Positions 1 through 64,000 of a stretch of 64,000 bases of DNA are shown piece after piece. The stretch is from positions 1-64,000 of the forward strand of contig QBVD01000065.1 in the NCBI GenBank assembly GCA_003058525.1, written 5' to 3'. Every line of letters starts with the position of its first letter. The first letter of the stretch is position 1. A program made the position numbers and the translations under genes. The notes under the pieces were generated by a model, which did no database searches, was not told the origin of the DNA, and saw nothing but the letters and a program-made list of their open reading frames with translations. This stretch comes from a gamma proteobacterium symbiont of Ctena orbiculata. Lineage in GTDB: Bacteria; Pseudomonadota; Gammaproteobacteria; Chromatiales; Chromatiaceae.

Positions 1-90
1 CGTAGCATCGGCAAGTCACGCGCCGAGGTCAAGATCGGACTGATGAACTTGGTATACAACATGCGCCGGCTGGCCTGGTTAACTGGATGA
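1..90 (+). mobile_element. IS5-family transposase, C-terminal end (cut by window edge)
   Basis: The first 29 codons, read in frame from base 1 to a TGA at 88-90, match the extreme C-terminus of IS5-type DDE transposases (pattern RSIGxxRAxxKIGLMNLVYNMRRL). Only this tail is inside the window, so intactness cannot be judged. The bases after it (91-287) hold no gene. AGAGGTTCCC near 231-240 could be the right end of the element, but that is a guess because the left end is not visible. Confidence 0.75.
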
Positions 91-287
91 ATGATGGGGG
101 CGCACTGAGAAGTACGCAACCAAGATGGGGAAGTTTATCCGGTCTGATACACAATCATGAAGCCGTGATCGAAAACAGCCAATAATGATGGCGTTTTTGA
201 AACTCACTTAAGCGGACAGTGTTTTTGGTGTTGTTAGAGGTTCCCTTAAGTAAGTAACATGCTTAACTGGCCCTGGAAGCGCTGAAA

Positions 288-539
288 TCAGTTGGCTGTC
301 TTCAGCTCTTCAGGCCAGCAGCCAGTGGGCGGACCGAGGTTCAATTCTCTGTCCTCAAACCTTACCAGATACACCAGACGCTCTGGCGCCTCTTCCAGGT
401 GACCGGTCTCCACGATCACTCCGCGGGTGCCCGGTTCGGCCAGCAGTTCATCCTCCGGGACATTGGGTATGCCCCCATCGTTAAAGATGTGGCTGGCGGC
501 AAACACCACGTCGCCCGGCTGTAGATCTTCAAGCTTCAT
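288..539 (-). CDS. Short NifZ-domain protein
   Basis: An 83-residue protein that resembles the NifZ family (PF04319): an early PGDVVFAA segment, then FNDGGIPNVPEDELLAEPGTRG, and GPPTGCWPEEL near the end. NifZ assists maturation of the nitrogenase MoFe protein. This version lacks the N-terminal half of the full-length nifZ at 6243-6698 and corresponds to the short stand-alone form often found beside nif genes. The start is supported by GGAGCG upstream. It diverges from iscA-nifU-nifS and shares about 200 bp of upstream DNA with it, including the NifA site at 587-602. No sigma-54 promoter is visible facing this gene, so its control is uncertain. Confidence 0.7.
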   Translation of the reverse strand: MKLEDLQPGDVVFAASHIFNDGGIPNVPEDELLAEPGTRGVIVETGHLEEAPERLVYLVRFEDRELNLGPPTGCWPEELKTAN

Positions 540-586
540 TGTCGCGCTCCATTGTACGGTTTGTTACCAGCCAATCTCCTGCGGAT

Positions 587-602
587 TGTCGTGCTTGCAA
601 CA
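587..602 (+). promoter_or_regulatory. NifA upstream activator sequence
   Basis: TGT-N10-ACA, the classical NifA binding pattern, lies 68 bp upstream of the sigma-54 promoter of iscA-nifU-nifS. The motif is symmetric, so it could also serve the divergent NifZ-like gene. Both half-sites match exactly; binding itself is inferred. Confidence 0.75.
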
Positions 603-669
603 TTTCCCGGCTGTAAAGGAAATTTAAAATATTCAATTAATTCAGTATTTAAGGCAGATTCCAATGTCG

Positions 670-685
670 TGGCACAGGCTTTGCA
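670..685 (+). promoter_or_regulatory. Sigma-54 promoter of iscA-nifU-nifS
   Basis: TGGCAC-AGGCT-TTGCA matches the -24/-12 consensus (TGGCAC N5 TTGCW) at every conserved base, with the required 12-bp GG-to-GC step. It lies about 50 bp upstream of the iscA start and downstream of a NifA site, the standard arrangement for nitrogen-fixation operons. Confidence 0.92.
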
Positions 686-736
686 ACGCCTTACGTCAAC
701 TAGCAATGCAAAACATTTGCCATGGAGACAAAGATC

Positions 737-1060
737 ATGCTGACACTCACTGAAAGCGCACAGAAGGCGGTGAGCCGATTCATCAGGGGTTCCGAGACAC
801 CGGTTGCCGGCCTTCGGATCTCGGTTACAGGCGGCGGCTGCTCGGGGATGCAGTACGGCGTATCACTCGAAGCGAGCGCGAAGGATGACGACACCATTGT
901 CGAGCTCGGTGAGCTGAAAATTTTTATCGACCCCAATAGCGCGCCAATGCTCAACGGAATCATCGTAGACTTCATCGACACGATGGAAGGGAGCGGATTT
1001 AAGTTTGAAAACCCGAATGCAACTGCCAGCTGTGGCTGTGGCAAATCGTTTTCCGCCTGA
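737..1060 (+). CDS. iscA: Nif-type IscA/HesB Fe-S cluster assembly protein
   Basis: An A-type Fe-S carrier of about 107 residues with the three conserved cysteines of the HesB/IscA family: one in GGGCSGMQY and two in the CGCG pair near the C-terminus. In nitrogen fixers this gene (nifIscA) heads the nifU-nifS operon and carries clusters built on NifU. I chose the ATG at 737 because a GGAGA-type ribosome site precedes it and the family starts with MLTLTESA; an ATG 15 bases upstream is in frame but has no such site. It is the first gene after the sigma-54/NifA promoter and lies 14 bp before nifU. Confidence 0.92.
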
Positions 1061-1074
1061 TTGGGAGAAGCGCT

Positions 1075-1965
1075 ATGTGGGACTATTCGGAAAAAGTTCA
1101 GGAACATTTCTATAATCCCCGCAATGCCGGCGCAGTGGATGATGCCAATGCCGTCGGAGATGTGGGTTCTCTTTCCTGCGGCGATGCGTTGCGGCTGACA
1201 CTCAAGGTGGATCCGGAGAGCGAGACCATTCTCGATGCCGGCTTCCAGACCTTCGGTTGCGGCTCCGCCATCGCCTCAAGTTCGGCGTTGACCGAGATCA
1301 TCAAGGGCATGAAGATCGATGACGCCCTCAATGTCAGCAATCAGGAGATCGCCGACTTTCTCGATGGACTGCCACCAGAAAAGATGCACTGCTCCGTCAT
1401 GGGCCGCGAAGCGCTGCAGGCGGCAGTGGCCAACTACCGCGGTGAGGTGTGGAAAGATGACCATGAAGAGGGTGCCCTTGTCTGTAAGTGTTTTGCCGTG
1501 GATGAGGTGATGATTGAAGAGACGGTACGCGCCAACAACCTGCGTACCGTTGAAGAGGTGAGCAACTACACAAAGGCAGGCGGTGGCTGCTCATCCTGCC
1601 ATGAGGGGATCGAGGAGATTCTTACCAAGGTGCTGGCTGAACGAGGAGAGAGCTTCGATCCCACCGCGGTGGCCGGTGAGATCAAGAAACCGAAGTCGGG
1701 CCTCACCAACCTGCAGCGGATGAAGCGTATCGAGCAACTGCTCGAGGAGATCCGCCCCAACCTGCAGCGTGATAACGGTGATGTTGAGCTGATCGAAGTG
1801 GACGGACGCGACATCTTCGTCAAGATGACCGGCGCCTGTGCCGGTTGTCAGATGGCGACTACCACCCTGGGCGGTATCCAGTCCCACCTGGCTGAAGGAC
1901 TCGGCGAGTTTATTCACGTGCTCCCCGCTGAAGAGCTGGCACGCCACGCGGCAATGGGAGGTTGA
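1075..1965 (+). CDS. nifU: NifU Fe-S cluster scaffold protein
   Basis: A 296-residue three-domain scaffold that assembles Fe-S clusters for nitrogenase with sulfur from NifS. The N-terminal IscU-like domain (about 1-125) has C35, C62 and C106. The central Bfd-like [2Fe-2S] domain has C137, C139, C172 and C175. The C-terminal Nfu domain (about 215-285) has the CxxC pair C255/C258. The order and first seven positions are those of Azotobacter NifU, which is slightly longer because of a longer linker. A GGAGA ribosome site precedes the ATG. The stop is three bases from the nifS start, so the two are co-translated. Confidence 0.97.
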
Positions 1966-1968
1966 ACC

Positions 1969-3180
1969 ATGGCTGAAGGAATCTATCTGGATAATAACGC
2001 CACGACCATGGTAGTGCCGGAGGTGGTGGAGACGATGCTGCCTTTCTTTACCGAGCAGTTCGGCAACCCCTCTTCATTGCACCGGTTCGGCGACAAGGTG
2101 GGGCGTGCCCTGAAGCAGGCGCGCAAGCAGGTTCAGGCGCTGCTGGGTGCAGAACATGACTCCGAGATCATCTTTACCTCGTGCGGTACCGAGTCGGATT
2201 CCACCGCCATTCTCTCCGCCTTGAAGGCGCAGCCCGATCGCAAGGAGATTATCACTACCGTGGTGGAACATCCGGCGGTCCTCACGCTTTGTGAGCACCT
2301 GGAGAAGGAGGGTTATACCGTTCATTATCTCAAGGTGGACAAGAAGGGGCGTCTTGATATACAGGCATACTACAAGCTGCTTTCCGACAACGTGGCCATC
2401 GTATCCGTCATGTGGGCCAACAACGAGAGCGGTACGCTCTTTCCGGTGGAGGAGATGGCTGAGATGGCCCGCTCTGCAGGAGTGATGTTTCACACCGATG
2501 CGGTGCAGGCCGTGGGCAAGCTGCCCGTCAACCTGAAGGAGACCAACATCGATATGCTCTCCCTTTCCGGTCATAAACTCCATGCACCCAAAGGTATCGG
2601 TGTGCTCTACTTGCGTCGTGGCGTGCGTTTCCGTCCCCTGCTGCGGGGTGGTCATCAGGAGCGTGGGCGTCGGGCAGGTACAGAAAATGCCGCTTCCATC
2701 ATCGGTCTGGGCAGGGCCTGCGAGATGGCGCTGGAGGCGATGGATTATGAGAAGAGTTTCGTCAGGGCGATGCGTGACCGGCTGGAACAAGGCATCCTGG
2801 AAAAAGTATCTCACTGCTTTGTCACCGGCGACTCGAACAACCGCCTGCCCAACACCTGCAACATCGCTTTCGAATATATCGAGGGCGAGGCGATTCTGCT
2901 GTTGCTTAATAAGATGGGTATTGCCGCTTCCAGTGGCTCGGCCTGCACCTCCGGTTCTCTGGAACCTTCCCACGTCATGCGGGCGATGGATATCCCTTTT
3001 ACCGCAGCTCACGGTTCGGTGCGTTTCTCCCTCTCACGCTACAACACCATGGACGAGGTGGAACGGGTGATTGAGGCGTTACCGCCGATTGTTGAACAAC
3101 TGCGCAAGCTCTCCCCCTACTGGGGCGAGAGCGGTCCTGTTGAAGAGCCTGGAAAAGCATTCGCCCCGACTTACGCTTAA
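1969..3180 (+). CDS. nifS: NifS cysteine desulfurase
   Basis: A 403-residue PLP-dependent cysteine desulfurase that gives persulfide sulfur to NifU. Visible family features are LDNNATT at residues 7-13, H101 stacking on the cofactor, the PLP lysine K203 in SGHKLHAPKG, the RAGTEN stretch and the active-site C326 in SSGSACTSG. The length is typical of NifS (about 400), and the context (after nifU) separates it from housekeeping IscS. The last gene of its transcription unit: a terminator hairpin follows at 3209-3238. Confidence 0.97.
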   Translation: MAEGIYLDNNATTMVVPEVVETMLPFFTEQFGNPSSLHRFGDKVGRALKQARKQVQALLGAEHDSEIIFTSCGTESDSTAILSALKAQPDRKEIITTVVEHPAVLTLCEHLEKEGYTVHYLKVDKKGRLDIQAYYKLLSDNVAIVSVMWANNESGTLFPVEEMAEMARSAGVMFHTDAVQAVGKLPVNLKETNIDMLSLSGHKLHAPKGIGVLYLRRGVRFRPLLRGGHQERGRRAGTENAASIIGLGRACEMALEAMDYEKSFVRAMRDRLEQGILEKVSHCFVTGDSNNRLPNTCNIAFEYIEGEAILLLLNKMGIAASSGSACTSGSLEPSHVMRAMDIPFTAAHGSVRFSLSRYNTMDEVERVIEALPPIVEQLRKLSPYWGESGPVEEPGKAFAPTYA

Positions 3181-3208
3181 CTCTCTCATCCTGGGCTTTG
3201 ATTACATT

Positions 3209-3238
3209 TGCCGCAGCAATCGTTGCGGCATTTTCTTT
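3209..3238 (+). terminator. Rho-independent terminator after nifS
   Basis: A 7-bp stem TGCCGCA/TGCGGCA with an 8-base loop is followed by TTTTCTTT. It lies 29 bp past the nifS stop and just before the regulatory region of nifV, splitting the cluster into two operons. Confidence 0.8.
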
Positions 3239-3276
3239 GACAGGATGTACTGATAGAGATCTTATCCTTCATCCCT

Positions 3277-3292
3277 TGTCAGGTTTCCTACA
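3277..3292 (+). promoter_or_regulatory. NifA upstream activator sequence for nifV operon
   Basis: An exact TGT-N10-ACA lies 76 bp upstream of the sigma-54 promoter at 3368-3383, at a spacing typical of NifA sites that act by DNA looping. The intervening sequence is AT-rich. Confidence 0.75.
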
Positions 3293-3367
3293 AATATCAT
3301 TCAATCGACAAACGAAAGTATTTTCAAAATCATTTAACCTATTGAAATAATTAGAATAAAAAAATGA

Positions 3368-3383
3368 TGGCACATTGCTTGCT
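3368..3383 (+). promoter_or_regulatory. Sigma-54 promoter of nifV operon
   Basis: TGGCAC-ATTGC-TTGCT is a full match to the -24/-12 consensus with correct spacing. It lies 27 bp upstream of the nifV start codon, which leaves a leader of only about 15 bases carrying the AGGAG ribosome site. Confidence 0.92.
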
Positions 3384-3409
3384 CAGTCACTCTTCAACAG
3401 GAGTGAACC

Positions 3410-4564
3410 ATGAGCAAGCAGGTAAACAAAATCATCATCAACGACACCACGCTGCGTGACGGTGAGCAGTCTGCGGGTGTCTCCTTTTCCCTGGAAGAAA
3501 AGTTGGCAATCGCCAAGTCGTTGGATGAGATCGGCGTTGCCGAACTCGAGGTGGGTATTCCAGCCATGGGCGCGGAGGAGCGCACTTCGATTCAGGCCGT
3601 ATCCGGGGTGGTGAAGCACGCCAGGCTCATGGTCTGGTGCCGCATGCACGAGCCCGACATCGCGCAGTGCCGTGGCCTGGGCGTTCATCGGGTGGATCTC
3701 TCGATCCCTGTTTCCGATCAGCAGATCGAGAAGAAACTGGGACGTGATCGTGACTGGGTGTTGAATCAGATCGAGAGGCGGGTTGTACAGGCACTGGAAC
3801 TGGGGCTGGAGGTTTGCGTGGGCGGCGAGGATGCCTCACGTGCTGACACTGAATTTCTCTGGCAAGTGGTGGAGCAGGCCGAATATGCCGGTGCAAGCCG
3901 TTTCCGCTTTGCCGATACCGTGGGCACCATGGAACCGTTTCAGGTCTATACCGCGATGCGTGATCTCCGGTCCATGACCGACATGGAGATCGAGATGCAT
4001 GCCCATGATGATCTCGGGCTTGCCACGGCAAATACACTGGCGGCGATTCGTGCCGGGGCCACCCATGTGAATACAACCGTACATGGTCTTGGTGAAAGGG
4101 CAGGCAACGCACCCCTGGAGGAGGTGGTGATGGGGCTGCGCCGTTTCTTCGATCAGGGCCGAGATATCGATATGGCAAGATACTCGATGGTTTCAGAGCT
4201 GGTGGAACTGGCATCCGGTCGACACGTCGGCTGGCAGAAGAGCCTGGTCGGAGCCGGTGTCTTTACCCATGAGGCTGGTATCCATGTGGACGGGCTGATG
4301 AAGGACAGGTGCAACTACCAGGGTGTCGATCCGCGGGAGCTGGGTCGCGATCATCGCTTCGTCCTGGGTAAGCACTCCGGCAGTCACGCCATTATCCAGG
4401 CCTATGGCGAAATCGGCATGCAGTTGACCCGTGCACAGGCAGAGTCGGTACTGGAACGCGTGCGTCAACATGCCGTTGAACACAAACGTACCCCCGATTC
4501 CCGTGACCTGCGACGTTTCTATATTGAAGTGAATGGAGAGAGCAAGGAATGGATGTCTCAGTGA
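3410..4564 (+). CDS. nifV: NifV homocitrate synthase
   Basis: A 384-residue enzyme of the HMGL/isopropylmalate-synthase superfamily that condenses acetyl-CoA and 2-oxoglutarate to homocitrate, the organic ligand of FeMo-cofactor. The N-terminal [14 protein letters not shown] motif carries metal- and substrate-binding residues; [12 protein letters not shown] supplies the metal histidines. The family motif [14 protein letters not shown] follows. It lacks the leucine-type regulatory domain of LeuA, consistent with NifV length. AGGAG precedes the ATG. First gene of the second nif operon; it overlaps cysE by 16 bases. Confidence 0.95.
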
Positions 4565-5364
4565 ACAGTCGTGCGGGCCTGGAGGATGAGAAGGTACCGA
4601 CAGGCAAACCGCTCTCCCTATGGAGACTCATCGGTGAGGACGTGGCTTGCGTTTTTCAGCGTGATCCGGCGGCCCGGACCCGCCTGGAGGTCACCACCAC
4701 CTATCCCGGCGTTCACGCCATCCTGCTGTATCGCATGGCCAACCGGTTATGGATCAGGGGTTGGCGTTACCTGTCACGCCTGATCTCATACCTGGGACGT
4801 ATCTGGACCGGTATCGACATTCATCCCGGGGCGACCATCGGCAGACGATTCTTTATCGATCATGGTGCCGGGGTGGTGATCGGCGAAACCGCCGTTGTGG
4901 GTGATGACGTCACGCTCTATCACGGTGTCACCCTGGGTGGTGTTTCCTGGAACCGGGGAAAGCGTCATCCGACCCTGGGCGACAAAGTGGTTGTCGGCGC
5001 CGGCGCAAAGATACTCGGCCCCATAACCGTGGGGAAAGATGCCAGGGTCGGCGCCAACTCGGTGGTGATCTCACCGGTGCCGGAAGGCAGGACTGTTGTC
5101 GGCATACCCGGAAAGGTGGTGCAGTCCAGCCGCGTCGCCGGTGAGACCCTGGCTGGCATCGACCTCAATCATCACTTGATACCAGACCCTGTCGCTGAGG
5201 CAGTGGGTTGTCTGCTCGAGCGTATTCGCCTGCTGGAGCAGGAGGTTGGGGTGCACGGTTGCCTGCCTGGCGGAAAGGTGCCTGATGACGAATGCAATCA
5301 CTGGGATGCGCAACTGGTCTGTGAGCCCGTTGCACCCGTGGATTTGAAAGAGTCGAGGACTTAA
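4549..5364 (+). CDS. cysE: Nif-associated serine O-acetyltransferase
   Basis: A 271-residue left-handed beta-helix acyltransferase that makes O-acetylserine, the cysteine precursor. Imperfect hexapeptide repeats run from about residue 90 to 185 ([35 protein letters not shown]), and [11 protein letters not shown] is the CysE signature. Cysteine demand rises during nitrogenase Fe-S synthesis, and nif clusters such as that of Azotobacter carry their own cysE in this position between nifV and nifW. The start at 4549 overlaps nifV; GTG at 4561, forming a GTGA overlap with the nifV stop, is an equally plausible start. Confidence 0.92.
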
Positions 5365-5366
5365 AC

Positions 5367-5894
5367 ATGGATATGCTCGACTTCGATGAGGGTGCCCTCT
5401 ATTTCGACGAGCCTCTGCAGGCTGAGGCGAAGCGCTGTCTGGATAGCGCAGCGGAGCAGTATGGGACGGGGGCGGCAGAGCAGTTGCTGATGCGGGCCTA
5501 CTTCCTGGAGCCCGAGCATCCGATAGTGCTGGTGGCGCTCTACCGCTACTTTTATTACCAACATCGCCTGGAAGAGGCATTGATCGTTGCAGACCGGGTG
5601 CTGAGGGTTTTCGCCAGCCGGCTGGAGATCTCGGAAGACTGGAATCAATTGAACGAGATGGAGATCGGTGGCGGTGTACTGATCTCCATGACCATGACAC
5701 GGTTCTACATGCTGGCGCTTAAGGGAGCCGGTTTTCTTGAACTGCGTCTGGGACTTTACGAGTCGGCGCTGGCTCGCCTTAAGAAGGTTGTCGAATTGGA
5801 TAGCAAAGACCGGTTGGGAGCCAGGGCACTGATCGATGTGGCAGAGGATGCGCTACGTAATGGGGCAGGCCCCGAAACGGCCATGCAGAGTTAG
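5367..5894 (+). CDS. TPR-like nif-cluster protein of unknown function
   Basis: A 175-residue soluble protein with alpha-helical, tetratricopeptide-like pairs: YFLEPEHPIVLVALYRYFYYQHRLEEAL near residue 45 and LRLGLYESALARLKKVVELDSKDRLGA near residue 130. No catalytic motif is visible. It starts two bases after the cysE stop and lies 17 bp before nifW, so it is co-expressed with nitrogenase maturation genes. A scaffolding or chaperone-partner role is a guess from the TPR-like pattern. In-frame Met3 is an alternative start. Confidence 0.8.
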   Translation: MDMLDFDEGALYFDEPLQAEAKRCLDSAAEQYGTGAAEQLLMRAYFLEPEHPIVLVALYRYFYYQHRLEEALIVADRVLRVFASRLEISEDWNQLNEMEIGGGVLISMTMTRFYMLALKGAGFLELRLGLYESALARLKKVVELDSKDRLGARALIDVAEDALRNGAGPETAMQS

Positions 5895-5911
5895 ACAACG
5901 GGAGAGATGAG

Positions 5912-6259
5912 ATGAGTGAGAGTGAGTTCGACCTGGACCTTGAGGAGCTCAGCAGTGCTGAGGACTTTCTCGAGTATTTCGAAATCGATTTCGATCCCTC
6001 GGTGGTTCATGTCAACCGCCTGCATATTCTTAAACGATTCCACGATTACATCGAAGGCGTGATGCCGATGCCTGAAGATGTAGCGGAGCGCAGGGAGCTC
6101 TATGCGGGGTTTCTGAATAGCGCTTACAGCGATTTCGTTGAATCGGATGCGATCACCGAAAAGGTGTTCAAGGTTTTCCACATGCATGAGCCGGTCAGCG
6201 TCGAGATTCCGCTGATGGATCTCACAACCCAGGTCGAGAGCGGTGCTGCCAAAATTTGA
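5912..6259 (+). CDS. nifW: NifW nitrogenase stabilising/protective protein
   Basis: A 115-residue acidic protein matching the NifW family: SAEDFLEYFEIDFDPSVVHVNRLHILKRFHDY is the signature N-terminal half, followed by YSDFVESDAITEKVFKVF. NifW is reported to bind the MoFe protein during its maturation and protect it from oxygen. GGGAGAG precedes the ATG. Its last 17 bases overlap nifZ. Confidence 0.93.
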   Translation: MSESEFDLDLEELSSAEDFLEYFEIDFDPSVVHVNRLHILKRFHDYIEGVMPMPEDVAERRELYAGFLNSAYSDFVESDAITEKVFKVFHMHEPVSVEIPLMDLTTQVESGAAKI

Positions 6260-6698
6260 GTATGGGGAAGCGGTGCGGGTCATTCGCAACCTGCGCAACG
6301 ACGGTACCTATCCGGGTCAGCCCGCCGGGCGCCTGCTGATACGCCGAGGCAGGGTGGGGTATGTGCGTGATGTGGGCACCTTTCTGCAGGATCAGTTGAT
6401 CTACTCGGTGGATTTCATTGATGACGGGATCATGGTCGGTTGCCGTGAACAGGAGCTGCAACTTGAGACCGATCCCTGGATACCGACCCGTTTCGAGTTC
6501 AGAGACAAGGTAACGCCGAAGATCCCACTGAGTATCCAGGGCGATGTGATCGCACGCAGCGGGGATGAAGGGGAGATAGAGAAGGTGTTGCGCGATCACC
6601 CGGGTGGTCCTGCATATCACGTTCGGTTCAATGGGCGAATCTTACTGGTTTTGGAACCAGTGCTTGAGTTTCTGTGCGCTGTGGACGAGGAGGTGTGA
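6243..6698 (+). CDS. nifZ: NifZ nitrogenase MoFe maturation protein
   Basis: A 151-residue NifZ that starts at GTG. The N-terminal half has FEYGEAVRVIRNLRNDGTYPG and RRGRVGYVRDVGTFLQDQ, the strongest family signature. The C-terminal half has a second, more diverged SH3-like repeat (GDVIARSGDEGEIEKVLRDHPGGPAYHVRF). NifZ acts in formation of the second P-cluster of the MoFe protein. It overlaps nifW and is coupled to nifM by TGATG at 6696-6700. Confidence 0.94.
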   Translation: MLPKFEYGEAVRVIRNLRNDGTYPGQPAGRLLIRRGRVGYVRDVGTFLQDQLIYSVDFIDDGIMVGCREQELQLETDPWIPTRFEFRDKVTPKIPLSIQGDVIARSGDEGEIEKVLRDHPGGPAYHVRFNGRILLVLEPVLEFLCAVDEEV

Positions 6699-7567
6699 TG
6701 ATTCTGGGCGAGCAACAGAGCAAGACATCACCCGAGCTCAACTACCATCTTCTGCGCCATGCCCTGGAGCGCTTCGGGAAAAACCCGGGTCAACTGGAAC
6801 CCGCGGAGTTTCAGCAGATTTACACGACTGCGAGTAAGAGCTTCGAGCTGGAGTCACTGGTGCTTGCCTCCCCGGAAGCCAAGGACGTGATTATCTCAGA
6901 ACAACAGCTTGACCTGTCCACTGAAGAGGTGGCTTCCCGGTATGCCGGGAGGGATGAGTTTCTGCAGGATCTCGAGACTAACGACCTGGATGAGGAGAGC
7001 CTGCGTCAAGCGCTCTATCGCGAACTGATGTTCGATAGTGTATTGCAGATCGTTGCAGCCAATAGTCCGGATGTGAGCGATATCGACGTCAATCTTTTCT
7101 ACGCCATGCATCAAGAGCGATTCGAACTGCCCGAGCAGCGCCAGGGGAGACATATCCTGATTACGGTGAATCCCGAGTTTCCTGAGAATACGGCGGAAAC
7201 GGCGGGTGAGCGGATGGGGCAAATATTGGAGAAACTGGCCGGACGTACCAACCGTTTTTCGGAATTCGCCAAGCGCTACTCCGAGTGTCCCACCGCGATG
7301 GAGGGGGGTAAGCTGGGTGAAGTGAAACGCGGACAACTCTACCCGGAGCTCGATGCCATGCTCTTCCATATGCAGGAGAATGAGATCAGCCCGATCATAG
7401 CGTCCGAGATGGGTTTCCATATTCTGTTGTGTGAAATAATCAAACCTGCCAAGCGTGTGCCCATCAGCAAGGTCAAAACGAAAATCCGTGAAATCCTCGA
7501 GCAGCGTCAACGTCGCAACTGTCAGAAAGCGTGGCTGACGTCTTTGCAGAAAGTTTCCAATGCTTGA
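6698..7567 (+). CDS. nifM: NifM peptidyl-prolyl isomerase for Fe protein maturation
   Basis: A 289-residue parvulin-type isomerase required for folding or activation of the NifH Fe protein. The N-terminal helical domain (about 1-125) is NifM-like. The parvulin domain (about 130-235) has GRHILITVNPEF, FSEFAKRYSECPTAMEGGKLGEVKRGQL and GFHILLCE. I chose ATG 6698 because it overlaps the nifZ stop and GAGGAGG lies just upstream; an in-frame ATG at 6674 lies inside nifZ with no ribosome site. No signal peptide, which distinguishes it from periplasmic SurA/PpiD. Confidence 0.92.
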   Translation: MILGEQQSKTSPELNYHLLRHALERFGKNPGQLEPAEFQQIYTTASKSFELESLVLASPEAKDVIISEQQLDLSTEEVASRYAGRDEFLQDLETNDLDEESLRQALYRELMFDSVLQIVAANSPDVSDIDVNLFYAMHQERFELPEQRQGRHILITVNPEFPENTAETAGERMGQILEKLAGRTNRFSEFAKRYSECPTAMEGGKLGEVKRGQLYPELDAMLFHMQENEISPIIASEMGFHILLCEIIKPAKRVPISKVKTKIREILEQRQRRNCQKAWLTSLQKVSNA

Positions 7568-7589
7568 TATGAAGCGCTAGGAGGGTGCT

Positions 7590-8834
7590 TTGGCATCTGC
7601 AAAAGCCCACTGTTCATTTTGTGGTCAGGAGCAAGGTCCTGACTTTCCACTGATCGCAGGTGAAGCGGGACACATCTGTGAAGAGTGTGTGCGCCTTGCC
7701 TCCCAGGTGGTGGGCAGTTGGGGGCGCAAGCGTGCCGCTGCCAAGCCGCTGCAGAACCTATTGAAGCCTGCCGAACTGAAAGCGGAGCTTGACCGTTATA
7801 TCGTTGGTCAGGATCTGGCCAAGGAGACGCTGGCCGTTGCAGTCTATAACCACTTCAAGCGCCTCGGCATGGAGAGCGAGAATCCCAAGATGAAGGTGAG
7901 TGAGCAGGATGTTGAGATCGAAAAGTCCAACATTTTATTGCTCGGTCCCTCGGGCACCGGCAAGACGCTGCTGGCCAGTACACTGGCGCGGGTGGTTGGG
8001 GTGCCTATCGTGATCGCCGATGCCACAACTCTGACCCAGGCGGGTTATGTTGGCGATGATGTGGAGAGTATCCTGGCCAGGCTGATGGACAGTGCCGAAG
8101 GCAATAGGGAGTTGGCCGAGTGGGGTATCGTCTATATCGACGAGATAGACAAACTGGCCCGTGCCGGGGAGAGTTCTCATGGTACCCGTGATGTATCCGG
8201 TGAAGGGGTACAGCAGGCCCTGCTGAAACTGGTTGAGGGCTCCAAGATCAAGCTGAGCGCAAAGGGTCGCAAGGAGCAGGGTGATGAACAGCAGATCGAT
8301 ACCCGTAATATCCTGTTTATCGTCGGCGGTGCGTTCACAGGTCTGGAGAAGCTGCTGGAGAAGCGTCTGGACGCCGGAAGCAAGGGTATCGGGTTTCATG
8401 TTGATTTCGCCGATCCGGGAAAGGCGTATGACCAACTGCGTCTGTTCGAAGAGGTGCAGCCCGATGATCTGCGCCATTTCGGTTTGATTCCTGAATTTAT
8501 CGGTCGCTTTCCCGTTATCACGGCCCTGCACGACCTGGATGAATCTGCACTGGTCAAGATATTGACCGAACCCCGGAATGCACTGATCAAACAGTACCAG
8601 CGTCTGTTCGAGTTTGAAGGAGTGAAACTGGCTTTCACGATGGAGGCTTTAAACTCCATTGCCAAGCAGGCGATTGACAGGGGTACGGGCGCCCGGGGGT
8701 TACGTGGCGTATTGGAGGGGTTGCTGCGCAAGGTAATGTACGATATGCCCTCCATGGAGGGGGCGAGTTGCTGCCTGGTTGATGAAGAGGCGGCAAATGG
8801 GGATATTCCTGTCAGCCTTTCAAGTAAGAATTAA
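7590..8834 (+). CDS. clpX: Nif-cluster ClpX ATPase (ClpX2 type)
   Basis: A 414-residue AAA+ unfoldase for ClpP. The N-terminal zinc-binding domain has C8, C11, C30 and C33. The ATPase has Walker A GPSGTGKT (119-126), pore loop GYVG (152-155), Walker B IVYIDEID (180-187) and an IGF loop for ClpP docking (about 267). The pore RKH motif is changed to RKE near 227. TTG start with GGAGGG upstream. In Azotobacter the nif-linked second ClpX limits NifB and NifEN accumulation; its place at the end of this operon suggests the same. It differs enough from housekeeping ClpX (no clpP beside it) to be a specialised copy. Confidence 0.92.
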   Translation: MASAKAHCSFCGQEQGPDFPLIAGEAGHICEECVRLASQVVGSWGRKRAAAKPLQNLLKPAELKAELDRYIVGQDLAKETLAVAVYNHFKRLGMESENPKMKVSEQDVEIEKSNILLLGPSGTGKTLLASTLARVVGVPIVIADATTLTQAGYVGDDVESILARLMDSAEGNRELAEWGIVYIDEIDKLARAGESSHGTRDVSGEGVQQALLKLVEGSKIKLSAKGRKEQGDEQQIDTRNILFIVGGAFTGLEKLLEKRLDAGSKGIGFHVDFADPGKAYDQLRLFEEVQPDDLRHFGLIPEFIGRFPVITALHDLDESALVKILTEPRNALIKQYQRLFEFEGVKLAFTMEALNSIAKQAIDRGTGARGLRGVLEGLLRKVMYDMPSMEGASCCLVDEEAANGDIPVSLSSKN

Positions 8835-8980
8835 AAAAATTGGCTTGCCCATGGGCAGAGCGCACTATCCTCAATATATATTGTCGATTGTGTCTAGGTG
8901 AACGCTAGTCAGTCTTGTGTAAAGTTCATCTTGAATGTGTTGGCGTTTGCTATTGATAATGGTCATCGTATAAATGGCTG
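8835..8980. other. Intergenic stretch after clpX
   Basis: No gene is supported. The palindrome TGCCCATGGGCA lies near 8846-8857 but has no T-tract after it, so it is not called a terminator. The rest up to the tRNA-like sequence is AT-rich with no recognisable motif. Confidence 0.5.
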
Positions 8981-9030
8981 GTATCTACAATACCCGAAGG
9001 TCGTTAGTTCAAATCCAGACCCCGCTACCA
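8981..9030 (+). pseudogene. tRNA-fMet-like 3' half (relic)
   Basis: The stretch ATACCCGAAGGTCGTTAGTT, then CAAATCCAGACCCCGCTACCA to 9030, closely follows the anticodon-stem to CCA part of bacterial initiator tRNA (ACCCGAAGGTCGTCGGTTCA, then AATCCGGCCCCCGCAACCA). The T-stem pairing is damaged (GTTAG against CCAGA). No matching 5' acceptor strand is found upstream, and the GGTA/TACC anticodon-like stem encloses a non-standard loop with C at position 33. A decayed tRNA or an attachment-site remnant fits better than a working tRNA. The terminator that follows is of the kind usually found after tRNA genes. Confidence 0.5.
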
Positions 9031-9041
9031 ATCAGAAAATG

Positions 9042-9076
9042 AAAAGCCAATCACATAACGGTGATCGGCTTTTTTG
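9042..9076 (+). terminator. Strong rho-independent terminator
   Basis: A 13-bp stem AAAAGCCAATCAC/GTGATCGGCTTTT with one mismatch and a 6-base loop (ATAACG) ends in a run of six T. It follows the tRNA-like relic by 11 bases and also separates the nif operon from the next transcription unit. Confidence 0.88.
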
Positions 9077-9236
9077 TTTCAAGATTACGACTATTTTCTG
9101 TTGAACTATCAGCGATTACAGGTCAGTCGTTACACCTCATCATCTTGTGGCGTGACTGCCATCATTTGCCACAATTTAGCCCCTTTTACGCCATTCGGAG
9201 TCTGTATGCTGACTTCTCACTGCAGAGGAGCCCGTA

Positions 9237-10649
9237 ATGAGAGCGAAGTTCATTCTACCGTCCTTGATCGAGGCGAAAGGCCCGTTCTGGCGACCGATCA
9301 AATATTCACTTTTCCCACCACTGGGTCTGGCGACGCTGGCTGGCCATATGAATTGCGACGATGAGGTGGAACTGGTCGACGAGCACGTGGAGGAGATCAG
9401 CCTCGATGATGTACCTGACCTGGTGGTGATCCAGGTCTATATCACCAATGCCTATCGCGCCTATGCCCTGGCCGATCACTACCGCGGCAAGGGGTGTCAT
9501 GTAATACTCGGCGGTCTTCATGTGACTGCCATGCCACACGAGGCCAGCGGACACGCCGATACCATCGTGATAGGACCTGGAGACGAGGTTTTCAGCCAGT
9601 TCCTGGAGGATTTTCGACGTGGCAGACCACGTCGTCTCTACTACACGCTTCGACGGTCGTTTGAGCGGATCCCTGATCTGCGTCGTGATCTGATCAAGCG
9701 GGAACTCTACCTGGTGCCCAACTCCCTGGTGGTGAGCCGGGGTTGTCCACACCATTGCGATTTCTGCTACAAGAACGCATTCTTTCTTGGCGGACGCTCG
9801 TTCTATACCCAGCGGGTCGACCGGGCATTGGCCGAGATCGAATCACTGCCCGGTCGCCATCTCTATTTCCTCGACGATCACCTGTTGGGACATCATTACT
9901 TCGCCAGCCAGCTGTTCGAAGGTATGCGTGGCATGGGGCGTCTGTTTCAGGGGGCCGCTACCGTCGATTCTGTTTTGCGCGGCGACCTGATCGAAAAAGC
10001 GGTGGAGGCGGGGTTACGCAGCCTGTTCGTCGGTTTTGAAACATTGAACAGTGCCAATCTAAAGGCTGCGAACAAACGTCAGTATTCGCTCCGGGACTAC
10101 AGGGCCGCGATCCGTCGACTCTCCGATCTTGGGGTCATGATCAACGGTAGCTTCGTGTTCGGTATGGACGAAGATGACGGGCAGGTTTTTCAGCGTACTG
10201 TGGACTGGGCGCTGGAGATGGGTTTGACCACCGCCACGTTTCATATCCAGACACCCTATCCGGGTACACGGCTTTTCGAGAAGCTGAAAAAGGAGGGGCG
10301 CCTGCTGACGGAAAACTGGGATCGATACAACACCCGTGAGGTGGTTTTCCAGCCGAATAATATGACCGCAGAGGCACTCAAGGCCGGTTATGACGAGGCC
10401 TACCGTTCATTCTACAAATGGAGTTCGATTCTGCGCTCCAGCCTGGCACACATCGATAGGCCGTCCCATGCGGTCAGGCAGTTTTGTTACAGTGCCGGTT
10501 GGAAGAAATTTGAGCCGTTCTGGAATGCGGCCATCAAGTTGAAACAACTGGGTGCGGCTCGCCCACTGCTGGAAACATTGCTCATGACGGAGCGGAGCGC
10601 CGCCACTCATCCGACGGGACCGGGACACTGCGCGCCGCTAAAGCGGTGA
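9237..10649 (+). CDS. B12-binding-domain radical SAM protein
   Basis: A 470-residue class B-type radical SAM enzyme. The N-terminal Rossmann-like cobalamin-binding domain (about 1-135) has GGLHVTAMPHEA and GPGD; the radical SAM core follows with the cluster cysteines C170, C174 and C177 in SRGCPHHCDFCY. The C-terminal region resembles the extension seen in hopanoid- and lipid-modifying members. Substrate unknown; the family does methylations or ring and lipid chemistry. GAGGAG precedes the ATG. It ends in a GTGA overlap with the sugar transferase gene, so the two products probably work on the same envelope or saccharide product. Confidence 0.85.
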   Translation: MRAKFILPSLIEAKGPFWRPIKYSLFPPLGLATLAGHMNCDDEVELVDEHVEEISLDDVPDLVVIQVYITNAYRAYALADHYRGKGCHVILGGLHVTAMPHEASGHADTIVIGPGDEVFSQFLEDFRRGRPRRLYYTLRRSFERIPDLRRDLIKRELYLVPNSLVVSRGCPHHCDFCYKNAFFLGGRSFYTQRVDRALAEIESLPGRHLYFLDDHLLGHHYFASQLFEGMRGMGRLFQGAATVDSVLRGDLIEKAVEAGLRSLFVGFETLNSANLKAANKRQYSLRDYRAAIRRLSDLGVMINGSFVFGMDEDDGQVFQRTVDWALEMGLTTATFHIQTPYPGTRLFEKLKKEGRLLTENWDRYNTREVVFQPNNMTAEALKAGYDEAYRSFYKWSSILRSSLAHIDRPSHAVRQFCYSAGWKKFEPFWNAAIKLKQLGAARPLLETLLMTERSAATHPTGPGHCAPLKR

Positions 10650-11251
10650 GTGGGAAGCGGGCCTTCGATTTGATTTTTGCGGCAATGGGACTGGTACTCT
10701 TTTCACTGTTGCTGCTGATTATCCTGGTGCTGATACTGCTCGAAGACGGCACACCGGTTGTTTTTGCCCAGGTGCGTATCGGCCGGCATTTTCGACCCTT
10801 CACCCTCTACAAACTGCGCAGCATGCGCAACGGCAAGGTTACCCGGGTGGGGGGTTGGCTACGCAAGACCGGGCTTGATGAAATCCTGCAATTCATCAAC
10901 GTACTGAACGGTTCCATGAGTCTGGTGGGTCCCCGGCCGCTGACCCGGGAGGATGCCCGTCGCCTGAATCTGTATGACGAAAATCTGCCCCGGTTCAGAT
11001 TGAAACCGGGTATCACCGGCATGGCCCAGCTGTATGCCGGACAGGGTTTTCGGATTACACAGTTTCTGGAGCGGAACTACCTTGAGCGTCAATCCTTGCG
11101 TCTGGATCTGATGCTGGTGCTGTTCTCATTACTGGTGAATCTTTTCGGCAAACGGCGGATGCTGGTTTGGCTGCGGAGAGCGCGTAACAGGAGAGTCAGA
11201 ATAAAGTGGCACAGGGACCTGCTGGCCTTTCTCAGGCTCCATCATCATTAG
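10646..11251 (+). CDS. Undecaprenyl-phosphate sugar-phosphate transferase (PF02397)
   Basis: A 201-residue bacterial sugar transferase of the small monotopic type. One N-terminal hydrophobic helix (about residues 10-33) precedes the catalytic domain with FTLYKLRSM and the signature LNGSMSLVGPRPL, then PGITGMAQ. Such enzymes move a sugar phosphate onto undecaprenyl phosphate to start exopolysaccharide or glycan synthesis. It starts with GTG inside the radical SAM stop codon, so the two are coupled. No other glycan genes are adjacent, so the final product is unknown. The C-terminus is unusually basic and ends in HHH. Confidence 0.87.
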   Translation: MSGKRAFDLIFAAMGLVLFSLLLLIILVLILLEDGTPVVFAQVRIGRHFRPFTLYKLRSMRNGKVTRVGGWLRKTGLDEILQFINVLNGSMSLVGPRPLTREDARRLNLYDENLPRFRLKPGITGMAQLYAGQGFRITQFLERNYLERQSLRLDLMLVLFSLLVNLFGKRRMLVWLRRARNRRVRIKWHRDLLAFLRLHHH

Positions 11252-11828
11252 GCATGGAAACCAGGGCCTACCCCGATATAGAAGTGGGCAGTCTGTAATC
11301 CAGATCCCTGATCTCTCACCACTTCCGGTTCTTCGAACTGACCGTCTCGTATGACCGGTCTGAATTGTTACCGAACGGGAAAGTGCTTGCCACGAGGGCG
11401 CAGGCCGCCTATATTTTCCGAACGGGAATTTTCAAGGTCGCCGCCAGTATAATGCGTCAATACATTACCGTGCGGGAATATTCCTTCCACCGGGAAGCTG
11501 GGGCGCAACGTATGTGCCCGACACAGGGCGCAAAGTGCCGCCCAGGCTGAATTCGCCGCCCTCTGCGGGATCGGCGCCCGCTTCTTCTCGGCGCTGGAAA
11601 ACGGTAACCCACCATGGAGTCGGCAAGGTTCTGCAAGTGCTTAAATGCCTGGGGCTGTTTTTCCGCCCAGCGGCATTATCAATCACTCATGTAGAACAAC
11701 GCCCCGCACGTGCTGTCTTGCTGGACGAAAAATAGTCCCGGCAGAGCCGATTGGATGAGTGTAAACAGGCCCTATCGTCGCGGTTATTGCATAGCAGGAT
11801 TTTTTGCGACAACGAAACATGCAGTCAA
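11252..11828. other. Gene-free region with decayed repeats
   Basis: About 577 bp with no supportable gene. Short related segments recur (TTACCGAACGGGAAAG near 11368 and TTTCCGAACGGGAATT near 11416), as in degenerate repeats. The right part (11647-11774) is a diverged half of the MITE listed separately. Confidence 0.5.
11647..11774 (+). repeat. Diverged right half of MITE-like element
   Basis: From CCTGGGGCTGTTTTTCCGCC to ATGAGTGTAAACAGGCCCTA this follows the right half of the complete copies at 31761-32083 and 62271-62501, including CACTCATGTAGAA, TCTTGCTGG and the terminal repeat. I estimate about three quarters identity by eye. No left terminal repeat is found upstream, so this is a truncated old insertion. 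Confidence 0.7.
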
Positions 11829-12818
11829 ATGATCAAGAATAATTCCTCTACTAGCATTAATAGAAGATGGGTGACAGAGGTTAGCGGCTGGCTTTGGCTG
11901 ATTGTTTTCATCCCCTTGCTCGGTTGTGAAGCGCCGCTGTTTCTTGAGGGGGTTGCGGCGCAACAAAAAGAGGCCACCCATCGTTCCGACATGTTTCAGG
12001 CGGCCGCGGCCAGTGACGAAGTCATCGTGGTGGTGGGTACCATGGGTGCGGTGCTGACCTCACGGGATGGGGGTGAGACCTGGCTGCGCGAAGTCCTGAC
12101 AGATAAACCATTTCTCATCGATGTAGCGCGCTGTCCGGATGGGACCTTCGCAATCCTGGATGTCTCGCGCAAGCTTTGGCTGGGGGACGGTCTGCCGGGG
12201 CAGTGGCAAGCTGTCGATATCGATACCCAGGAAGCGTTACAGGCCATGACCTGTGATGCCGAGGGCACTTTCTGGGTGGTAGGCGGTTTCAGCACCATTC
12301 TCAGCAGCAAGGACCAGGGTGTCTCATGGCGCTCCACCTCACTGGGCGAGGATCTGCATTTTACCGGTATCCAGACCCTGGATGGGCAGCATGCTTTTGT
12401 TTCCGGTGAATTCGGCGCCCTGGCGCACAGTCAGGATGGCGGGGAGAGCTGGCAGCCCCTAACACCACTGGCGGATGATTTTTACCCCCAGGATGCGCTA
12501 TTCATTTCACCGCAAGAGGGGTGGGTGGTCGGACTTTCCGGTACGATTCTGCATACCCGTGATGGCGGTGGGAGTTGGCAGCGGCAGGAGACCGGCACGG
12601 AGGTGCCGCTGTATGGCATCGCCTTGAACGACGGCGTCTTACATGTCGTCGGCGGCAACGGCACGCTGTTGAGAAATCAGCTCGAACCCGGGAGTGGTTG
12701 GCAGCCGATCGATCATGGCAAACCGATACGATTCTACCTCCGCGCGGTGACGCCGTTGGCAGGGGATAAGTTGCTGATTGGGGGAGGCTATGGTGCCTTG
12801 CATATTGTTTCAGCATAG
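11829..12818 (+). CDS. YCF48/BNR-repeat lipoprotein
   Basis: A 329-residue exported beta-propeller protein. The N-terminal hydrophobic segment ends in a lipobox (LLGC), so it is probably a lipoprotein. The mature part has repeated SxDGGxSW units (SRDGGETWLRE, SKDQGVSWRS, SQDGGESWQP, TRDGGGSWQR), the YCF48-like photosystem II assembly/BNR pattern. I start it at the ATG 11829, which leaves a plausible signal sequence; no good ribosome site is visible. It heads an operon with RND, DUF1302 and DUF1329 genes, a set often co-located in proteobacteria and thought to act in envelope lipid or hydrophobic-compound transport. Confidence 0.85.
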   Translation: MIKNNSSTSINRRWVTEVSGWLWLIVFIPLLGCEAPLFLEGVAAQQKEATHRSDMFQAAAASDEVIVVVGTMGAVLTSRDGGETWLREVLTDKPFLIDVARCPDGTFAILDVSRKLWLGDGLPGQWQAVDIDTQEALQAMTCDAEGTFWVVGGFSTILSSKDQGVSWRSTSLGEDLHFTGIQTLDGQHAFVSGEFGALAHSQDGGESWQPLTPLADDFYPQDALFISPQEGWVVGLSGTILHTRDGGGSWQRQETGTEVPLYGIALNDGVLHVVGGNGTLLRNQLEPGSGWQPIDHGKPIRFYLRAVTPLAGDKLLIGGGYGALHIVSA

Positions 12819-12851
12819 TCCGGCTCAGACGGGCGGCCGGGATTCTGAAAC

Positions 12852-15299
12852 ATGAACAGGTTCATTGCAAACCTACACCGGATCGACGGGGTTATCTTTT
12901 CATCACCGAGGGTGACGCTGGCATTGATCCTGGCGGTGACCCTGTTTTTCGCCTTTCAGATCCCCGCTGTGCGCATGGCCTCCGATTTTGCCGACCTGCT
13001 GCCTCAGCAGCATCCCTATATCCAACTGCATAACGAGATCCGCGATACCTTCGGTGGCGCCAACAATGTCATCGTGGCGCTGGAGGTGACCGAAGGGACG
13101 ATCTTCAGCAACGAGACGTTACAACGCATTCACCGCATCACCCAGGCGGTGGATTCACTGTATGGCATCAATCACAATCTGGTGACCAGCCTGACCCATC
13201 GCAATACCCGCAAAGTCTGGCTGAACGAGGAGGGCACGGTTAAATCTGCCCCCCATTTTGATCCTTCCGTGGCTGAGTACACGGATGATGAATTGCATAA
13301 GATGCGCAGCGACGTCATCGCCAATCGTGCGGTGTTTGGTCTTTTGGTCTCCCCCGATCTGAAGTCGGCGTTGATCCGGGGTACCCTCAACGAGGGGGAA
13401 CTCAATTACGAAAAGGTCTTCGAGCAACTTCAGGAGATGCGCGACAAAGAATCAGCGCCCGGTGTGATGATCTATGCCACAGGCAATCCGGTGCTGGTCG
13501 GCTGGGTATCCAGCTACACCGATCAGGTGGTGCAGATTTTTCTATATACCGTTCTGATCATGCTGTTGCTGCTGATTCTCTATTTCCGCAAGTTGTACGG
13601 TATCCTGCTGCCGGCTCTGGGTATTGTGTTGACCACTATCTGGGGGCTGGGCACCCTCTCGTTACTCGGTTACAACCTGGATCCGTTAATGCTGGTCGTG
13701 CCGTTCCTGATCTCCGCCCGGGCGATGTCGCACGGTATCCAACTGGTGGAACGCTACTACCATGACCTGCAGACATATCGTGACAGCAAGGCCGCGGCCC
13801 GCAGCGCCTTTGAAAACCTGTTTCGCCCCGGCGCTCTTGGTGTGATATCGGATGCCATCGGCCTGCTGTTGATCTCCCTGGGCTCTGTGCCGATAAATGA
13901 CAAGCTGGCGGTTTATGCGTCGCTATGGGCGTTGTCGGTGCTTGTGACGGTGCTCATCATGGTGCCGGTACTGTTGGAGATATTGCCGGCACCCCGCAAA
14001 ACGGAGATCTCGCATAATCTGATGCGGCGCATGTTGCCGATGGCTGCGGGTAGGGTCACCAGCCCTAAGGGCGTTTCGGCCATCCTTATCGGCGCACTGC
14101 TGCTGTATGGCATCGGTGGCTATTTTGCCTCATGGGTGCAGATCGGCGAGGCTGAACCCGGATCGCCGCTGCTCTATCCGGAGCATGATTACAATCTGTC
14201 CTCTAAAGCGGTCAATCAGGCCTTTCCCGGTTCGGAAGAGCTCTACATCATTGCCCATACCGAAGACAAAGGGGGCATCAAGCGACCTGAAGTGGTCAAG
14301 GCCCTGGCCGATTTCGAGGCCTATATGCTGACCGACCCGGAGCTTGGGGCGGCCAAGGGACTGCCCGACCTGATCATGGCAGTCAATCGAATCACCCACT
14401 ATGACGATCCCCGCTGGCTGATCGTGCCGGAAGACAGTCGGGTGACGGGTGGCCTGATGTTCATGTATATGATGTCTAGCCCCATTCCCGGAGCCCTGCT
14501 GGAGTTTGCCGATACCGATGAGCAGCGCGCCAATCTGGTTTTCTATTACAAGGATCACCAGGGGACGACGATCCGACGGGCCATTCACATGGTCAAGCAG
14601 TGGATGAACTCGGCGGCGGCCCAGGTCGAGGGATTGACGATCAAGCTGGCCGGTGGCCTGATCGGGGTGACGGCGGCGATAAACGAGGCGGCCTACGAAA
14701 CCAACCTGGTGGTGATTCCTCTGGTGTTGGTCTTGATCTTCGGCTCGGTGACCTTCTTCTACTGGTCATTTCATGCCGGATGGTTGATGATGCTGGCGAT
14801 GTCGTTCGCCACCACCCTGACCTATGCCTACATGGGATTGAGCGGCATCGGCATCAATGTCAACACGGTGCCGATCATCGCGGTGGGGATTGGCGTGGGG
14901 ATCGACTATTCCATCTACATCATGGACAGGATCCGTGGAGAGTATGAGCGGCTCGGGGATCTCAGGGCGGCGGTGAAGCATGCCATCAGCACCACCGGCG
15001 TGGCGATCGGATTCACGGCGGCGACCTTGATCGGCGGTGTGGTGATGTGGGTGTTTATCTCGGATCTGCGTTTTCAGGCGGACGCCGCACTGTTATTGAT
15101 TGTGATGCTGATCCTGAATGCGGTGGCGGCGATGAACCTGGTGCCGGCGTGGATTCTGAAATTCAAGCCGAAGTTCATCATGCAGGCGGCTGAAGATGCG
15201 AGCGGTGGAAACGAAAATAAACGGGAAGTCGAAAGTCCGGGGGAGACTGAGGCGAGCCTGATCGATAATCCAAGAAAGATCGTAGGGGAGACAAGATGA
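12852..15299 (+). CDS. RND-superfamily (MMPL-type) transporter
   Basis: An 815-residue inner-membrane protein with two similar halves. Each has one TM helix, a periplasmic domain, and a block of five TM helices, giving about 12 (first helix about residues 20-45; later blocks near 225-370 and 610-770). The VGIGVGIDYSIYIMDRIRGEYER stretch near residue 680 is the MMPL/sterol-sensing-type signature. It is much shorter than AcrB-type pumps. Its neighbours (YCF48 lipoprotein, DUF1302, DUF1329) suggest export or trans-envelope movement of a lipid-like substrate. It overlaps the next gene by ATGA. Confidence 0.88.
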   Translation: MNRFIANLHRIDGVIFSSPRVTLALILAVTLFFAFQIPAVRMASDFADLLPQQHPYIQLHNEIRDTFGGANNVIVALEVTEGTIFSNETLQRIHRITQAVDSLYGINHNLVTSLTHRNTRKVWLNEEGTVKSAPHFDPSVAEYTDDELHKMRSDVIANRAVFGLLVSPDLKSALIRGTLNEGELNYEKVFEQLQEMRDKESAPGVMIYATGNPVLVGWVSSYTDQVVQIFLYTVLIMLLLLILYFRKLYGILLPALGIVLTTIWGLGTLSLLGYNLDPLMLVVPFLISARAMSHGIQLVERYYHDLQTYRDSKAAARSAFENLFRPGALGVISDAIGLLLISLGSVPINDKLAVYASLWALSVLVTVLIMVPVLLEILPAPRKTEISHNLMRRMLPMAAGRVTSPKGVSAILIGALLLYGIGGYFASWVQIGEAEPGSPLLYPEHDYNLSSKAVNQAFPGSEELYIIAHTEDKGGIKRPEVVKALADFEAYMLTDPELGAAKGLPDLIMAVNRITHYDDPRWLIVPEDSRVTGGLMFMYMMSSPIPGALLEFADTDEQRANLVFYYKDHQGTTIRRAIHMVKQWMNSAAAQVEGLTIKLAGGLIGVTAAINEAAYETNLVVIPLVLVLIFGSVTFFYWSFHAGWLMMLAMSFATTLTYAYMGLSGIGINVNTVPIIAVGIGVGIDYSIYIMDRIRGEYERLGDLRAAVKHAISTTGVAIGFTAATLIGGVVMWVFISDLRFQADAALLLIVMLILNAVAAMNLVPAWILKFKPKFIMQAAEDASGGNENKREVESPGETEASLIDNPRKIVGETR

Positions 15300-17299
15300 A
15301 TAAGCAAACAGTCCGAGGCGGTGTCAGCACTGTCATACCATGGGTCGCTTTTTGTGTGGCGACGGTGCTGCCGCTACAGGCATTGGCCTGGCAATCCAAA
15401 GACGGCACTATGGTGGTGCGGGGCTTTGTCGAAGACGCCACCTACGTTCGGGACGATGTGGGTCTGACCAAGCAGCGATTGACCGGTCAGGTGGAGTTTG
15501 CCAAGGACATGGGTGCAAGGGGCATTTTTTCCGAGTTTAGCGTCAACGGCACCTTCCGCGGCAGTTACGATGCGGTGTACGACCTGAAAGAGAAGGATTT
15601 CGGCGATGAAGCGGGGGGCGCGGTCTCCTTTCCCGCGCCGGCCAACACCCCCTTCTTCGCCTCGCTGCCCGGTTCCCCGGGGTTTCCGGTGACCGACTCG
15701 CCGGTGTATGCCGGGACCTTCGGCCCCCTGGGCCTCGGTGATGGCGCCATTCCGCTGCCCGGCGCCAATCCCCTGGCCGGCGGGACAGCGATCGCCGGGC
15801 CGGACAATCCCAACGACGGCTTGGTGCTGGCCGCTGAGGATGTCTATGACTATGAGGACAACGGTGTCATGCTGGCGACCCCGGTGCGCCCCTGCGATAC
15901 GGATGATCGGGGCTGTGAAGAGGGCATCGGGGACAAGGATCTGGATGAGTTGCGGTTTGCCGAATTCAACGACCGTGCGGATTTTCTGCGCGAACTCTAT
16001 GTGGCCGGGACCGTGCCCATGGAGAACAATGAGGAACTGACATTCACCTTCGGACGCCAACAGGTGGTGTGGGGACGTACTGATCTGTTCCGTGTTTTGG
16101 ATGTCATCAACCCGGTCGATTATTCGCGCAACAATATCTACGACGAGTTGGAAGACAGTCGGATTCCGATGGGCATCCTGACCGTGGAACATCGCAAAGG
16201 AGCGACGGAGCAATTCGAGGATCTGAACTTCCAGGTGGTATGGAAGTGGGAGAAATTCCGGCCACACAGCCTGGGTCAAGGCGGTCAGCCCTATCGCATC
16301 CTCGGCATCGGCAACGCCCTGCGCGCCCTGAAAAACTGCTGGGATAACGGCTGTACCGTCGGTAACTTCCCGGCCCCCGGGGTGACGGTGGATTTTCCCA
16401 GACAGACCATCGGCATACGGGACGTCAATCTGCCGGACTGGGATGCGGGCGAGCTGGGACTGCGCATGGAAGGTGTTTACAAGGGGGTTGGCTTTTCCGT
16501 CAATGCCCTGCGTTACCGTTCTCAGCTGCCCTCATTGCGGGGCGGTATCGCATCGGATAATCCCTTCACGCCACCGGTTGAAAACCAGGTCTGGCCCTAT
16601 AGCCTGGCCTTCGATGTGGAATACCCCTGGATCACCCTGCTGGGCGGTTCATTGGATATCTATTCCGAACCGATGAAATCGGCAATCCGGATCGAGGCGG
16701 CCTATACCCGGGGCGAGGAGTTTCCGGATACCCTGAGTTCAAGGCTGTTCTCGGAATCGGACGTGGTGCGATGGGTGGTCGGTATCGACCGGCCGACCTT
16801 CATTCCGTTCCTCAACGAAAGGCGGGCTTTTCTCATCTCGGCACAGCTGTTCGGACAGCATCTGTTGGATCATCGTACTTCGATGTCGAACAATATTGGT
16901 CTGCCCACGACCAACGAGGTCGGCTTTGTAGACTGGGAAAACAACTACATCGCCACCCTACTGATTCAGGGCAACTACATGAACGATCGCCTGACCCCCC
17001 AGCTGCTGACCGCCTGGGACTTCAAGGCGGGCAGCGGTGTCGCCGGGCCGTCGCTGACCTATAAGCCCAGCAACAACTGGGTGATTACCGCCGGCTTCAA
17101 TTTCAAGTTCGGCGACGGTGCGATCGAGGCGGATGACAACCGTTCGGCGGTACCCTATTCGCCCTTCCCGTTTCCCGCGCCGCAGATGAGCAGTACCGGT
17201 CTCAGCGGCTTCGAACCGCTGGGTCGCTTTCGCTCGGGTCCCATCGGCAGTGCGATAAACGAGGATGAGTTCCAATTGACCGTCCGTTACCAGTTCTAA
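15296..17299 (+). CDS. DUF1302 outer-membrane protein
   Basis: A 667-residue protein with a signal peptide (hydrophobic stretch 14-30, likely cleavage after QALA) and alternating beta-strand pattern ending in an aromatic residue (LTVRYQF), as in outer-membrane barrels. The GRQQVVWGRTDLFRVLDVINPVDYS block near residue 250 is the DUF1302 hallmark. A Gly/Pro/Ala-rich insertion (about residues 105-175) separates the first strands from the body and may be a long surface loop. It is coupled to the RND gene and followed 26 bp later by DUF1329, its usual partner. Likely a hydrophobic-substrate channel; the substrate is unknown. Confidence 0.88.
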   Translation: MNKQTVRGGVSTVIPWVAFCVATVLPLQALAWQSKDGTMVVRGFVEDATYVRDDVGLTKQRLTGQVEFAKDMGARGIFSEFSVNGTFRGSYDAVYDLKEKDFGDEAGGAVSFPAPANTPFFASLPGSPGFPVTDSPVYAGTFGPLGLGDGAIPLPGANPLAGGTAIAGPDNPNDGLVLAAEDVYDYEDNGVMLATPVRPCDTDDRGCEEGIGDKDLDELRFAEFNDRADFLRELYVAGTVPMENNEELTFTFGRQQVVWGRTDLFRVLDVINPVDYSRNNIYDELEDSRIPMGILTVEHRKGATEQFEDLNFQVVWKWEKFRPHSLGQGGQPYRILGIGNALRALKNCWDNGCTVGNFPAPGVTVDFPRQTIGIRDVNLPDWDAGELGLRMEGVYKGVGFSVNALRYRSQLPSLRGGIASDNPFTPPVENQVWPYSLAFDVEYPWITLLGGSLDIYSEPMKSAIRIEAAYTRGEEFPDTLSSRLFSESDVVRWVVGIDRPTFIPFLNERRAFLISAQLFGQHLLDHRTSMSNNIGLPTTNEVGFVDWENNYIATLLIQGNYMNDRLTPQLLTAWDFKAGSGVAGPSLTYKPSNNWVITAGFNFKFGDGAIEADDNRSAVPYSPFPFPAPQMSSTGLSGFEPLGRFRSGPIGSAINEDEFQLTVRYQF

Positions 17300-17325
17300 C
17301 TTTTGTCCGCAGGAGGAGCGCGCAG

Positions 17326-18636
17326 ATGAAAACGCTTTATACCGCCCTTATGGGTTTTTCGGTGCTGTGGTGCGGCACTGTGTACGGCGCCATGGACGAT
17401 GCCGTGATCGAACAATCCTTTTATCCCTACAAAAACGCTCTGCCCACGGCCGAAGGCTATCAGCCGGGTGTTGAGATCACTCAGCAGAACGTTGATGGTT
17501 ATAAGGCAATTCTCGATGATTTTGTCTACCGCTATATCAAGCAGGGCTGGTACACGATAAAAACCACGCCCACCACATCCTTCGATCTGCACCCTGACTA
17601 TGTAGCGGCGACCCGCGCCCATGCCGCCAGTGTCAAGCTGACGGAACAGGGACTGTTGGAGGGCTTTGTGGCCGGACGGCCGTTTCCCCAGGAACCCGAT
17701 GCCAATGACCCCGAAGCGGGGCTGAAGGTAGTGTGGAACTTTCAGCGGGGCTTCAATGCCGGCGACAGCGAGACCATCAAGCCCTTCTGGTGGACCTTTC
17801 GCAACATGAATAACGATAAGGTCGAGCGAGTGCTCAAATTCGACTGGCACTTTCTCAACTGGAAGCATCGCTCCCAGTTCGATCCCAAACCCGATATCGA
17901 GCCGAATCCGGGTCAGATCTTCCGTTCCATCTACAGCAAGGTGCTGGAACCGTTTGATCTGGCCAATACCCAGTTGCTGATCCATCGGTATGAGGATGAT
18001 CTGAAGCGTGACGACGCCTGGCTCTATCTGGGCTTTCAACGCCGGGTCCGCCGTTTGGCAACCGGACAGATCACCGATGCCTTTCTCGGCACCGACGCCA
18101 TGATCGAGGATTTCGAGGGCTATAACGGGCGGGTCTCGGACTACGAATGGAAATACCTCGAGACCAAGAATGTGCTGTTACCCTTTTACAACCACAATGA
18201 GATGGAGCTCTCCAGTGAGCCGGCGAACGATCCCGATGGTTTCCGCTTCGTCGATGTCACCGGCAAGGGCGGCTGCTTCCCCAAGGTGACCTGGCAATTG
18301 CGCAAGGCCTATGTGGTTGAGGGACGCCCCAAGGATTCGAATCATCCCCTGAGCAAGCGGATCATCTATCTCGATGCCCAGACCGGCATCATGTCGGTGC
18401 TGCTCTCCTATGATAAAAAAGGTGATCCCTGGAAGTACTTTCCCATCGGTAAAACCCACTCCGACAATCACATTGAGCGCAACCAGGGAACCGGGGTGGC
18501 GATCGATGACTTCGCGGTGTTTCTCGACGAGCAGGCCATGCACTGCACCACCTTGCAGTTCAAGAGTGTGATCAATCCGGAGGAAAACCCGCCAGGTATT
18601 TTCAGTGTGCAGAATCTGCGTAAACAGGGTCGTTGA
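17326..18636 (+). CDS. DUF1329 periplasmic/outer-membrane protein (LolA/LolB-like fold)
   Basis: A 436-residue protein with an N-terminal signal sequence (cleavage probably after VYGA). DUF1329 proteins are structurally related to the lipoprotein-sorting LolA/LolB fold, with a hydrophobic cavity. The family features PDTPTS-like TPTTSFDLHP, WWTFRNMNNDKVERVLKFDW and the late IYLDAQTG segment are visible. AGGAGG precedes the ATG. Last gene of the operon; it probably shuttles the substrate between the RND transporter and the DUF1302 barrel, which is an inference from operon order. Confidence 0.87.
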   Translation: MKTLYTALMGFSVLWCGTVYGAMDDAVIEQSFYPYKNALPTAEGYQPGVEITQQNVDGYKAILDDFVYRYIKQGWYTIKTTPTTSFDLHPDYVAATRAHAASVKLTEQGLLEGFVAGRPFPQEPDANDPEAGLKVVWNFQRGFNAGDSETIKPFWWTFRNMNNDKVERVLKFDWHFLNWKHRSQFDPKPDIEPNPGQIFRSIYSKVLEPFDLANTQLLIHRYEDDLKRDDAWLYLGFQRRVRRLATGQITDAFLGTDAMIEDFEGYNGRVSDYEWKYLETKNVLLPFYNHNEMELSSEPANDPDGFRFVDVTGKGGCFPKVTWQLRKAYVVEGRPKDSNHPLSKRIIYLDAQTGIMSVLLSYDKKGDPWKYFPIGKTHSDNHIERNQGTGVAIDDFAVFLDEQAMHCTTLQFKSVINPEENPPGIFSVQNLRKQGR

Positions 18637-18984
18637 TCCTGCAATGTTTCAGATCGCCTTACTGACAAGAACAGTCCGCGGTTCGTATTGTTGCCACCAA
18701 TTATCCGTTACATGATTAGGGGTATTGTGTTTAAACATTAGCTTGTGGCCGGTTGCAAGCCCGGCTGCGATCTCCCCTTGTCGGAAGTTATGAGGCAGTG
18801 CCTGAAGACATCTGGTGAACAGGCCGCTGAGATATGAGTGTATCACTCTATACCCATGACTGATTTATGGTATCTGTTGCGGCAATACCAGAGATCGATA
18901 TTGCGCAATAGATTTATTCCTATGCCGGAATTATCTTTTCCCCTTCACTAAAGGTGTGAATGCAAAGGGCCGATACAGTATATA
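18637..18984. other. Intergenic region after DUF1329
   Basis: About 350 bp without a supportable gene or clear terminator. A 65-codon open frame on the minus strand (18649-18846) has no recognisable domain and no ribosome site. Confidence 0.5.
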
Positions 18985-19092
18985 TTGAGCGCGAGGCCGG
19001 CTGCAGTTATTACCGTGGCAAACGGTAAGTGTGAGTCTGAGCAAATCATCGATCTTAGCCACATCGGATATAGTGGCGGTGCAGAGGTGTAA
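18985..19092 (+). CDS. PilZ-like stub, translationally coupled to histidine kinase
   Basis: A 35-codon open frame (TTG start, no clear ribosome site) contains VANGKCESEQIIDLSHIGYS, which matches the core PilZ pattern (xxDLSxxGxx) but stops immediately after it. Its TAA shares one base with the ATG of the downstream kinase (TAATG), the geometry of translational coupling. The upstream part of a full PilZ domain is out of frame or missing. It may be a relic of a PilZ gene or a leader ORF; start and function are uncertain. Confidence 0.35.
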   Translation: MSARPAAVITVANGKCESEQIIDLSHIGYSGGAEV

Positions 19093-21227
19093 TGACCGCT
19101 ATGCCGAATGATATTTCAGCGAAGAAGAATACCGAAATCCATGTGTTGCTGGTGGATGACGATCCCGACAGCGCAGAGGAGACTGTGCAGCTGCTGCTGC
19201 AGATGGATTCTCAACTGAGCATCGAGTACAAGACTGTTGAGCTGTTGGCGGATGCCCTCAACGAAATCGCCCAATCCCACTATGACCTGATCCTGCTGGA
19301 TACCGGTCTGGCGGATATGCCGTCACCATCTGCCATACGCTCCTTGCGTGACGCCTTCTCTTACGCACCGATCATCGCCACCCAAAAATATGAGGATGCG
19401 GGGCTGGCTGCCATGTGGATGGGTGAAGGGGCGGACGAGTGCCTCTTCATGGGCGTGGTGGATGAGAGGGTGCTCAATCGGGTCGTTCAGTATGCGATCA
19501 AGCGCTACCATACCTACAGTAAACTGCATCAGCAAAGCCGTACCCACCATATCCTCAACAAGCTGTTGAGTCTGTCACTGCAGGAGATGCCTTTCGAGAG
19601 GTTGTTGGAAGAGTGCCTGGAGGTCATTCTTTCCGCGCCTCTTACCGATATGATGCATCAAGGCGCTATCTTCGTGGCTGAGAATGGGAGCGGGCAACTT
19701 AAAATGCTGGCCCATTCGAAACTTGATCCTCAAATTGTCGAGCTTTGCGAAACGATTGAATTTGGCCAATGTCTCTGTGGCTGTGCTGCGGAAAGCAGGG
19801 AAGTGCAGTTCGCGGATTGCGTCGATGATCGCCATGAAAACAGAGTGGAAGGTATGCAGCCCCACGGCCACTATATTGTACCTATCATCTCTAAGGACCA
19901 TGTACTGGGTGTGCTGACGCTCTATCTCAAAGAGGGGCATATACGCAGTCAGGATGAAGAGTCATTTCTGCGTGGCGTGGCCGATACCTTGGCGGGTATT
20001 ATCGAGCGGGCACGCACCAGCAATCAGTTGGCGCTGGCTCACGAGCAGAACAGCCGCCTGTTATCTTCATTGACCTCCATTCTTATCGGAGTGGACAACC
20101 AGGGCTGTATCAGCCATTGGAACGAACAGGCTGCACAAACTTTTGGCGTAGTGGCTGAACAGGTGCTTGGTAAGCCGATTGCCGCCGCTCCGATTGGTTG
20201 GGACTGGTCGCAGGCTGTGAATAATATCCTCACCAGTCTGGGTAGTGAAAAACAAGCTGACCGTTTTGAGGTGCGTTGTAAACCGGTGAGTGGAACCAAT
20301 CGGCTGCTTTCGGTCTGTGCCACGCCATTCATAGACGAGAATGACGACAGTAACGGCTATTTGTTGATCGCCGATGATGTCACCGAGCAGAAGCAGCTCG
20401 AATCGGAGATGCAGCAGATGCAAAAGCTGCAGTCGATTGGGCAGTTGGCGGCAGGTATAGCTCACGAGATCAACACACCGATTCAATATGTCGGTGACAA
20501 TATACGCTTTCTGCGTGAAGCCTTTGAGGACATTGCCGAGATCATCAACGATGAGCATGAAGTTATCGACACGGCGCGTAGCGGTACTGTGCCAGCAGAG
20601 CGCTTATCCCAATTGGACGATAAAATCGAAGAGGTGGATTTGGAGTACCTGCAAGAAGAGGTGCCTAAGTCGATCCAGCAGACTCTAGATGGAGTGGACC
20701 GTGTTGCAACCATAGTGCGGGCAATGAAAGAGTTTTCGCATCCGGGTTCTGAAGAGAAGACCTTGACCGATATCAACAAGGCGGTTGACAGTACTGTAAC
20801 CGTGGCGCGCAATGTCTGGAAGTATCATTCAGAGATGCAGCTCGAGCTCGATCCCTCCCTGCCCCAGGTCAGCTGCATACCCGGGCCGATAAACGAGGTC
20901 ATTCTGAATATTATCGTCAATGCCGCTCATGCCATTACCGATAGGGTGGGAGAGAACGGCGATATGGGATTAATTAGGATCACCACTGGTCACGAGGACA
21001 ATTGGGTGGTGATCCGTATCGCTGATAGTGGAACCGGAATCCCCGAGGATGCGCGAGAACATGTATTCGATCCATTCTTTACCACCAAGGATGTGGGCAA
21101 AGGGACTGGCCAGGGGCTTTCGCTAAGTCACAAGATCATAGTCGATCAACACGATGGTGAACTGAGTTTCGAGACAGAAATGGGTGTCGGCACGACGTTC
21201 ATCATCAGGTTACCGTTAGAGGGGTAG
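19092..21227 (+). CDS. REC-GAF-PAS-histidine kinase
   Basis: A 711-residue cytosolic sensor kinase without TM helices. An N-terminal receiver (about 15-135) has VDDDPDS and the phosphorylatable D70. A GAF domain (about 160-305) contains a cysteine-rich [11 protein letters not shown] stretch; a PAS domain follows (about 320-430). The kinase core has the phospho-His H458 in [11 protein letters not shown], with a long helical insert after it, then the ATPase N-box ([10 protein letters not shown]), DSGTGIP and [10 protein letters not shown]. The Cys-rich GAF could sense redox or a metal (inference). It lies five bases before a REC-HDOD protein, its likely partner. Confidence 0.88.
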
Positions 21228-21232
21228 ATGGC

Positions 21233-22459
21233 ATGATCGGTTCAACAGAAAAAAAGAAAATTCTGTTTGTCGATGATGAACCGAACGTCCTCTCAGGACT
21301 CAGGCGCAGTCTGCGAAGTCAGCGAAAGGAATGGGATATGGAGTTTGCCGGCAGCGGACAAGAGGCGCTGGCAAAGGCCGAAGAGATCCGTTTAGACGCT
21401 GTAGTCACCGACATGCGTATGCCGGGCATGGATGGTGCGGAGCTTTTGGATTGCATCGCGAAGGGACACCCGCAAGTGGTTCGTATTGTGCTATCCGGGC
21501 AATCTGACCAGGAATCGGTGATGAAGACGGTGGGGCCTGCTCATCAGTACCTGAACAAACCCTGTGAGATCGATATTCTGAAAGGCACCTTGGCGCGCGC
21601 TTTTTCGTTGCGTGATCTCCTCGGTGAGAGTCACCTCAAGTCTCTGGTTTCCGGTATGCGTACGCTACCAAGCCTGCCCGCACTGTATAGCGAATTGATA
21701 AATATAATTCAGGATCCGAATGCGTCGGTTGCTGATGTAGGGAGGTTGATTGCCAAGGATCCGGCGATGACCTTAAAGGTTCTACAACTTGTCAACTCGG
21801 CCTTTTTCGGCCTCGGGCGCCATGTCTCAAATCCGGTTGACGCAGCTTCTTTATTGGGGCTTGAAATACTTAAACCGCTGGTACTGTCAATCGGTATATT
21901 CAAACAGTTCGAGGCGGACAAGCTCAATGTGAAGGATTTTTCGCTGGATGCACTTTGGCTCCATAGTTCACGGGTTGGTTCACTTGCCAAGTTGATTGCC
22001 AGCGAGGAGGGAATGCAGTCTCCCGCCGTCGAGGATAGCCTGCTTGCCGGCATGCTGCACGACATCGGTAAACTGATCTTGATAGTCAATCAGCCCACCG
22101 AGTACCTGCAGTTTATAGAAGTGGGGCAAGCTGCAACGGAAGAACGAGTCGCTGCAGAGGAGGCGGTATTCGGCTCCACGCATGGAGCGGTGGGTGCATA
22201 CCTCTTAGGTCTGTGGGGATTGCCACAGTCGGTCGTGGAAGCGGTAGCCTTGCATAATCAGCCGGCATTGCAGGGGGAAAGAGTGTTCAGCGTGCTCAGC
22301 GTGGTTCATACCGCAAATGCATTGGTACATGCCGAAGAAGAGGGTGCCGTCTTAGACTCTCTGTTGGATCTCGACTACATCAATTCCATCGAGGTGACGG
22401 AAGAGCGTATCGAGATCTGGAAAAGGCTGGCCAGCGGATTAGATGCCAATAGCAATTAA
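21233..22459 (+). CDS. REC-HDOD response regulator
   Basis: A 408-residue regulator with an N-terminal receiver (FVDDEPNVLSGL, acceptor D60 in VVTDMRMPGMDG, switch residues SGQ and NKPCE) and an HDOD domain (about 140-345: LPSLPALYSEL, DPAMTLKVLQLVNSAFFG, LHDIGKL). HDOD domains look like HD phosphohydrolases without the metal site and act in signalling. It immediately follows the multidomain kinase and is probably phosphorylated by it. The rpfG/HD-GYP consensus is absent, so it should not cleave c-di-GMP. Output partner unknown. Confidence 0.88.
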   Translation: MIGSTEKKKILFVDDEPNVLSGLRRSLRSQRKEWDMEFAGSGQEALAKAEEIRLDAVVTDMRMPGMDGAELLDCIAKGHPQVVRIVLSGQSDQESVMKTVGPAHQYLNKPCEIDILKGTLARAFSLRDLLGESHLKSLVSGMRTLPSLPALYSELINIIQDPNASVADVGRLIAKDPAMTLKVLQLVNSAFFGLGRHVSNPVDAASLLGLEILKPLVLSIGIFKQFEADKLNVKDFSLDALWLHSSRVGSLAKLIASEEGMQSPAVEDSLLAGMLHDIGKLILIVNQPTEYLQFIEVGQAATEERVAAEEAVFGSTHGAVGAYLLGLWGLPQSVVEAVALHNQPALQGERVFSVLSVVHTANALVHAEEEGAVLDSLLDLDYINSIEVTEERIEIWKRLASGLDANSN

Positions 22460-22523
22460 ATCCATACACGCTGTCCGTTTTCTGCAGCAACAGAGTCGAT
22501 TGAATAAGTCTTAGCCGGGTCAT

Positions 22524-24599
22524 TTAAGCGCGTATATCCGCCGATTTGAGCAGAATGGCCTCGAGCCCATCGGCCGCCAGCGGTCGACTGAACAAGTAGC
22601 CCTGATAGCCATCGCATTGCCGCGCCCGCAGAAATTTCAATTGCTCTTCCGTTTCAACTCCTTCGGCGATCGCGCGGAATCCGAGTCGCCAGGACATCGC
22701 GAGTATGGTCTCGACAATGGCGTCGTCGTTGGGATCGATGCCGATGTCGCGGATGAATGAGCGGTCTATCTTCAGTACATCAACCGGCAGCATCTTCAGG
22801 TAGGCGAGAGATGAGTAGCCGGTGCCGAAATCGTCGATGGAGATTTGAATGCCGAGTTTCTTCAACTCCACCATTTTCTTTCTTACATCATGAACATCTT
22901 CAACAAGGGAGCTTTCGGTCAGTTCGAATTCCAGTCCCGTAGGGTCCACTTCGGTATCGGTAATCGTCGATATTACCTGCTGAATGAAGTCCTTTTGCTG
23001 AAACTGCTTGGGACTGATGTTGACGGAAATCCTGCCGAAGGGTTTTCCCTTGAAACGTTGCTCCCATGCCTTGATCTGCAAGCAGGCTTCCCGCAATACC
23101 CACCCGCCCAATTGAAGTATCAGTCCGCTCTCCTCCGCAATGGCGATGAATTCACCGGGCAAGAGCAGGCCCTGGGTCGGGTGCTGCCAGCGAATGAGGG
23201 CTTCGGCACCCAATATCTCCTCTCTCCTCGAGATCGCAACCTTGGGCTGATAGTGCAGCACCAGTTGATTCCGGGTGATAGCGCTGTGCAGAGCGTTTTC
23301 CAACTCGAGCCTTTCCGAGGCGAGCATCTGCATACTGGGCAGGAAGAAGCGGAAATTGTTGCGGCCATATTCCTTGGCCTGGTACATGGCGGCATCGGCC
23401 TGCCTGAGGATCTCGCTGGCATCGTCCGATTCGGGTGAGATAAGGGCAATGCCGATACTGGGCGTGGAATGCAGGGTGTGGTTGCCGATTTGATAGGGCT
23501 GGGCGAAGGCATCCAGCACCTTTTCCGCCACGTTTTGCGCCTCGATGGCTGTAATCTCAGGATCGGCGTGCAGGTCAGCCAAGAGAATGACGAACTCGTC
23601 ACCGCCAAGGCGGGCGACTGTATCTTCCGCACGCAGCAGGTAGCGCTGTCGCTCCGCGACCAGTTTCAACAGCTCGTCGCCGATGCTGTGGCCGAGTGAG
23701 TCATTGATATATTTAAAACGGTCCAGGTCCAGAAAAAGTATGGCCCCGGTGAGCTCGTGCCGTTTGGCGTTTTCCAGCCGTTGTTCCAGGCGGTCCATAA
23801 AAAGTGCCCGGTTCGGCAGGTCGGTCAGGATGTCGTGCAGCGCCGAATATTGCATCTTCTCAGACTGGATACGGAGCAGTCGGTTTCCCAGAAACAGGCC
23901 GATCATGCCGAGTATCCATAAACCGCCATGCCAGCCAGCAATATTCATGACTCGTGCATCTGCCTGGGCCTGCAATTCATCCAGCGGAATACGCACACTG
24001 ATACCACCCATGATCTCCCCCGGTGCGGCACTCTCCTCCGGATGACAATTCATGCAGGAGGCCTTCGCCAGCCTGGGCCTGATCATACGCAAATAGGGCT
24101 TGCCATCGATCAGCGTCTCTTCACTCCATTCGGACAGGCCGCTACGCAGTTTCTTCAAGCCTCTGAGTTCCCAGCTGTCAGGTGCATTGAGTGGCCTGAG
24201 CGGATTCTCTTTGGTGGTATGTCCATGTATTCCATGAGGCGCCATCATTGCCTCCTGGTCGTGAACCAGGCGGGTGAAGTAGGAGGAGTTGACCAGTGTC
24301 AGTTTGCGGCCGTCGGTGGTGGTCACATCCCGATCGGCTAGGTGGGCCAGATAGGGATTGGGGATGATGCCTTGGTCTACCGGCATATAGATGCCACCAA
24401 CGCGGGAGACCACACTGCGATAGATCATGTCCTTCTCGATGGCGGCACGGGCCTGAGCACCGGCCCGTTCGGGCACCATGCGCTGGTTCTGTTTCAAATT
24501 CCATTCGAGCGAGAAGATGAACACTGCACTCCACAGCAGGGCTGCCAGATAGGTCCACAGGCTTAGATTTTTGTTGTTGAACTTAAATCCTTGTTTCAT
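22524..24599 (-). CDS. Heme-type DUF3365 sensor with GGDEF and EAL domains
   Basis: A 691-residue inner-membrane c-di-GMP protein. TM helix at about 13-32, then a periplasmic Tll0287-like (DUF3365) domain with a c-type heme motif C182-M-N-C185-H186, then TM2 near 220-243. The GGDEF domain has RLGGDEFVI. The EAL domain keeps its catalytic set: GAEALIRW, SVNIS, FELTES, DDFGTGYSSL, KIDRSF and EGVET. Both domains therefore look active. The heme site suggests a redox or gas signal controls c-di-GMP levels. It converges with the kinase/HDOD pair. Confidence 0.9.
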   Translation of the reverse strand: MKQGFKFNNKNLSLWTYLAALLWSAVFIFSLEWNLKQNQRMVPERAGAQARAAIEKDMIYRSVVSRVGGIYMPVDQGIIPNPYLAHLADRDVTTTDGRKLTLVNSSYFTRLVHDQEAMMAPHGIHGHTTKENPLRPLNAPDSWELRGLKKLRSGLSEWSEETLIDGKPYLRMIRPRLAKASCMNCHPEESAAPGEIMGGISVRIPLDELQAQADARVMNIAGWHGGLWILGMIGLFLGNRLLRIQSEKMQYSALHDILTDLPNRALFMDRLEQRLENAKRHELTGAILFLDLDRFKYINDSLGHSIGDELLKLVAERQRYLLRAEDTVARLGGDEFVILLADLHADPEITAIEAQNVAEKVLDAFAQPYQIGNHTLHSTPSIGIALISPESDDASEILRQADAAMYQAKEYGRNNFRFFLPSMQMLASERLELENALHSAITRNQLVLHYQPKVAISRREEILGAEALIRWQHPTQGLLLPGEFIAIAEESGLILQLGGWVLREACLQIKAWEQRFKGKPFGRISVNISPKQFQQKDFIQQVISTITDTEVDPTGLEFELTESSLVEDVHDVRKKMVELKKLGIQISIDDFGTGYSSLAYLKMLPVDVLKIDRSFIRDIGIDPNDDAIVETILAMSWRLGFRAIAEGVETEEQLKFLRARQCDGYQGYLFSRPLAADGLEAILLKSADIRA

Positions 24600-24779
24600 T
24601 GGGTCTGTCGATTTGTATCTATCCGTCGGTCTGTTGTGGTGGCATCGAAAAGGTGCCGCACAAAATATTCCTGATCAATGATTTAGCATAACGGCAAAAC
24701 CACGAACGACTTAAGGCTTTTGCCCCTATTCACAAGATATTCACACTTACAAAGACATGTTTGTTCGCAATTTAGTCAT

Positions 24780-24800
24780 TAGGGCCTGTTACCACTAACA
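24780..24800 (+). repeat. Solo terminal inverted repeat of the MITE
   Basis: TAGGGCCTGTTACCACTAAC matches the first 20 bases of the MITE ends with two changes. No partner end is found nearby, so this is a single-end remnant in the spacer between two minus-strand genes. Confidence 0.5.
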
Positions 24801-24890
24801 AGGTTAAAGTGAGCAACGATGAGGGCTTATCGGGCAATCGTTGTCGAATCCGCTCGCCGTCATCTTGTTCGAACCGGCGAATTGTCCGGA

Positions 24891-25538
24891 CTACGCCTTC
24901 TCTGACGGACCCTCTCCCTCGGGTTTCACGCGCAGCAGATACTCCTGAATTCCATTACGCAGCAACATCGAGCGAACAACATGCAGGCCGCTCGCATATT
25001 TATCCAGATCGCCATAACTGTAGCGCGGAGCCTTGCGCTCGGGTGGATCGTGATCCAAGCGCGCCACGAGGTCATCTCCCAGTACGGAATAGCGCTGTGG
25101 CCGTCTGGCCATGGCATTATGCGCCGAGTGGATATAAGCATGCAGCATGCCGGCAGGTGCCATTATAGCTGCCAGACGGGCAGTGAAGGCGTTAAACAGT
25201 GGCAGACTCAGATAGTTGAGCAGGTCCCAGCATAACACGGTATCGATCTTTTCGGCCCCGGCGTCGGTGATCAATGGCTCCACCTTGTGGAGTAGGGATT
25301 CCGTCTCCTGCGATTTCTCGCTTAGCCTGCTCAATGCCAGAGCCGCATCGGCCACCAACAGACGGCACCTGCTACCCTGCAGCAGTGCCAGGATGCCCGG
25401 GCTGGCGGATCCTGGTTCGAGAATCACATGACGTGTGGTGCGATCGAACCGCGCCATCGTTTCATAAAACAGCGGTGAGGTGAACGGTTCATCGGCACCT
25501 CCCTGCATTGGTTGATTGGGTGAAGCCAAAGTGACCAA
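24891..25538 (-). CDS. Putative SAM-dependent methyltransferase-like protein
   Basis: A protein of about 205-215 residues with a Rossmann-like layout: HVILEPGSASPGILALLQG resembles motif I of class I methyltransferases, LVADAALAL motif II, and DTVLCWDLLNYLSLPLFNAFTARLAAIMAPAGMLHAYI the motif IV/V region. The glycine pattern of motif I is degenerate, so activity is uncertain. The longest reading starts at TTG 25538; an ATG at 25508 in the same frame is possible. It lies 86 bp downstream of the bactofilin gene on the same strand. Confidence 0.65.
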   Translation of the reverse strand: MVTLASPNQPMQGGADEPFTSPLFYETMARFDRTTRHVILEPGSASPGILALLQGSRCRLLVADAALALSRLSEKSQETESLLHKVEPLITDAGAEKIDTVLCWDLLNYLSLPLFNAFTARLAAIMAPAGMLHAYIHSAHNAMARRPQRYSVLGDDLVARLDHDPPERKAPRYSYGDLDKYASGLHVVRSMLLRNGIQEYLLRVKPEGEGPSEKA

Positions 25539-25624
25539 TGTTATCGCATCATTTTATCGATCGTAACGCTGTCGGACAGGGCCTGCCGGTTCTCGGAAAC
25601 ATCTTTCCGTATGAACCGTCAGAC

Positions 25625-26203
25625 TCATCCCGTGGATCCACTATTGACTTTTTTCTCAGCTGCTGAAGATTCACCGGCTTTGTTCGATCTGTTGATCTCA
25701 ATGTTCTTGGATTTGGCGGAAGCCTGTTCCGGCTTAGCGGTTGCTGAAGGCGTTGCCGATTTACCGAAAGCCTTGTTGATCATCTCCTGATCCATATCGA
25801 TGCTGCCCTTGAAGCGGCATCCCTCATCAAGACTGACCTTGGGCGATACGATGTTGCCGTGGACGTTGCCTGTCTTTCGAATAGAGACGCGTTCCGAACC
25901 GCAGAGATCACCATTCACCTTGCCTTCTATGATGATGCGATGTGCCAGTACACTGGCGTCAACCTGACCCTTGGTGCCCACAGTGAGGCTTTTCTCCCGA
26001 AGCTGTATGGTGCCGGACACCTTGCCCTGGATGATCAAGTCCTCTTCACCGCTCAGGTCGCCGTTGATCTGAATCGATGGACCGATGACCGCCGCCTCAC
26101 GAACACGGTTCTGGGGGTCGAATCTCTCCTCGGGTTCCCTTGCTTCGGTGGGTGGGATGCTATCGTTTTCGCTATGTGTCTCTCGCTTGTTTCTGTCAAA
26201 CAT
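25625..26203 (-). CDS. Bactofilin
   Basis: A 192-residue polymer-forming cytoskeletal protein. The core (about 40-135) is a right-handed beta-helix of repeats with regularly spaced hydrophobic and Gly residues (GPSIQINGDLSGEEDLIIQG, GKVSGTIQL, GKVNGDLCGSERVSIRKTGNVHGNI). The N- and C-terminal tails are polar and disordered, as in other bactofilins. The tails are Lys/Ser/Ala-rich. Bactofilins organise the cell envelope, stalks and polar complexes; the local role is unknown. Confidence 0.92.
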   Translation of the reverse strand: MFDRNKRETHSENDSIPPTEAREPEERFDPQNRVREAAVIGPSIQINGDLSGEEDLIIQGKVSGTIQLREKSLTVGTKGQVDASVLAHRIIIEGKVNGDLCGSERVSIRKTGNVHGNIVSPKVSLDEGCRFKGSIDMDQEMINKAFGKSATPSATAKPEQASAKSKNIEINRSNKAGESSAAEKKVNSGSTG

Positions 26204-26632
26204 ATCCGAGTTCCTCTTATATTACTGTCTGAGCCTAGTTATCGTGCTTGCAGCACTGGCTGTTTTTCAAAGACTACATCAGCTGGGGCTGTAGAAAAGG
26301 GGAGTAGGTCTCATTGAGAGATGCACCCCGATTATCTGAAGAGATCCATACTTAAATATAGAGCAATTGAAGGAATCCAATGCAACAAAGACAGTAAGAC
26401 TTATCTTGTTGATACAGAATCAGAATTTACAATATCGGCTGCGGCCATAATCTGCCTGCAGTTGTGCCACTTCCAGCTTCACTCCGGCTCTTCAGTTCCG
26501 ATCTGCTTGGGCTGATCGCTATATCGGGGAAGAAAGAAACTGCTTAACAGCTTCGCCTGCAATTATGGCTCTTTCGGAGCCGTATATATGCCGCTGTCAC
26601 AGACAGGCTCGACCAACTGATTCATTGCCCAA
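26204..26632. other. Gene-free spacer
   Basis: About 430 bp upstream of bactofilin and downstream of the pterin dehydratase. One 64-codon open frame on the plus strand (26321-26515) has no ribosome site or family resemblance. No hairpin with a T-tract was seen. Confidence 0.5.
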
Positions 26633-27007
26633 TCAGTCATATTTGATATATTTAAAACGTGGATCGTCGGGGGTGCCCTCGAGGGCGCCCGCCACGAGTC
26701 CGGGCTGCCACATGATCACCTCCTCGATCTTGCGCGCCAGTTCGAAATCCTTGTCGGTGATGCCTTTGGCGGAGTGGGTCACCAGTTTGACGATGACGAA
26801 CGCATAGGAGACGGTCAGATCCGGGTGGTGGAACGCCGCTTCCGCCAGGTGGCCCACCGTATTCACCACCATCAGGGTACCCTTCCAGCCACTGGTTTTG
26901 TATTTTCGCCGGATCCAGCCTTTCTCCAGATACCAGTGGGGCAGCTCCTCCTTCAGCCGTGCCTCAGCCTCTTCGTCACTGTAGGTCTCGTCGTGTTTGT
27001 GTTCCAC
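26633..27007 (-). CDS. Pterin-4a-carbinolamine dehydratase family protein
   Basis: A 124-residue PCD/DCoH-like protein. The family pattern is clear: W(Y)LEKGWIRRKYKTSGWKGTLMVVNTVGHLAEAAFHHPDLTVSYAFVIVKLVTHSAKGITDKDFELARKIE, with the HHPD and late HSAKGIT motifs. It would recycle tetrahydropterin cofactors or, in bacteria lacking phenylalanine hydroxylase, take part in molybdopterin or folate chemistry. GTG start with AGGAGG upstream. A C-terminal extension of about 20 residues follows the domain. It is not obviously part of an operon. Confidence 0.88.
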   Translation of the reverse strand: MEHKHDETYSDEEAEARLKEELPHWYLEKGWIRRKYKTSGWKGTLMVVNTVGHLAEAAFHHPDLTVSYAFVIVKLVTHSAKGITDKDFELARKIEEVIMWQPGLVAGALEGTPDDPRFKYIKYD

Positions 27008-27130
27008 GCTATGCCTCCTGTCATGTCTTGCCGGATCAGGGCTGTTATTAAGACTGTAGATGATGACGAATTACGATCAACACTGAGATTATTATGGGTT
27101 GTTCCAGACCAGGTATCCGTCAATACGTCG

Positions 27131-27168
27131 AAAAAAGAAAAGCCGACCACATCGCTGTGGTCGGCTTT
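27131..27168 (-). terminator. Rho-independent terminator after the TAXI gene
   Basis: A perfect 13-bp stem AAAGCCGACCACA/TGTGGTCGGCTTT with a TCGC loop is followed, on the minus strand, by a T-rich tract (complement of AAAAAAGAAA). It ends the gene 27218-28189 and isolates it from the pterin dehydratase gene. Confidence 0.88.
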
Positions 27169-27217
27169 ATCTCTTACTGCTACTCCTTTGCGCCCGTGGG
27201 CTCAGGAGCAGGATGGT

Positions 27218-28189
27218 TTACATCATGCCTTTATCTTTCCAGAACTTGATGGCGCCGGGATGCCATGGGGTGACAACGCCCTGGGTTCCGGTATCGAGGC
27301 TCATGTTCTTGAAGGTCTTTTTCTGTGCCTTCATGTGGGCCAGGCCTTCATCGGTGTAGATGATGGAAAGCATGTTGTAGACAGTGTCGTCCGATACCTT
27401 GGAGTTGGCCACCCATAGGGCCGAGTCCTGGAAGGAGGGGCTGTCCTTCTCTACGCCGCGATAGGTGCCGGCCGGTACCGACAGTTGTGAGAAGTAGGGG
27501 TATTTATCGAAGAAGCCGCTATCCTGCGCGTCCTTACCCACATCCACCAATTCAATGTCATTGGTTTGGGCCGCCATGATAACGGCGCCGCTGGGGAAGG
27601 CCGTGAACAACCAGAAGGCATCCAGCTGATTGTTGCCGAATGCCTGAGCGGCATCGTTGTAACCCATGGCATTGCGTTCGACCTTGTCCCAGACACCCAT
27701 GTGGGTGAAGAAGAGTTCACAGTTGGCGAATGCGCCTGAGCCGGCATTGCCTACACCAACCTTTTTCCCGACAAGATCCTTGGTGCTCTTGATGCCGGAG
27801 TCCTTACGCGTCACTAGCTGGGCGGGCGCGCCGTAGAGCCAGGCGACAGCCATGACGTCTTCATACTTCTTGGTGTCGTTCTTCATCTGGCCGTTGCGGC
27901 CGAGGTAAACATGGCCGGAATAGACTACGCCCATCTGGGCCTTGCCGGAGTTTACCTTACGCAGGTTTTCAACCGAGCCGGCTGAAGATTGTGCCTTGAC
28001 CCGAAAATCCTTCGAGCTCTTGATGGGCTTGTAGACCTGGACGGCATTGGCGACGACCTGGAAGGTACCACCAGCCGGGCCACCGCTAAAAACCACGCGT
28101 TCTTTGGCTGATGCGGTGACAGGTAGCATCATACTGGCTGCAAGTAGGGCTGTACCTGCGGTCAGTACCGATCTGCGTGTAATATTCAT
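27218..28189 (-). CDS. TAXI-family TRAP transporter solute-binding protein
   Basis: A 323-residue periplasmic binding protein. The N-terminus has a twin-arginine-like TRRSVLTAG followed by a hydrophobic segment and a cleavage site near TASA. The mature part has the TAXI signatures FSGGPAGGTFQVVANAVQVYK, SSAGSVENLRKVNSG and VGVGNAGSGAFANCELFF. TAXI receptors usually bind dicarboxylates, glutamate or sulfonates. GGAGGA precedes the ATG. The membrane subunit normally encoded beside it is absent: a terminator follows. A sigma-54-type promoter lies 70 bp upstream and a DctB/DctD pair is encoded just behind it. Confidence 0.9.
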   Translation of the reverse strand: MNITRRSVLTAGTALLAASMMLPVTASAKERVVFSGGPAGGTFQVVANAVQVYKPIKSSKDFRVKAQSSAGSVENLRKVNSGKAQMGVVYSGHVYLGRNGQMKNDTKKYEDVMAVAWLYGAPAQLVTRKDSGIKSTKDLVGKKVGVGNAGSGAFANCELFFTHMGVWDKVERNAMGYNDAAQAFGNNQLDAFWLFTAFPSGAVIMAAQTNDIELVDVGKDAQDSGFFDKYPYFSQLSVPAGTYRGVEKDSPSFQDSALWVANSKVSDDTVYNMLSIIYTDEGLAHMKAQKKTFKNMSLDTGTQGVVTPWHPGAIKFWKDKGMM

Positions 28190-28258
28190 TAAGAATCCTC
28201 CAGTTTTATGATTTAGTGATATCGAGATTCCGCCTATTCAGCGCAATGAATCGTATTC

Positions 28259-28274
28259 AGCAAAAGTCAGACCA
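28259..28274 (-). promoter_or_regulatory. Possible sigma-54 promoter for the TAXI gene
   Basis: On the minus strand the sequence TGGTCT-GACTT-TTGCT has TGG at -24 and a full TTGCT at -12 with the correct 12-bp step. It lies 70 bp upstream of the TAXI start and next to the gene of a sigma-54 activator. The -24 element is imperfect (TGGTCT rather than TGGCAC). Confidence 0.55.
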
Positions 28275-28427
28275 GAATACTCCGATTGGTCACTCCGATC
28301 TAAGTTGATGATTGAATAAACAAAATAACGAAACAAGTACGACAACTATCTTTTCGGATGGGTGGAAACTCACCCATAAGCCGCACACCCGCGTGTGATA
28401 TTCGGCCAAAAATCCCCACCAATCAAT

Positions 28428-29780
28428 CTATTTGTATAGGCGTTTGTCGAGACCATACTTTTGCATCTTGTCATAGAGGGTTTTTCTCGGCAAACCGAGC
28501 AGTTCCATGGTCTTTTTTATCACCCCGCCGGATTCGGAGAGGGCCTGCTCAATCATCGCCCGCTCAAAGACTTCAACATGTTCAGGCAGGGTCAAGGGAA
28601 CACAAGGTGATGTGACGGATTTTTCATCCAGTTGCAGGCCGCATTCATCGCCAAGCAGCACGAAACGCTCTGCGGCATTGCGCAGTTCCCTCACATTGCC
28701 TGGCCAGTTGAAAGACATAAGTTTCTGGCTGATATTGTCCGGCATCGCCGGTGCGACCTTTCCGTAGCGAGCCGCAGCAACCAGCAGAAAGTGCTGGAAC
28801 AATAAAGGTATGTCTTCACGGCGTTCGCGTAAGGGTGGGAGTTCCAGGGTTACGACGTTCAAACGATAGTAGAGGTCTTCCCTGAATTCGCCACGTTCAG
28901 CTGCAGCCTTAAGATCAACCTTGGTGGCTGCAACAATGCGGATATCCAATTCGATACTTTCATTGGAACCGATACGTTCAAGGGATCGTTCCTGCAATAC
29001 GCGCAGCAGCCGGACTTGGGCGGGCAGGGGCATGGATTCCACTTCATCCAGAAACACGCTTCCATGATTGGCATATTCGAATTTTCCGATACGCAGGTTC
29101 TCTGCGCCGGTAAAGGCCCCTTTTTCATGTCCGAATAGTTCACTTTCGATCAGATTTTCCGGAATAGCGCCGCAGTTTACAGCGACAAAGTTCTTATCTC
29201 TTCGTTGGCTGTGCTCGTGGAGCGAGCGTGCCACAAGCTCTTTACCGGTACCGGTCTCACCCATTAGCAGTATATCAGCAGCGGTATCCGCAAGTTGATT
29301 GATGGTATTTTTCAGCGCCTTCATGGCTGAGGTTTTACCGATAATGCGTGGTCCCAAGGAGTTTTGCGCATTCAGCTCGGTTTTTAAGGTTCGGTTCTCG
29401 AGGACAAGCCTGCGCTTTTCGAGGGCTCTGCGTACCGTATCCACCAGCCGCTCGGACGAAAAGGGTTTTTCGATAAAGTCATAGGCACCTTTCTGCATGG
29501 CATCTACTGCCATGGATATGTCTCCATGACCGGTAATCAAGATGACGGGTAGTGTGGTATCCATCTGTTGCAATCGCTGTAAAAGCGCAAGCCCGTCAAG
29601 ACCTGGAAGGCGAATATCGCTGACCACGATGCCGCCGGTCTGGTTATCGATCAGCTTCAGGGCATCTTCCGCCTTTTCAAAAACCCTTACCTGGAACCCG
29701 GCCAGTTCAAGGGTCTGTTCGTTGGCTAGGCGGAGATCGATTTCATCATCGATAAAGAATACATCAGGGCTTTTACTCAT
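28428..29780 (-). CDS. Sigma-54-dependent response regulator (DctD/NtrC family)
   Basis: A 450-residue activator: receiver (acceptor D55 in VVSDIRLPGLDG), AAA+ domain (about 140-375) with Walker A GETGTGKE and the sigma-54-contact GAFTGA, and a C-terminal Fis-type helix-turn-helix (GGVIKKTMELLGLPRKTLYDKMQKYG). DctD-type proteins control C4-dicarboxylate or TRAP uptake. It overlaps its kinase by four bases and is encoded directly upstream of the TAXI gene, which carries a candidate sigma-54 promoter. I therefore infer that it activates that gene. Confidence 0.9.
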   Translation of the reverse strand: MSKSPDVFFIDDEIDLRLANEQTLELAGFQVRVFEKAEDALKLIDNQTGGIVVSDIRLPGLDGLALLQRLQQMDTTLPVILITGHGDISMAVDAMQKGAYDFIEKPFSSERLVDTVRRALEKRRLVLENRTLKTELNAQNSLGPRIIGKTSAMKALKNTINQLADTAADILLMGETGTGKELVARSLHEHSQRRDKNFVAVNCGAIPENLIESELFGHEKGAFTGAENLRIGKFEYANHGSVFLDEVESMPLPAQVRLLRVLQERSLERIGSNESIELDIRIVAATKVDLKAAAERGEFREDLYYRLNVVTLELPPLRERREDIPLLFQHFLLVAAARYGKVAPAMPDNISQKLMSFNWPGNVRELRNAAERFVLLGDECGLQLDEKSVTSPCVPLTLPEHVEVFERAMIEQALSESGGVIKKTMELLGLPRKTLYDKMQKYGLDKRLYK

Positions 29781-31576
29781 TTATCTTTTTCCGGCTCAGG
29801 CAGTGTAATAGTGAAACGGGCACCACCCATGTTTAGATTTTCAGCGGACAACTTACCATTCATGCTGTCGATGATTCTGGCTGATATCGACAGTCCAAGT
29901 CCGAGCCCCGATTCCCGGGTTGTGTAAAATGGTTCAAAGATCATTTCAAGTTTCTGTTCATCGATCCCCGGTCCTGTATCGTCAACATGAATCATGATCC
30001 GTCTTTTATTTCGCTCCGTAGTAATAATGATAGTGCCTGGCGCATGGCTGCCGATCGCATGAATGGCATTGTTGATGAGATTAATCAATACCTGTTCCAG
30101 TTGGATAAAATCAACATGGGCGATGATGTTGCCGCCTACCCGGTCGGTATCGATAGTGATATCCGTATTTTTGAATTGCGGCCTTGATATTTCAATAGCG
30201 GTTTGAATGATTGGAGCGATATTGACCGATTCAAGCTGGCCGCTCGACTTACGTGAGAAAAATTTCAACTGGGAGCTGATTCTGGACATTCGGTCTGTCA
30301 GTTCGGCAATCCGTTGCAGGTTTTCGTCAGCCTTGCCATCTTTATCGATGGATAGAAATTTCCGTGCATTGTCGGCATAACTGCGGATTGCCGCCAAGGG
30401 ATTGTTAAGTTCGTGACTGATACTGGCCGACATCTGTCCCAGGACGGCGAGCTTGGCGGTCTGAATAAGTTCACCCTGTGTTTCACGCAGGGTTTTTTCG
30501 GTCTGTTTGTGTTCATCTATTTCGTTCTGAAGATCGGCCGTTCTCAAAGAGACCTTCTTTTCCAGTTGCTTTTGTGCCTCCTGGTGAAATCGCTCACGCT
30601 CCTGATGTCGTCTGTTCCATTGCCAGACAAGCAAGCCGATCAGCATCATGGAAAGCGCCAACAACAGCATGGTAAACGCACTGACCAAGCTTTGCTGCCT
30701 TAAATCCTCCAGAGGGGTTAGGATTCGCATCGACCAGTCGGCTTCCAGCATGTCGTGATAGTTTGTAAGAAACTCATTCGCTGAGTCTTCCGTATTGATC
30801 TGGATAATACGACTGCTGTCGGATACCGTTTCCTTGTTTACCAGCCTCAGGGCCTGGATGTTTGAATCCCCATAACGCCGACTTGCCTTTATGCGCTCTA
30901 CTGACTTTGCGGATAACGGAACGATGCTGCTGTATAACCACTCAGGATTCGTGGTGATGAAAATAATTCCGTCCGGATCACTGACAATAAACTGTGATTG
31001 TCTCTCAGACCAATATTTTTCAATCTTGGAGAGGTCCATCTTAACGGCGATGACCCCAATCTTGTCTGCATTGTATATGATCGGGTAGGAGTAGTAGTAA
31101 CCGCGCTTTTTGGATGTGGTTCCAAGCGCAAAGTAGCGACCTACTTTCCCCTGCATTGCTTCGGAGAAATAGGGGCGAAAACTGAAATTCTGTCCGACAA
31201 AGGGATTTTCGTCCGCCCAGTTGCTGGCAGCCAGTGTTAATCCGGATTTATCCATCAAGTAGGTGTCTGATGCATCAGTGATTCCATTGATCTCTTGCAG
31301 AAAGAGATTGACCACATCAATCAGCGAATCATTGGTTGGGTCATTCAACAACTCAACCAAAAGGAAGTTTTTCGCCACTAACTGGGGGATGAATTGATAA
31401 CGGGATAATTGCGATTCAAAATGACCGACGAACTGCTCCAGTTGCTGCTGGTTATTGTAGCTCAGTTTGTGTATTCCGTTGTGCCAACTGATCCTATGTG
31501 ATATCCAGAAGGTCAGCAAAAGAATGCATAGGATGCCGATACCAACCAAATAGCGATTTTTTAGAACCTCAGGCAT
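29777..31576 (-). CDS. DctB-type sensor histidine kinase
   Basis: A 599-residue membrane kinase. TM1 at about 11-27, a periplasmic double-Cache-like sensor (about 40-295, with FRPYFSEAMQGKVGRYFALGTTSKKRGYYYSYPI), TM2 about 300-322, a coiled coil, then the kinase core: phospho-His in SISHELNNPLAAIRSYADNA, N-box (NLINNAIHAI), DDTGPGI and GLGLGLSIS. This layout is DctB. The cytosolic coiled coil before the His box is long, as in DctB homologues. It probably senses an organic acid directly or through the TAXI protein, and phosphorylates the regulator encoded by the overlapping next gene. Confidence 0.9.
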   Translation of the reverse strand: MPEVLKNRYLVGIGILCILLLTFWISHRISWHNGIHKLSYNNQQQLEQFVGHFESQLSRYQFIPQLVAKNFLLVELLNDPTNDSLIDVVNLFLQEINGITDASDTYLMDKSGLTLAASNWADENPFVGQNFSFRPYFSEAMQGKVGRYFALGTTSKKRGYYYSYPIIYNADKIGVIAVKMDLSKIEKYWSERQSQFIVSDPDGIIFITTNPEWLYSSIVPLSAKSVERIKASRRYGDSNIQALRLVNKETVSDSSRIIQINTEDSANEFLTNYHDMLEADWSMRILTPLEDLRQQSLVSAFTMLLLALSMMLIGLLVWQWNRRHQERERFHQEAQKQLEKKVSLRTADLQNEIDEHKQTEKTLRETQGELIQTAKLAVLGQMSASISHELNNPLAAIRSYADNARKFLSIDKDGKADENLQRIAELTDRMSRISSQLKFFSRKSSGQLESVNIAPIIQTAIEISRPQFKNTDITIDTDRVGGNIIAHVDFIQLEQVLINLINNAIHAIGSHAPGTIIITTERNKRRIMIHVDDTGPGIDEQKLEMIFEPFYTTRESGLGLGLSISARIIDSMNGKLSAENLNMGGARFTITLPEPEKDK

Positions 31577-31760
31577 GAATGGTGGTTGAATCTTTATTAT
31601 CAGAGCATTTCATTTTCAATATAATACGCAACCTGATCAACCGCTGCCTGATATTATTCCTCACCCCAGTGTGCAAGGGCCTATGGGGTGCGGGTGATTC
31701 CTCTGGAAACCAAAGCGAATGCCCAGGTGTTCCTGCAGGACCATAACGGTACACGGATGC

Positions 31761-32083
31761 TAGGGCCTGTTAACACTAATCCAATGCACCCTGTTGTGCC
31801 TGAAAAAGCGCCAATCAAGGCGCACCCCAAGGGCACTTCCTTCGGGGCGCGAGGAGAGAAGTTTGGTTATTCCAAATGAATGACGAGCAACGCCGAGTGG
31901 CGCTTTTTCAGGCATACCCCAAGGGCACTTCCTTTGGGGCGCAACCCGAAGGGCTGGGGCTGTTTTCGCCCCCAGCGGCGTTATGATTCGCTCATGTAAA
32001 ATAACTACACCACGCTCAATCTGCCTTGCTGGGCACGAAAACAGCCCCAGCAGGGCGTATTGGATTAGTGTTAACAGGCCCTA
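31761..32083. mobile_element. MITE-like element, copy 1 (long form)
   Basis: The 323-bp element starts TAGGGCCTGTTAACACTAAT and ends with the inverted complement at 32083; the inner part of each end (GCTGGGGCTGTTTTCG and its complement) is also inverted. It lacks an ORF of transposase size. Relative to copy 2 it carries an extra stretch of about 90 bp in the left half, with the segment CCCCAAGGGCACTTCCTT repeated. TA at both ends may be the target duplication. Confidence 0.85.
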
Positions 32084-32194
32084 GCTACGAAGATACATCC
32101 GTGCCGTTGTTGTATAAGCCTGGACAAGGCCGTTTCTAGAACTTGGACCCATAAATCAGCGGGTAATAGGGTCGGAATCGCCGGGAACATCTGG

Positions 32195-32214
32195 ATTCCG
32201 GCATGCGCCGGAAT
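32195..32214. repeat. REP-like palindrome
   Basis: ATTCCGGC-ATGC-GCCGGAAT is a perfect 8-bp stem inside the wider CTGGATTCCGGCATGCGCCG pattern, a dispersed type of intergenic repeat seen in many proteobacterial genomes. It is 190 bp from the DsrC-like gene. Only one copy is in this window. Confidence 0.6.
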
Positions 32215-32404
32215 GACGGGATCAGTGAAGTCTACTCATCAATCCTAAGGAGGATCCTATTATTCAGTTTTGGATCATTTTCCGATCTCACGGGAGCAAC
32301 ACAAACCAGGCTCCGCAATTGTGAATGCCGGGCTGTGCAATTCAATAGGCTGATGTGGTCGACAAGGGCTCTGTACACCCATTTTATAGCGACAAGATCA
32401 AGTC

Positions 32405-32746
32405 TCAGCTCAGGTAGGCTTTGGCCTCCTCGCCAGGATCGGGAAGTCCGGCGATACGCCAGATGCTGAGGCAACTCCCGAATAGATTATGGACCTTCCA
32501 GCGGGGTATGCCCGTGGCTCGGCATACCTGGCGCATATTCGGCAAGGCGCCCAGACTCAGATAGCGTTCACGGATGTGTCGCAGCACCTGCCAGTGTTGT
32601 TCACTCAGTTCTCCCACCCCCTCCTGCTGGGCCAGATCGCGGGCAAGCTGTTCGCTCCATGACAGATGATCGATGAGATAACCGCTCCCATCGAAAAGCG
32701 AGGGCGGGGAAGCGGTGTTGGTTGTCGGTGCGGCAGTCTGGGGCAT
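32405..32746 (-). CDS. DsrC/TusE-like sulfur-relay protein lacking the conserved cysteines
   Basis: A 113-residue protein: LSWSEQLARDLAQQEGVGELSEQHWQVLRHIRERYLSLGALPNMRQVCRA is the DsrC/TusE core, and WRIAGLPDPGEEAKAYLS aligns with the C-terminal arm. The two cysteines that carry sulfur in DsrC (one in GACKxAGLPxP, one penultimate) are absent: the first aligns with Trp and the second with a C-terminal extension. Other cysteines are present further upstream. It may be regulatory (RspA-like) rather than a sulfur carrier. I start it at ATG 32746 because AGGAGGT precedes it. Confidence 0.82.
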   Translation of the reverse strand: MPQTAAPTTNTASPPSLFDGSGYLIDHLSWSEQLARDLAQQEGVGELSEQHWQVLRHIRERYLSLGALPNMRQVCRATGIPRWKVHNLFGSCLSIWRIAGLPDPGEEAKAYLS

Positions 32747-33110
32747 GGCCTGGACCTCCTTCTGGGTTTTAATAAGTAAATATTGATTACCGGATAGTAT
32801 GGTAGTCAGTTGGTTCTTACTAAAAATGATAAATATTAATTTTGTATCATGATTTGTGATGTATTGGTTTTTATGCAGGATCGCGCCCATCACTTCGAAT
32901 CCCAGTATTTCACCATACTCTATAGCACAATCCTCCCTGAGCAGCTGACTCACAGAGTCTCTGATTGACTAGCCAACACGCCGATAAACCCCAATATTTA
33001 CAACGATGAAGGATCTCGAATTTGAGGTTATACATGCCCATATTCAAGGAGAAAACGGCACGCCCGGGCCGGTTATCCGAGGCGCATTAATCTGGTTGGA
33101 GATCTGAGCA
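32747..33110. other. Spacer between divergent dsrC-like and fpr genes
   Basis: About 364 bp between two divergently transcribed genes, AT-rich at 32760-32880, with no gene or strong hairpin recognised. Promoters for both should be here but I cannot pick them out. Confidence 0.45.
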
Positions 33111-33854
33111 GTGGAAAAGTGGCTGGAAGGTACGATAGTCGAGAAACGGCATTGGGCTGACAAGCTCTACTCTATTCGCCTCAAGGCGCCCGTGGATAAG
33201 TTCACTGCCGGGCAGTTCACTCGCCTCGCACTGGAGATCGATGGTGAGCGGGTGGCGCGGCCCTACTCATTCGTTAATCCACCCCAGGATGAGATGCTGG
33301 AGATCCATTTCAATGAAGTGGAGAACGGTCCTCTAAGTCCCCGGCTTGCTGCCCTGGAACCGGGTGACCGGGTCTGGGTCTCAGCCCGGGCCAACGGCTT
33401 TTTCACCCTAGATCAGCTGCCGGGTAGCGAAAACCTCTGGATGATCGCCACTGGAACGGCGCTGGGTGTCTATCTCTCCATTCTGCGTACCGAGCATTCA
33501 TGGCGGCGATACCGGCAGATGGTTCTGGTACACAACGTTCGCTACAAGGATCAGCTCAGTTACAGCGAGGAGATCGACAACCTGAAGCAGCGTTATGGCG
33601 AGCGCTTCATCTATCAGCCGATCACAAGTCAGGAGCGGGTGGATGGCGCCCTGCAGGGACGAATTCTGGCCGCACTGGAAGATGGTCGTCTCGAGAGTCA
33701 TACCGGAGTCGTACTTACCCCGGAGAAGTCACATGTGATGCTTTGCGGCAACATGGGCATGATCCGGGAGGTATCCGCCGCCCTGGAGGCCAGGGGCATG
33801 CGCAAGCATCGCAAGCGGGAGCCGGGGCACTTCACCACTGAAAAGTATCACTGA
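33111..33854 (+). CDS. fpr: Ferredoxin-NADP+ reductase
   Basis: A 247-residue flavoprotein of the bacterial FprA subclass. The FAD-binding domain has RPYSFVNPP (R-x-Y-S) and the NADP domain ATGTALGVYLSIL and HVMLCGNMGMI. The C-terminus REPGHFTTEKYH matches the class-specific tail whose last residues stack on FAD. It interconverts NADPH and reduced ferredoxin or flavodoxin, useful for nitrogenase electron supply and oxidative defence. GTG start, with no strong ribosome site visible. It converges on the OYE gene, 30 bp away. Confidence 0.9.
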   Translation: MEKWLEGTIVEKRHWADKLYSIRLKAPVDKFTAGQFTRLALEIDGERVARPYSFVNPPQDEMLEIHFNEVENGPLSPRLAALEPGDRVWVSARANGFFTLDQLPGSENLWMIATGTALGVYLSILRTEHSWRRYRQMVLVHNVRYKDQLSYSEEIDNLKQRYGERFIYQPITSQERVDGALQGRILAALEDGRLESHTGVVLTPEKSHVMLCGNMGMIREVSAALEARGMRKHRKREPGHFTTEKYH

Positions 33855-33884
33855 ATAGTCCGGGTAGAACTGATTGGATGGATA

Positions 33885-34985
33885 TCAACTGGCCCCGGTG
33901 AATAGAGAATCAGTGCCGACCGGCGGCGACCGCCAGTATTGCGGCGGTGCGATGACCTGACCACCCAGGGTGGCAGCCGCATGCCAGGGCCAGCGGGGGT
34001 TGTAGAGAATACCGCGGGCCAGTGCCACCAGATCCGCCTGTCCGGAAACGACAATCTGTTCCGCCTGCTCCGGCTCGGTGATCAGCCCAACCGCAATGGT
34101 CGGCACCCCAACCTCATGTCGGATGCGTTCCGCAAAGGGCACTTGAAAACCGGCTGCAGCAGGAATCTGCTGCAGCGGGGAGAGGCCTCCGCTGGAGACA
34201 TGGATGAAGCTACAGTCAAGCTGTTTCAGTGCTTCAGCCAGGATAAGGCTCTGCCCGATATCCCAGCCCCCCTCGATCCAGTCCGTGGCCGAGATACGGA
34301 TGCCGACCGGTATCCCGGATGGGATCGCCTCACGTACCGCTTCGAAGACCTCCAGTGGATAGCGCAGGCGGTTTTCCAGGGATCCACCATAGGCATCTTC
34401 ACGCTGATTGGACAGGGGGGACAGAAACTGATGCAGCAGATAGCCATGGGCGGCATGGAGTTCGATTACCTCGATACCCAGTCGGTGGGCGCGTACGGCA
34501 GCGTCAACGAAGGCCTGGCGTATCTCTGTCATGCCTTGCCTGTCCAGTGCCACAGGTGGGTGTTGTTCCTCACTCCAGGGTAAGCGGGAGGGGGCGCATG
34601 TCTGCCATCCACCCTCTACCGGTGAGATCTGTCCACCGCCGGCCCAGGGGAGAGCGGTGGAGGCTTTGCGTCCGGCATGGGCCAACTGGATGGCGAGAGG
34701 CATATTCGAATAGGTGCGCAGACGCTCGATAACCCGCGCCAGTGCCTTTTCAGTGCCATCAGACCAGAGACCGAGGTCATTCTGCGAGATGCGCCCTTGC
34801 GGGGTGACTGCTGTGGCTTCGATGAAAAGCAGGCCGGCGCCGGAGAGTGCCAGGTGGCCGAGGTGGATCAGGTGCCAGTCTGTGGCCCGGCCCTCCAGCG
34901 CCGAATATTGACACATCGGGGCTATGACAATACGGTTTTCCAGGTTTAGCCGGCCGAGGGCGTAGGGGGTGAATAGCTGGCTCAT
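33885..34985 (-). CDS. Old yellow enzyme family NADH:flavin oxidoreductase
   Basis: A 366-residue FMN-dependent ene-reductase of the NamA/YqjM/XenA class. The class markers are LENRIVIAPMCQYSA (the Cys that tunes FMN), DWHLIHLGHLALSGAGLLFIEATAV, and the active-site region ELHAAHGYLLHQFLSPLSNQREDAYGG with its His pair. It reduces activated C=C bonds, or detoxifies electrophiles. Single gene, separate promoter assumed in 34986-35137. The full length agrees with the family. No regulator lies beside it. Confidence 0.9.
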   Translation of the reverse strand: MSQLFTPYALGRLNLENRIVIAPMCQYSALEGRATDWHLIHLGHLALSGAGLLFIEATAVTPQGRISQNDLGLWSDGTEKALARVIERLRTYSNMPLAIQLAHAGRKASTALPWAGGGQISPVEGGWQTCAPSRLPWSEEQHPPVALDRQGMTEIRQAFVDAAVRAHRLGIEVIELHAAHGYLLHQFLSPLSNQREDAYGGSLENRLRYPLEVFEAVREAIPSGIPVGIRISATDWIEGGWDIGQSLILAEALKQLDCSFIHVSSGGLSPLQQIPAAAGFQVPFAERIRHEVGVPTIAVGLITEPEQAEQIVVSGQADLVALARGILYNPRWPWHAAATLGGQVIAPPQYWRSPPVGTDSLFTGAS

Positions 34986-35137
34986 TCTGATTACTCCGGT
35001 AACAGGGAACGGGATACTCTATCCGCAATCCTGGCAATTGCGAAGATGGATCGCGTACCCAATACCTGTTGGCCATCAATGCCAGCCGAATCCAAGCGCT
35101 GTCAACAGCGCAAAATGAAATGAATGCATTTTTTTAT

Positions 35138-36043
35138 CTATCCCCTCGAGTTGACAAGATCGATGACAGAACGGTTTCCGGCGGATGCCTTGACGATTGC
35201 TCGAATTGCACCATCAAGATTTGGGTAGCGGAACTTGAAGCCTGTTTCTGCAAGCCGTTCCGAGACGATGCACTGTCCCGATGTCATTGCCTGGGCACCT
35301 TCACCATACATCACTTGCAACAGTGCAGTCGGGACGCGTAATGAGGTAGGCCGGTTCAGCACTTTACCCAGGATGCGTGTGAACTCCAGATTGTTTACCG
35401 GATTGGGCGCGGCAAGATGATAGATGCCTTTGCAATTTCGGTTATCCAACGTCATCAGATAGGCGTTGACAAGATCATCGATATGGATCCAGGAGAAATG
35501 TTGCTCTCCGCTTGCGACGGGTCCACCCAAGCCCAACCGGAATGGCAGTAAAACCTGTTTCATCAAGCCGCCATTTGCGCCAAGTACCAGGGAGAGCCTG
35601 AACACGACGACACGCATACCGAGGGTTTCCGCCTCCCAGGCTGCGGATTCCCAGTCAAATGAGAGTTCACCCAGGAAATCTGCAGCATTGGCGACATCGT
35701 GCTCTGTATAGCGGCCATCTGAACTGAAGGCGCCCATGCCTGAGGTTGAGATGAAGGTCTTGGGCCGTTTAGAGGTTTGCGAGATTGCATCCACCAGCAT
35801 ACGCGTGGTTTCCACCCGGCTGGAGATGAGGGTGCGCTTGTAGCCAGATGTCCAACGACGGTTGATTGGCGCGCCGGCCAGGTTGATCACTGCATCGCAA
35901 CCATCAACGAGTGTCGAGATATGTTGGGTTCCGCCATTGAAATCACGTCGGCCGACAGGCACCACAGTATGCCCCTGATTGCGCAGCATGCGGCTAAGGT
36001 GGCTGCCGATAAATCCGGTTGATCCACTGATGGCGATGTTCAT
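35138..36043 (-). CDS. TIGR01777-family (SDR39U) NAD-dependent epimerase
   Basis: A 301-residue atypical short-chain dehydrogenase with the nucleotide-binding SGSTGFIGSHLSRML at its N-terminus and the family C-terminal DUF1731-like region (RVPTALLQVMYGEGAQAMTSGQCIVSERL). I start it at ATG 36043, preceded by GAGGAG; a longer frame to 36100 adds residues without family resemblance. It is the last gene of the left arm of the presumed light-regulated divergon, after the peroxidase and the small protein. Substrate unknown, and the family is a common member of LitR-type regulons. Confidence 0.88.
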   Translation of the reverse strand: MNIAISGSTGFIGSHLSRMLRNQGHTVVPVGRRDFNGGTQHISTLVDGCDAVINLAGAPINRRWTSGYKRTLISSRVETTRMLVDAISQTSKRPKTFISTSGMGAFSSDGRYTEHDVANAADFLGELSFDWESAAWEAETLGMRVVVFRLSLVLGANGGLMKQVLLPFRLGLGGPVASGEQHFSWIHIDDLVNAYLMTLDNRNCKGIYHLAAPNPVNNLEFTRILGKVLNRPTSLRVPTALLQVMYGEGAQAMTSGQCIVSERLAETGFKFRYPNLDGAIRAIVKASAGNRSVIDLVNSRG

Positions 36044-36134
36044 GTGTGACTCCTCACCATACCAATCACAAACGGCACAAGGCCCGGATAGCCGAGCCAT
36101 TGAGTGCGCTTCAGGAAATTTTCGCTGAGATGAT

Positions 36135-36725
36135 TCATAACAGGTCTTCGATTGCCTGGATCAGTTTCGAGCTCCCGGGCTTGACGAAGCTGTTGTAGCT
36201 TCCTACAAGTTTACCGTCACGATCGATAAGGTATTTGTGAAAGTTCCAGCGTGGCGGAGTGCCCGCTGCATCGGCCAATGCACGATAGAAGGGATCCGCA
36301 TCCTCACCCGTGACCCGTGACTTGGCATACATGGGAAACTGCACACCATAGGTGAGTCGGCAGAACTTTTTGATCTTTAGCTCGCTACCCGGTTCCTGGT
36401 TGCCGAAGTCGTTGGATGGAAAACCGAGAACCACCAGTCCGCGGTCGCGATAGCGTGAATAGGTCTTTTCCAATCCGTCATATTGATCTGTGAATGCGCA
36501 ACGGCTGGCGGTATTGACCACCAGCATCACCTTTCCCCGGTAGGTCTCACACAGGTTGTCGATATGCTTACTGTTGAGTTGCCGTTTCGAGTAACTGCTG
36601 TGTTCGTTACATATCAAACCAGTATCACTTTGTGCATGGCCGGCAAAAGGAATCAGCCACATAGCTGCAACAAGCGTCATGGTTAAGCCGGCGGGTAATT
36701 TTTGCATGAATGTATTTGAATCCAT
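36135..36725 (-). CDS. Exported glutathione peroxidase family protein
   Basis: A 196-residue thiol peroxidase with an N-terminal signal peptide (hydrophobic 13-30, cleavage near GHAQ). The three family motifs are present: NTASRCAF with the peroxidatic Cys, GFPSNDFGNQEP, and WNFHKYLID. The catalytic residue is cysteine, not selenocysteine. Export to the periplasm is unusual for the family but known. It is the middle gene of a three-gene minus-strand operon divergent from the lipid-modification operon, consistent with defence against photo-oxidative lipid peroxides. Confidence 0.9.
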   Translation of the reverse strand: MDSNTFMQKLPAGLTMTLVAAMWLIPFAGHAQSDTGLICNEHSSYSKRQLNSKHIDNLCETYRGKVMLVVNTASRCAFTDQYDGLEKTYSRYRDRGLVVLGFPSNDFGNQEPGSELKIKKFCRLTYGVQFPMYAKSRVTGEDADPFYRALADAAGTPPRWNFHKYLIDRDGKLVGSYNSFVKPGSSKLIQAIEDLL

Positions 36726-36780
36726 GATGTTTCACCTGGTGTGCGGCGGCAGGCGACTGCCTAGCCGCCCCGTAGGCTCA

Positions 36781-36945
36781 TCACCCCTCGTCGATACCCT
36801 CAGTGACGGGATTGTGAATGATTTCGTGCAACCGGCTCCCAGGCACAACAGAGTGGAGCACATTGGGGTCCTCCTTTTCGATCTGCTGCATCAGTTGATC
36901 GTAGCGGCGTTCAGTCTCAAGTATCTGCTTTTCGTAACCTGACAT
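36781..36945 (-). CDS. Small hypothetical protein (54 aa)
   Basis: A 54-residue polar protein with an N-terminal amphipathic helix (SGYEKQILETERRYDQLMQQIEKE) and no Cys, signal peptide or TM helix. The start at 36945 has a good AAGGAGAG ribosome site; an ATG 24 bases upstream in frame does not. It is the first gene of the left arm of the divergon, directly beside the operator-like repeats at 36964-37086. I do not recognise a family. Confidence 0.6.
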   Translation of the reverse strand: MSGYEKQILETERRYDQLMQQIEKEDPNVLHSVVPGSRLHEIIHNPVTEGIDEG

Positions 36946-36963
36946 CTCTCTCTCCTTTGTGTT

Positions 36964-37086
36964 GTACAAACTGGGCAGAAATGGCCTCAGTGATGTAAAT
37001 ATTAGACAAAAAATTGCAAATGTCTAGTACAAATATTTGATTATTTAGATTTAGGCGCTATATTTGGCAGTTATGTATAGTACAAA
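36964..37086. promoter_or_regulatory. Triple GTACAAA repeats in the divergent promoter region
   Basis: GTACAAA occurs at 36964-36970, 37027-37033 and 37080-37086, all in the same orientation. The last two are part of a longer match TGT(C/A)TAGTACAAA. CarH/LitR-type regulators recognise TnTACA-like half-sites in direct or inverted arrays, so these are candidate operators for the regulator at 43802-44692. Confidence 0.55.
37003..37026. promoter_or_regulatory. Inverted repeat TAGACA-N12-TGTCTA (candidate LitR box)
   Basis: A perfect 6-bp inverted repeat with a 12-bp spacer lies midway between the two divergent operons. The size and spacing match what I recall of LitR/PplR boxes (T(G/A)TACA-N12-TGTA-like), although the third base differs. 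It overlaps the region where both promoters should be. Confidence 0.6.
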
Positions 37087-37100
37087 AAGGCGAGGGCATA

Positions 37101-38357
37101 ATGAAAATAGCAGTGATCGGAAGCGGGATCAGTGGCTTGTCAGCGGCCTGGCTGTTGCATGACAAACACCAGGTAACACTGTTTGAAGCGGCGGACTATC
37201 TGGGCGGTCACACCCATACCGTGGATGTCACCCTGGAGGGTAAAACCCATCCGGTGGATACGGGATTTCTTGTCTACAACGATCTTACCTATCCCAATCT
37301 GATCAGGTTGTTCGATCACCTGGGAATCGAGACCCATGAAACGGAGATGTCATTCAGCGTCAGTGTGCCTGAGGCGAATCTCGAATGGGCGGGGGCCAGT
37401 CTGGGTACCCTGTTCGCTCAACGGCGAAATCTCGTACGTCTGAACTATTGGCGCATGTTGCAGGAGATTGTCCAATTCAACAACCGTGCCCAGATGCTGC
37501 TGGCCTGGTCCGAGCAACGACGGGTGACCCTGGGTCATCTGTTGGATGAGCATGGTTATTCGGAGTGGTTTCGTTCCTGGTATCTGTTGCCGATGGCGGC
37601 GGCCATCTGGTCCTCGACCCCGGCTGAGATCCTCGGCTTTCCCGCATCCACCTTCCTCAGGTTCTGTATCAATCACCGCTTGCTGCAGATTGAAGGACGG
37701 CCGCAGTGGCGCAGCCTGATCAGGGGCGGGAGATGTTATGTTGAAAAGCTTGCGAAACCCCTCGATATCCGGCTCAACACACCCGTCAAAAGCGTTAATA
37801 GAATGGGTGAAGGGGTAGAGGTGGAATCGGCGCTTGACCATTCTCTCTACGATGCGGTGATCTTCGCGACTCACGCACCCGATACCCTACGGATGCTCAA
37901 AGATGCCGATGCGCAGGAGAGGTTGCTTCTGGGTGCATTCACATACCAGCCCAATAGTGCGGTCCTCCATACTGACCGGCGTTTTTTACCGACCAGGGAA
38001 TCTCTCTGGTCAGCATGGAACTACCTTTCGCTTGGCGAAATGGATCAGTCGGTCTGTGTCTCCTATCTCCTCAACCGACTGCAGAGGCTGCCTTTCGAGA
38101 CGCCACTCATGATTACCCTGAACCCCGACAGGCGCTACATGCCGGAAAATCCGATTGCCACTTATCGATATGATCATCCGGTTTTCAACCAATCCGCAAT
38201 CGATGCCCAAACCCGGTTGAGTGAGATACAGGGCCGCAATCGCGCCTGGTTCTGCGGGGCCTGGTGTGGTTATGGGTTCCATGAGGATGGTCTTAAGTCG
38301 GCGCTGAGGATCATTGGCGACTTCGATGCGGAGGCACCATGGAAAGCAGTGCTCTAA
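37101..38357 (+). CDS. FAD-dependent amine-oxidase-like oxidoreductase (COG2907)
   Basis: A 418-residue flavoprotein with an N-terminal dinucleotide-binding motif IAVIGSGISGLSAAWLL, the second FAD motif LFEAADYLGGHTHT, and a C-terminal GAWCGYGFHEDGLKSAL FAD-contact segment. Related proteins sit beside DUF1365 and cyclopropane-synthase-like genes in lipid-modification operons (in Rhodobacter sphaeroides some have been linked to furan fatty acids). The first gene of the right arm, 75 bp downstream of the inverted repeat. It overlaps the DUF1365 gene by 19 bases. Confidence 0.9.
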   Translation: MKIAVIGSGISGLSAAWLLHDKHQVTLFEAADYLGGHTHTVDVTLEGKTHPVDTGFLVYNDLTYPNLIRLFDHLGIETHETEMSFSVSVPEANLEWAGASLGTLFAQRRNLVRLNYWRMLQEIVQFNNRAQMLLAWSEQRRVTLGHLLDEHGYSEWFRSWYLLPMAAAIWSSTPAEILGFPASTFLRFCINHRLLQIEGRPQWRSLIRGGRCYVEKLAKPLDIRLNTPVKSVNRMGEGVEVESALDHSLYDAVIFATHAPDTLRMLKDADAQERLLLGAFTYQPNSAVLHTDRRFLPTRESLWSAWNYLSLGEMDQSVCVSYLLNRLQRLPFETPLMITLNPDRRYMPENPIATYRYDHPVFNQSAIDAQTRLSEIQGRNRAWFCGAWCGYGFHEDGLKSALRIIGDFDAEAPWKAVL

Positions 38358-39097
38358 GCCGCATCGTTGTTGGCCGCGTTATGCATCGCCGCCGTTTACC
38401 CGTGGAGAACAGATTTGTCTATCCGGTCTTTTTTATTCTCATCAATCTTGAGCGGTTGGAAGGGCAGCGCCACTGGTTGTTGGGTATCAACCGACGGCGC
38501 CCCCTGGCGTTTCATTTCAAGGATTACGGGGATGGCGGGGATCCGCGCATCTGGGTGCGTGAGCGTCTGGTCGAATCCGGGATCGACGATTGCAATGGTG
38601 GACTTTGGCTACAGACCTTTCCAAGGGTTTTCGGTTATCTATTCAATCCGGTGAGTTTCTGGTATTGCCAGCGCAATGACGGCACTGTGGGTGCGATTGT
38701 TGCGGAGGTCAACAATACTTTCGGTGAACGCCACTGTTATGTGTTGCAACCCAGGCCGGGGGATGGTTCGTTCACCGCGGTTGAGGCCGTTAAGCGGCTC
38801 TATGTATCACCTTTCTATCCTGTCAGCGGTGGCTACAGATTTCACTTCAATGTCGATTTCGACGCACCCAGGGTGCGTATCGATTACTACGACCAGGGTC
38901 AGCTGCAATTGAATACCGCAATCTGGGGAAGATCGAAGCCGCTGACCGACATCAACCTGTTAACCGCCCTGTTGAAACAGCCTTTATTGACCCTGGGTGT
39001 CACGGTCCGCATCCATTGGCAGGCGCTGCGTTTGTGGCTGAAGGGGGTTTCACTGAGCAACAGAACACCATCATCGATCGAGGAGGCAACCAAGTGA
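38339..39097 (+). CDS. DUF1365 protein
   Basis: A 252-residue protein of the DUF1365 family, which usually lies between an FAD oxidoreductase and a cyclopropane fatty-acyl synthase. The markers VMHRRRLPVENRFVYPVFF, FGYLFNPVSFWYC and NTFGERHCYVL with PFYPVSGGYRFHF are visible. No signal peptide. Function unproven; location in the operon supports a role in modifying unsaturated fatty-acyl chains. Overlaps the genes on both sides. Confidence 0.9.
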   Translation: MESSALSRIVVGRVMHRRRLPVENRFVYPVFFILINLERLEGQRHWLLGINRRRPLAFHFKDYGDGGDPRIWVRERLVESGIDDCNGGLWLQTFPRVFGYLFNPVSFWYCQRNDGTVGAIVAEVNNTFGERHCYVLQPRPGDGSFTAVEAVKRLYVSPFYPVSGGYRFHFNVDFDAPRVRIDYYDQGQLQLNTAIWGRSKPLTDINLLTALLKQPLLTLGVTVRIHWQALRLWLKGVSLSNRTPSSIEEATK

Positions 39098-40302
39098 ACA
39101 GTATGACGACCGTCCTGGATGCACAGGCGCTACCCTGGCAGGTCAGGCCCCTTATCTCTGTGCTAAGCGGGATCCACGCAGGTACGCTGACACTGACCAC
39201 TCCGGAGGGCTATCAGCTGAATTTCGGTGACGGCAGTGCGCCACATGCCGATCTACAGTTGGAGACCTGGTCATCATTGAGACGTATCTTCCGCGGGGGC
39301 GATGTAGGACTGGCTGAATGCTTCCGGGATGGTGAAGTGACCAGCAGTAACCTGACCTTGTTGTTGCGCTTCGCGCTATGCAATCAATCCGCCTTGATAA
39401 AGGCATTTAAGCGCAATCGGTTGTTGAACCTCTTGTATCGCATGCGTCATCTGCTGCGACCCAACAGCAAACGGGGAAGTTCGCAAAATATCGAGGCCCA
39501 TTACGATTTGGGCAATGATTTCTACCGGCTTTGGCTGGACGACTCCATGACCTACTCCAGTGCCCGCTTTGACGATGATCTGCATGGTGATCTGCAACAG
39601 GCCCAGGCAGTCAAATACCGACGCATGATCGAGATGGCGGGCGCCACCCGTGGCAGCCGCGTACTGGAGATCGGTTGTGGCTGGGGCGGATTTGCCGATT
39701 ACGCGGCGAGACAGGGAATTACGATTGATGGTGTCACCCTTTCGCCTAGTCAGCTCAGCTATGCCCGTGATCGTATATTTGAGGCAGGATTGCAAAATCA
39801 GGTGAGTTTGTCACTCAAGGACTATCGTGCGCTTAGCGGCAATTATGATCATATTGTCTCCATCGAGATGTTCGAGGCGGTGGGGGAGGCCTATTGGGAA
39901 TGCTATTTCAGAAAGCTTAATGAGCTTTTGAACACGGGCGGCAGGGCTGTGATTCAAACCATTGTCATTCGCAATGACCTGTTTGATCGTTATCGCCGCA
40001 GGAGTGACTTCATCCAGCAGTTTATATTTCCCGGTGGGATGCTCCCATCTCCAGGGTGCTTGCATGATCTTGCACGAGACCACGGTTTCAAAATAGTCGC
40101 AAAGGAGTGCTTTGGCGCTGACTATGCAGAGACCTTGCGACGCTGGCGGCAGAATTTTCAGGAAAAAAGGGAACAGGTCCTGGCGGCTGGTTTTGATATC
40201 TGTTTCGTACGTCTGTGGGAGTTCTATCTTGCCTATTGTGAAGCAGGTTTCGACGAAGCGCGGATAGATGTCATGCAGTGTGCATTGGTAAAGGTAGAGT
40301 AA
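39094..40302 (+). CDS. Cyclopropane-fatty-acyl-phospholipid synthase family methyltransferase
   Basis: A 402-residue SAM-dependent methyltransferase. N-terminal region with a sterol-carrier-like fold (about 30-110), then QNIEAHYDLGNDFYRLWLDDSMTYSSARF and the SAM motif VLEIGCGWGGFADYAAR; HIVSIEMFEAVGEAYWECYF and FIFPGGMLPS are CfaS hallmarks. It methylates acyl chains of phospholipids, giving cyclopropane, methylated or furan products depending on the subfamily. I start it at GTG 39094 (GGAGG eight bases upstream, GTGA overlap with the DUF1365 stop) rather than at the longer frame inside that gene. Confidence 0.9.
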   Translation: MNSMTTVLDAQALPWQVRPLISVLSGIHAGTLTLTTPEGYQLNFGDGSAPHADLQLETWSSLRRIFRGGDVGLAECFRDGEVTSSNLTLLLRFALCNQSALIKAFKRNRLLNLLYRMRHLLRPNSKRGSSQNIEAHYDLGNDFYRLWLDDSMTYSSARFDDDLHGDLQQAQAVKYRRMIEMAGATRGSRVLEIGCGWGGFADYAARQGITIDGVTLSPSQLSYARDRIFEAGLQNQVSLSLKDYRALSGNYDHIVSIEMFEAVGEAYWECYFRKLNELLNTGGRAVIQTIVIRNDLFDRYRRRSDFIQQFIFPGGMLPSPGCLHDLARDHGFKIVAKECFGADYAETLRRWRQNFQEKREQVLAAGFDICFVRLWEFYLAYCEAGFDEARIDVMQCALVKVE

Positions 40303-40304
40303 GC

Positions 40305-40832
40305 ATGAAAGCACTGCCGAAAGTCGTTGGGCCGCTTCTGTTACTTTGCCTTATATGGGGCGACGTCAACGCAAGGATCATTCCGCTGGCCGACTATCCA
40401 TCACTGCGGAGCGTGGGCAGCGGTGTTTTGAACTGGTGGGGCATCAGGGTCTACAAGGCAACCCTTTATGCGCCACAGGGAGAATACCGTCCGAACATGC
40501 CGCATGCCCTGGAAATCGTCTACCGCATGGATATCAGCCGAGAACGGCTGGCGAAAACCTCGCTCAAACAGATCGAAAAGATCCGGGGTCATGCGTTGGC
40601 GGATAGAGACGCGGTACTCGACAAGTTCAAGACAGTTTTTTGCGATGTCTCCGCTGGGGACGCGATAGTGGGTATTCATCTGCCGGGTGAGGGCGCACGC
40701 TTCTACTGTCGGAAAGATTATCTCGGCCGGATCGATGATCCCGAACTGGCGGCGGCTTTTTTCGACATCTGGCTCAGTCCGGCAACAGCAAAGCCAAGGT
40801 TAAGGTCGGCGCTCCTGGGTGAAGGCCAATGA
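40305..40832 (+). CDS. Exported chalcone-isomerase-like protein
   Basis: A 175-residue protein with a signal peptide (hydrophobic 8-21, cleavage near VNA) and the chalcone-isomerase-like fold signature: GVLNWWGIRVYKATLYAP and ALEIVYRMDISRERLAKTSLKQIE. Bacterial members bind fatty acids or lipids; isomerase activity on flavonoids is not expected. Two bases separate it from the preceding stop, and ATGA couples it to the MFS gene. The ATG at 40305 gives the clean signal peptide. Confidence 0.85.
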   Translation: MKALPKVVGPLLLLCLIWGDVNARIIPLADYPSLRSVGSGVLNWWGIRVYKATLYAPQGEYRPNMPHALEIVYRMDISRERLAKTSLKQIEKIRGHALADRDAVLDKFKTVFCDVSAGDAIVGIHLPGEGARFYCRKDYLGRIDDPELAAAFFDIWLSPATAKPRLRSALLGEGQ

Positions 40833-42082
40833 CCTCGAGGCAACGATTCGCCTATGGTCTGCTGGGTGCCCCGATGGCGATGGCGGCGCTCCCTGTCTAC
40901 ATCCATACTCCCAAGTTGTATGGCGATGAACTGGGTTTGGGATTGGCGTTGACCGGGGCGATCCTGCTGGCTTCCCGCGCTCTGGATACCCTGCAAGACC
41001 CATGGTTGGGCAGGCTGGCCGATTTGATGCAGCGGCAGCACCGGGGATGGGCCGTGCTGGCCGGCGTGGCTGCGTCTGTTCTGGTGCTTGCCTATACGGC
41101 ACTGTTCAATCCGCCGGAGATGCTGCAGTGGCAGCTTGCGCTTTGGTTCGGTGTGGCCCTGGTACTTGTCTATACCGCCCATAGTGCACTCAATATCACC
41201 TATCTCGCCTGGGGTGCGAACGTCAGTCATGACAGCCACGAACGTACCCGACTGGTGGCATTTCGCGAGGGTTTCGGCCTGTTCGGTGTGATCCTTGCCA
41301 GTCTGCTCCCGATGCTCTTTTCGTCATGGTTTCAAGGTGTCAATCCCTGGCTGCCCTACAGTTTTGTATTTTCCCTGTTTTTACTGCTGGCGATCTGGCT
41401 GTTGCTGTATCGGTTTCCGCTGCCGACAAAACATGGATTGACTGCTCAGGGCCTGTTCGGTCCCTTGCGGCAATCACCCTTCCGCCGACTGGCGACACTC
41501 TTCCTGCTTAACGGTTTTGCAGTGGCGATCGCCGGGACGCTGGCACTCTTTTATATTGCTGATGTGCTGCAGCTGGAAGCCTACAGCGGTCTCTTTCTTG
41601 CCACCTACTTTATCAGCGGTGCGGTCTCTCTTCCTTTGTGGCTGAGACTCTCGCGCAGATTAGGCAAGAGTGTGGCATGGGCGGTCGGTACTTTGGTGGC
41701 CGTGGTCGGATTTGTCTGGGCAGTGCAGCTGGGCGCTGACGACATGCTGCCTTACCTGCTGATCTGTCTGCTTTCGGGTGCGGCGCTTGGCGCCGACCTT
41801 GCGCTACCGGCGGCGATAGCTGCCGACATCATCCCGCAACAGGATAGGGGCAACACCGGTGGCTACTTCGGTATCTGGAGCCTGATCAACAAAGGGGTAC
41901 TGGCACTTGCGGCAGGTTTGGGGCTGCCGCTGCTTGCGGGATTCGGCTACCAGCCTGGCGGCGGAGGGGGCTTGACCGCCCTTGCCATCCTGTATGCCGG
42001 TGTGCCTTGTCTTATCAAACTGATCTCAGCAGGTTTGCTGATGCGCTGGCGAAGATCCCTGGAGGTTCAATATGTCTTTTAA
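40829..42082 (+). CDS. MFS transporter (GPH sugar:cation symporter type)
   Basis: A 417-residue membrane protein with 12 hydrophobic segments. The N-terminal third has ALDTLQDPWLGRLADLMQRQHRG, the MFS loop 2-3 motif (DxxxGRxxDR-like), typical of the GPH/MelB-like group. Its membership in this operon makes a lipid precursor or lipid itself more likely than sugar as the cargo; the R. sphaeroides singlet-oxygen operon also carries a transporter of this class. Overlaps the DUF3833 gene by 11 bases. Confidence 0.85.
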   Translation: MTSRQRFAYGLLGAPMAMAALPVYIHTPKLYGDELGLGLALTGAILLASRALDTLQDPWLGRLADLMQRQHRGWAVLAGVAASVLVLAYTALFNPPEMLQWQLALWFGVALVLVYTAHSALNITYLAWGANVSHDSHERTRLVAFREGFGLFGVILASLLPMLFSSWFQGVNPWLPYSFVFSLFLLLAIWLLLYRFPLPTKHGLTAQGLFGPLRQSPFRRLATLFLLNGFAVAIAGTLALFYIADVLQLEAYSGLFLATYFISGAVSLPLWLRLSRRLGKSVAWAVGTLVAVVGFVWAVQLGADDMLPYLLICLLSGAALGADLALPAAIAADIIPQQDRGNTGGYFGIWSLINKGVLALAAGLGLPLLAGFGYQPGGGGGLTALAILYAGVPCLIKLISAGLLMRWRRSLEVQYVF

Positions 42083-42602
42083 GCCGATGGCACTGCTTAC
42101 AGTGGCGGTCTTGAGCGGGTGCGCGGGGGTTGATGTCAACCACTATGAAGATGAAAGGCCGGTATTGAAACTGGAGGAGTACTTCAATGGTACGGTCGAT
42201 GGCTGGGGGATGTTTCAGAATCGTGATGGTCGTGTGGTAAAACGTTTCAAGGTCGTTGTCGATGCCAGCTGGGAGGGGGATCAGGGTGTGCTGGATGAGC
42301 ATTTTACCTACAGTGACGGCACTAAACAGCAGCGCATCTGGCGCTTGACCAAGACCGGCGAGAATGACTACAACGGAATGGCGGATGATGTGATAGGCCG
42401 AGCAAGCGGTCGTGTTTCGGGGAATGCACTGCAATGGATCTACACGCTCAGTCTGCCGGTGGGAGAGAAGGTCTATCAGGTGCACTTCGACGACTGGATG
42501 TACCTGCAGGAGGATGATGTTCTGCTCAACCGATCCGTGATGCGTAAATTTGGATTCCGGCTGGGCGAAGTCCTGCTGTTTTTCAAGAGGCGCAATCAAT
42601 GA
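42072..42602 (+). CDS. DUF3833 lipoprotein
   Basis: A 176-residue lipoprotein: the lipobox LSGC is at residues 14-17, followed by LKLEEYFNGTVDGWGMFQNRDGRVVKRFKV and the FTYSDGTKQQRIWRL segment, as in the DUF3833 family. A lipocalin-like beta-barrel that could bind lipid is the likely fold (inference). GGAGG lies nine bases upstream of the ATG. Coupled by ATGA to the SDR gene. Confidence 0.88.
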   Translation: MSFKPMALLTVAVLSGCAGVDVNHYEDERPVLKLEEYFNGTVDGWGMFQNRDGRVVKRFKVVVDASWEGDQGVLDEHFTYSDGTKQQRIWRLTKTGENDYNGMADDVIGRASGRVSGNALQWIYTLSLPVGEKVYQVHFDDWMYLQEDDVLLNRSVMRKFGFRLGEVLLFFKRRNQ

Positions 42603-43366
42603 GTTTGAATCCACGGATAATCGATTGGCGCGGAAAAAGGGTCTGGATCATTGGCGCCAGCAGCGGCATTGGTGCTGCACTGGCGGCTGCAATGGGACAG
42701 CGTGGCGCCCGTCTGGCCGTCAGTGCCAGAAGAGAGGAGAGCCTGTGGGATATATCTGGCAGAGAGACGCTTGTGATGCCGCTTGATGTATCCCGGATGG
42801 AGTCACTGACCAGGGTGCGGGATGAACTGCTGAATCGTTGGGGAGGGATCGATATGGTCGTCTATTGTGCAGGGGTCTACACGCCCATGCGAAGCTGGGA
42901 GCTCGACTTGCCGACGGTCAGGCAGGGTCTCGATACGAACCTTCAGGGTGCCTACAATATGTTGGATGCGGTGTTGCCGCTCTATCTTCAGCAGGCGGGT
43001 GGCGCATTCTGTCTTGTCGCAAGCGTGGCAGGTTATACCGGACTGCCGAAGGCGCTGGCCTATGGTCCGGGCAAGGCGGCTTTGATCAACCTGGCGCAGG
43101 TCCTTTATACCGATCTTTCCGCACAGGGGATCGATGTCTATCTGGTCAATCCCGGTTTTGTGGAGACCCGCCTGACTGAGCAGAACGACTTCAAGATGCC
43201 GGCCCTGATCAGTGCGCAGCAGGCTGCTGCAGAGATTCTGAAAGGGTTGGGGCAGGGGCGATTCGAAATCCACTTTCCAAAACGTTTCACATACTGGATG
43301 AAACTGCTCGGTTGTCTGCCCGACAGGCTGAGATTCCCATTGTTGAAAAGGGCGGTGGGATCATGA
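42599..43366 (+). CDS. Short-chain dehydrogenase/reductase
   Basis: A 255-residue SDR with the NAD(P)-binding motif GASSGIGAALA, NAG-like YCAGVYTPM, and catalytic residues S-x12-Y-x3-K visible as SVAGYTG...AYGPGKAAL. The tail (IHFPKRFTYWMKLLGCLPDRLRFPLLKR) resembles membrane-associated acyl-group reductases. The substrate is presumably an acyl or lipid intermediate of the pathway encoded upstream. Coupled by ATGA to the next gene. Confidence 0.88.
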   Translation: MSLNPRIIDWRGKRVWIIGASSGIGAALAAAMGQRGARLAVSARREESLWDISGRETLVMPLDVSRMESLTRVRDELLNRWGGIDMVVYCAGVYTPMRSWELDLPTVRQGLDTNLQGAYNMLDAVLPLYLQQAGGAFCLVASVAGYTGLPKALAYGPGKAALINLAQVLYTDLSAQGIDVYLVNPGFVETRLTEQNDFKMPALISAQQAAAEILKGLGQGRFEIHFPKRFTYWMKLLGCLPDRLRFPLLKRAVGS

Positions 43367-43812
43367 AGATCGACAAACTGGTGGATTGGTATCAAAAGCT
43401 CTCACCATCATCCTTAAACAGCATCGATGAGTTCTATCATGAATCGGCAAGCTTTCAGGATCCATTCAATCATGTGCAAGGATCGGCGCAGATTGCCGCT
43501 CTCCTGCAGCACATGTTCGATACCACGGAGAACCCCGGTTTCATTGTGAAACAGATCCATATCGACGGTGATGTTATCTGGATCAGCTGGATCTTCTGTT
43601 GTGGCCTGCGAGGTAGAAAGGTCACCATCGAAGGGGCCTCGCAACTGGTATTATCGCAAGATGGACGGATCATCCGGCATCGCGACTACTGGGATGCCGC
43701 GGATCTTTACCAACAACTGCCGTTGATAGGTACAATGATCCGCATGTTGAAAAGAAGATTCAAGGTCAAGGCAGGATGCCATTCATCTGGAAAATTGTTG
43801 CATGAACGATAG
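43363..43812 (+). CDS. SnoaL/NTF2-like protein
   Basis: A 149-residue NTF2-like alpha+beta protein: YHESASFQDPFNHVQGSAQIAALLQHMF and the later SQDGRIIRHRDYWDAADLY match the SnoaL-like pattern. Small cone-shaped fold, possible ligand binding or isomerase; catalysis not demonstrable. I start it at ATG 43363, overlapping the SDR stop, rather than the longer frame inside the SDR. It overlaps the MerR gene by 11 bases. Confidence 0.85.
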   Translation: MKIDKLVDWYQKLSPSSLNSIDEFYHESASFQDPFNHVQGSAQIAALLQHMFDTTENPGFIVKQIHIDGDVIWISWIFCCGLRGRKVTIEGASQLVLSQDGRIIRHRDYWDAADLYQQLPLIGTMIRMLKRRFKVKAGCHSSGKLLHER

Positions 43813-44692
43813 TCATAGCATCAGCGAGGTCTCCCGAATTTCGGGTATTCCGAAAGATTTGCTGAGGATGTGGGAGAGACGCTACAACTATCCCAGGCCG
43901 GCACGCGATGACAACGGCGACCGAATCTATAGTGACGATGAGCTGAATAAGCTTACACTCATCAGGCAACTGGTGGACCAGGGACGCAGGCCCGGTAAAT
44001 TGATGGCACTGGATCTCGCAGAGTTGACGGTGTTGTTGAAGCAATCCAGTGTTGAATTCGATTTCGATCGTCTGATTGATCTTCTGAAGGCGGACCAAGC
44101 CGTCGATCTGCGCGACTGGTTGTATCAGCAACTTCAGCACCTTGGTCTGCGTGCCTTTATACACAGGGTGATAGTTCCCGCGAATCAGAAAGTCGGTGAA
44201 GCCTGGAGAGTGGGCGAATTGGCTATATACCAAGAGCATTTATACACTGAACTGATCAAGAATCTGGTGCGCCAATCACTGGCGGATTATCCCCGCACGG
44301 CTGGCAGACCGCGGGTTATGTTGACCACCCTTCCCGGTGAAATGCACAGCCTCGGTCTGCTGATGGTGGAGGGCCTGCTGAGGCTGGCTGGCGCAGAGGT
44401 GATTTCGTTCGGTATCGAAATGCCTTTTCGCGATATCAGGGAGGCTGCCCAGCGTCATCAGGTCGATGTGATAGGCCTCTCATTCAGCGGACACTTCAAA
44501 CTTGACGATGCCATCGTGATGTTGAGCGGCTTACGCAATATGATCGATGCGAAGACTGAAATCTGGGTCGGGGGAGCGGCCTTTGATGGTGCTGCTGAAC
44601 TTCCCGGTGGTATAGATCTGCTCGATGGCCTGCATGGTGTGGAACAGGCGCTGGCTTATTGGAATCGACGCTTGAATGATCCGGCTGTCTGA
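43802..44692 (+). CDS. B12-binding MerR-family regulator (LitR/CarH type)
   Basis: A 296-residue light-sensing repressor candidate. The N-terminal MerR helix-turn-helix (about 5-70: ISEVSRISGIPKDLLRMWERRY) is followed by a four-helix bundle and a cobalamin domain (about 180-290). Key residues known from CarH are kept: VGEAWRVGELAIYQEH (Trp and EH) near the upper face and the ExHxxG motif in PGEMHSLGL, which supplies the lower His ligand. In the dark such proteins bind DNA as adenosylcobalamin tetramers; light releases them. It is the last gene of the operon and would autoregulate. Confidence 0.9.
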   Translation: MNDSHSISEVSRISGIPKDLLRMWERRYNYPRPARDDNGDRIYSDDELNKLTLIRQLVDQGRRPGKLMALDLAELTVLLKQSSVEFDFDRLIDLLKADQAVDLRDWLYQQLQHLGLRAFIHRVIVPANQKVGEAWRVGELAIYQEHLYTELIKNLVRQSLADYPRTAGRPRVMLTTLPGEMHSLGLLMVEGLLRLAGAEVISFGIEMPFRDIREAAQRHQVDVIGLSFSGHFKLDDAIVMLSGLRNMIDAKTEIWVGGAAFDGAAELPGGIDLLDGLHGVEQALAYWNRRLNDPAV

Positions 44693-44761
44693 GCGGATTG
44701 GCATGAGAGCGGTTTAGAGAGGACACGGGTAACATCAGGTGGTCGATGTTTACTCTTGCGA

Positions 44762-45235
44762 TCAGGTTTTGATATAGGTCCCCATCAATATTGCCTCCTC
44801 TATGATATGTCCTGTCATTGCCTCTTCCACTTCGCGCTTGCGAGGCTGCCGCAAACCCTCCAACACGGTATCCAGGGCATACAGCTTGTGGAAATAGCGA
44901 TGGCGACCGATCGGTGGGCAAGGTCCGCCATAACCGGTTCGATTCCAGTCATTGATCCCTTCCCCCGTTCCGTGAGGCAGGTCGGTGGGGTTAACCGCCT
45001 CCGGTAGTTCACGGGTCTCCGGCGGCAGGTTGAAGAGCACCCAATGGACCCACACCATTTTCGGCGCCATGGGATCGGGTGCATCGGGGTCGTCCACAAT
45101 CAGAACCAGACTTCGGGTGTTGTCAGGTACGCCGTCCCACTGTAGCTGGGGCGATATATCCGCGCCTTGGCAGGTAAACTGGACAGGTATTCCCCCTCCG
45201 TCTGAAAATGCGCTGGAGAACAGAGTCAATGGCAT
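44762..45235 (-). CDS. YbhB/YbcL family Raf-kinase-inhibitor-like (PEBP) protein
   Basis: A 157-residue phosphatidylethanolamine-binding-fold protein. FTCQGADISPQLQWDGVPDNTRSLVLIVDDPDAPDP and the later VHWVLFNLPP and GYGGPCPPIGRHRYFHKLYALD are the bacterial PEBP signatures. No signal sequence. Function in bacteria is unclear. It converges on the MerR operon; the 69 bp between them holds no clear terminator. Confidence 0.9.
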   Translation of the reverse strand: MPLTLFSSAFSDGGGIPVQFTCQGADISPQLQWDGVPDNTRSLVLIVDDPDAPDPMAPKMVWVHWVLFNLPPETRELPEAVNPTDLPHGTGEGINDWNRTGYGGPCPPIGRHRYFHKLYALDTVLEGLRQPRKREVEEAMTGHIIEEAILMGTYIKT

Positions 45236-45518
45236 GGTTATCTCCCGATCTGGATCTGTGATGGGATTAAGTGTAGCCGATTCCAGGCGTCAGACTGGTA
45301 ACTTGCGGTCCACCCGGATATTTTAGCGAGATAGGTTATGGCGACGCAGTTTTTCACGCAGGGATGTCGCCGGATACGGCGGTGCATGTCCAGACGTCCG
45401 GTTGAAATGAGTAATTGAAACGGCATATAGTTTACCCCACTGAACTCGCGGTTTTCATATAACAAAAAATGGTTCAGCAGGATCTCAATGGACCATCTGC
45501 AAACGGAGGGGCAAGTCG

Positions 45519-47075
45519 ATGGTATATACTCACAAGCATCCGGCGCTACTGATAATGGGCGTCATTTTCCTGGTTATCGGCGCATCCGCCCAATTCGGCC
45601 TTCAGGAGGGGCTGATCGGCTATCTGAAGATCTCTAAATACCTTGGTGAGATGACCGGCCTCGCCTACACAGCGGGTGTAATCGGGGTGGTCGTGGGTCT
45701 CTGGCATCTGTTCGGAACCCACGAGGAGGGGAATCTGGACTACTACCTCTCTACCGTGGCCGGGGTCATCTTCATTCTCCTGGTGGCAATGATCGTTCGC
45801 TGGTATCTCGCTCCGATCGTGGCGGTCCTGAGTAAGGGCCTGGGCCCGGTGATGGGCGCGAAATATCTGCACCAGGTCCTGGGCCTCAACTATGTGGTGC
45901 TGGGCATTCTGGCCGGTATCCTGATCGTCAATGTGTTCAAGATTCCCGACTGGGCCGATAACGGTATCCGCATGTCGAGGCTGGGGCTGAAGACCGGCGT
46001 TATTCTACTGGGCACGCTCTACAGCCTTGCCGAACTGGCCCACCTTGGGCGTCTCTCGGTGGTGCTGATCGGCTTTTTCGTGCTCGGCTCCGTCGGCCTG
46101 GTGCTCTGGTTTGCCCGCCGCCGCAACTTACCCAATTCAATGGGTGGCGTACTTTCCGCCGGCATGGGGGTCTGTGGGGTTTCGGCGACGGTCGCCGCGG
46201 CACCCGTCGTACAGGCCAAATCGGTGGAGATCGCCTATACCATAGGCACCATTCTGCTCTGGGGCGTCGGTTGCATGTTCATCTTTCCGGTCATCGGTCA
46301 GCTGTTGGGTCTGGGGCATATCCAGTTCGGCGCCTGGGCCGGCACGGGTATCCTCAACTCGGCCCAGGTAGCCGGTGCGGCATTGGCCTACCAGCCCGAC
46401 GGCATCGAAACACTCAAGGTGGCGGAGATCTTCAATATCACCAGGGTGTTGTTCCTCCCCATCATCGTGCTCTGGCTGGCACTCTGGTATGTGCGTCGTG
46501 AAGAGGGCGCGGAAGCGGTCAATACCGGGCGTGTGATATTTGAGAAATTTCCGGTCTTCGTGATCGGCTTCATTCTGATGTTCGCCCTCTCTTCAACCGG
46601 CATTTTCGCACCCGCCAATCACTATAAAGGCAAATACTTCGACAATGATATTGCCGCAGAGAAGCTGCTGAAGCCTGAGCAGGTGGCAAGCCTGCAGCAG
46701 GCGTTGCCCAAGGTCCAGCGCGTGGATCGCCAGCAGGCGCTGAGACGATTGATCGAGAACCGCAAGGTGATGAGTATCGATGACGATGCCACACTGCGCG
46801 GTTTGGTCAATGCGCAGGTGCTCACGAAGGATGCCAACAAGATCCTCAAAGGCGCACACAAGGCGGTGCGGCATACGGCCAAGAAGATCAAGAAGTTCAG
46901 GCAGTGGATCACCCTGCTGTTCGCCTTCGGCCTGACCGGTCTCGGTATGCAGATCACCGTAGCCTCGATCAAGCAGGCGGGTGGGCAGCCACTGGTGATC
47001 GGCGGCGTGGTGGGCACCACCAAAGCGGTGCTGTCACTCCTTGTGATCATGCTGTTTGTGCATGAAACCATCTAA
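45519..47075 (+). CDS. YeiH-type putative sulfate exporter family transporter with cytosolic insert
   Basis: A 518-residue membrane protein of the UPF0324/YeiH (PSE) family: GLNYVVLGILAGILIVN, the GVLSAGMGVCGVSATVAAAPVV signature, and GTGILNSAQVAGAA. About 12 hydrophobic segments are visible. Between the last two membrane blocks there is a hydrophilic, Lys-rich insert of about 90 residues (about 370-460) not typical of YeiH. GGAGG precedes the ATG. It lies 17 bp before a 53-residue membrane protein and upstream of a universal stress gene, which probably form one operon. Confidence 0.85.
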   Translation: MVYTHKHPALLIMGVIFLVIGASAQFGLQEGLIGYLKISKYLGEMTGLAYTAGVIGVVVGLWHLFGTHEEGNLDYYLSTVAGVIFILLVAMIVRWYLAPIVAVLSKGLGPVMGAKYLHQVLGLNYVVLGILAGILIVNVFKIPDWADNGIRMSRLGLKTGVILLGTLYSLAELAHLGRLSVVLIGFFVLGSVGLVLWFARRRNLPNSMGGVLSAGMGVCGVSATVAAAPVVQAKSVEIAYTIGTILLWGVGCMFIFPVIGQLLGLGHIQFGAWAGTGILNSAQVAGAALAYQPDGIETLKVAEIFNITRVLFLPIIVLWLALWYVRREEGAEAVNTGRVIFEKFPVFVIGFILMFALSSTGIFAPANHYKGKYFDNDIAAEKLLKPEQVASLQQALPKVQRVDRQQALRRLIENRKVMSIDDDATLRGLVNAQVLTKDANKILKGAHKAVRHTAKKIKKFRQWITLLFAFGLTGLGMQITVASIKQAGGQPLVIGGVVGTTKAVLSLLVIMLFVHETI

Positions 47076-47092
47076 TCCGGAGGAGAATTTCC

Positions 47093-47254
47093 ATGATCGA
47101 CCAGCATAGTCAAGATATCGATCTGCAGGAAGAGGCGGGGGCCAAATTCCATCGTGGTTCAGCGCTCTCGATCTTCGCCAGTGACCGGCGTGAAGACTTT
47201 GTCGCCCTGATCCTGGCGCTGTTGATTGCACTGGGCGTCTACTTTTTCAGTTGA
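47093..47254 (+). CDS. Small single-TM membrane protein (53 aa)
   Basis: A 53-codon gene with a strong GGAGGA ribosome site. The N-terminal half is polar and acidic (DLQEEAGAKFHRGSALSIFASDRRED); the C-terminal half is one TM helix (FVALILALLIALGVYFF). It lies 17 bp after the YeiH-type transporter and 23 bp before the universal stress gene, so it is probably an accessory subunit of the transporter. No family recognised. Confidence 0.75.
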   Translation: MIDQHSQDIDLQEEAGAKFHRGSALSIFASDRREDFVALILALLIALGVYFFS

Positions 47255-47277
47255 GCGGGCCGTGGTGAAAGGCATTG

Positions 47278-47742
47278 ATGAATCCCAAGCGAATACTTTG
47301 TGCCAGCCACGGCACCGATGGTGCCCGCGCAGCTGAAGAGCAGGCATTGCGCTTGTGTCACAGTGACGTCGCCCTGCACCACCTGATAGTGGTACCCGAG
47401 TTCTGGAAAGGAATGATGGGTGATGATTGGCTCAACAACGCAGTAACCCGGGAAAGGTTCGGGAACTATCTCGAAGGGCAGCTCGACGGTGAAGTCGCAG
47501 AGGTGGTGGAGCGGTTGGATAGGGCCACTCAGGAGACCGGCGCCGAATTCAGTTATGAGTCCCGTTTCGGCAAGCCGGCGGAATGCCTGGTTGATGCAAG
47601 CAGGGGCAGGGTATTCGACCTTGTGGTCATCGGTTCGCCACGACCCAAAGGCATGCATGGCCTTCGCTCCCGAATGGACATCGGGACGCTGGTGCGCGCG
47701 CTCCAAATCCCGTTGTTGATTGTACCCCATCCCGGGTCATGA
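47278..47742 (+). CDS. Universal stress protein (UspA family)
   Basis: A 154-residue UspA-like protein. ILCASHGTDGARAAEEQALRLC at the N-terminus and VVIGSPRPKGMHGLRSRMDIGTLVRALQIPLLIVP at the C-terminus follow the UspA nucleotide-binding pattern (G-x2-G-x9-G). It is probably co-transcribed with the transporter and the small membrane protein. ATG 47278 is preferred to an adjacent TTG. The stop overlaps the next start (ATGA). Confidence 0.85.
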   Translation: MNPKRILCASHGTDGARAAEEQALRLCHSDVALHHLIVVPEFWKGMMGDDWLNNAVTRERFGNYLEGQLDGEVAEVVERLDRATQETGAEFSYESRFGKPAECLVDASRGRVFDLVVIGSPRPKGMHGLRSRMDIGTLVRALQIPLLIVPHPGS

Positions 47743-48332
47743 GTGCCGTTCCATCCGAAGATGCTGCCTGGGTAACTATCGAGACACCACTCTCCCCGAT
47801 CCGGTTGCAGAATTTCATTGGCGACTTGGAACGTCTGTTCCGCATCAATTCACTGCTCGAGTTCGAGCGATGGGAGTCTGTGGGCAATGATCGGATCTCC
47901 TTCGAAGCAATCAATCTCAGCAACGGTAAGCATGAGAAAGCCGAACTCAGCGTGGAGCATATCGATGGGGGCTTGCGGATCAACTACGATCGGCTGCTCA
48001 AAAGTTCCACCAGTATCCAGGTTGAGCCATCAATAACGAGTGGCAGCAGTCTCACTATTACCGACGACTACTCCGGTACCGAGGAGACAGAGCGGCAGCG
48101 GCGATTGGACGAGGTGGATCGCAGCCTCGGACAGTGGGGACGGGACCTGCACGGTTATCTGCGGTTGTGGCACCGCTGGTCCTGGCTGCCGCCCTGGCGT
48201 TGGTATATGCAACGGGTTTGGCAGCCGATGAAACCCTCGGCACGGCGTATCACACGTTGGATAGTTTGGATCACTTTCGCTGAGATGGCGGTCGTTCTGC
48301 TACTGATCGGGATTCTGGTAATAGAACAGTAG
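47739..48332 (+). CDS. Membrane-anchored protein of unknown function
   Basis: A 197-residue protein whose first part (VTIETPLSPIRLQNFIGDLERLFRINSLLEFERWE) looks like an SRPBCC-type lipid- or ligand-binding fold, although I cannot place it with certainty. The middle is Trp-rich (WHRWSWLPPWRWYMQRVW), and the C-terminus is one TM helix (about 172-195). It overlaps the stress gene by ATGA and is the last gene of the operon. Confidence 0.75.
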   Translation: MSAVPSEDAAWVTIETPLSPIRLQNFIGDLERLFRINSLLEFERWESVGNDRISFEAINLSNGKHEKAELSVEHIDGGLRINYDRLLKSSTSIQVEPSITSGSSLTITDDYSGTEETERQRRLDEVDRSLGQWGRDLHGYLRLWHRWSWLPPWRWYMQRVWQPMKPSARRITRWIVWITFAEMAVVLLLIGILVIEQ

Positions 48333-48677
48333 CTGCCGGTTGACGAGGACCCGGGATCAGATTCGAGACGGCGGAGGCAGTTGTGACTGACAACCCGGGG
48401 GATGATTCATCTGCAGGCTGGAAAAGGCTGATTAATGCACTCACTAGCTGACCGAAATCGCCAACCAGCCTATCCTGGATGATTCCATGCATACAGATCC
48501 GAGTTGAGTGCTCCGGCATGAAATCTGTGTAAATTTGAATTCAGTAACCCTATGTACAAATGGGTATAGTAAAATCCCTAATATCAGCCAAACTTCAATT
48601 GTTATGGGTTGTTATTTATCCGGTTTTTTAAGGAGAACGATAACCACAAGGAAAGATGGTCGATATTGGGGTCGGTG

Positions 48678-50196
48678 ATGCCTGATCACCGTTTGTTATT
48701 ACTATTCCTGTCATTTATGCTGCTTGCCCCGTCTTTGGGTGTGTGGTCCTCAGAACAGCAGATACCTCCATCGGTCATACTTGATGATGATTTCAGCTAT
48801 GCGAAATTGACTGACAAAACCTATGTCCTGCTTGATCCTCAGCGGCAGCTTGGAATTGAGGATGTCAGTTCCTCCGGACGACAAAGTGACTTTCGCTTGA
48901 AACATGGAAAGATCGGATTTACTGATGCGGCTGTTTGGATACGATTCTTATTGGAATCTCGTTTCACAACCAAACAAACTGTCATTCTTGAAGTCGACTT
49001 CCCATTGATCGATAAGATTGAATTCTACGAAATAGATGGGAAAGGGAATTACAGACCCCGTTTTGGCGGGGATACCATTCCTGCAACAGCATGCAACAAG
49101 CTTGTTAGTCAATCTTGTAGTTATCGGTGCTGTAGTCTTCTCTGGAAAACTACTTGATATAAGAAAATATAGTCATGCCTATTTTCTTGTTTTTCGGGTC
49201 GTAATAATTTTAGCCCTTTTGGGTATTGTGATAAGTATCGCAGGCCGTCTTGAGATTGCCAATCGAATTGCTTCGCTTTCCGGCATGGCGTTGGTGCCTA
49301 TCCTGATATCGGCGGCCATCGTAACCTATAGAAAGGGCAATTTTGCCGCTCGCTATTTTCTCGTTGCTTGGGGTGTATTTCTGATATTTGTTTTTATATC
49401 CGGGCTTTATTACTGGGGCATGCTTCCTTATGGATTCGTCACGGCACATGCCTTACAGATAGGTTCAGTATTTGAAGTGACCATGCTTGGCGTGGCTACG
49501 GCTGACCGTGTAAGGCTGTTGAACAAGGAGAAGGAGGAAGCCGACAGATTGGCGAACAAATACCTGGTATTACTGAACGAAAAGCTTGAGGATCTCGTCC
49601 ATGAAAGAACGGTGGAGCTGGAGGAAAGTAACCGGAAGCTACACGAATTGGCGACGCACGACAGTTTGACATTGCTCCTGAACCATAACGCGATTATTCA
49701 TGCACTGGAATCTGCGCTCAGCGCGGTTGAGAGGCATAGGCAGCCGCTCAGTATTGCTATGGTCGATATCGATCGTTTCAAACGGATTAATGATAGATTT
49801 GGTCATCAGGTTGGGGATGATGTTTTGGTTGCAATCGCCAATACCTTCACCAGCAGTCTGCGTGGTTACGATATTGCCGGTCGATACGGCGGCGAGGAAT
49901 TCCTGCTGATTTTACCGCAGACAAGCATGGAGGATGCCGGAGAATTGATTGAGCGATTGAGACAGAGCATTGCTGATTTGAGTTTTACCGGAACACAGGG
50001 TAAACGGGTGACAATCAGTGTCGGCATGATTGCGTATCTACACGGCATCAAAATGGATGCGGATGCAATGATCAGATGTGCCGATGATGCCCTGTATCGG
50101 GCCAAGGCGAACGGAAGAGACCGAATAGAGTGGGGAAACTGCACTACGATTCTTAGTAAGACCGGTTGCGCCGGGAATGAAGACGGTCAACAATGA
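48678..50196 (+). pseudogene. 7TMR-DISM GGDEF protein with internal deletion and frameshift
   Basis: The first frame (48678-49157) encodes a signal peptide and a 7TMR-DISMED2 extracellular domain (TDAAVWIRFLLES, VDFPLIDKIEFYEIDGKGNYRPRFGGDT), then runs out of family similarity. A second frame (in register by about 49080, to 50196) continues with HATSLLVNLVVIGAVVFSGKLLDIRKYS, the middle of the 7TM block, then an intact coiled coil and GGDEF domain (RYGGEEFLLILP, motif GGEEF). About 100-130 residues (end of DISMED2 and the first TM helices) appear to be missing at the junction. The second frame could still be made as a shorter 5-6 TM GGDEF protein. Confidence 0.75.
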
Positions 50197-50391
50197 TCCG
50201 TCCAGCAATTGTGTGACAGCGATTTACCAGTTTTGATCCTGCAACTGTTGCCGTGATGCGCCAAGCAGTGGTATGGGTTGAACAGGTGTGTGGATAGCAA
50301 AAACTGGTATAAGCTGGAAAGCCCGGTGCATTAGCCGGGCTTTTCAAGCGATTGTGCTGCGATTATATTATTTTAAAAGATCATCATTCGA
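50197..50391. other. Spacer after the GGDEF gene
   Basis: Holds the terminator at 50321-50344 and no gene. AT-rich downstream of the hairpin. Confidence 0.5.
50321..50344 (+). terminator. Terminator after the GGDEF gene
   Basis: GCCCGG/CCGGGC stem with an 8-base loop, preceded by AAA and followed by TTTT. It lies 125 bp past the stop of the GGDEF frame and might work in both directions. Confidence 0.75.
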
Positions 50392-50493
50392 TCAATCGTC
50401 ATCCTCCTCATCTTCACACACGCAAGGCGCACATACTTCAGGATTAAGCGTGTTTGGATCAAGGTATCGTTTGTGCTGACGGCCTTTGATCAT
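50392..50493 (-). CDS. Tiny Cys/acidic ORF (33 aa)
   Basis: A 33-codon frame whose product has a basic start (MIKGRQHKRY), then NPEVCAPCVC with three cysteines in CxxCxC, and an acidic tail of eight Glu/Asp residues (EDEEDDD with a preceding E). No ribosome site is visible. It lies 102 bp upstream... of no gene on its own strand except DUF535 on the far side, so it would be transcribed alone. It may be a metal-binding peptide, or chance. Confidence 0.3.
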   Translation of the reverse strand: MIKGRQHKRYLDPNTLNPEVCAPCVCEDEEDDD

Positions 50494-50595
50494 TTGCTGG
50501 TAATTTCAATATTGAAAAGCGCAGATGAGAGTATCGAATGGCGTTCATTTTAGACCTGTAAAAGCCATGACGGCTGTCTCTTTCATCCTTATAAT

Positions 50596-51582
50596 TCAAT
50601 CGGCATACTGAATGTCCGGCTTGCAATAATTTTGTTCACGCAATGCCCACGACCCAAGGACTGAAAGGCTCTGCTCAATCGCCTTTTCAAGTCTCTCCAA
50701 CAGGCTATAACGATTCCGATACATGGATCGCTTCCTTGAGACGATGTGTGTCAGCGGTTTTCGTACGGGGACCAGGGGTAATTCAAAAAAAGTGCCATTG
50801 CAGCGGATACCGCTACGATCCGACCAGACCTCATCATAGTTGAGACTCGGTTGGTTCTGTTTGTTTTTCAAGCAGTAAAAATGGTGTCTATGTTGCCTGT
50901 GTGACTCTGAGACGGCATATATTTTTTTTACGCCCAATGACCTGCACAGGGTTTGAAAAGCCTCGATCATTAGATCCCTCGGCCTGATGCCGTAAGTCCT
51001 TTTGGTCATATCACGATAGAGATCAGTGATACCATCCATTCTTCGACCTTGAATCGCGCCGGCAATGGCGCAGATTTGATTGACCTTATTTTTGTACAGC
51101 GAAAATGCCAGAGTGAAGACCCGTTCATGGCCGATAAATAGATTGAGTGTAATCATACCCTCTCTCATAAACAGATCATTTTTGTCAATTACAACCCTGA
51201 GCCTGGGATAGATATTGTCCGCATCCACAAGGGTACACTGATGGTTTGCCAGGTAGTCGATTTGATGTCTCAGCTCGGGTAGAGTCGTAAAATGATTGTA
51301 GAGATAATTAACTCGATCAGCTGTATCCCAACTGATACATTGGTAGGGCCAGAAGATGCTGGGAATGGCCTCGGGATGTGCCTCAATCAAATGCTTGAAA
51401 TGAGACAGCGTTTTTTGGTCCATGCGCAACATATCCTTGCTATTGAGGAGCGCCATGGCGAAATAGAGGCTTCGTCCCAGGAGCGGACCATACTTGAGGG
51501 GGCTTAGTTTTGTTCGCCGATGTTCTGGATCAACAGTAATCTTCGATGAAGACTGTAAGACAAGAGATAGCTGTTTGAACAT
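50596..51582 (-). CDS. DUF535 (VirK/YbjX) protein
   Basis: A 328-residue cytosolic protein of the DUF535 family: the conserved DYLANHQCTL, LTLNLFIGHERVFTLAFSLYK, ICAIAGAIQGRR and HRHHFYCLKNKQNQPSLNYDEVW blocks are visible. The Shigella/Salmonella VirK and E. coli YbjX relatives affect envelope or peptide resistance; function here unknown. Basic protein with no signal peptide. Encoded in a more AT-rich region than the flanks of the window. Confidence 0.85.
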   Translation of the reverse strand: MFKQLSLVLQSSSKITVDPEHRRTKLSPLKYGPLLGRSLYFAMALLNSKDMLRMDQKTLSHFKHLIEAHPEAIPSIFWPYQCISWDTADRVNYLYNHFTTLPELRHQIDYLANHQCTLVDADNIYPRLRVVIDKNDLFMREGMITLNLFIGHERVFTLAFSLYKNKVNQICAIAGAIQGRRMDGITDLYRDMTKRTYGIRPRDLMIEAFQTLCRSLGVKKIYAVSESHRQHRHHFYCLKNKQNQPSLNYDEVWSDRSGIRCNGTFFELPLVPVRKPLTHIVSRKRSMYRNRYSLLERLEKAIEQSLSVLGSWALREQNYCKPDIQYAD

Positions 51583-51935
51583 AATCGGATCCCTTAAAGC
51601 GCCTACTCACGCATCCCATCTTTATCTTATAACACGCCATGTCGGATCTGTTATACACTGCTGTCAATATTATTCGTTTTTTATGTGAGTAACTGCAAAA
51701 TACAATGTTTATTAACGTTTAATGAGTTCTTGTTACATTGCGGTAAATGATCCAGGAGTATGGCTGTATCTGGTGATTTCAAATTATGGAAGTGGATTGC
51801 TTTACTGTGCTGATGATTGAATATACATTGAATGTGGTTGGATTTGTGTAAATACGGAATCTCATAACTTAAAATAATTTTTAACCTCAATTCATATATA
51901 TAAAATAAACAGTGATCATATTAAGGAGGTCATAC
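51583..51935. other. AT-rich divergent spacer
   Basis: About 350 bp between the DUF535 gene and the rightward gene at 51936. Very AT-rich from 51660 to 51910. No gene; promoters for both sides should lie here. Confidence 0.5.
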
Positions 51936-52316
51936 ATGCCAGCTGCATCGATCAGGATGCGTGCAGCGCTTTCCTGCTACCTGTTAATTGGTGTTATTCA
52001 GTACGGCACCGTTTGCGCCATCGATCCCGGTTACATAGAAGCTGTTGAGGCGGATGTTGCGGAGTTCGCATCAAATGAGTTTCATCCACCTGCCAATTCA
52101 AGTTGGATGGGCAATGCGGATAGCGGTTCTGTGCAATTGATGGATTTGAATGGATTTTCAGCATATTTACAGGAAAAGTCTCCCGGTAGTCATATCTTCT
52201 ACAAAAACCTGCCAGGCAAATTCAAGGAACGATTACATAGGGACTATCTGACCACAGGTGACATCGATCGTATCAAAAAGGATATCTTCAAATACACACG
52301 CGAATTGAAAGATTAG
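51936..52316 (+). CDS. Exported hypothetical protein
   Basis: A 126-residue protein with a signal peptide (hydrophobic 10-25, cleavage near VCA). The mature region starts AIDPGYIEAVEADVAEFASNEFHPP and ends in KIKKDIFKYTRELKD-like basic/acidic helix. AAGGAGGT precedes the ATG at 51936. A family is not recognised, but it lies 48 bp before the LolA-like gene and probably shares its transcript. Confidence 0.75.
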   Translation: MPAASIRMRAALSCYLLIGVIQYGTVCAIDPGYIEAVEADVAEFASNEFHPPANSSWMGNADSGSVQLMDLNGFSAYLQEKSPGSHIFYKNLPGKFKERLHRDYLTTGDIDRIKKDIFKYTRELKD

Positions 52317-52363
52317 TCACGGACATATAATGAACTGTATAGGGCAAGTTAGAGGAATGGTGT

Positions 52364-53338
52364 ATGAAAAGAATGGATCTCTTTTTAAAAAACAGTGTTT
52401 ATTTATGCTTTTTTCTTTGCTGTGGATTGGAATCACAGGCAGATACAGGCCGAAACCTGGCCTATCCGTCTCCCGATGTGGAGATCGACGCGGCTGAAGT
52501 AGCTAAACAGGTCTATTTCGCCAACCACTTCTATGCCTTTGATAACTTCTCCATCAAACGCCGTGGTAGTACCATGAGCGTACTGGTCAACAAGTCGGCA
52601 AGCGGCAGTCCGATAACCACGGCTGTAGAGCGACATCTGAATAATAATTATGATGAGGATGATGCCATCCGCTCCCGTGATCTGGCGATCTTCCATTCCG
52701 GGAATCTGCGCGGTACCGGCATGCTGATCACAGAGTACAAGGATGAGACGAAGAGTCAAGATTACATGGTATGGCTTCCCAGATTACGCAAGATCAGACG
52801 CTTTGCCCAGCCACATCAGAAGGACGCCTGGGGTGGCAGTGTCTTTACCTTCGGCGATGTCACTCTGCGTAAACCCGGTGATGAAACACACGCGCTGTTG
52901 GGTAAGAAAAAGATGCGTACCTGTCTTGGTATGATGGATGAACTTGAGGGAAAGATGTTTCGCTATACAGGTCGTATGCCTGAACGTAGTTGCCGTCATT
53001 TGGACAGGGTAGTATACGGCCTGAAGAGTGCGACAAAATCCAAGAATTGGTGGTACGACTATCGAATCAGCTATGTAGATACGGAAAGTTTTGCCGATTA
53101 TCGTACCCTGTATTATAAAAATGACAAATTAATTAAAATTATTGACCGGGATTGGGGGCTGGTGAATGCGGAGGGAGAAGGTGATCCGAGAGCATTGTTC
53201 TGGAAATATTGGTACGGTATCGACCTGAGAACAGGTCAGCAGAGTCTGGCTGTGATACCGCGCAAGGTAGTTGATATGAACAGTGAACGACAAAACAGTT
53301 TCTGGACAGAGAGGACGTTGCGGAAAATCAAGCGATAG
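52364..53338 (+). CDS. Outer-membrane lipoprotein-sorting (LolA-like, PF17131) protein
   Basis: A 324-residue exported protein. It has a short signal peptide (about 8-26), then FSIKRRGSTM and MVWLPRLRKIRRFAQPHQKDAWGGSVFTFGDVTLRKPGDETHALLG, the outer-membrane lipoprotein-sorting-like signature, also resembling the YCF48/DUF1329 partners. GAGGAA precedes the ATG. Likely carries a lipid or protein across the periplasm; no transporter is adjacent. Confidence 0.85.
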   Translation: MKRMDLFLKNSVYLCFFLCCGLESQADTGRNLAYPSPDVEIDAAEVAKQVYFANHFYAFDNFSIKRRGSTMSVLVNKSASGSPITTAVERHLNNNYDEDDAIRSRDLAIFHSGNLRGTGMLITEYKDETKSQDYMVWLPRLRKIRRFAQPHQKDAWGGSVFTFGDVTLRKPGDETHALLGKKKMRTCLGMMDELEGKMFRYTGRMPERSCRHLDRVVYGLKSATKSKNWWYDYRISYVDTESFADYRTLYYKNDKLIKIIDRDWGLVNAEGEGDPRALFWKYWYGIDLRTGQQSLAVIPRKVVDMNSERQNSFWTERTLRKIKR

Positions 53339-53400
53339 CAACTTCATGAGTCATGGCTCCATAGATCCATTTTCTAATTCTCACAACCATATGATTGTTA

Positions 53401-55878
53401 CTATTTAGGAAAAAGGATAACTTCAACCCGTCTTGTTTTTCGTCTGGCATCGATGCTTTCCAGCCGTATACCACCATTTTCTACTGGACCGACTGCTGCA
53501 ACGCGCAACCGGTCATCGGCAATGCCGCGTATGGAGAAATATTCTTTTACCTCTTCTGCACGCTTCAGTGACAGGCGATAATTATAGTTTCCACTTCCTT
53601 GGGCATCGGCATAACCGGTAATTTTCAAAAAGTTGTTCTCATCAAGCAACATCTTATTGCGGATGGATTTCAATAGTGGTTTATAGTCGGAAGATATGTC
53701 GGAGGTATTGAAATCGAAATAGACAATATAACGCTTGGCCAATTCGATATTGTGAAACGAGCTGATATCTGATTCACCCATCTCAAGAGGGATGGCGTTA
53801 GAAGCCACTGTTTCTCTGACCTCGTGTTTGGCTTCCAAAGCATCGATCATTTTTGCTGATTGAGAAGGCACTGTTGTCTCGTCATTTGCAATTTGTTGCA
53901 AATTCATTGAAAAATCATCAGACTGATTAATCTCATGAGCTTCTGTGCCACTTACTTCTTGAGTAACGGTCAGATCCTGCTCGGGTGAGGTTGCGTGAAT
54001 CTCTATAACTTGTTTTGCAGTCTTATCCAGGTCTGGAGAATTGGAGGGCGCTTTGTCTTGTGTGTCCTCTTGATTCAATGGAGGTACAACTTGCTTTGAG
54101 ATATCAGTCAAATCTGATTGTTGTATCTCAGCTTTATTGAAAAAAAGGCTGATCCGGTCAGGAAATATTTGTATTGCCAGTAATCCCATCACACCGATGG
54201 AGACCAATGTGATCACATGAATGATGGATCTTTTCAGAGTCACAACCTTGTCGGAGACCTTTCGAGGGTGATTGGACTCATCGTTGCCATTGGCAGTGAT
54301 GTCCGGACAATCCTCAACCCAGACTGCAGGTATGCTCAGATTGTCATCGACTGCGGTACTATGATCCATCTTCAGAATCGACCTGTCCGGCAGTGTGGTA
54401 TCGGATAGCGTGGTTGCGCCCTGATGAAGGTTTTTGTTGGGTTGTATTGTGTTGTTGCCGCTGGACATGAACCAGACCCCTCCCCAGTGGTGCTCACTAT
54501 CCTTGAAGACTTCTCCACCAACAGGCTGAGTGGTTGATTGCAATTTGGATGATTCAGCGGTGATGATTGATTCCTGTTGTCTACTACCGGGAAAAAGTGT
54601 GTCCATATCCGAGGGGTTAATTGCTCCGTTCCAGATTTCATCGGCATTGGGGAGTGTTAGCTCGGGTCCAGGTCCCTTGTCATGAATCCCGGATTCCTCA
54701 GTTTGCGCATTACAATCGCGCGCTTGATCGGTTTTTGCTGTGTTTGTACCTGTCTCCGGATCGACTTCTATTAATGTTTCTCTTGGCGTGTCATCACGCC
54801 ACATAAACCATTCGGATTCAGGTTTCTTTAGTTCAATATCACTCTCAGGAGCCATGTTATCGTTTGCCGGTGTGAGGGAATGACTGGTGGATTGGTTGGC
54901 TGTGGAAATGCTGTCTTGCTGCTCAATGGGCCAGTGATTACGCTCCTTTGGCGGCATGGAAATCCCTGATTGGTTGGCGATGGCTTGGTGTGTTATTTGC
55001 TGCTTTTTTTCAGCACGATAGTTACTGGCAAAACATTCGAAACTCTCTTCGCCGGTCAAGCTAATACGCTGCTGGTCAACCAGTTCTTCTATGACGGTTA
55101 ATGCATCTTCGCCGGTCAGGTTATGTTTCTCTTCAAGATAGGCTAAAAGCAACAGGTGGCTCATCAAGTGGTTGATATTTCTGGGTACACCCTGAGAAGC
55201 CATGTGAATTAGATGGAAGACCTCATCCGCTATCTGTGGGTCACTCTGCCAGCCTGCATGCTCTAGTCGATGAATAATGTACGCCTGGGTCTGTTCCGGG
55301 GGTAGAGAATCGATCTGGCAGATTGCAATCAGTCTTTGTTGGATATGCTCCATATCCGGACCCAGCAAGAGCCGGCGCAGATCTTCATGGCCGGCCAGGA
55401 TTACTTGCAAAAGGGAGTGCTTTCCCTGTTGCAGATTGGATAATAAACGCAGTTCCTCCAATCCGTTCGAGGAGAGATTCTGTGCTTCATCGAGGAATAG
55501 AATCGACTGTTTTCCCTTTTCATGCAATGTTGAAAGGTGTTTATGTATAACGGTCAGCAGGGTTGCCTTATTGTAGCTCTCAGCGGGAAATCCATATTCC
55601 AGCGCCACCTTTCTCAGGAGTTCTTCTGCCTGCAGTTGGCTGGTTACGAGGTTGAGGGTGTGGTAGCTGGTTTCATCGAGTTCCGAGATGACATCCCTGA
55701 TCAAGGTCGTTTTACCAGAACCGGGTTGACCGGTTATCAAGACGAATCCTTCACCTTGTTCCAGTGCATAGGCAAGATGTGCAGAGGCGCGCAGATAGTT
55801 TTTGTGAGCATAGCGAAACTTCTCATCAGCACTCAGTCTGAAGGGTGTATCCTTGAATCCAAAATATGACTCGTACAT
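53401..55878 (-). CDS. ExeA/GspA-type AAA ATPase fused to OmpA peptidoglycan-binding domain
   Basis: About 825 residues. N-terminal ExeA-like AAA domain (about 1-270): MYESYFGFKDTPFRL start, Walker A GQPGSGKTTL, Walker B SILFLDEAQNLSS. Then a long, polar, low-complexity linker; one TM helix (about 570-590: VITLVSIGVMGLLAIQIF); and a C-terminal OmpA domain (about 715-825) with TGYADAQGSGNYNYRLSLKRAEEVKEYFSIRGI, the N-x2-L-S-x2-R-A pattern. The ATPase is cytosolic and the OmpA domain periplasmic. Start at 55878 fits the family; the frame also extends ten residues upstream to a GTG at 55908. Fusions of these two domains are uncommon. Confidence 0.85.
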   Translation of the reverse strand: MYESYFGFKDTPFRLSADEKFRYAHKNYLRASAHLAYALEQGEGFVLITGQPGSGKTTLIRDVISELDETSYHTLNLVTSQLQAEELLRKVALEYGFPAESYNKATLLTVIHKHLSTLHEKGKQSILFLDEAQNLSSNGLEELRLLSNLQQGKHSLLQVILAGHEDLRRLLLGPDMEHIQQRLIAICQIDSLPPEQTQAYIIHRLEHAGWQSDPQIADEVFHLIHMASQGVPRNINHLMSHLLLLAYLEEKHNLTGEDALTVIEELVDQQRISLTGEESFECFASNYRAEKKQQITHQAIANQSGISMPPKERNHWPIEQQDSISTANQSTSHSLTPANDNMAPESDIELKKPESEWFMWRDDTPRETLIEVDPETGTNTAKTDQARDCNAQTEESGIHDKGPGPELTLPNADEIWNGAINPSDMDTLFPGSRQQESIITAESSKLQSTTQPVGGEVFKDSEHHWGGVWFMSSGNNTIQPNKNLHQGATTLSDTTLPDRSILKMDHSTAVDDNLSIPAVWVEDCPDITANGNDESNHPRKVSDKVVTLKRSIIHVITLVSIGVMGLLAIQIFPDRISLFFNKAEIQQSDLTDISKQVVPPLNQEDTQDKAPSNSPDLDKTAKQVIEIHATSPEQDLTVTQEVSGTEAHEINQSDDFSMNLQQIANDETTVPSQSAKMIDALEAKHEVRETVASNAIPLEMGESDISSFHNIELAKRYIVYFDFNTSDISSDYKPLLKSIRNKMLLDENNFLKITGYADAQGSGNYNYRLSLKRAEEVKEYFSIRGIADDRLRVAAVGPVENGGIRLESIDARRKTRRVEVILFPK

Positions 55879-55908
55879 TTCGCTAGATATCCACGAATGT
55901 TCCATCAC

Positions 55909-56286
55909 TCTGTCAATCTCTGAGTCTACGCCATAGCGGCAATGCTTGAAAAGACCATATCGGTGAAAATAACCGTGTTGGAATGTTAATTCTTTATAAC
56001 TTCAGTGGTTTAAATTGGTCATGGACGATACAGAGTGGATGAGTCCAAATAGGTCTTTGTATTGTGACCGACATCACAGCAACTGGCTTGTCCGGGAGAG
56101 CAGGAAATGCATGGAAGGGTAAAGACATGACGCAGGTTTTCATGGGCCCCGAGAGGGAAGGTCATCCACCTCGCGGTGACGGCTGTCGATTAATTTGTAG
56201 CCTCATTGTATGTGGATGGCTGATCTGCTCATTGCGCAGACTTTAACAAGCTGAAATAACAGAAACATTAAAAATTGTAAATCGAG
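55909..56286. other. Spacer between two minus-strand genes
   Basis: About 378 bp, no supportable gene. An open frame of 60 codons on the plus strand (56064-56246) has no ribosome site or family resemblance. Confidence 0.5.
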
Positions 56287-56922
56287 TTACTGACTTAATT
56301 GATTGAATATACTGTGGGCGTCGAGTATTTCCTGGGCAAGTTCGATCACTCTTCGGCGCTCTGACCGTGCCTTGCTGCGTAACAACTCGTATGCACTGTC
56401 GCGATTCAGGTTGTAGCGTTCCATTAAGATACCGACAACGATATTAATTGCTTTTTCTGTCTTTAATGACTTGCTGCATCGTTGCTCTTCCTTGTGCAGA
56501 TATCTGATTTGTCTGGCGCAGTTCAATGCTGATTCGATACCGGAAAGCAGGATGGTGTGGTCATCACTATTGACAACAAATCCTAGAGAACTCTGACCCT
56601 CATCAAGCTTTGGCTGAATATCATTAAAATGCTGCAGAAGAAATACATAGGCAGATCCTGAAGCCAGCAATGCACTGGTTAATTCAATGAGCGAATGTTC
56701 CGGGATCCGTATATCCAGAATGACCAGGTCAGGCTTTTCGTTGATATTCAGTTGAGCAGCGATTTGAGTGTCATCTGCGGTGACTATCCTGTAGCCTAAT
56801 GACTTCAGTGTCACCGCCATAGCATCAGATGATGATTGATATTTGTCGACTATCAGCAATTTTGCCTTATTGTCCATCCTATTACAGGCTGAATCGGGTG
56901 TATCGATAAAGCCTGGCTCCAT
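56287..56922 (-). CDS. ANTAR-domain response regulator (NasT/AmiR-like)
   Basis: A 196-211-residue regulator: receiver-like N-terminal half (LLIVDKYQSSSDAMAVTLKSLGYRI, VILDIRIPEH) and a C-terminal ANTAR RNA-binding domain (EKAINIVVGILMERYNLNRDSAYELLRSKARSERRRVIELAQEIL). ANTAR proteins relieve transcription termination by binding paired stem-loops in leader RNAs. Whether the receiver is phosphorylated is unclear because the surrounding residues are diverged. The longer start (56922) or ATG 56877 are both possible. No cognate kinase is adjacent. Confidence 0.8.
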   Translation of the reverse strand: MEPGFIDTPDSACNRMDNKAKLLIVDKYQSSSDAMAVTLKSLGYRIVTADDTQIAAQLNINEKPDLVILDIRIPEHSLIELTSALLASGSAYVFLLQHFNDIQPKLDEGQSSLGFVVNSDDHTILLSGIESALNCARQIRYLHKEEQRCSKSLKTEKAINIVVGILMERYNLNRDSAYELLRSKARSERRRVIELAQEILDAHSIFNQLSQ

Positions 56923-57082
56923 TGTAAAAAAAGAATTTACTATCTGTGGTGAAAATTAACCATGACGTCTGTCAGTTGCCGGTACTATTTTAAGATTATT
57001 TACACATTATTCTCCTTGAATGATCTGTAGCTTAATGTCCGAGTTGCATGTCATATCAATGCCCGGTATTTCCATAAAAAAA

Positions 57083-58900
57083 TTAGGTGTTACAGGTTGA
57101 ATCAGTTTCCTTAATATCCACCCGAATTAATGGTGTCTGTCCCGGAGGTTGTTGCGCAAGCAGCTTCTCCAGCTCCAAACCGTTCAACGGATGGCTGATA
57201 TAACTGCCTTGTGCAAGATCACACCCGAACTTTTTCAAGCACTCCAGCTGTTCGGCGTTTTCTATACCCTCTGCAATGACACGAAGCGAGAGGTTGTGCC
57301 CCATATTGATGATGGTTCTGACCAGCAGCCTGTCGCATTCGCTGGATTTGATGTCACAGATATAGGAGCGGTCAATTCTTATTTTATCGATGGGATAACG
57401 CTTGATATAGTTTAATGAAGCAAAGCCGGCGCCGAAATCATCGATAGTGAGTCGTACACCAAGTTGACTGATTCTGGAAAGTGACTTAAGTGCTTCTTGC
57501 ATTTTTTCAATAAGCACGCTGCCGGTGATTTCCAATTCAAGTGAGGATTCCGGTAAATTATATAAACTCAGTGCACGTTGAATTTGTGTGTCAAGTTTAC
57601 CTGTTGAAAGCAGGATGCCTGGAATTTTCAGTGCAATACGCAGATCGATATCAAACTTATGGCGCCAGGCAGCCAATTGATTACATGCTGTGTCGAGGGT
57701 CCAGCTGCCAAGTTCATGTATCAAGCCACTCTCTTCTGCAATGGGTATGAATTTGATTGGAGGTATGACGCCCATGTCATGATGGTGCCAGTGAGGCATT
57801 ACTTCGATGACATTGATATGGTTGTTAATCAGGTCGATTTGCGGCTGGAATAGCAAGCTCACCGCTTGTTCACTAAGTGCCCTGCGAAGCTCTTCCCGCA
57901 GATAAACACGATTATTATGCAATTCACCCATCTCTGAGGTGTAGAATGCGTAACAGTTTTTCCCTTTATCTTTTGCCTGGTACATTGCAGTGTCGGCATG
58001 TCTGATCATATTCTCACAATTATCCCCATGTTCCGGAAACAGACAGATCCCGGTGCTGGTGCTGATGTATATTTCATGGTCGTCTATCCTGAAGGGTTTT
58101 TTGAATGTTGCGATAACTTTTTTGGCGACGTTCTCAACCTGTCCCTTGTCTGAGATTCTGGAAAGAATGACAGTGAACTCGTCACCGCCAAAACGGGCAA
58201 TAGTATCCGATTCCCGTAGCGTATCCGTTAAACGGCGGGCTACCGCACTCAATAGTTGATCGCCAATTGAATGACCAAGCGAATCGTTGATATCCTTGAA
58301 ATGGTCCAGGTCGAGAAAAAAGAGTGCGACCATCAGCCTTTCCCTTATTGCCTGGGAAATACTCAGTTCGAGCCGATCTGAGAAGAGCTCCCGATTAGGT
58401 AGACCGGTCAGGTTGTCGTAGTAAGCCATATGGTGGATCTGATTCTTGATCGCTTCCTGGTGGCTTATGTCGGAAAATATCCCCAGATAGTGGGTCGGTT
58501 CACCCCGCGTGTCTGCAATGGTTTCGATCGACAGACACTCGGGGTAGATCTCGCCATTTTTTCTTCGATTCCAGATGATTCCCTGCCAATGGCCTTTTTC
58601 ATTCAAGTCATTCCACATCTGACAGTAAAAGTCTCTGCCATGCCGTCCCGAAGAGAGTATACGAGGCGTCTTGCCCAAGGCTTCATCTCTGGTATATCCC
58701 GTTACCCTGGTGAAGGCTTTATTGATCTCCACGATATTCAATTCAAGGTCGGTAACAAGGATTCCGTCCTTGAATAAGGTGACGATACGCTCAGCCAAGC
58801 CTGTATCCGACTGGGTTGCTTTAGGTTTTCCTCTGATCTGGGACCGGCCTTTGCTTGATCGCCCTTTGGACCGACTGAGAACCTGTGTCCGTTTTCTCAT
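57083..58900 (-). CDS. PAS-GGDEF-EAL protein with degenerate EAL domain
   Basis: A 605-residue cytosolic protein: PAS (about 35-150, ITRVTGYTRDEALGKTPRILSSGRH), GGDEF (about 165-320, RFGGDEFTVILS intact) and an EAL-type domain (about 335-590). The EAL residues are altered: the EAL signature reads EVM, the following Arg is His, the SVNxS Asn is replaced in LKIPG, and the ELTES Glu is Gly (ITGS). DDFGAGFASL is kept. It probably makes but does not cleave c-di-GMP. Basic N-terminal tail (RKRTQVLSRSKGRSSKGR). No TM helices, so the PAS sensor is internal. Confidence 0.85.
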   Translation of the reverse strand: MRKRTQVLSRSKGRSSKGRSQIRGKPKATQSDTGLAERIVTLFKDGILVTDLELNIVEINKAFTRVTGYTRDEALGKTPRILSSGRHGRDFYCQMWNDLNEKGHWQGIIWNRRKNGEIYPECLSIETIADTRGEPTHYLGIFSDISHQEAIKNQIHHMAYYDNLTGLPNRELFSDRLELSISQAIRERLMVALFFLDLDHFKDINDSLGHSIGDQLLSAVARRLTDTLRESDTIARFGGDEFTVILSRISDKGQVENVAKKVIATFKKPFRIDDHEIYISTSTGICLFPEHGDNCENMIRHADTAMYQAKDKGKNCYAFYTSEMGELHNNRVYLREELRRALSEQAVSLLFQPQIDLINNHINVIEVMPHWHHHDMGVIPPIKFIPIAEESGLIHELGSWTLDTACNQLAAWRHKFDIDLRIALKIPGILLSTGKLDTQIQRALSLYNLPESSLELEITGSVLIEKMQEALKSLSRISQLGVRLTIDDFGAGFASLNYIKRYPIDKIRIDRSYICDIKSSECDRLLVRTIINMGHNLSLRVIAEGIENAEQLECLKKFGCDLAQGSYISHPLNGLELEKLLAQQPPGQTPLIRVDIKETDSTCNT

Positions 58901-59495
58901 CCACTATCTCCGTGCATCCTGTCCATCATCCACTCGAATACCGCCACCAATGGCACGCACACGTGCGCATCCAACTGCCTGTATGCCTCGTTGAGGTAAG
59001 CAGTTTATCTATCGGCGGGGTAAAGGCCGTGAAGTGGGGAGCGCCCGCCTGGGGGCGTTCCAAAAGAATCTGGCGGGGATAAGGCCAAATATATCTATAG
59101 AATCTATAGTTTTAGGGTAACTGTGATTATCTATAAAAAAGTAGGGCTATTTCAAGTCTCAGTTAAGTTGAGAGAGCTCTGAACAAGCCAGGGCGAGTCA
59201 GATTGTGAAAAAACTTCCTCTCCAAGGCTTTAACTGCCGGTCTATTGTCGAAAATACAGCATAGAGCGCTACTTCCGATCATTAAACAGCCCACCATGAA
59301 TTGTTAAATATTTGACAACATTTGTGGATCATTTGGTTGAGGTGGTGCAGGGCTAAGCGGAGAGACGCGCCACACCCAGGGTGAATTCAATACGAATGCG
59401 CTACACATTAGCAGTTTGCTTGCCATAGAATGGATGAACAGCAATGCTGTATTTCCATGCAGATTATCCATACCAACCAACCCTGGGCCGTTAAA
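58901..59495. other. AT-rich gene-free region
   Basis: About 595 bp between divergent genes. Contains a G+C-rich hairpin near 59037-59062 (GAGCGCCC/GGGCGTTC) with no T-tract and AT-rich DNA beyond 59080. No gene found on either strand. Confidence 0.5.
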
Positions 59496-60290
59496 ATGAA
59501 CACACAATCCTATAAATTCCTTGATCTTGAGTTGATCGAGCAGGGAACCTATCTTCTGACCTTAAACAGGCCCGCCAGCCTGAATGCCCTCAACGCTGAA
59601 ACATTCAGGGAGTTTGCGCTGGCACTGGATGAGGTTGCGGACGATGCTAAGGCACGGGTGCTGTTGATTACAGGGGCGGGTGAGAAGGCATTTGTCGCGG
59701 GGGCCGATATCAGTGAAATGCAAGATAAATCGGCAGTGGAGGGGATGGCCTTTTCTCAAACCGCTATGACGCTATTCCGCCGGCTCGAGATGCTGCCAAT
59801 ACCGGTGATCGCCGTCATCAACGGCTACTGCCTCGGCGGCGGCTGCGAACTGGCCATGGCTTGTGATTGGATCATCGCCTCGGAAAATGCCGTGTTTGGT
59901 CAACCGGAAGTCAATTTGGGGATCACTCCCGGTTTTGGCGCCACCCAGAGATTATCCAGACTCATCGGTCCCGCCAGGGCCATGGAAATGATCGTCAGCG
60001 GTCGTCATGTCGATGCGAATGAGGCCCTGACCTGGGGCCTCATCAACCATGTCTACCCGCAGGATAAGCTGATGGATGAGGCCCTTTCCATGGCCGGCAC
60101 GATCTGTCAAAAAGGCCCGCTGGCGGTTCATTTGAGTAAACAGGCCATCGTCAGGGGACAGGATCTCGACCTGGATAGCGGTTGCCAGATCGAAAGCCAG
60201 GCATTCGGTCTCTGTTTCTCTTCCGCAGACCAGAAAGAGGGCATGGCGGCGTTTCTGGAAAAACGCAAACCTGAGTTCAAGGGGGCCTAA
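59496..60290 (+). CDS. Enoyl-CoA hydratase/isomerase family protein
   Basis: A 264-residue crotonase-fold enzyme: AGADISEM forms part of the CoA oxyanion hole, NGYCLGGGCELAMACDWIIAS has one oxyanion-hole glycine, and the catalytic Glu is in FGQPEVNLGITPGFGATQRLSRLIG. It hydrates 2-enoyl-CoA in beta-oxidation or a related acyl-CoA pathway. ATG 59496 fits the family N-terminus (MNTQSYKFLDLELIEQG); the frame extends upstream to 59430 without family resemblance. Encoded alone. Confidence 0.88.
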   Translation: MNTQSYKFLDLELIEQGTYLLTLNRPASLNALNAETFREFALALDEVADDAKARVLLITGAGEKAFVAGADISEMQDKSAVEGMAFSQTAMTLFRRLEMLPIPVIAVINGYCLGGGCELAMACDWIIASENAVFGQPEVNLGITPGFGATQRLSRLIGPARAMEMIVSGRHVDANEALTWGLINHVYPQDKLMDEALSMAGTICQKGPLAVHLSKQAIVRGQDLDLDSGCQIESQAFGLCFSSADQKEGMAAFLEKRKPEFKGA

Positions 60291-60509
60291 TAAACCGTCT
60301 GGCGGAACTACAAGCTGCCGTGTGACATCCAGGGTATCTCAAAAATAAGTACTCTGCTAAAGATTTGATTTTTAATGTCGATTATAGAGATGTCATGTGT
60401 ATCTCTGAGCCGTCAGGCGCAAGTTTCGAATTCCAGGTAGGGAGATTCTGATCACAGTGAAGTGAAAGTATGAGTCAAGAGTGAACTGGCGACTTTCAAA
60501 AATTCACAA

Positions 60510-62177
60510 ATGGTGATTGCAATGTCATTTCTTCATAATCTTCCTATTAAACTACGTCTCTATATCATGGTCGGTTTGGTGCTGTGTGTGGCGCTCTTCG
60601 TGGGACTGATTGGTCTCAATGGCATGCGCAACGCCGCTCATGCCATCGATGAGCTATACAACCAAGACATGGCGTATATGCAGGCACTGGGGGCTATTCT
60701 GGAAGCGGCCGAGGAGAGCCGGTCGCAGGTCCTGCTCTCGTTGCAGCATGACCCGGACTCCTCCTTCTCCTCGATGCATGACCATCCTGTGACGGTGCAT
60801 ATTGAACAAATCGATCATAACGTCAAGGAGATCGATAAACATTGGGCGGAATTCATGAACTCTCACCTGGATGCCGAGGAGAAGCGGTTGGCGGATGTTT
60901 TTCAGGCTGAATTGGTGAAATTCGAAAAGGAGGCGTTGGAAAAGATCGAGGAAGGCATCAGGACGGGGCACTATCATGAGGCTGAAAGTCTAGTATTGGG
61001 CGTGGTTAACCCTGTCATGAAGGAGATGAAGGGGACTATTGAATCCCTGATCAAGCTCCAGGAAGAGGAGGCCGCAGCGTTTTTCACCGAGTCCGGCGAG
61101 AACTACCACTCCATGATCACCTGGGTTGTCGTCAGTTTAGCTGTCGGTGCGATCATCAGTCTAGTGCTTGCCTATCACACGATTACCACGATTACACAGG
61201 GCGTCAACCAGATTGAGTTGAAGGCCAAACAGCTGTCAGATGGCGATCTGGGAGCGCGGGTGGAATATAGCAACAAGGATGAGCTCGGTCGCATTGCCAC
61301 TGCCTTCAACAAAATGGCGGATAAATTCCATGACACCATCAATGAGGTCAAGGATTCGGTAACTCAGCTTGCCGCGGCAGCTGAGGAGACCTCTACGGTG
61401 ACCACCCAGACCACACAAGGTATCAGCCAACAATTAACAGAGACCAGTCAAGTGGCCACGGCGATGAACGAGATGAGCGCCACGGTACAGGAGGTGGCGC
61501 GCAACGCCGTCGATGCAGCTGAAGCGGCCCGTGAAGCGGACAATACTTTCCACCAGGGCAAGCAAGTGATCGATAAAGTGATCGACGCCATCGGTGAGTT
61601 GGCCAAAGAGGTGGAGCAGGCCGCAGGTGTGATCCAGCAGCTCGAATCCGAGAGTATGAACATCGGTTCGGTGCTCGATGTGATCAAGAGCATCGCTGAG
61701 CAGACCAACCTGCTGGCCCTCAATGCGGCAATAGAGGCGGCTCGGGCCGGTGAGCAGGGCCGTGGTTTCGCCGTGGTAGCGGATGAGGTTCGCACACTTG
61801 CCGGACGCACCCAGGAGTCTACCCAAGAGATCGAGGAGATGATCAGCAAGCTACAGGCCGGCGCCAATAATGCGGTGAAAGTGATGGCTGAGGGCAAGGA
61901 GATGACCCAGGTCGGCGTGGAGCAGGCCGCTGCCGCCGGTGAAGCGTTGGAGACCATAAACACCGCCGTTGAGCAGATCTCGAATATGAACACACAGATC
62001 GCCAGCGCGGCCGAGGAGCAGAACTCGGTCACCGAAGAGATCAACCGCAGTATCGTCAGCATCAATGAGGTGGCGGAGCAGTCGGCAGCAGGTGCCCAGC
62101 AGACATCTCAGGCAAGTAATGATCTGGCTAAATTGGCCGAACAGCTCAAGGGACTGGTAGAACTATTTAAAGTATGA
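60510..62177 (+). CDS. Methyl-accepting chemotaxis protein
   Basis: A 555-residue transmembrane chemoreceptor. TM1 at about 16-36, a four-helix-bundle periplasmic domain (about 40-205), TM2 about 208-230, HAMP (about 230-285), then the signalling domain with the hairpin tip [37 protein letters not shown]. No C-terminal NWETF pentapeptide, so it relies on other receptors or does not tether CheR. Ligand unknown. Two start candidates (60510, 60522) lie close together. Confidence 0.92.
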
Positions 62178-62193
62178 TCTGTTAATCATCAAG

Positions 62194-62218
62194 CCGCATT
62201 CGTACTTTTCGAATGCGG
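62194..62218 (+). terminator. Terminator-like hairpin after the chemoreceptor gene
   Basis: CCGCATTCG/CGAATGCGG, a 9-bp perfect stem with a 7-base loop, 16 bp past the MCP stop. The T-tract after it is weak (TTCATCT), so termination is probable but not certain. Confidence 0.6.
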
Positions 62219-62270
62219 TTCATCTAAATGTTCTTCTGACAGCTCCACGCGGATCCCGTCATTATATTCT

Positions 62271-62501
62271 TAGGGCCTGTTAACACTAATCCAATACGCC
62301 CTGTTGTGCCTGAAAAAGCGCCAATCAAGGCGCACCCCAAGGGCACTTCCTTCGGGGCGCAACCCGAAGGGCTGGGGCTGTTTTCGCCCCCAGCCGCGTT
62401 ATCATTCGCTCATGTAGAATGACTACACCTCGCTCATTCTGCCTTGCTGGGCACAAAAACAGCCCCAGCAGGGCGTATTGGATTAGTGTTAACAGGCCCT
62501 A
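62271..62501. mobile_element. MITE-like element, copy 2 (short form)
   Basis: A 231-bp element with perfect 32-bp terminal inverted repeats (start TAGGGCCTGTTAACACTAAT and AATACGCCCTG; end is the exact complement) and subterminal inverted repeats of GCTGGGGCTGTTTT. TA flanks both ends. It shares the interior with copy 1 without the repeated segment. It encodes no protein. Confidence 0.88.
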
Positions 62502-62607
62502 GTATGCAATTCAACAATTTGTACTTTATTGAGCATGATTATTAGCGGAATTTTGCGGTAATCGAAGTTTATTGGCGGCTAATCAATGACTCGATTCATG
62601 GCTGAGT

Positions 62608-64000
62608 TCAGAAAATCCGGTTTAGACCGTTGAGGGCTGCGACGCGGTAGGCCTCGGCCATGGTTGGGTAGTTGAAGGTGTTTTCCGCGAAATAGAGCAG
62701 GCTGTTGGCATCTCCCGGTTGGGCCATGATGGCTTGACCGATGTGGACGATCTCGGAGGCTCCTTCGCCGAAGCAGTGGATACCGAGGATCTCCAGGGTT
62801 TCCCGGTGGAACAGCAGCTTCAGCATGCCAACTTCGTGACCGGTGATCTGTGCCCGGGCAATGGTGCGGAAGGTTGCGTGACCGACCTCATAGGGTATCT
62901 TCTGTGCAGTCAGTTCCCGTTCGGTGCGGCCGACCGAGCTGATCTCGGGCAGGGTGTAGATCCCGGTGGGAAACTCATCGATCAGTTGCCAATCGGGATC
63001 TCCGGTGGCGATCTGGGCGCCGACGAAGCGGCCCTGATCGTAACTGGCGCTGGCCAGGGCAGGGGGGCCGACCACATCGCCCACGGCATAGATATGGGGT
63101 TGGGAAGTGGCGTAGGTCTTATCGACCTCGATTTGACCGCGATGGTTGATCGATACCCCGATATCCTCCAGGCCCATGGCCTCGGTGTTACCACTGCGGC
63201 CATTGGCCCAAAGCAATACATCGGTCTTGAATTTCTTTCCCGATTTGCAGTGCAGCACAACACCGTCATCCTGGGCCTCGACCCGTTCGTATTCCTCATC
63301 GTGGCGGATCACCGTGCCTTGATTACGCATGTGGTAGCTCAGGGCATCGGTGATCTCATCATCGAGAAACGAAAGCAGGCGGTCCCGAGTATTTACCAGA
63401 TTCACCTTTACATCGAGATTGCAGAAGATGGAGGCGTATTCGCATCCGATCACACCGGCACCGTAGATGGTGATAGAGTCGGGTGTGCGATCCAGGCGCA
63501 GTACGGCATCGCTGTCGAGAATACGCGGATGGTTGAAGTCAACATCCTCGGGGTGATAGGGCCGCGATCCGGTGGCAATGACAAATTGTTGCGCTTCGAT
63601 TTCTTCGATGCCGCCACCCGCCTGCACGACTTCAACCTGATTGAGGCCGCTGAAACGGGCACGGCCATGGATTACCTCCACCCGGTTGCGGGCATAGTGG
63701 CGCAGGCGGCTGCGAACCTGTTCATTGATCACCTTGCCGGCAGCCTGCAGCAGGTCCGAGTACTCCACCTGAATCTGATCATGGGTGTGCTGAAACAGAG
63801 GGTTGCGCCGGAAGTCCCGCAACATCTGAATATTGTGCCTTAGCGCCTTGGAGGGGATGGTTCCCCAATGGGTACAGCCGCCGCCGACCTTGTCGAAGGC
63901 CTCAACGATCACCACCTGCTTGCCCGATTTGACCAGCTTCATGGCGGCGCCCTCGCCACCCGGACCACTGCCGATTACCACCACATCATATTGCTTGGCG
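62608..64000 (-). CDS. sthA: Soluble pyridine nucleotide transhydrogenase (5' end beyond window)
   Basis: At least 463 residues of an FAD-dependent SthA/UdhA; the N-terminal residues beyond 64000 are not seen. The FAD motif [17 protein letters not shown], the active-site-like [15 protein letters not shown] (one Cys only, so no redox disulfide, as expected for SthA), the NAD-binding [16 protein letters not shown], the [19 protein letters not shown] block and the C-terminal [20 protein letters not shown] dimer-interface segment are present. It balances NADH and NADPH pools. Confidence 0.93.

Follow-up and report, generated by a model that had tools for sequence, protein, structure and literature searches.

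A divergent twelve-gene unit in a clam symbiont as a probable furan-fatty-acid cluster under a B12-type CarH regulator

Results

Gene content and layout

The window analyzed here is a 64,000-nucleotide stretch of DNA from a gammaproteobacterial symbiont of Ctena orbiculata, and at positions 35138-44692 it carries a divergent unit of three leftward genes and nine tightly packed rightward genes, separated by an intergenic gap of 155 bp. Adjacent right-arm genes either share 4-19 nt or lie no more than 5 nt apart, and the gene for a MerR regulator is the last of the nine. The genes are:

35138..36100, minus strand: SDR39U1-type epimerase (TIGR01777, DUF1731), 283.9 bits against a cut-off of 207.35; likely start ATG 36043
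36135..36725, minus strand: glutathione-peroxidase-like protein (GSHPx PF00255), N-terminus hydrophobic
36781..36945, minus strand: small protein of 54 aa, without Pfam match (E 0.1)
37101..38357, plus strand: UfaD-like FAD oxidoreductase, amine-oxidase-like; putative acyl desaturase by analogy
38339..39097, plus strand: UfaO-like DUF1365 protein, 249.5 bits; putative O2-dependent furan-ring former by analogy
~39094..40302, plus strand: UfaM-like SAM methyltransferase, CMAS family; start GTG 39094 or ATG 39103
~40305..40832, plus strand: Chalcone_3 (chalcone isomerase-like), start signal-peptide-like
40829..42082, plus strand: MFS_2 transporter, family match
42072..42602, plus strand: DUF3833 protein, family match
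42599..43366, plus strand: short-chain dehydrogenase (SDR), family match
43363..43812, plus strand: SnoaL_2-like protein, family match
43802..44692, plus strand: CarH / class I LitR-type regulator with MerR HTH, B12-binding_2 and B12-binding domains; Wx9EH (W135), ExHxxG (H182)

The glutathione-peroxidase (GPx)-like protein has a catalytic-type Cys within ASRCAFT and reads FPSNDFG at the position of FPCNQFG in 3cmi.

Conservation and loss among relatives

The unit is common to four other genomes of the genus, with identical gene set, order and orientation, which leads us to reject a chance grouping. Across these four genomes 11 of the 12 proteins are 67-99% identical, the UfaM of one (G005) being split across two frames; the 54-aa protein holds the equivalent position in all four CarH-type genus loci (94 and 96% identical for the two identities given), and SDR39U adjoins the unit in L015-L018. 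One sister genome, G015, has lost both arms and retains a remnant of 31 residues of carH. With all twelve genes located, their families matched and their order conserved in relatives, the twelve-gene unit of an earlier sequence-only reading is borne out, and the gene-order comparison on which that reading had staked itself came out in its favor.

Among the 80 best related loci, UfaO is accompanied by a UfaD match in 79 and a UfaM match in 78, and 43 have matches to all eight genes from UfaD to SnoaL no farther than 9.5 kb from UfaO (gene order, unscored in this count, was observed separately). The GPx, SnoaL and chalcone-isomerase-like genes had been regarded as less usual parts of such a cluster; they turn out to be ordinary members, present in 24, 52 and 56 of the 80 loci. 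SDR39U is linked in 3/80 and the 54-aa protein in 5/80.

Enzyme trio and predicted lipid product

The UfaM, UfaD and UfaO enzymes are sufficient for furan fatty acid formation in R. sphaeroides and R. palustris, and the family traits named for them are a Cfa-type methyltransferase, an FAD desaturase-like protein and a DUF1365 protein (PMC7380195). Genes of all three families lie side by side in the window, a likeness at family level that supports the earlier assignment of a UfaM/UfaD/UfaO-like trio and points to the published pathway. The UfaM-like protein reads MFEAVG at the position of MFEHVG in the Cfa structure 5z9o, and the replacement of the Cfa His by Ala recurs in 75 of the 78 loci with a UfaM match (1 has Arg, 2 were unparsed). 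The role of this His in Cfa makes its loss count against a plain cyclopropane synthase.

According to PMC7380195, deleting RSP1087, 1088 or 1089 singly in R. sphaeroides left the fatty acid profile without detectable change, so that a step is assignable to the UfaM/D/O trio alone; the remaining genes of the operon may be accessory. The furan or methyl-branched acyl product suggested earlier is plausible, and the cluster likely provides protective furan fatty acids in the membrane.

A CarH-type regulator

The MerR HTH (PF13411, 53.5 bits) is followed by B12-binding_2 (PF02607, 29.6) and B12-binding (PF02310, 50.6), all above cut-off and in the domain order of CarH / class I LitR, and the closest PDB relatives are the CarH entries 3whp and 5c8d (3e-27). 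Wx9EH, described as defining for this class (PMC8156234), and ExHxxG are both intact, and the residues GxxW, EH, GxxH and GxxxP, given as a light-response signature in PMC11796333, can all be read. The B12 motif in the translation is ExHx2Gx41SxSx27GG; relative to the published ExHx2Gx41SxV/Tx22-27GG, Ser replaces Val/Thr and the remainder fits. The protein scores 128.6 bits against the NCBIfam CarH model NF052513, below its curated cut-off of 400, which rejects membership of that equivalog and not of the domain class. The MerR and both B12 domains together with the CarH motifs support, at the level of sequence, the B12-type regulator that had been proposed; the regulator is therefore probably a light regulator. 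An adenosyltransferase gene is present in the genome, and FAD_binding_7 photolyase has no match there.

Of the 80 best loci, 38 have a regulator with intact Wx9EH and ExHxxG close to UfaO, as do 8/64 loci of a further set and 4/8 of the genus set (L028 and L018 are one contig). For the 80 best loci, coverage gave 40 and motifs 38, the motif script having missed L029, whose regulator carries the motifs, and L080, whose gene is in pieces; in the other two sets the coverage label took in LitR-type proteins as well, so motif counts are used. The regulators of L141, L146, L181, L194 and L197 also carry B12 motifs.

It is also important to consider the second His used by Thermus CarH, which is absent from the window regulator, where Arg follows W135, and from all 50 of the operon-linked CarHs that could be parsed. 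For this His, beside W131, an Ala mutant is described as mostly tetrameric in light, with an earlier contrary report also mentioned (PMC10442372). We do not take its absence as disproof of light sensing, nor Arg at this position as fatal to it, because CtMerR, with Arg at that position, still monomerises in light (PMC11796333).

Predicted promoters and candidate operator boxes

The divergent gap contains predicted promoters for both arms and three conserved 12-bp boxes:

36958..36969, plus strand: candidate box 1, TGTGTTGTACAA, between the predicted leftward start and the small-protein ATG; in 6/8 promoters; identity 0.78
36999..37004, minus strand: predicted leftward -10 (TAATAT), 16 nt from the TAGACA -35; column identity 0.67
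37021..37032, plus strand: candidate box 2, TGTCTAGTACAA, ending 4 nt before the rightward -35; identity 0.89
37037..37042, plus strand: predicted rightward -35 (TTGATT), 16 nt from the -10; identity 0.78
37059..37064, plus strand: predicted rightward -10 (TATATT), lying within the conserved sequence GCTAT; identity 0.87 vs 0.52 for the remaining gap
37074..37085, plus strand: candidate box 3, TGTATAGTACAA, between the predicted start and the UfaD ATG; in 8/8 promoters (one with C for T); identity 0.98

The TGTCTA of box 2 reads on the minus strand as TAGACA, the predicted leftward -35, and its TGTCTAGTACA is conserved in 7/8 promoters; the boxes are spaced by 53 and 63 bp. Their shared pattern, TGTNTWGTACAA, has three perfect matches in the 64 kb, all within the divergent gap, and five genome-wide including these three, although this pattern was derived from the very sites it scores; when a single mismatch is tolerated, three matches are reached in 5 of 100 window shuffles. 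Mean column identity over the boxes is 0.88 vs 0.52 elsewhere in the gap, a value equaled by 9 of 5000 random picks. We infer that the boxes, newly described here, are candidate operators for both divergent promoters.

The part played by box 1 in the left arm is less clear-cut. L031 keeps the left arm and has no box 1, whereas L030, from the isolate Sedimenticola selenatireducens and with its left arm ~5 kb away, retains the box-1-like TGTCCTGTACGA; both loci speak against a role for box 1 in the left arm. Of 34 other CarH-linked loci, 32 lack the box cores upstream of UfaD and 2 have them; the operator is therefore not a general one, and a universal operator across CarH-linked loci was rejected. 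A genome-wide CarH regulon was likewise rejected, the box not being enriched (5 forward matches vs 6 for the reversed pattern). The N12 LitR consensus was discarded as operator, with 45 matches at up to 3 mismatches vs 36.9 expected and as many in 12 of 100 shuffles, and tandem 11-bp repeats were dismissed on reading the gap by eye. The Pseudomonas LitR consensus fits loosely, with one two-mismatch site at 37003-37026, overlapping box 2.

Two possible photosensor types within the genus

Sister species appear to use another kind of light sensor. Their loci (L019-L022, n = 4) have a linked short LOV protein and a regulator without B12 motifs (Pfam run on L020 only). The window regulator, with both its B12 domains, is not of this LOV / class II LitR kind, and the LOV query found no match at 1e-20 in its own genome. 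On the UfaD tree, L194 is the closest relative of the LOV-type operon outside the genus, and its regulator bears B12 motifs. This suggests that a LOV switch took the place of a B12 light switch while the lipid operon otherwise stayed conserved. One genus would have two chemically different photoreceptors on one lipid output, in operon lineages that are not sisters (a B12-type CarH clade, and a clade with a flavin LOV protein and a B12-less LitR-type regulator), a scenario to which we give even odds.

Discussion

Proposed mechanism and alternatives

The best explanation seems to be a furan-fatty-acid cluster controlled by a B12 photoreceptor, with a probability of roughly 0.7. In the dark, CarH loaded with adenosylcobalamin would bind the three boxes and block both divergent promoters; in light, the Co-C bond would be broken, CarH released and both arms transcribed. 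Unsaturated phospholipid chains would then be methylated by the UfaM-like, desaturated by the UfaD-like and oxidised by the UfaO-like enzyme, yielding a methylated furan fatty acid able to quench singlet oxygen or radicals, while the exported GPx would reduce lipid peroxides. We propose that carH, as the last gene of the derepressed operon, supplies fresh repressor and so resets the dark state, because B12 photolysis is irreversible (PMC8156234, which also describes CarH as repressing in the dark). Weighing against this explanation are the low NF052513 score, the Ser in the B12 motif, the missing second His (not fatal, as noted), the derivation of the box pattern from its own sites, a box spacing unlike tandem repeats, the loose Pseudomonas consensus and the lack of box cores at most other CarH-linked loci.

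CarH might govern the right arm only, or itself only, with the GPx/SDR39U arm an independent oxidative-stress unit placed divergently by chance, as the rarity of linked SDR39U among the best loci and the behavior of L031 and L030 would suggest; because of these two loci we have raised our estimate for such limited control a little, to possible though doubtful. Set against it are the position of box 1 between the predicted leftward start and ATG in 6/8 promoters and of box 2 over the predicted leftward -35 in 7/8, the loss of TGTCTA precisely in L030, where the left arm is not adjacent, and the removal of both arms together in G015. A product that is methyl-branched or cyclopropane and not furan, the UfaD- and UfaO-like proteins having drifted to another reaction, is compatible with a likeness that holds at family level; the near-constant company of UfaD and UfaM with UfaO and the His-to-Ala change in UfaM make it unlikely.

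Light may also be irrelevant to an endosymbiont inside gill cells, with CarH sensing adenosylcobalamin itself or redox/oxygen status. The hosts bury themselves in sediment, which fits such a role, as do the missing upper His ligand in this and the other linked CarHs and the unmatched photolyase in the genome. We nevertheless consider it quite unlikely, given that a short LOV protein adjoins the equivalent operon in the sister clade, that CtMerR responds to light while lacking the same His (PMC11796333) and that light induces ufaM 25-33 fold in the Pseudomonas counterpart (PMC9758184).

If light control by CarH of a furan-fatty-acid cluster is correct, B12 light sensing would reach beyond carotenoid genes and take in a furan-fatty-acid operon that many beta- and some gammaproteobacteria carry, a breadth that rests on the motif-bearing CarH near UfaO in the best loci. 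The promoter, compact and two-way, would lend itself to testing, and two photosensor types acting on one output could be compared inside a single genus. Two questions follow: why chemosynthetic clam symbionts retain a switch of the light type, and how DNA is released by CarHs that lack the second His ligand.

Comparison with known systems

Light control of such clusters by the LitR/CarH family is already published for Pseudomonas and is not new here: PMC9758184 describes furan-type clusters of P. putida and P. mendocina under a class II LitR and short LOV. Like the pmlR1/pplR1 cluster, the window combines a LitR-family regulator with SDR, FAD oxidoreductase, UfaM and other genes in a single operon, and its candidate operators, like the operators there, sit at the -35 and in the stretch from start to ATG; the layout resembles the footprinted P. 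mendocina P6650 (TTGACT-N16-TATGAT), whose sites lie in the same two places. As described there, the Pseudomonas regulators are class II LitRs lacking full B12 binding, one of them partnered by a short LOV protein, and phrB belongs to the cluster, whereas the window regulator retains the two B12 domains and the motifs, with neither LOV nor photolyase linked. Our literature search, which covered few subscription journals, returned by title or abstract nothing on a B12-type CarH controlling a furan/DUF1365 operon and nothing on light sensing in Thiodiazotropha.

The UfaD, UfaO and UfaM type enzymes are shared with R. sphaeroides RSP1091-1087 plus ufaM and R. palustris RPA2569-2571 (PMC7380195), the trio being encoded together in the window as in R. 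palustris; the parallel with the RSP_1087-1091 operon follows the family descriptions of that source. R. sphaeroides makes more furan fatty acid upon loss of the anti-sigma factor ChrR, whereas the window has a linked MerR/B12 regulator, and a Pfam scan of the twelve genes and three flanking genes found no sigmaE/ChrR pair. Relative to both species the window adds the Chalcone_3, SnoaL, GPx, SDR39U and 54-aa genes. The blue-light response of V. cholerae includes a light-induced Cfa-type VC1122 and participation of the MerR protein VCA0056 (PMC5241685), and differs in its sigmaE/ChrR route with a MerR protein encoded with phr.

With CarH of Thermus thermophilus and CarH/LitR of Myxococcus and Bacillus the window regulator shares domain order, Wx9EH and ExHxxG (PMC8156234, PMC10442372), as well as candidate operators around a sigma70-type promoter. 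It differs from Thermus CarH in lacking the second His ligand and in its spaced 12-bp boxes vs tandem 11-bp repeats, and, whereas those regulators control carotenoids, the window CarH is linked to a lipid operon.

Gene content and chemistry of the unit

The unit at 35138–44692 is probably, judging from gene content and sequence comparison, a light-controlled furan-fatty-acid cluster of the B12 type. All twelve genes that the sequence-only reading had placed here, in two divergent arms, are recovered by gene calls and domain searches, and its proposal of a single unit is borne out by an identical gene order in four other genomes of the genus (G009, G020, G019 and G005). Neighbours in the right arm overlap by 4–19 nt or are separated by at most 5 nt. 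The host is taken as a Ca. Thiodiazotropha-type lucinid symbiont because the symbionts published from the clam Ctena orbiculata are Ca. Thiodiazotropha-like (PMC6712303).

Genes of the unit and candidate elements of its 155-bp intergenic gap (36946–37100)
Left arm: TIGR01777/SDR39U protein
36135–36725, left arm: glutathione-peroxidase-like protein (GPx), hydrophobic N-terminus
36781–36945, left arm: 54-aa protein
36958: candidate box 1, TGTGTTGTACAA
37021: candidate box 2, TGTCTAGTACAA
37074: candidate box 3, TGTATAGTACAA
Leftward promoter, predicted by reading: TAGACA-N16-TAATAT, its −35 being the TGTCTA of box 2
Rightward promoter, predicted by reading: TTGATT-N16-TATATT, between boxes 2 and 3
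Right arm, in order: FAD oxidoreductase (UfaD-like), DUF1365 protein (UfaO-like), CMAS-type methyltransferase (UfaM-like), Chalcone_3, MFS_2, DUF3833, SDR, SnoaL_2, MerR/B12 regulator (CarH-type, 43802–44692)

UfaM, UfaD and UfaO of R. sphaeroides/R. palustris are reported to be enough to form a furan fatty acid from 18:1 chains, and DUF1365 is part of UfaO (PMC7380195). The window methyltransferase reads MFEAVG vs. MFEHVG in the cyclopropane synthase 5z9o, and Ala fills this position at 75 of 78 UfaM-matching loci among the best 80 (1 Arg, 2 unparsed) and at 54 of 62 class-set loci (2 Ser, 6 unparsed). This His of Cfa takes part in bicarbonate binding. Since the His is changed to Ala and the protein scores far under the Cfa equivalog cut-offs, a UfaM-like rather than cyclopropane-forming role is supported.

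The GPx-like protein carries FPSNDFG vs. FPCNQFG of the yeast-type enzyme, and FPSNDF is also seen at another locus (L091). The G005 and G019 copies of the 54-aa protein are 94–96% identical, and a relative at 59% turns up as far away as a Rhodocyclaceae record (L085). Window positions 48000–60000 have a G+C of 0.44–0.50, below most of the window, and by eye contain a PAS-type and an ATPase-like ORF.

Conservation across genomes

The wider set comprises the best 80 of 585 confirmed loci in genome_contigs, with matches counted within 9.5 kb of UfaO; the counts are lower bounds, as some records are short, and the set is biased towards near relatives. UfaD (79/80) and UfaM (78/80) are followed by SDR (61), MFS and DUF3833 (57 each), Chalcone_3 (56), SnoaL (52) and GPx (24), so the Gpx, SnoaL and chalcone-isomerase members, earlier called less usual, are ordinary parts. 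TetR-type genes (15), photolyase and the 54-aa protein (5 each) and SDR39U (3) are rarer. All eight operon genes occur together at 43 of the 80 loci and at only 6 of 64 in the class-wide set (60 hand-picked loci plus 4); DUF1365 is present in 115 of 370 class genomes. Three Sedimenticola-type loci (L029–L031) have a complete right arm and part of the left. In metagenome-assembled G005, UfaM is broken across two frames (L018, 7261–8462), a real break or an assembly error.

Betaproteobacterial copies without CarH can carry a divergent TetR-type gene instead (L032, 8040–8642; L035; L048), so that in such copies the operon can have yet another type of regulator; none of the TetR-type matches lies at a CarH-bearing locus.

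Predicted divergent promoters and candidate operators

Eight promoters were compared (the window, CarH-type genus loci L015–L018 and Sedimenticola-type L029–L031). Box 3 is kept in all eight (L017 with one base changed), TGTCTAGTACA in seven and TGTNNTGTACAA in six, at an almost constant distance to the UfaD start. Column identity is 0.78, 0.89 and 0.98 for boxes 1, 2 and 3, against 0.52 for the remaining gap, and 9 of 5000 random 12-mer triples match the boxes' mean identity. Three or more matches at one mismatch occur in 5 of 100 shuffled windows, for a pattern picked after inspection of the boxes themselves. The pattern TGTNTWGTACAA has five matches genome-wide, three of them in this gap, vs. 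six for the reversed-pattern control, so control by CarH looks local to this unit.

In L030, where the left arm lies about 5 kb away, TGTCTA is gone and GTACAA retained, as a leftward-promoter role of TGTCTA would predict. Two observations count against this: L030 also retains a box-1-like TGTCCTGTACGA, and box 1 is absent from L031 although the 54-aa gene is in its usual place there. Control by CarH is therefore less certain for the left arm than for the right. Only 2 of 34 further loci with a linked CarH, and 1 of 20 that lack it, have box cores upstream of UfaD. Such cores occur in all four LOV-type genus loci (L019–L022), 10 in total vs. 0.6 expected, and the published N12 spacing is absent from them.

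Two probable photosensor types within one genus

Among 21 genomes of the genus (the window's own plus 20), UfaO was found in nine, five with the CarH-type unit and four (G002, G007, G010 and G012) with a diverged operon whose UfaO is 41–42% identical. Its order is UfaD-UfaO-UfaM-MFS-DUF3833-Chalcone_3, with SDR-SnoaL divergent; a short LOV protein follows Chalcone_3 (L020, 3942–4406; also L019, L021 and L022), with a photolyase and a MerR protein lacking B12 motifs close by. A domain scan of the L020 MerR protein, the one scanned among the four, found no B12 domain. The LOV protein retains the Cys of DCRFLQG and matches short-LOV-type structures, including 3sw1 and 7a6p (P. putida LOV proteins), at 1e-50 or better. 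At E up to 1e-20 it is found in the same four genomes and in G008, a genome that gave no UfaO match, but in none of the five CarH-type genomes; a photolyase match is present in 5/5 LOV and 2/5 CarH-type genomes.

A simple either/or distribution is nevertheless countered by other full-length CarH-like proteins (30–37% identity) elsewhere in several LOV genomes and by G016, which has neither LOV nor UfaO but carries a MerR gene next to a photolyase. At 36–37% identity, full-length CarH-like proteins lie away from the operon on G010:C1, G008:C401 and G007:C6.

A UfaD tree, built quickly from 113 rows without mixture model or bootstrap and containing a long row and five regulators with wrong labels, groups the window type with Sedimenticola and betaproteobacteria (47 rows, SH-aLRT 99); this group takes in 37 of the 38 rows that bear a CarH label. 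The LOV type belongs to another group, of 25 rows (92), in which it stands beside L194 (94), whose regulator has B12 motifs. The two operons thus look non-sister, which suggests that the genus gained them separately. The rpoB-region DNA tree of 19 genomes (no match in G007, G012, G019 and G021; G008 omitted as a fragment) unites four CarH-type genomes with G015 (98/100) and G002, G010 and G016 in another clade (100/100).

The one-contig genome G015, which in rpoB is very close to G020, retains both flanking genes, one YbhB-like and one for a flavin oxidoreductase. The final 31 CarH residues remain at 68% identity (L200, 3099–3191, on G015:C1), and about 100 bases further the sequence that sits just beyond SDR39U in G019 resumes; the locus shows no further recognisable piece of the unit. 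Judged from this arrangement, the unit was removed by one or more deletions, and it is therefore dispensable in some lineages. Transposase-like ORFs are seen by eye near the remnant.

The regulator and known systems

The window regulator has CarH entries as its best PDB matches, MerR, B12-binding_2 and B12-binding domains, and both Wx9EH and ExHxxG. Both-motif regulators lie within 9.5 kb of UfaO at 38/80 best, 8/64 class and 4/8 genus loci, and LitR-type regulators without the motifs at 0/80, 4/64 and 4/8 of the same sets. The genome encodes a CobA/BtuR adenosyltransferase and gave no match for a FAD_binding_7 photolyase.

None of the 50 UfaO-linked both-motif regulators has His after the motif Trp (L028 of the 80-locus set and L018 of the genus set being one contig). 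In Thermus CarH this His is reported to become the upper ligand and the Ala mutant to be mostly tetrameric in light, although a contrary earlier report exists (PMC10442372). The window regulator instead has Arg, as does CtMerR, which goes from tetramer to monomer in light nonetheless (PMC11796333). Light sensing by the window regulator is thus plausible, given a CtMerR-like release mechanism. Worth following, in a cluster of a kind already known through Pseudomonas, are the layout of the promoter region and the contrast between probable photosensor types within the symbiont genus.
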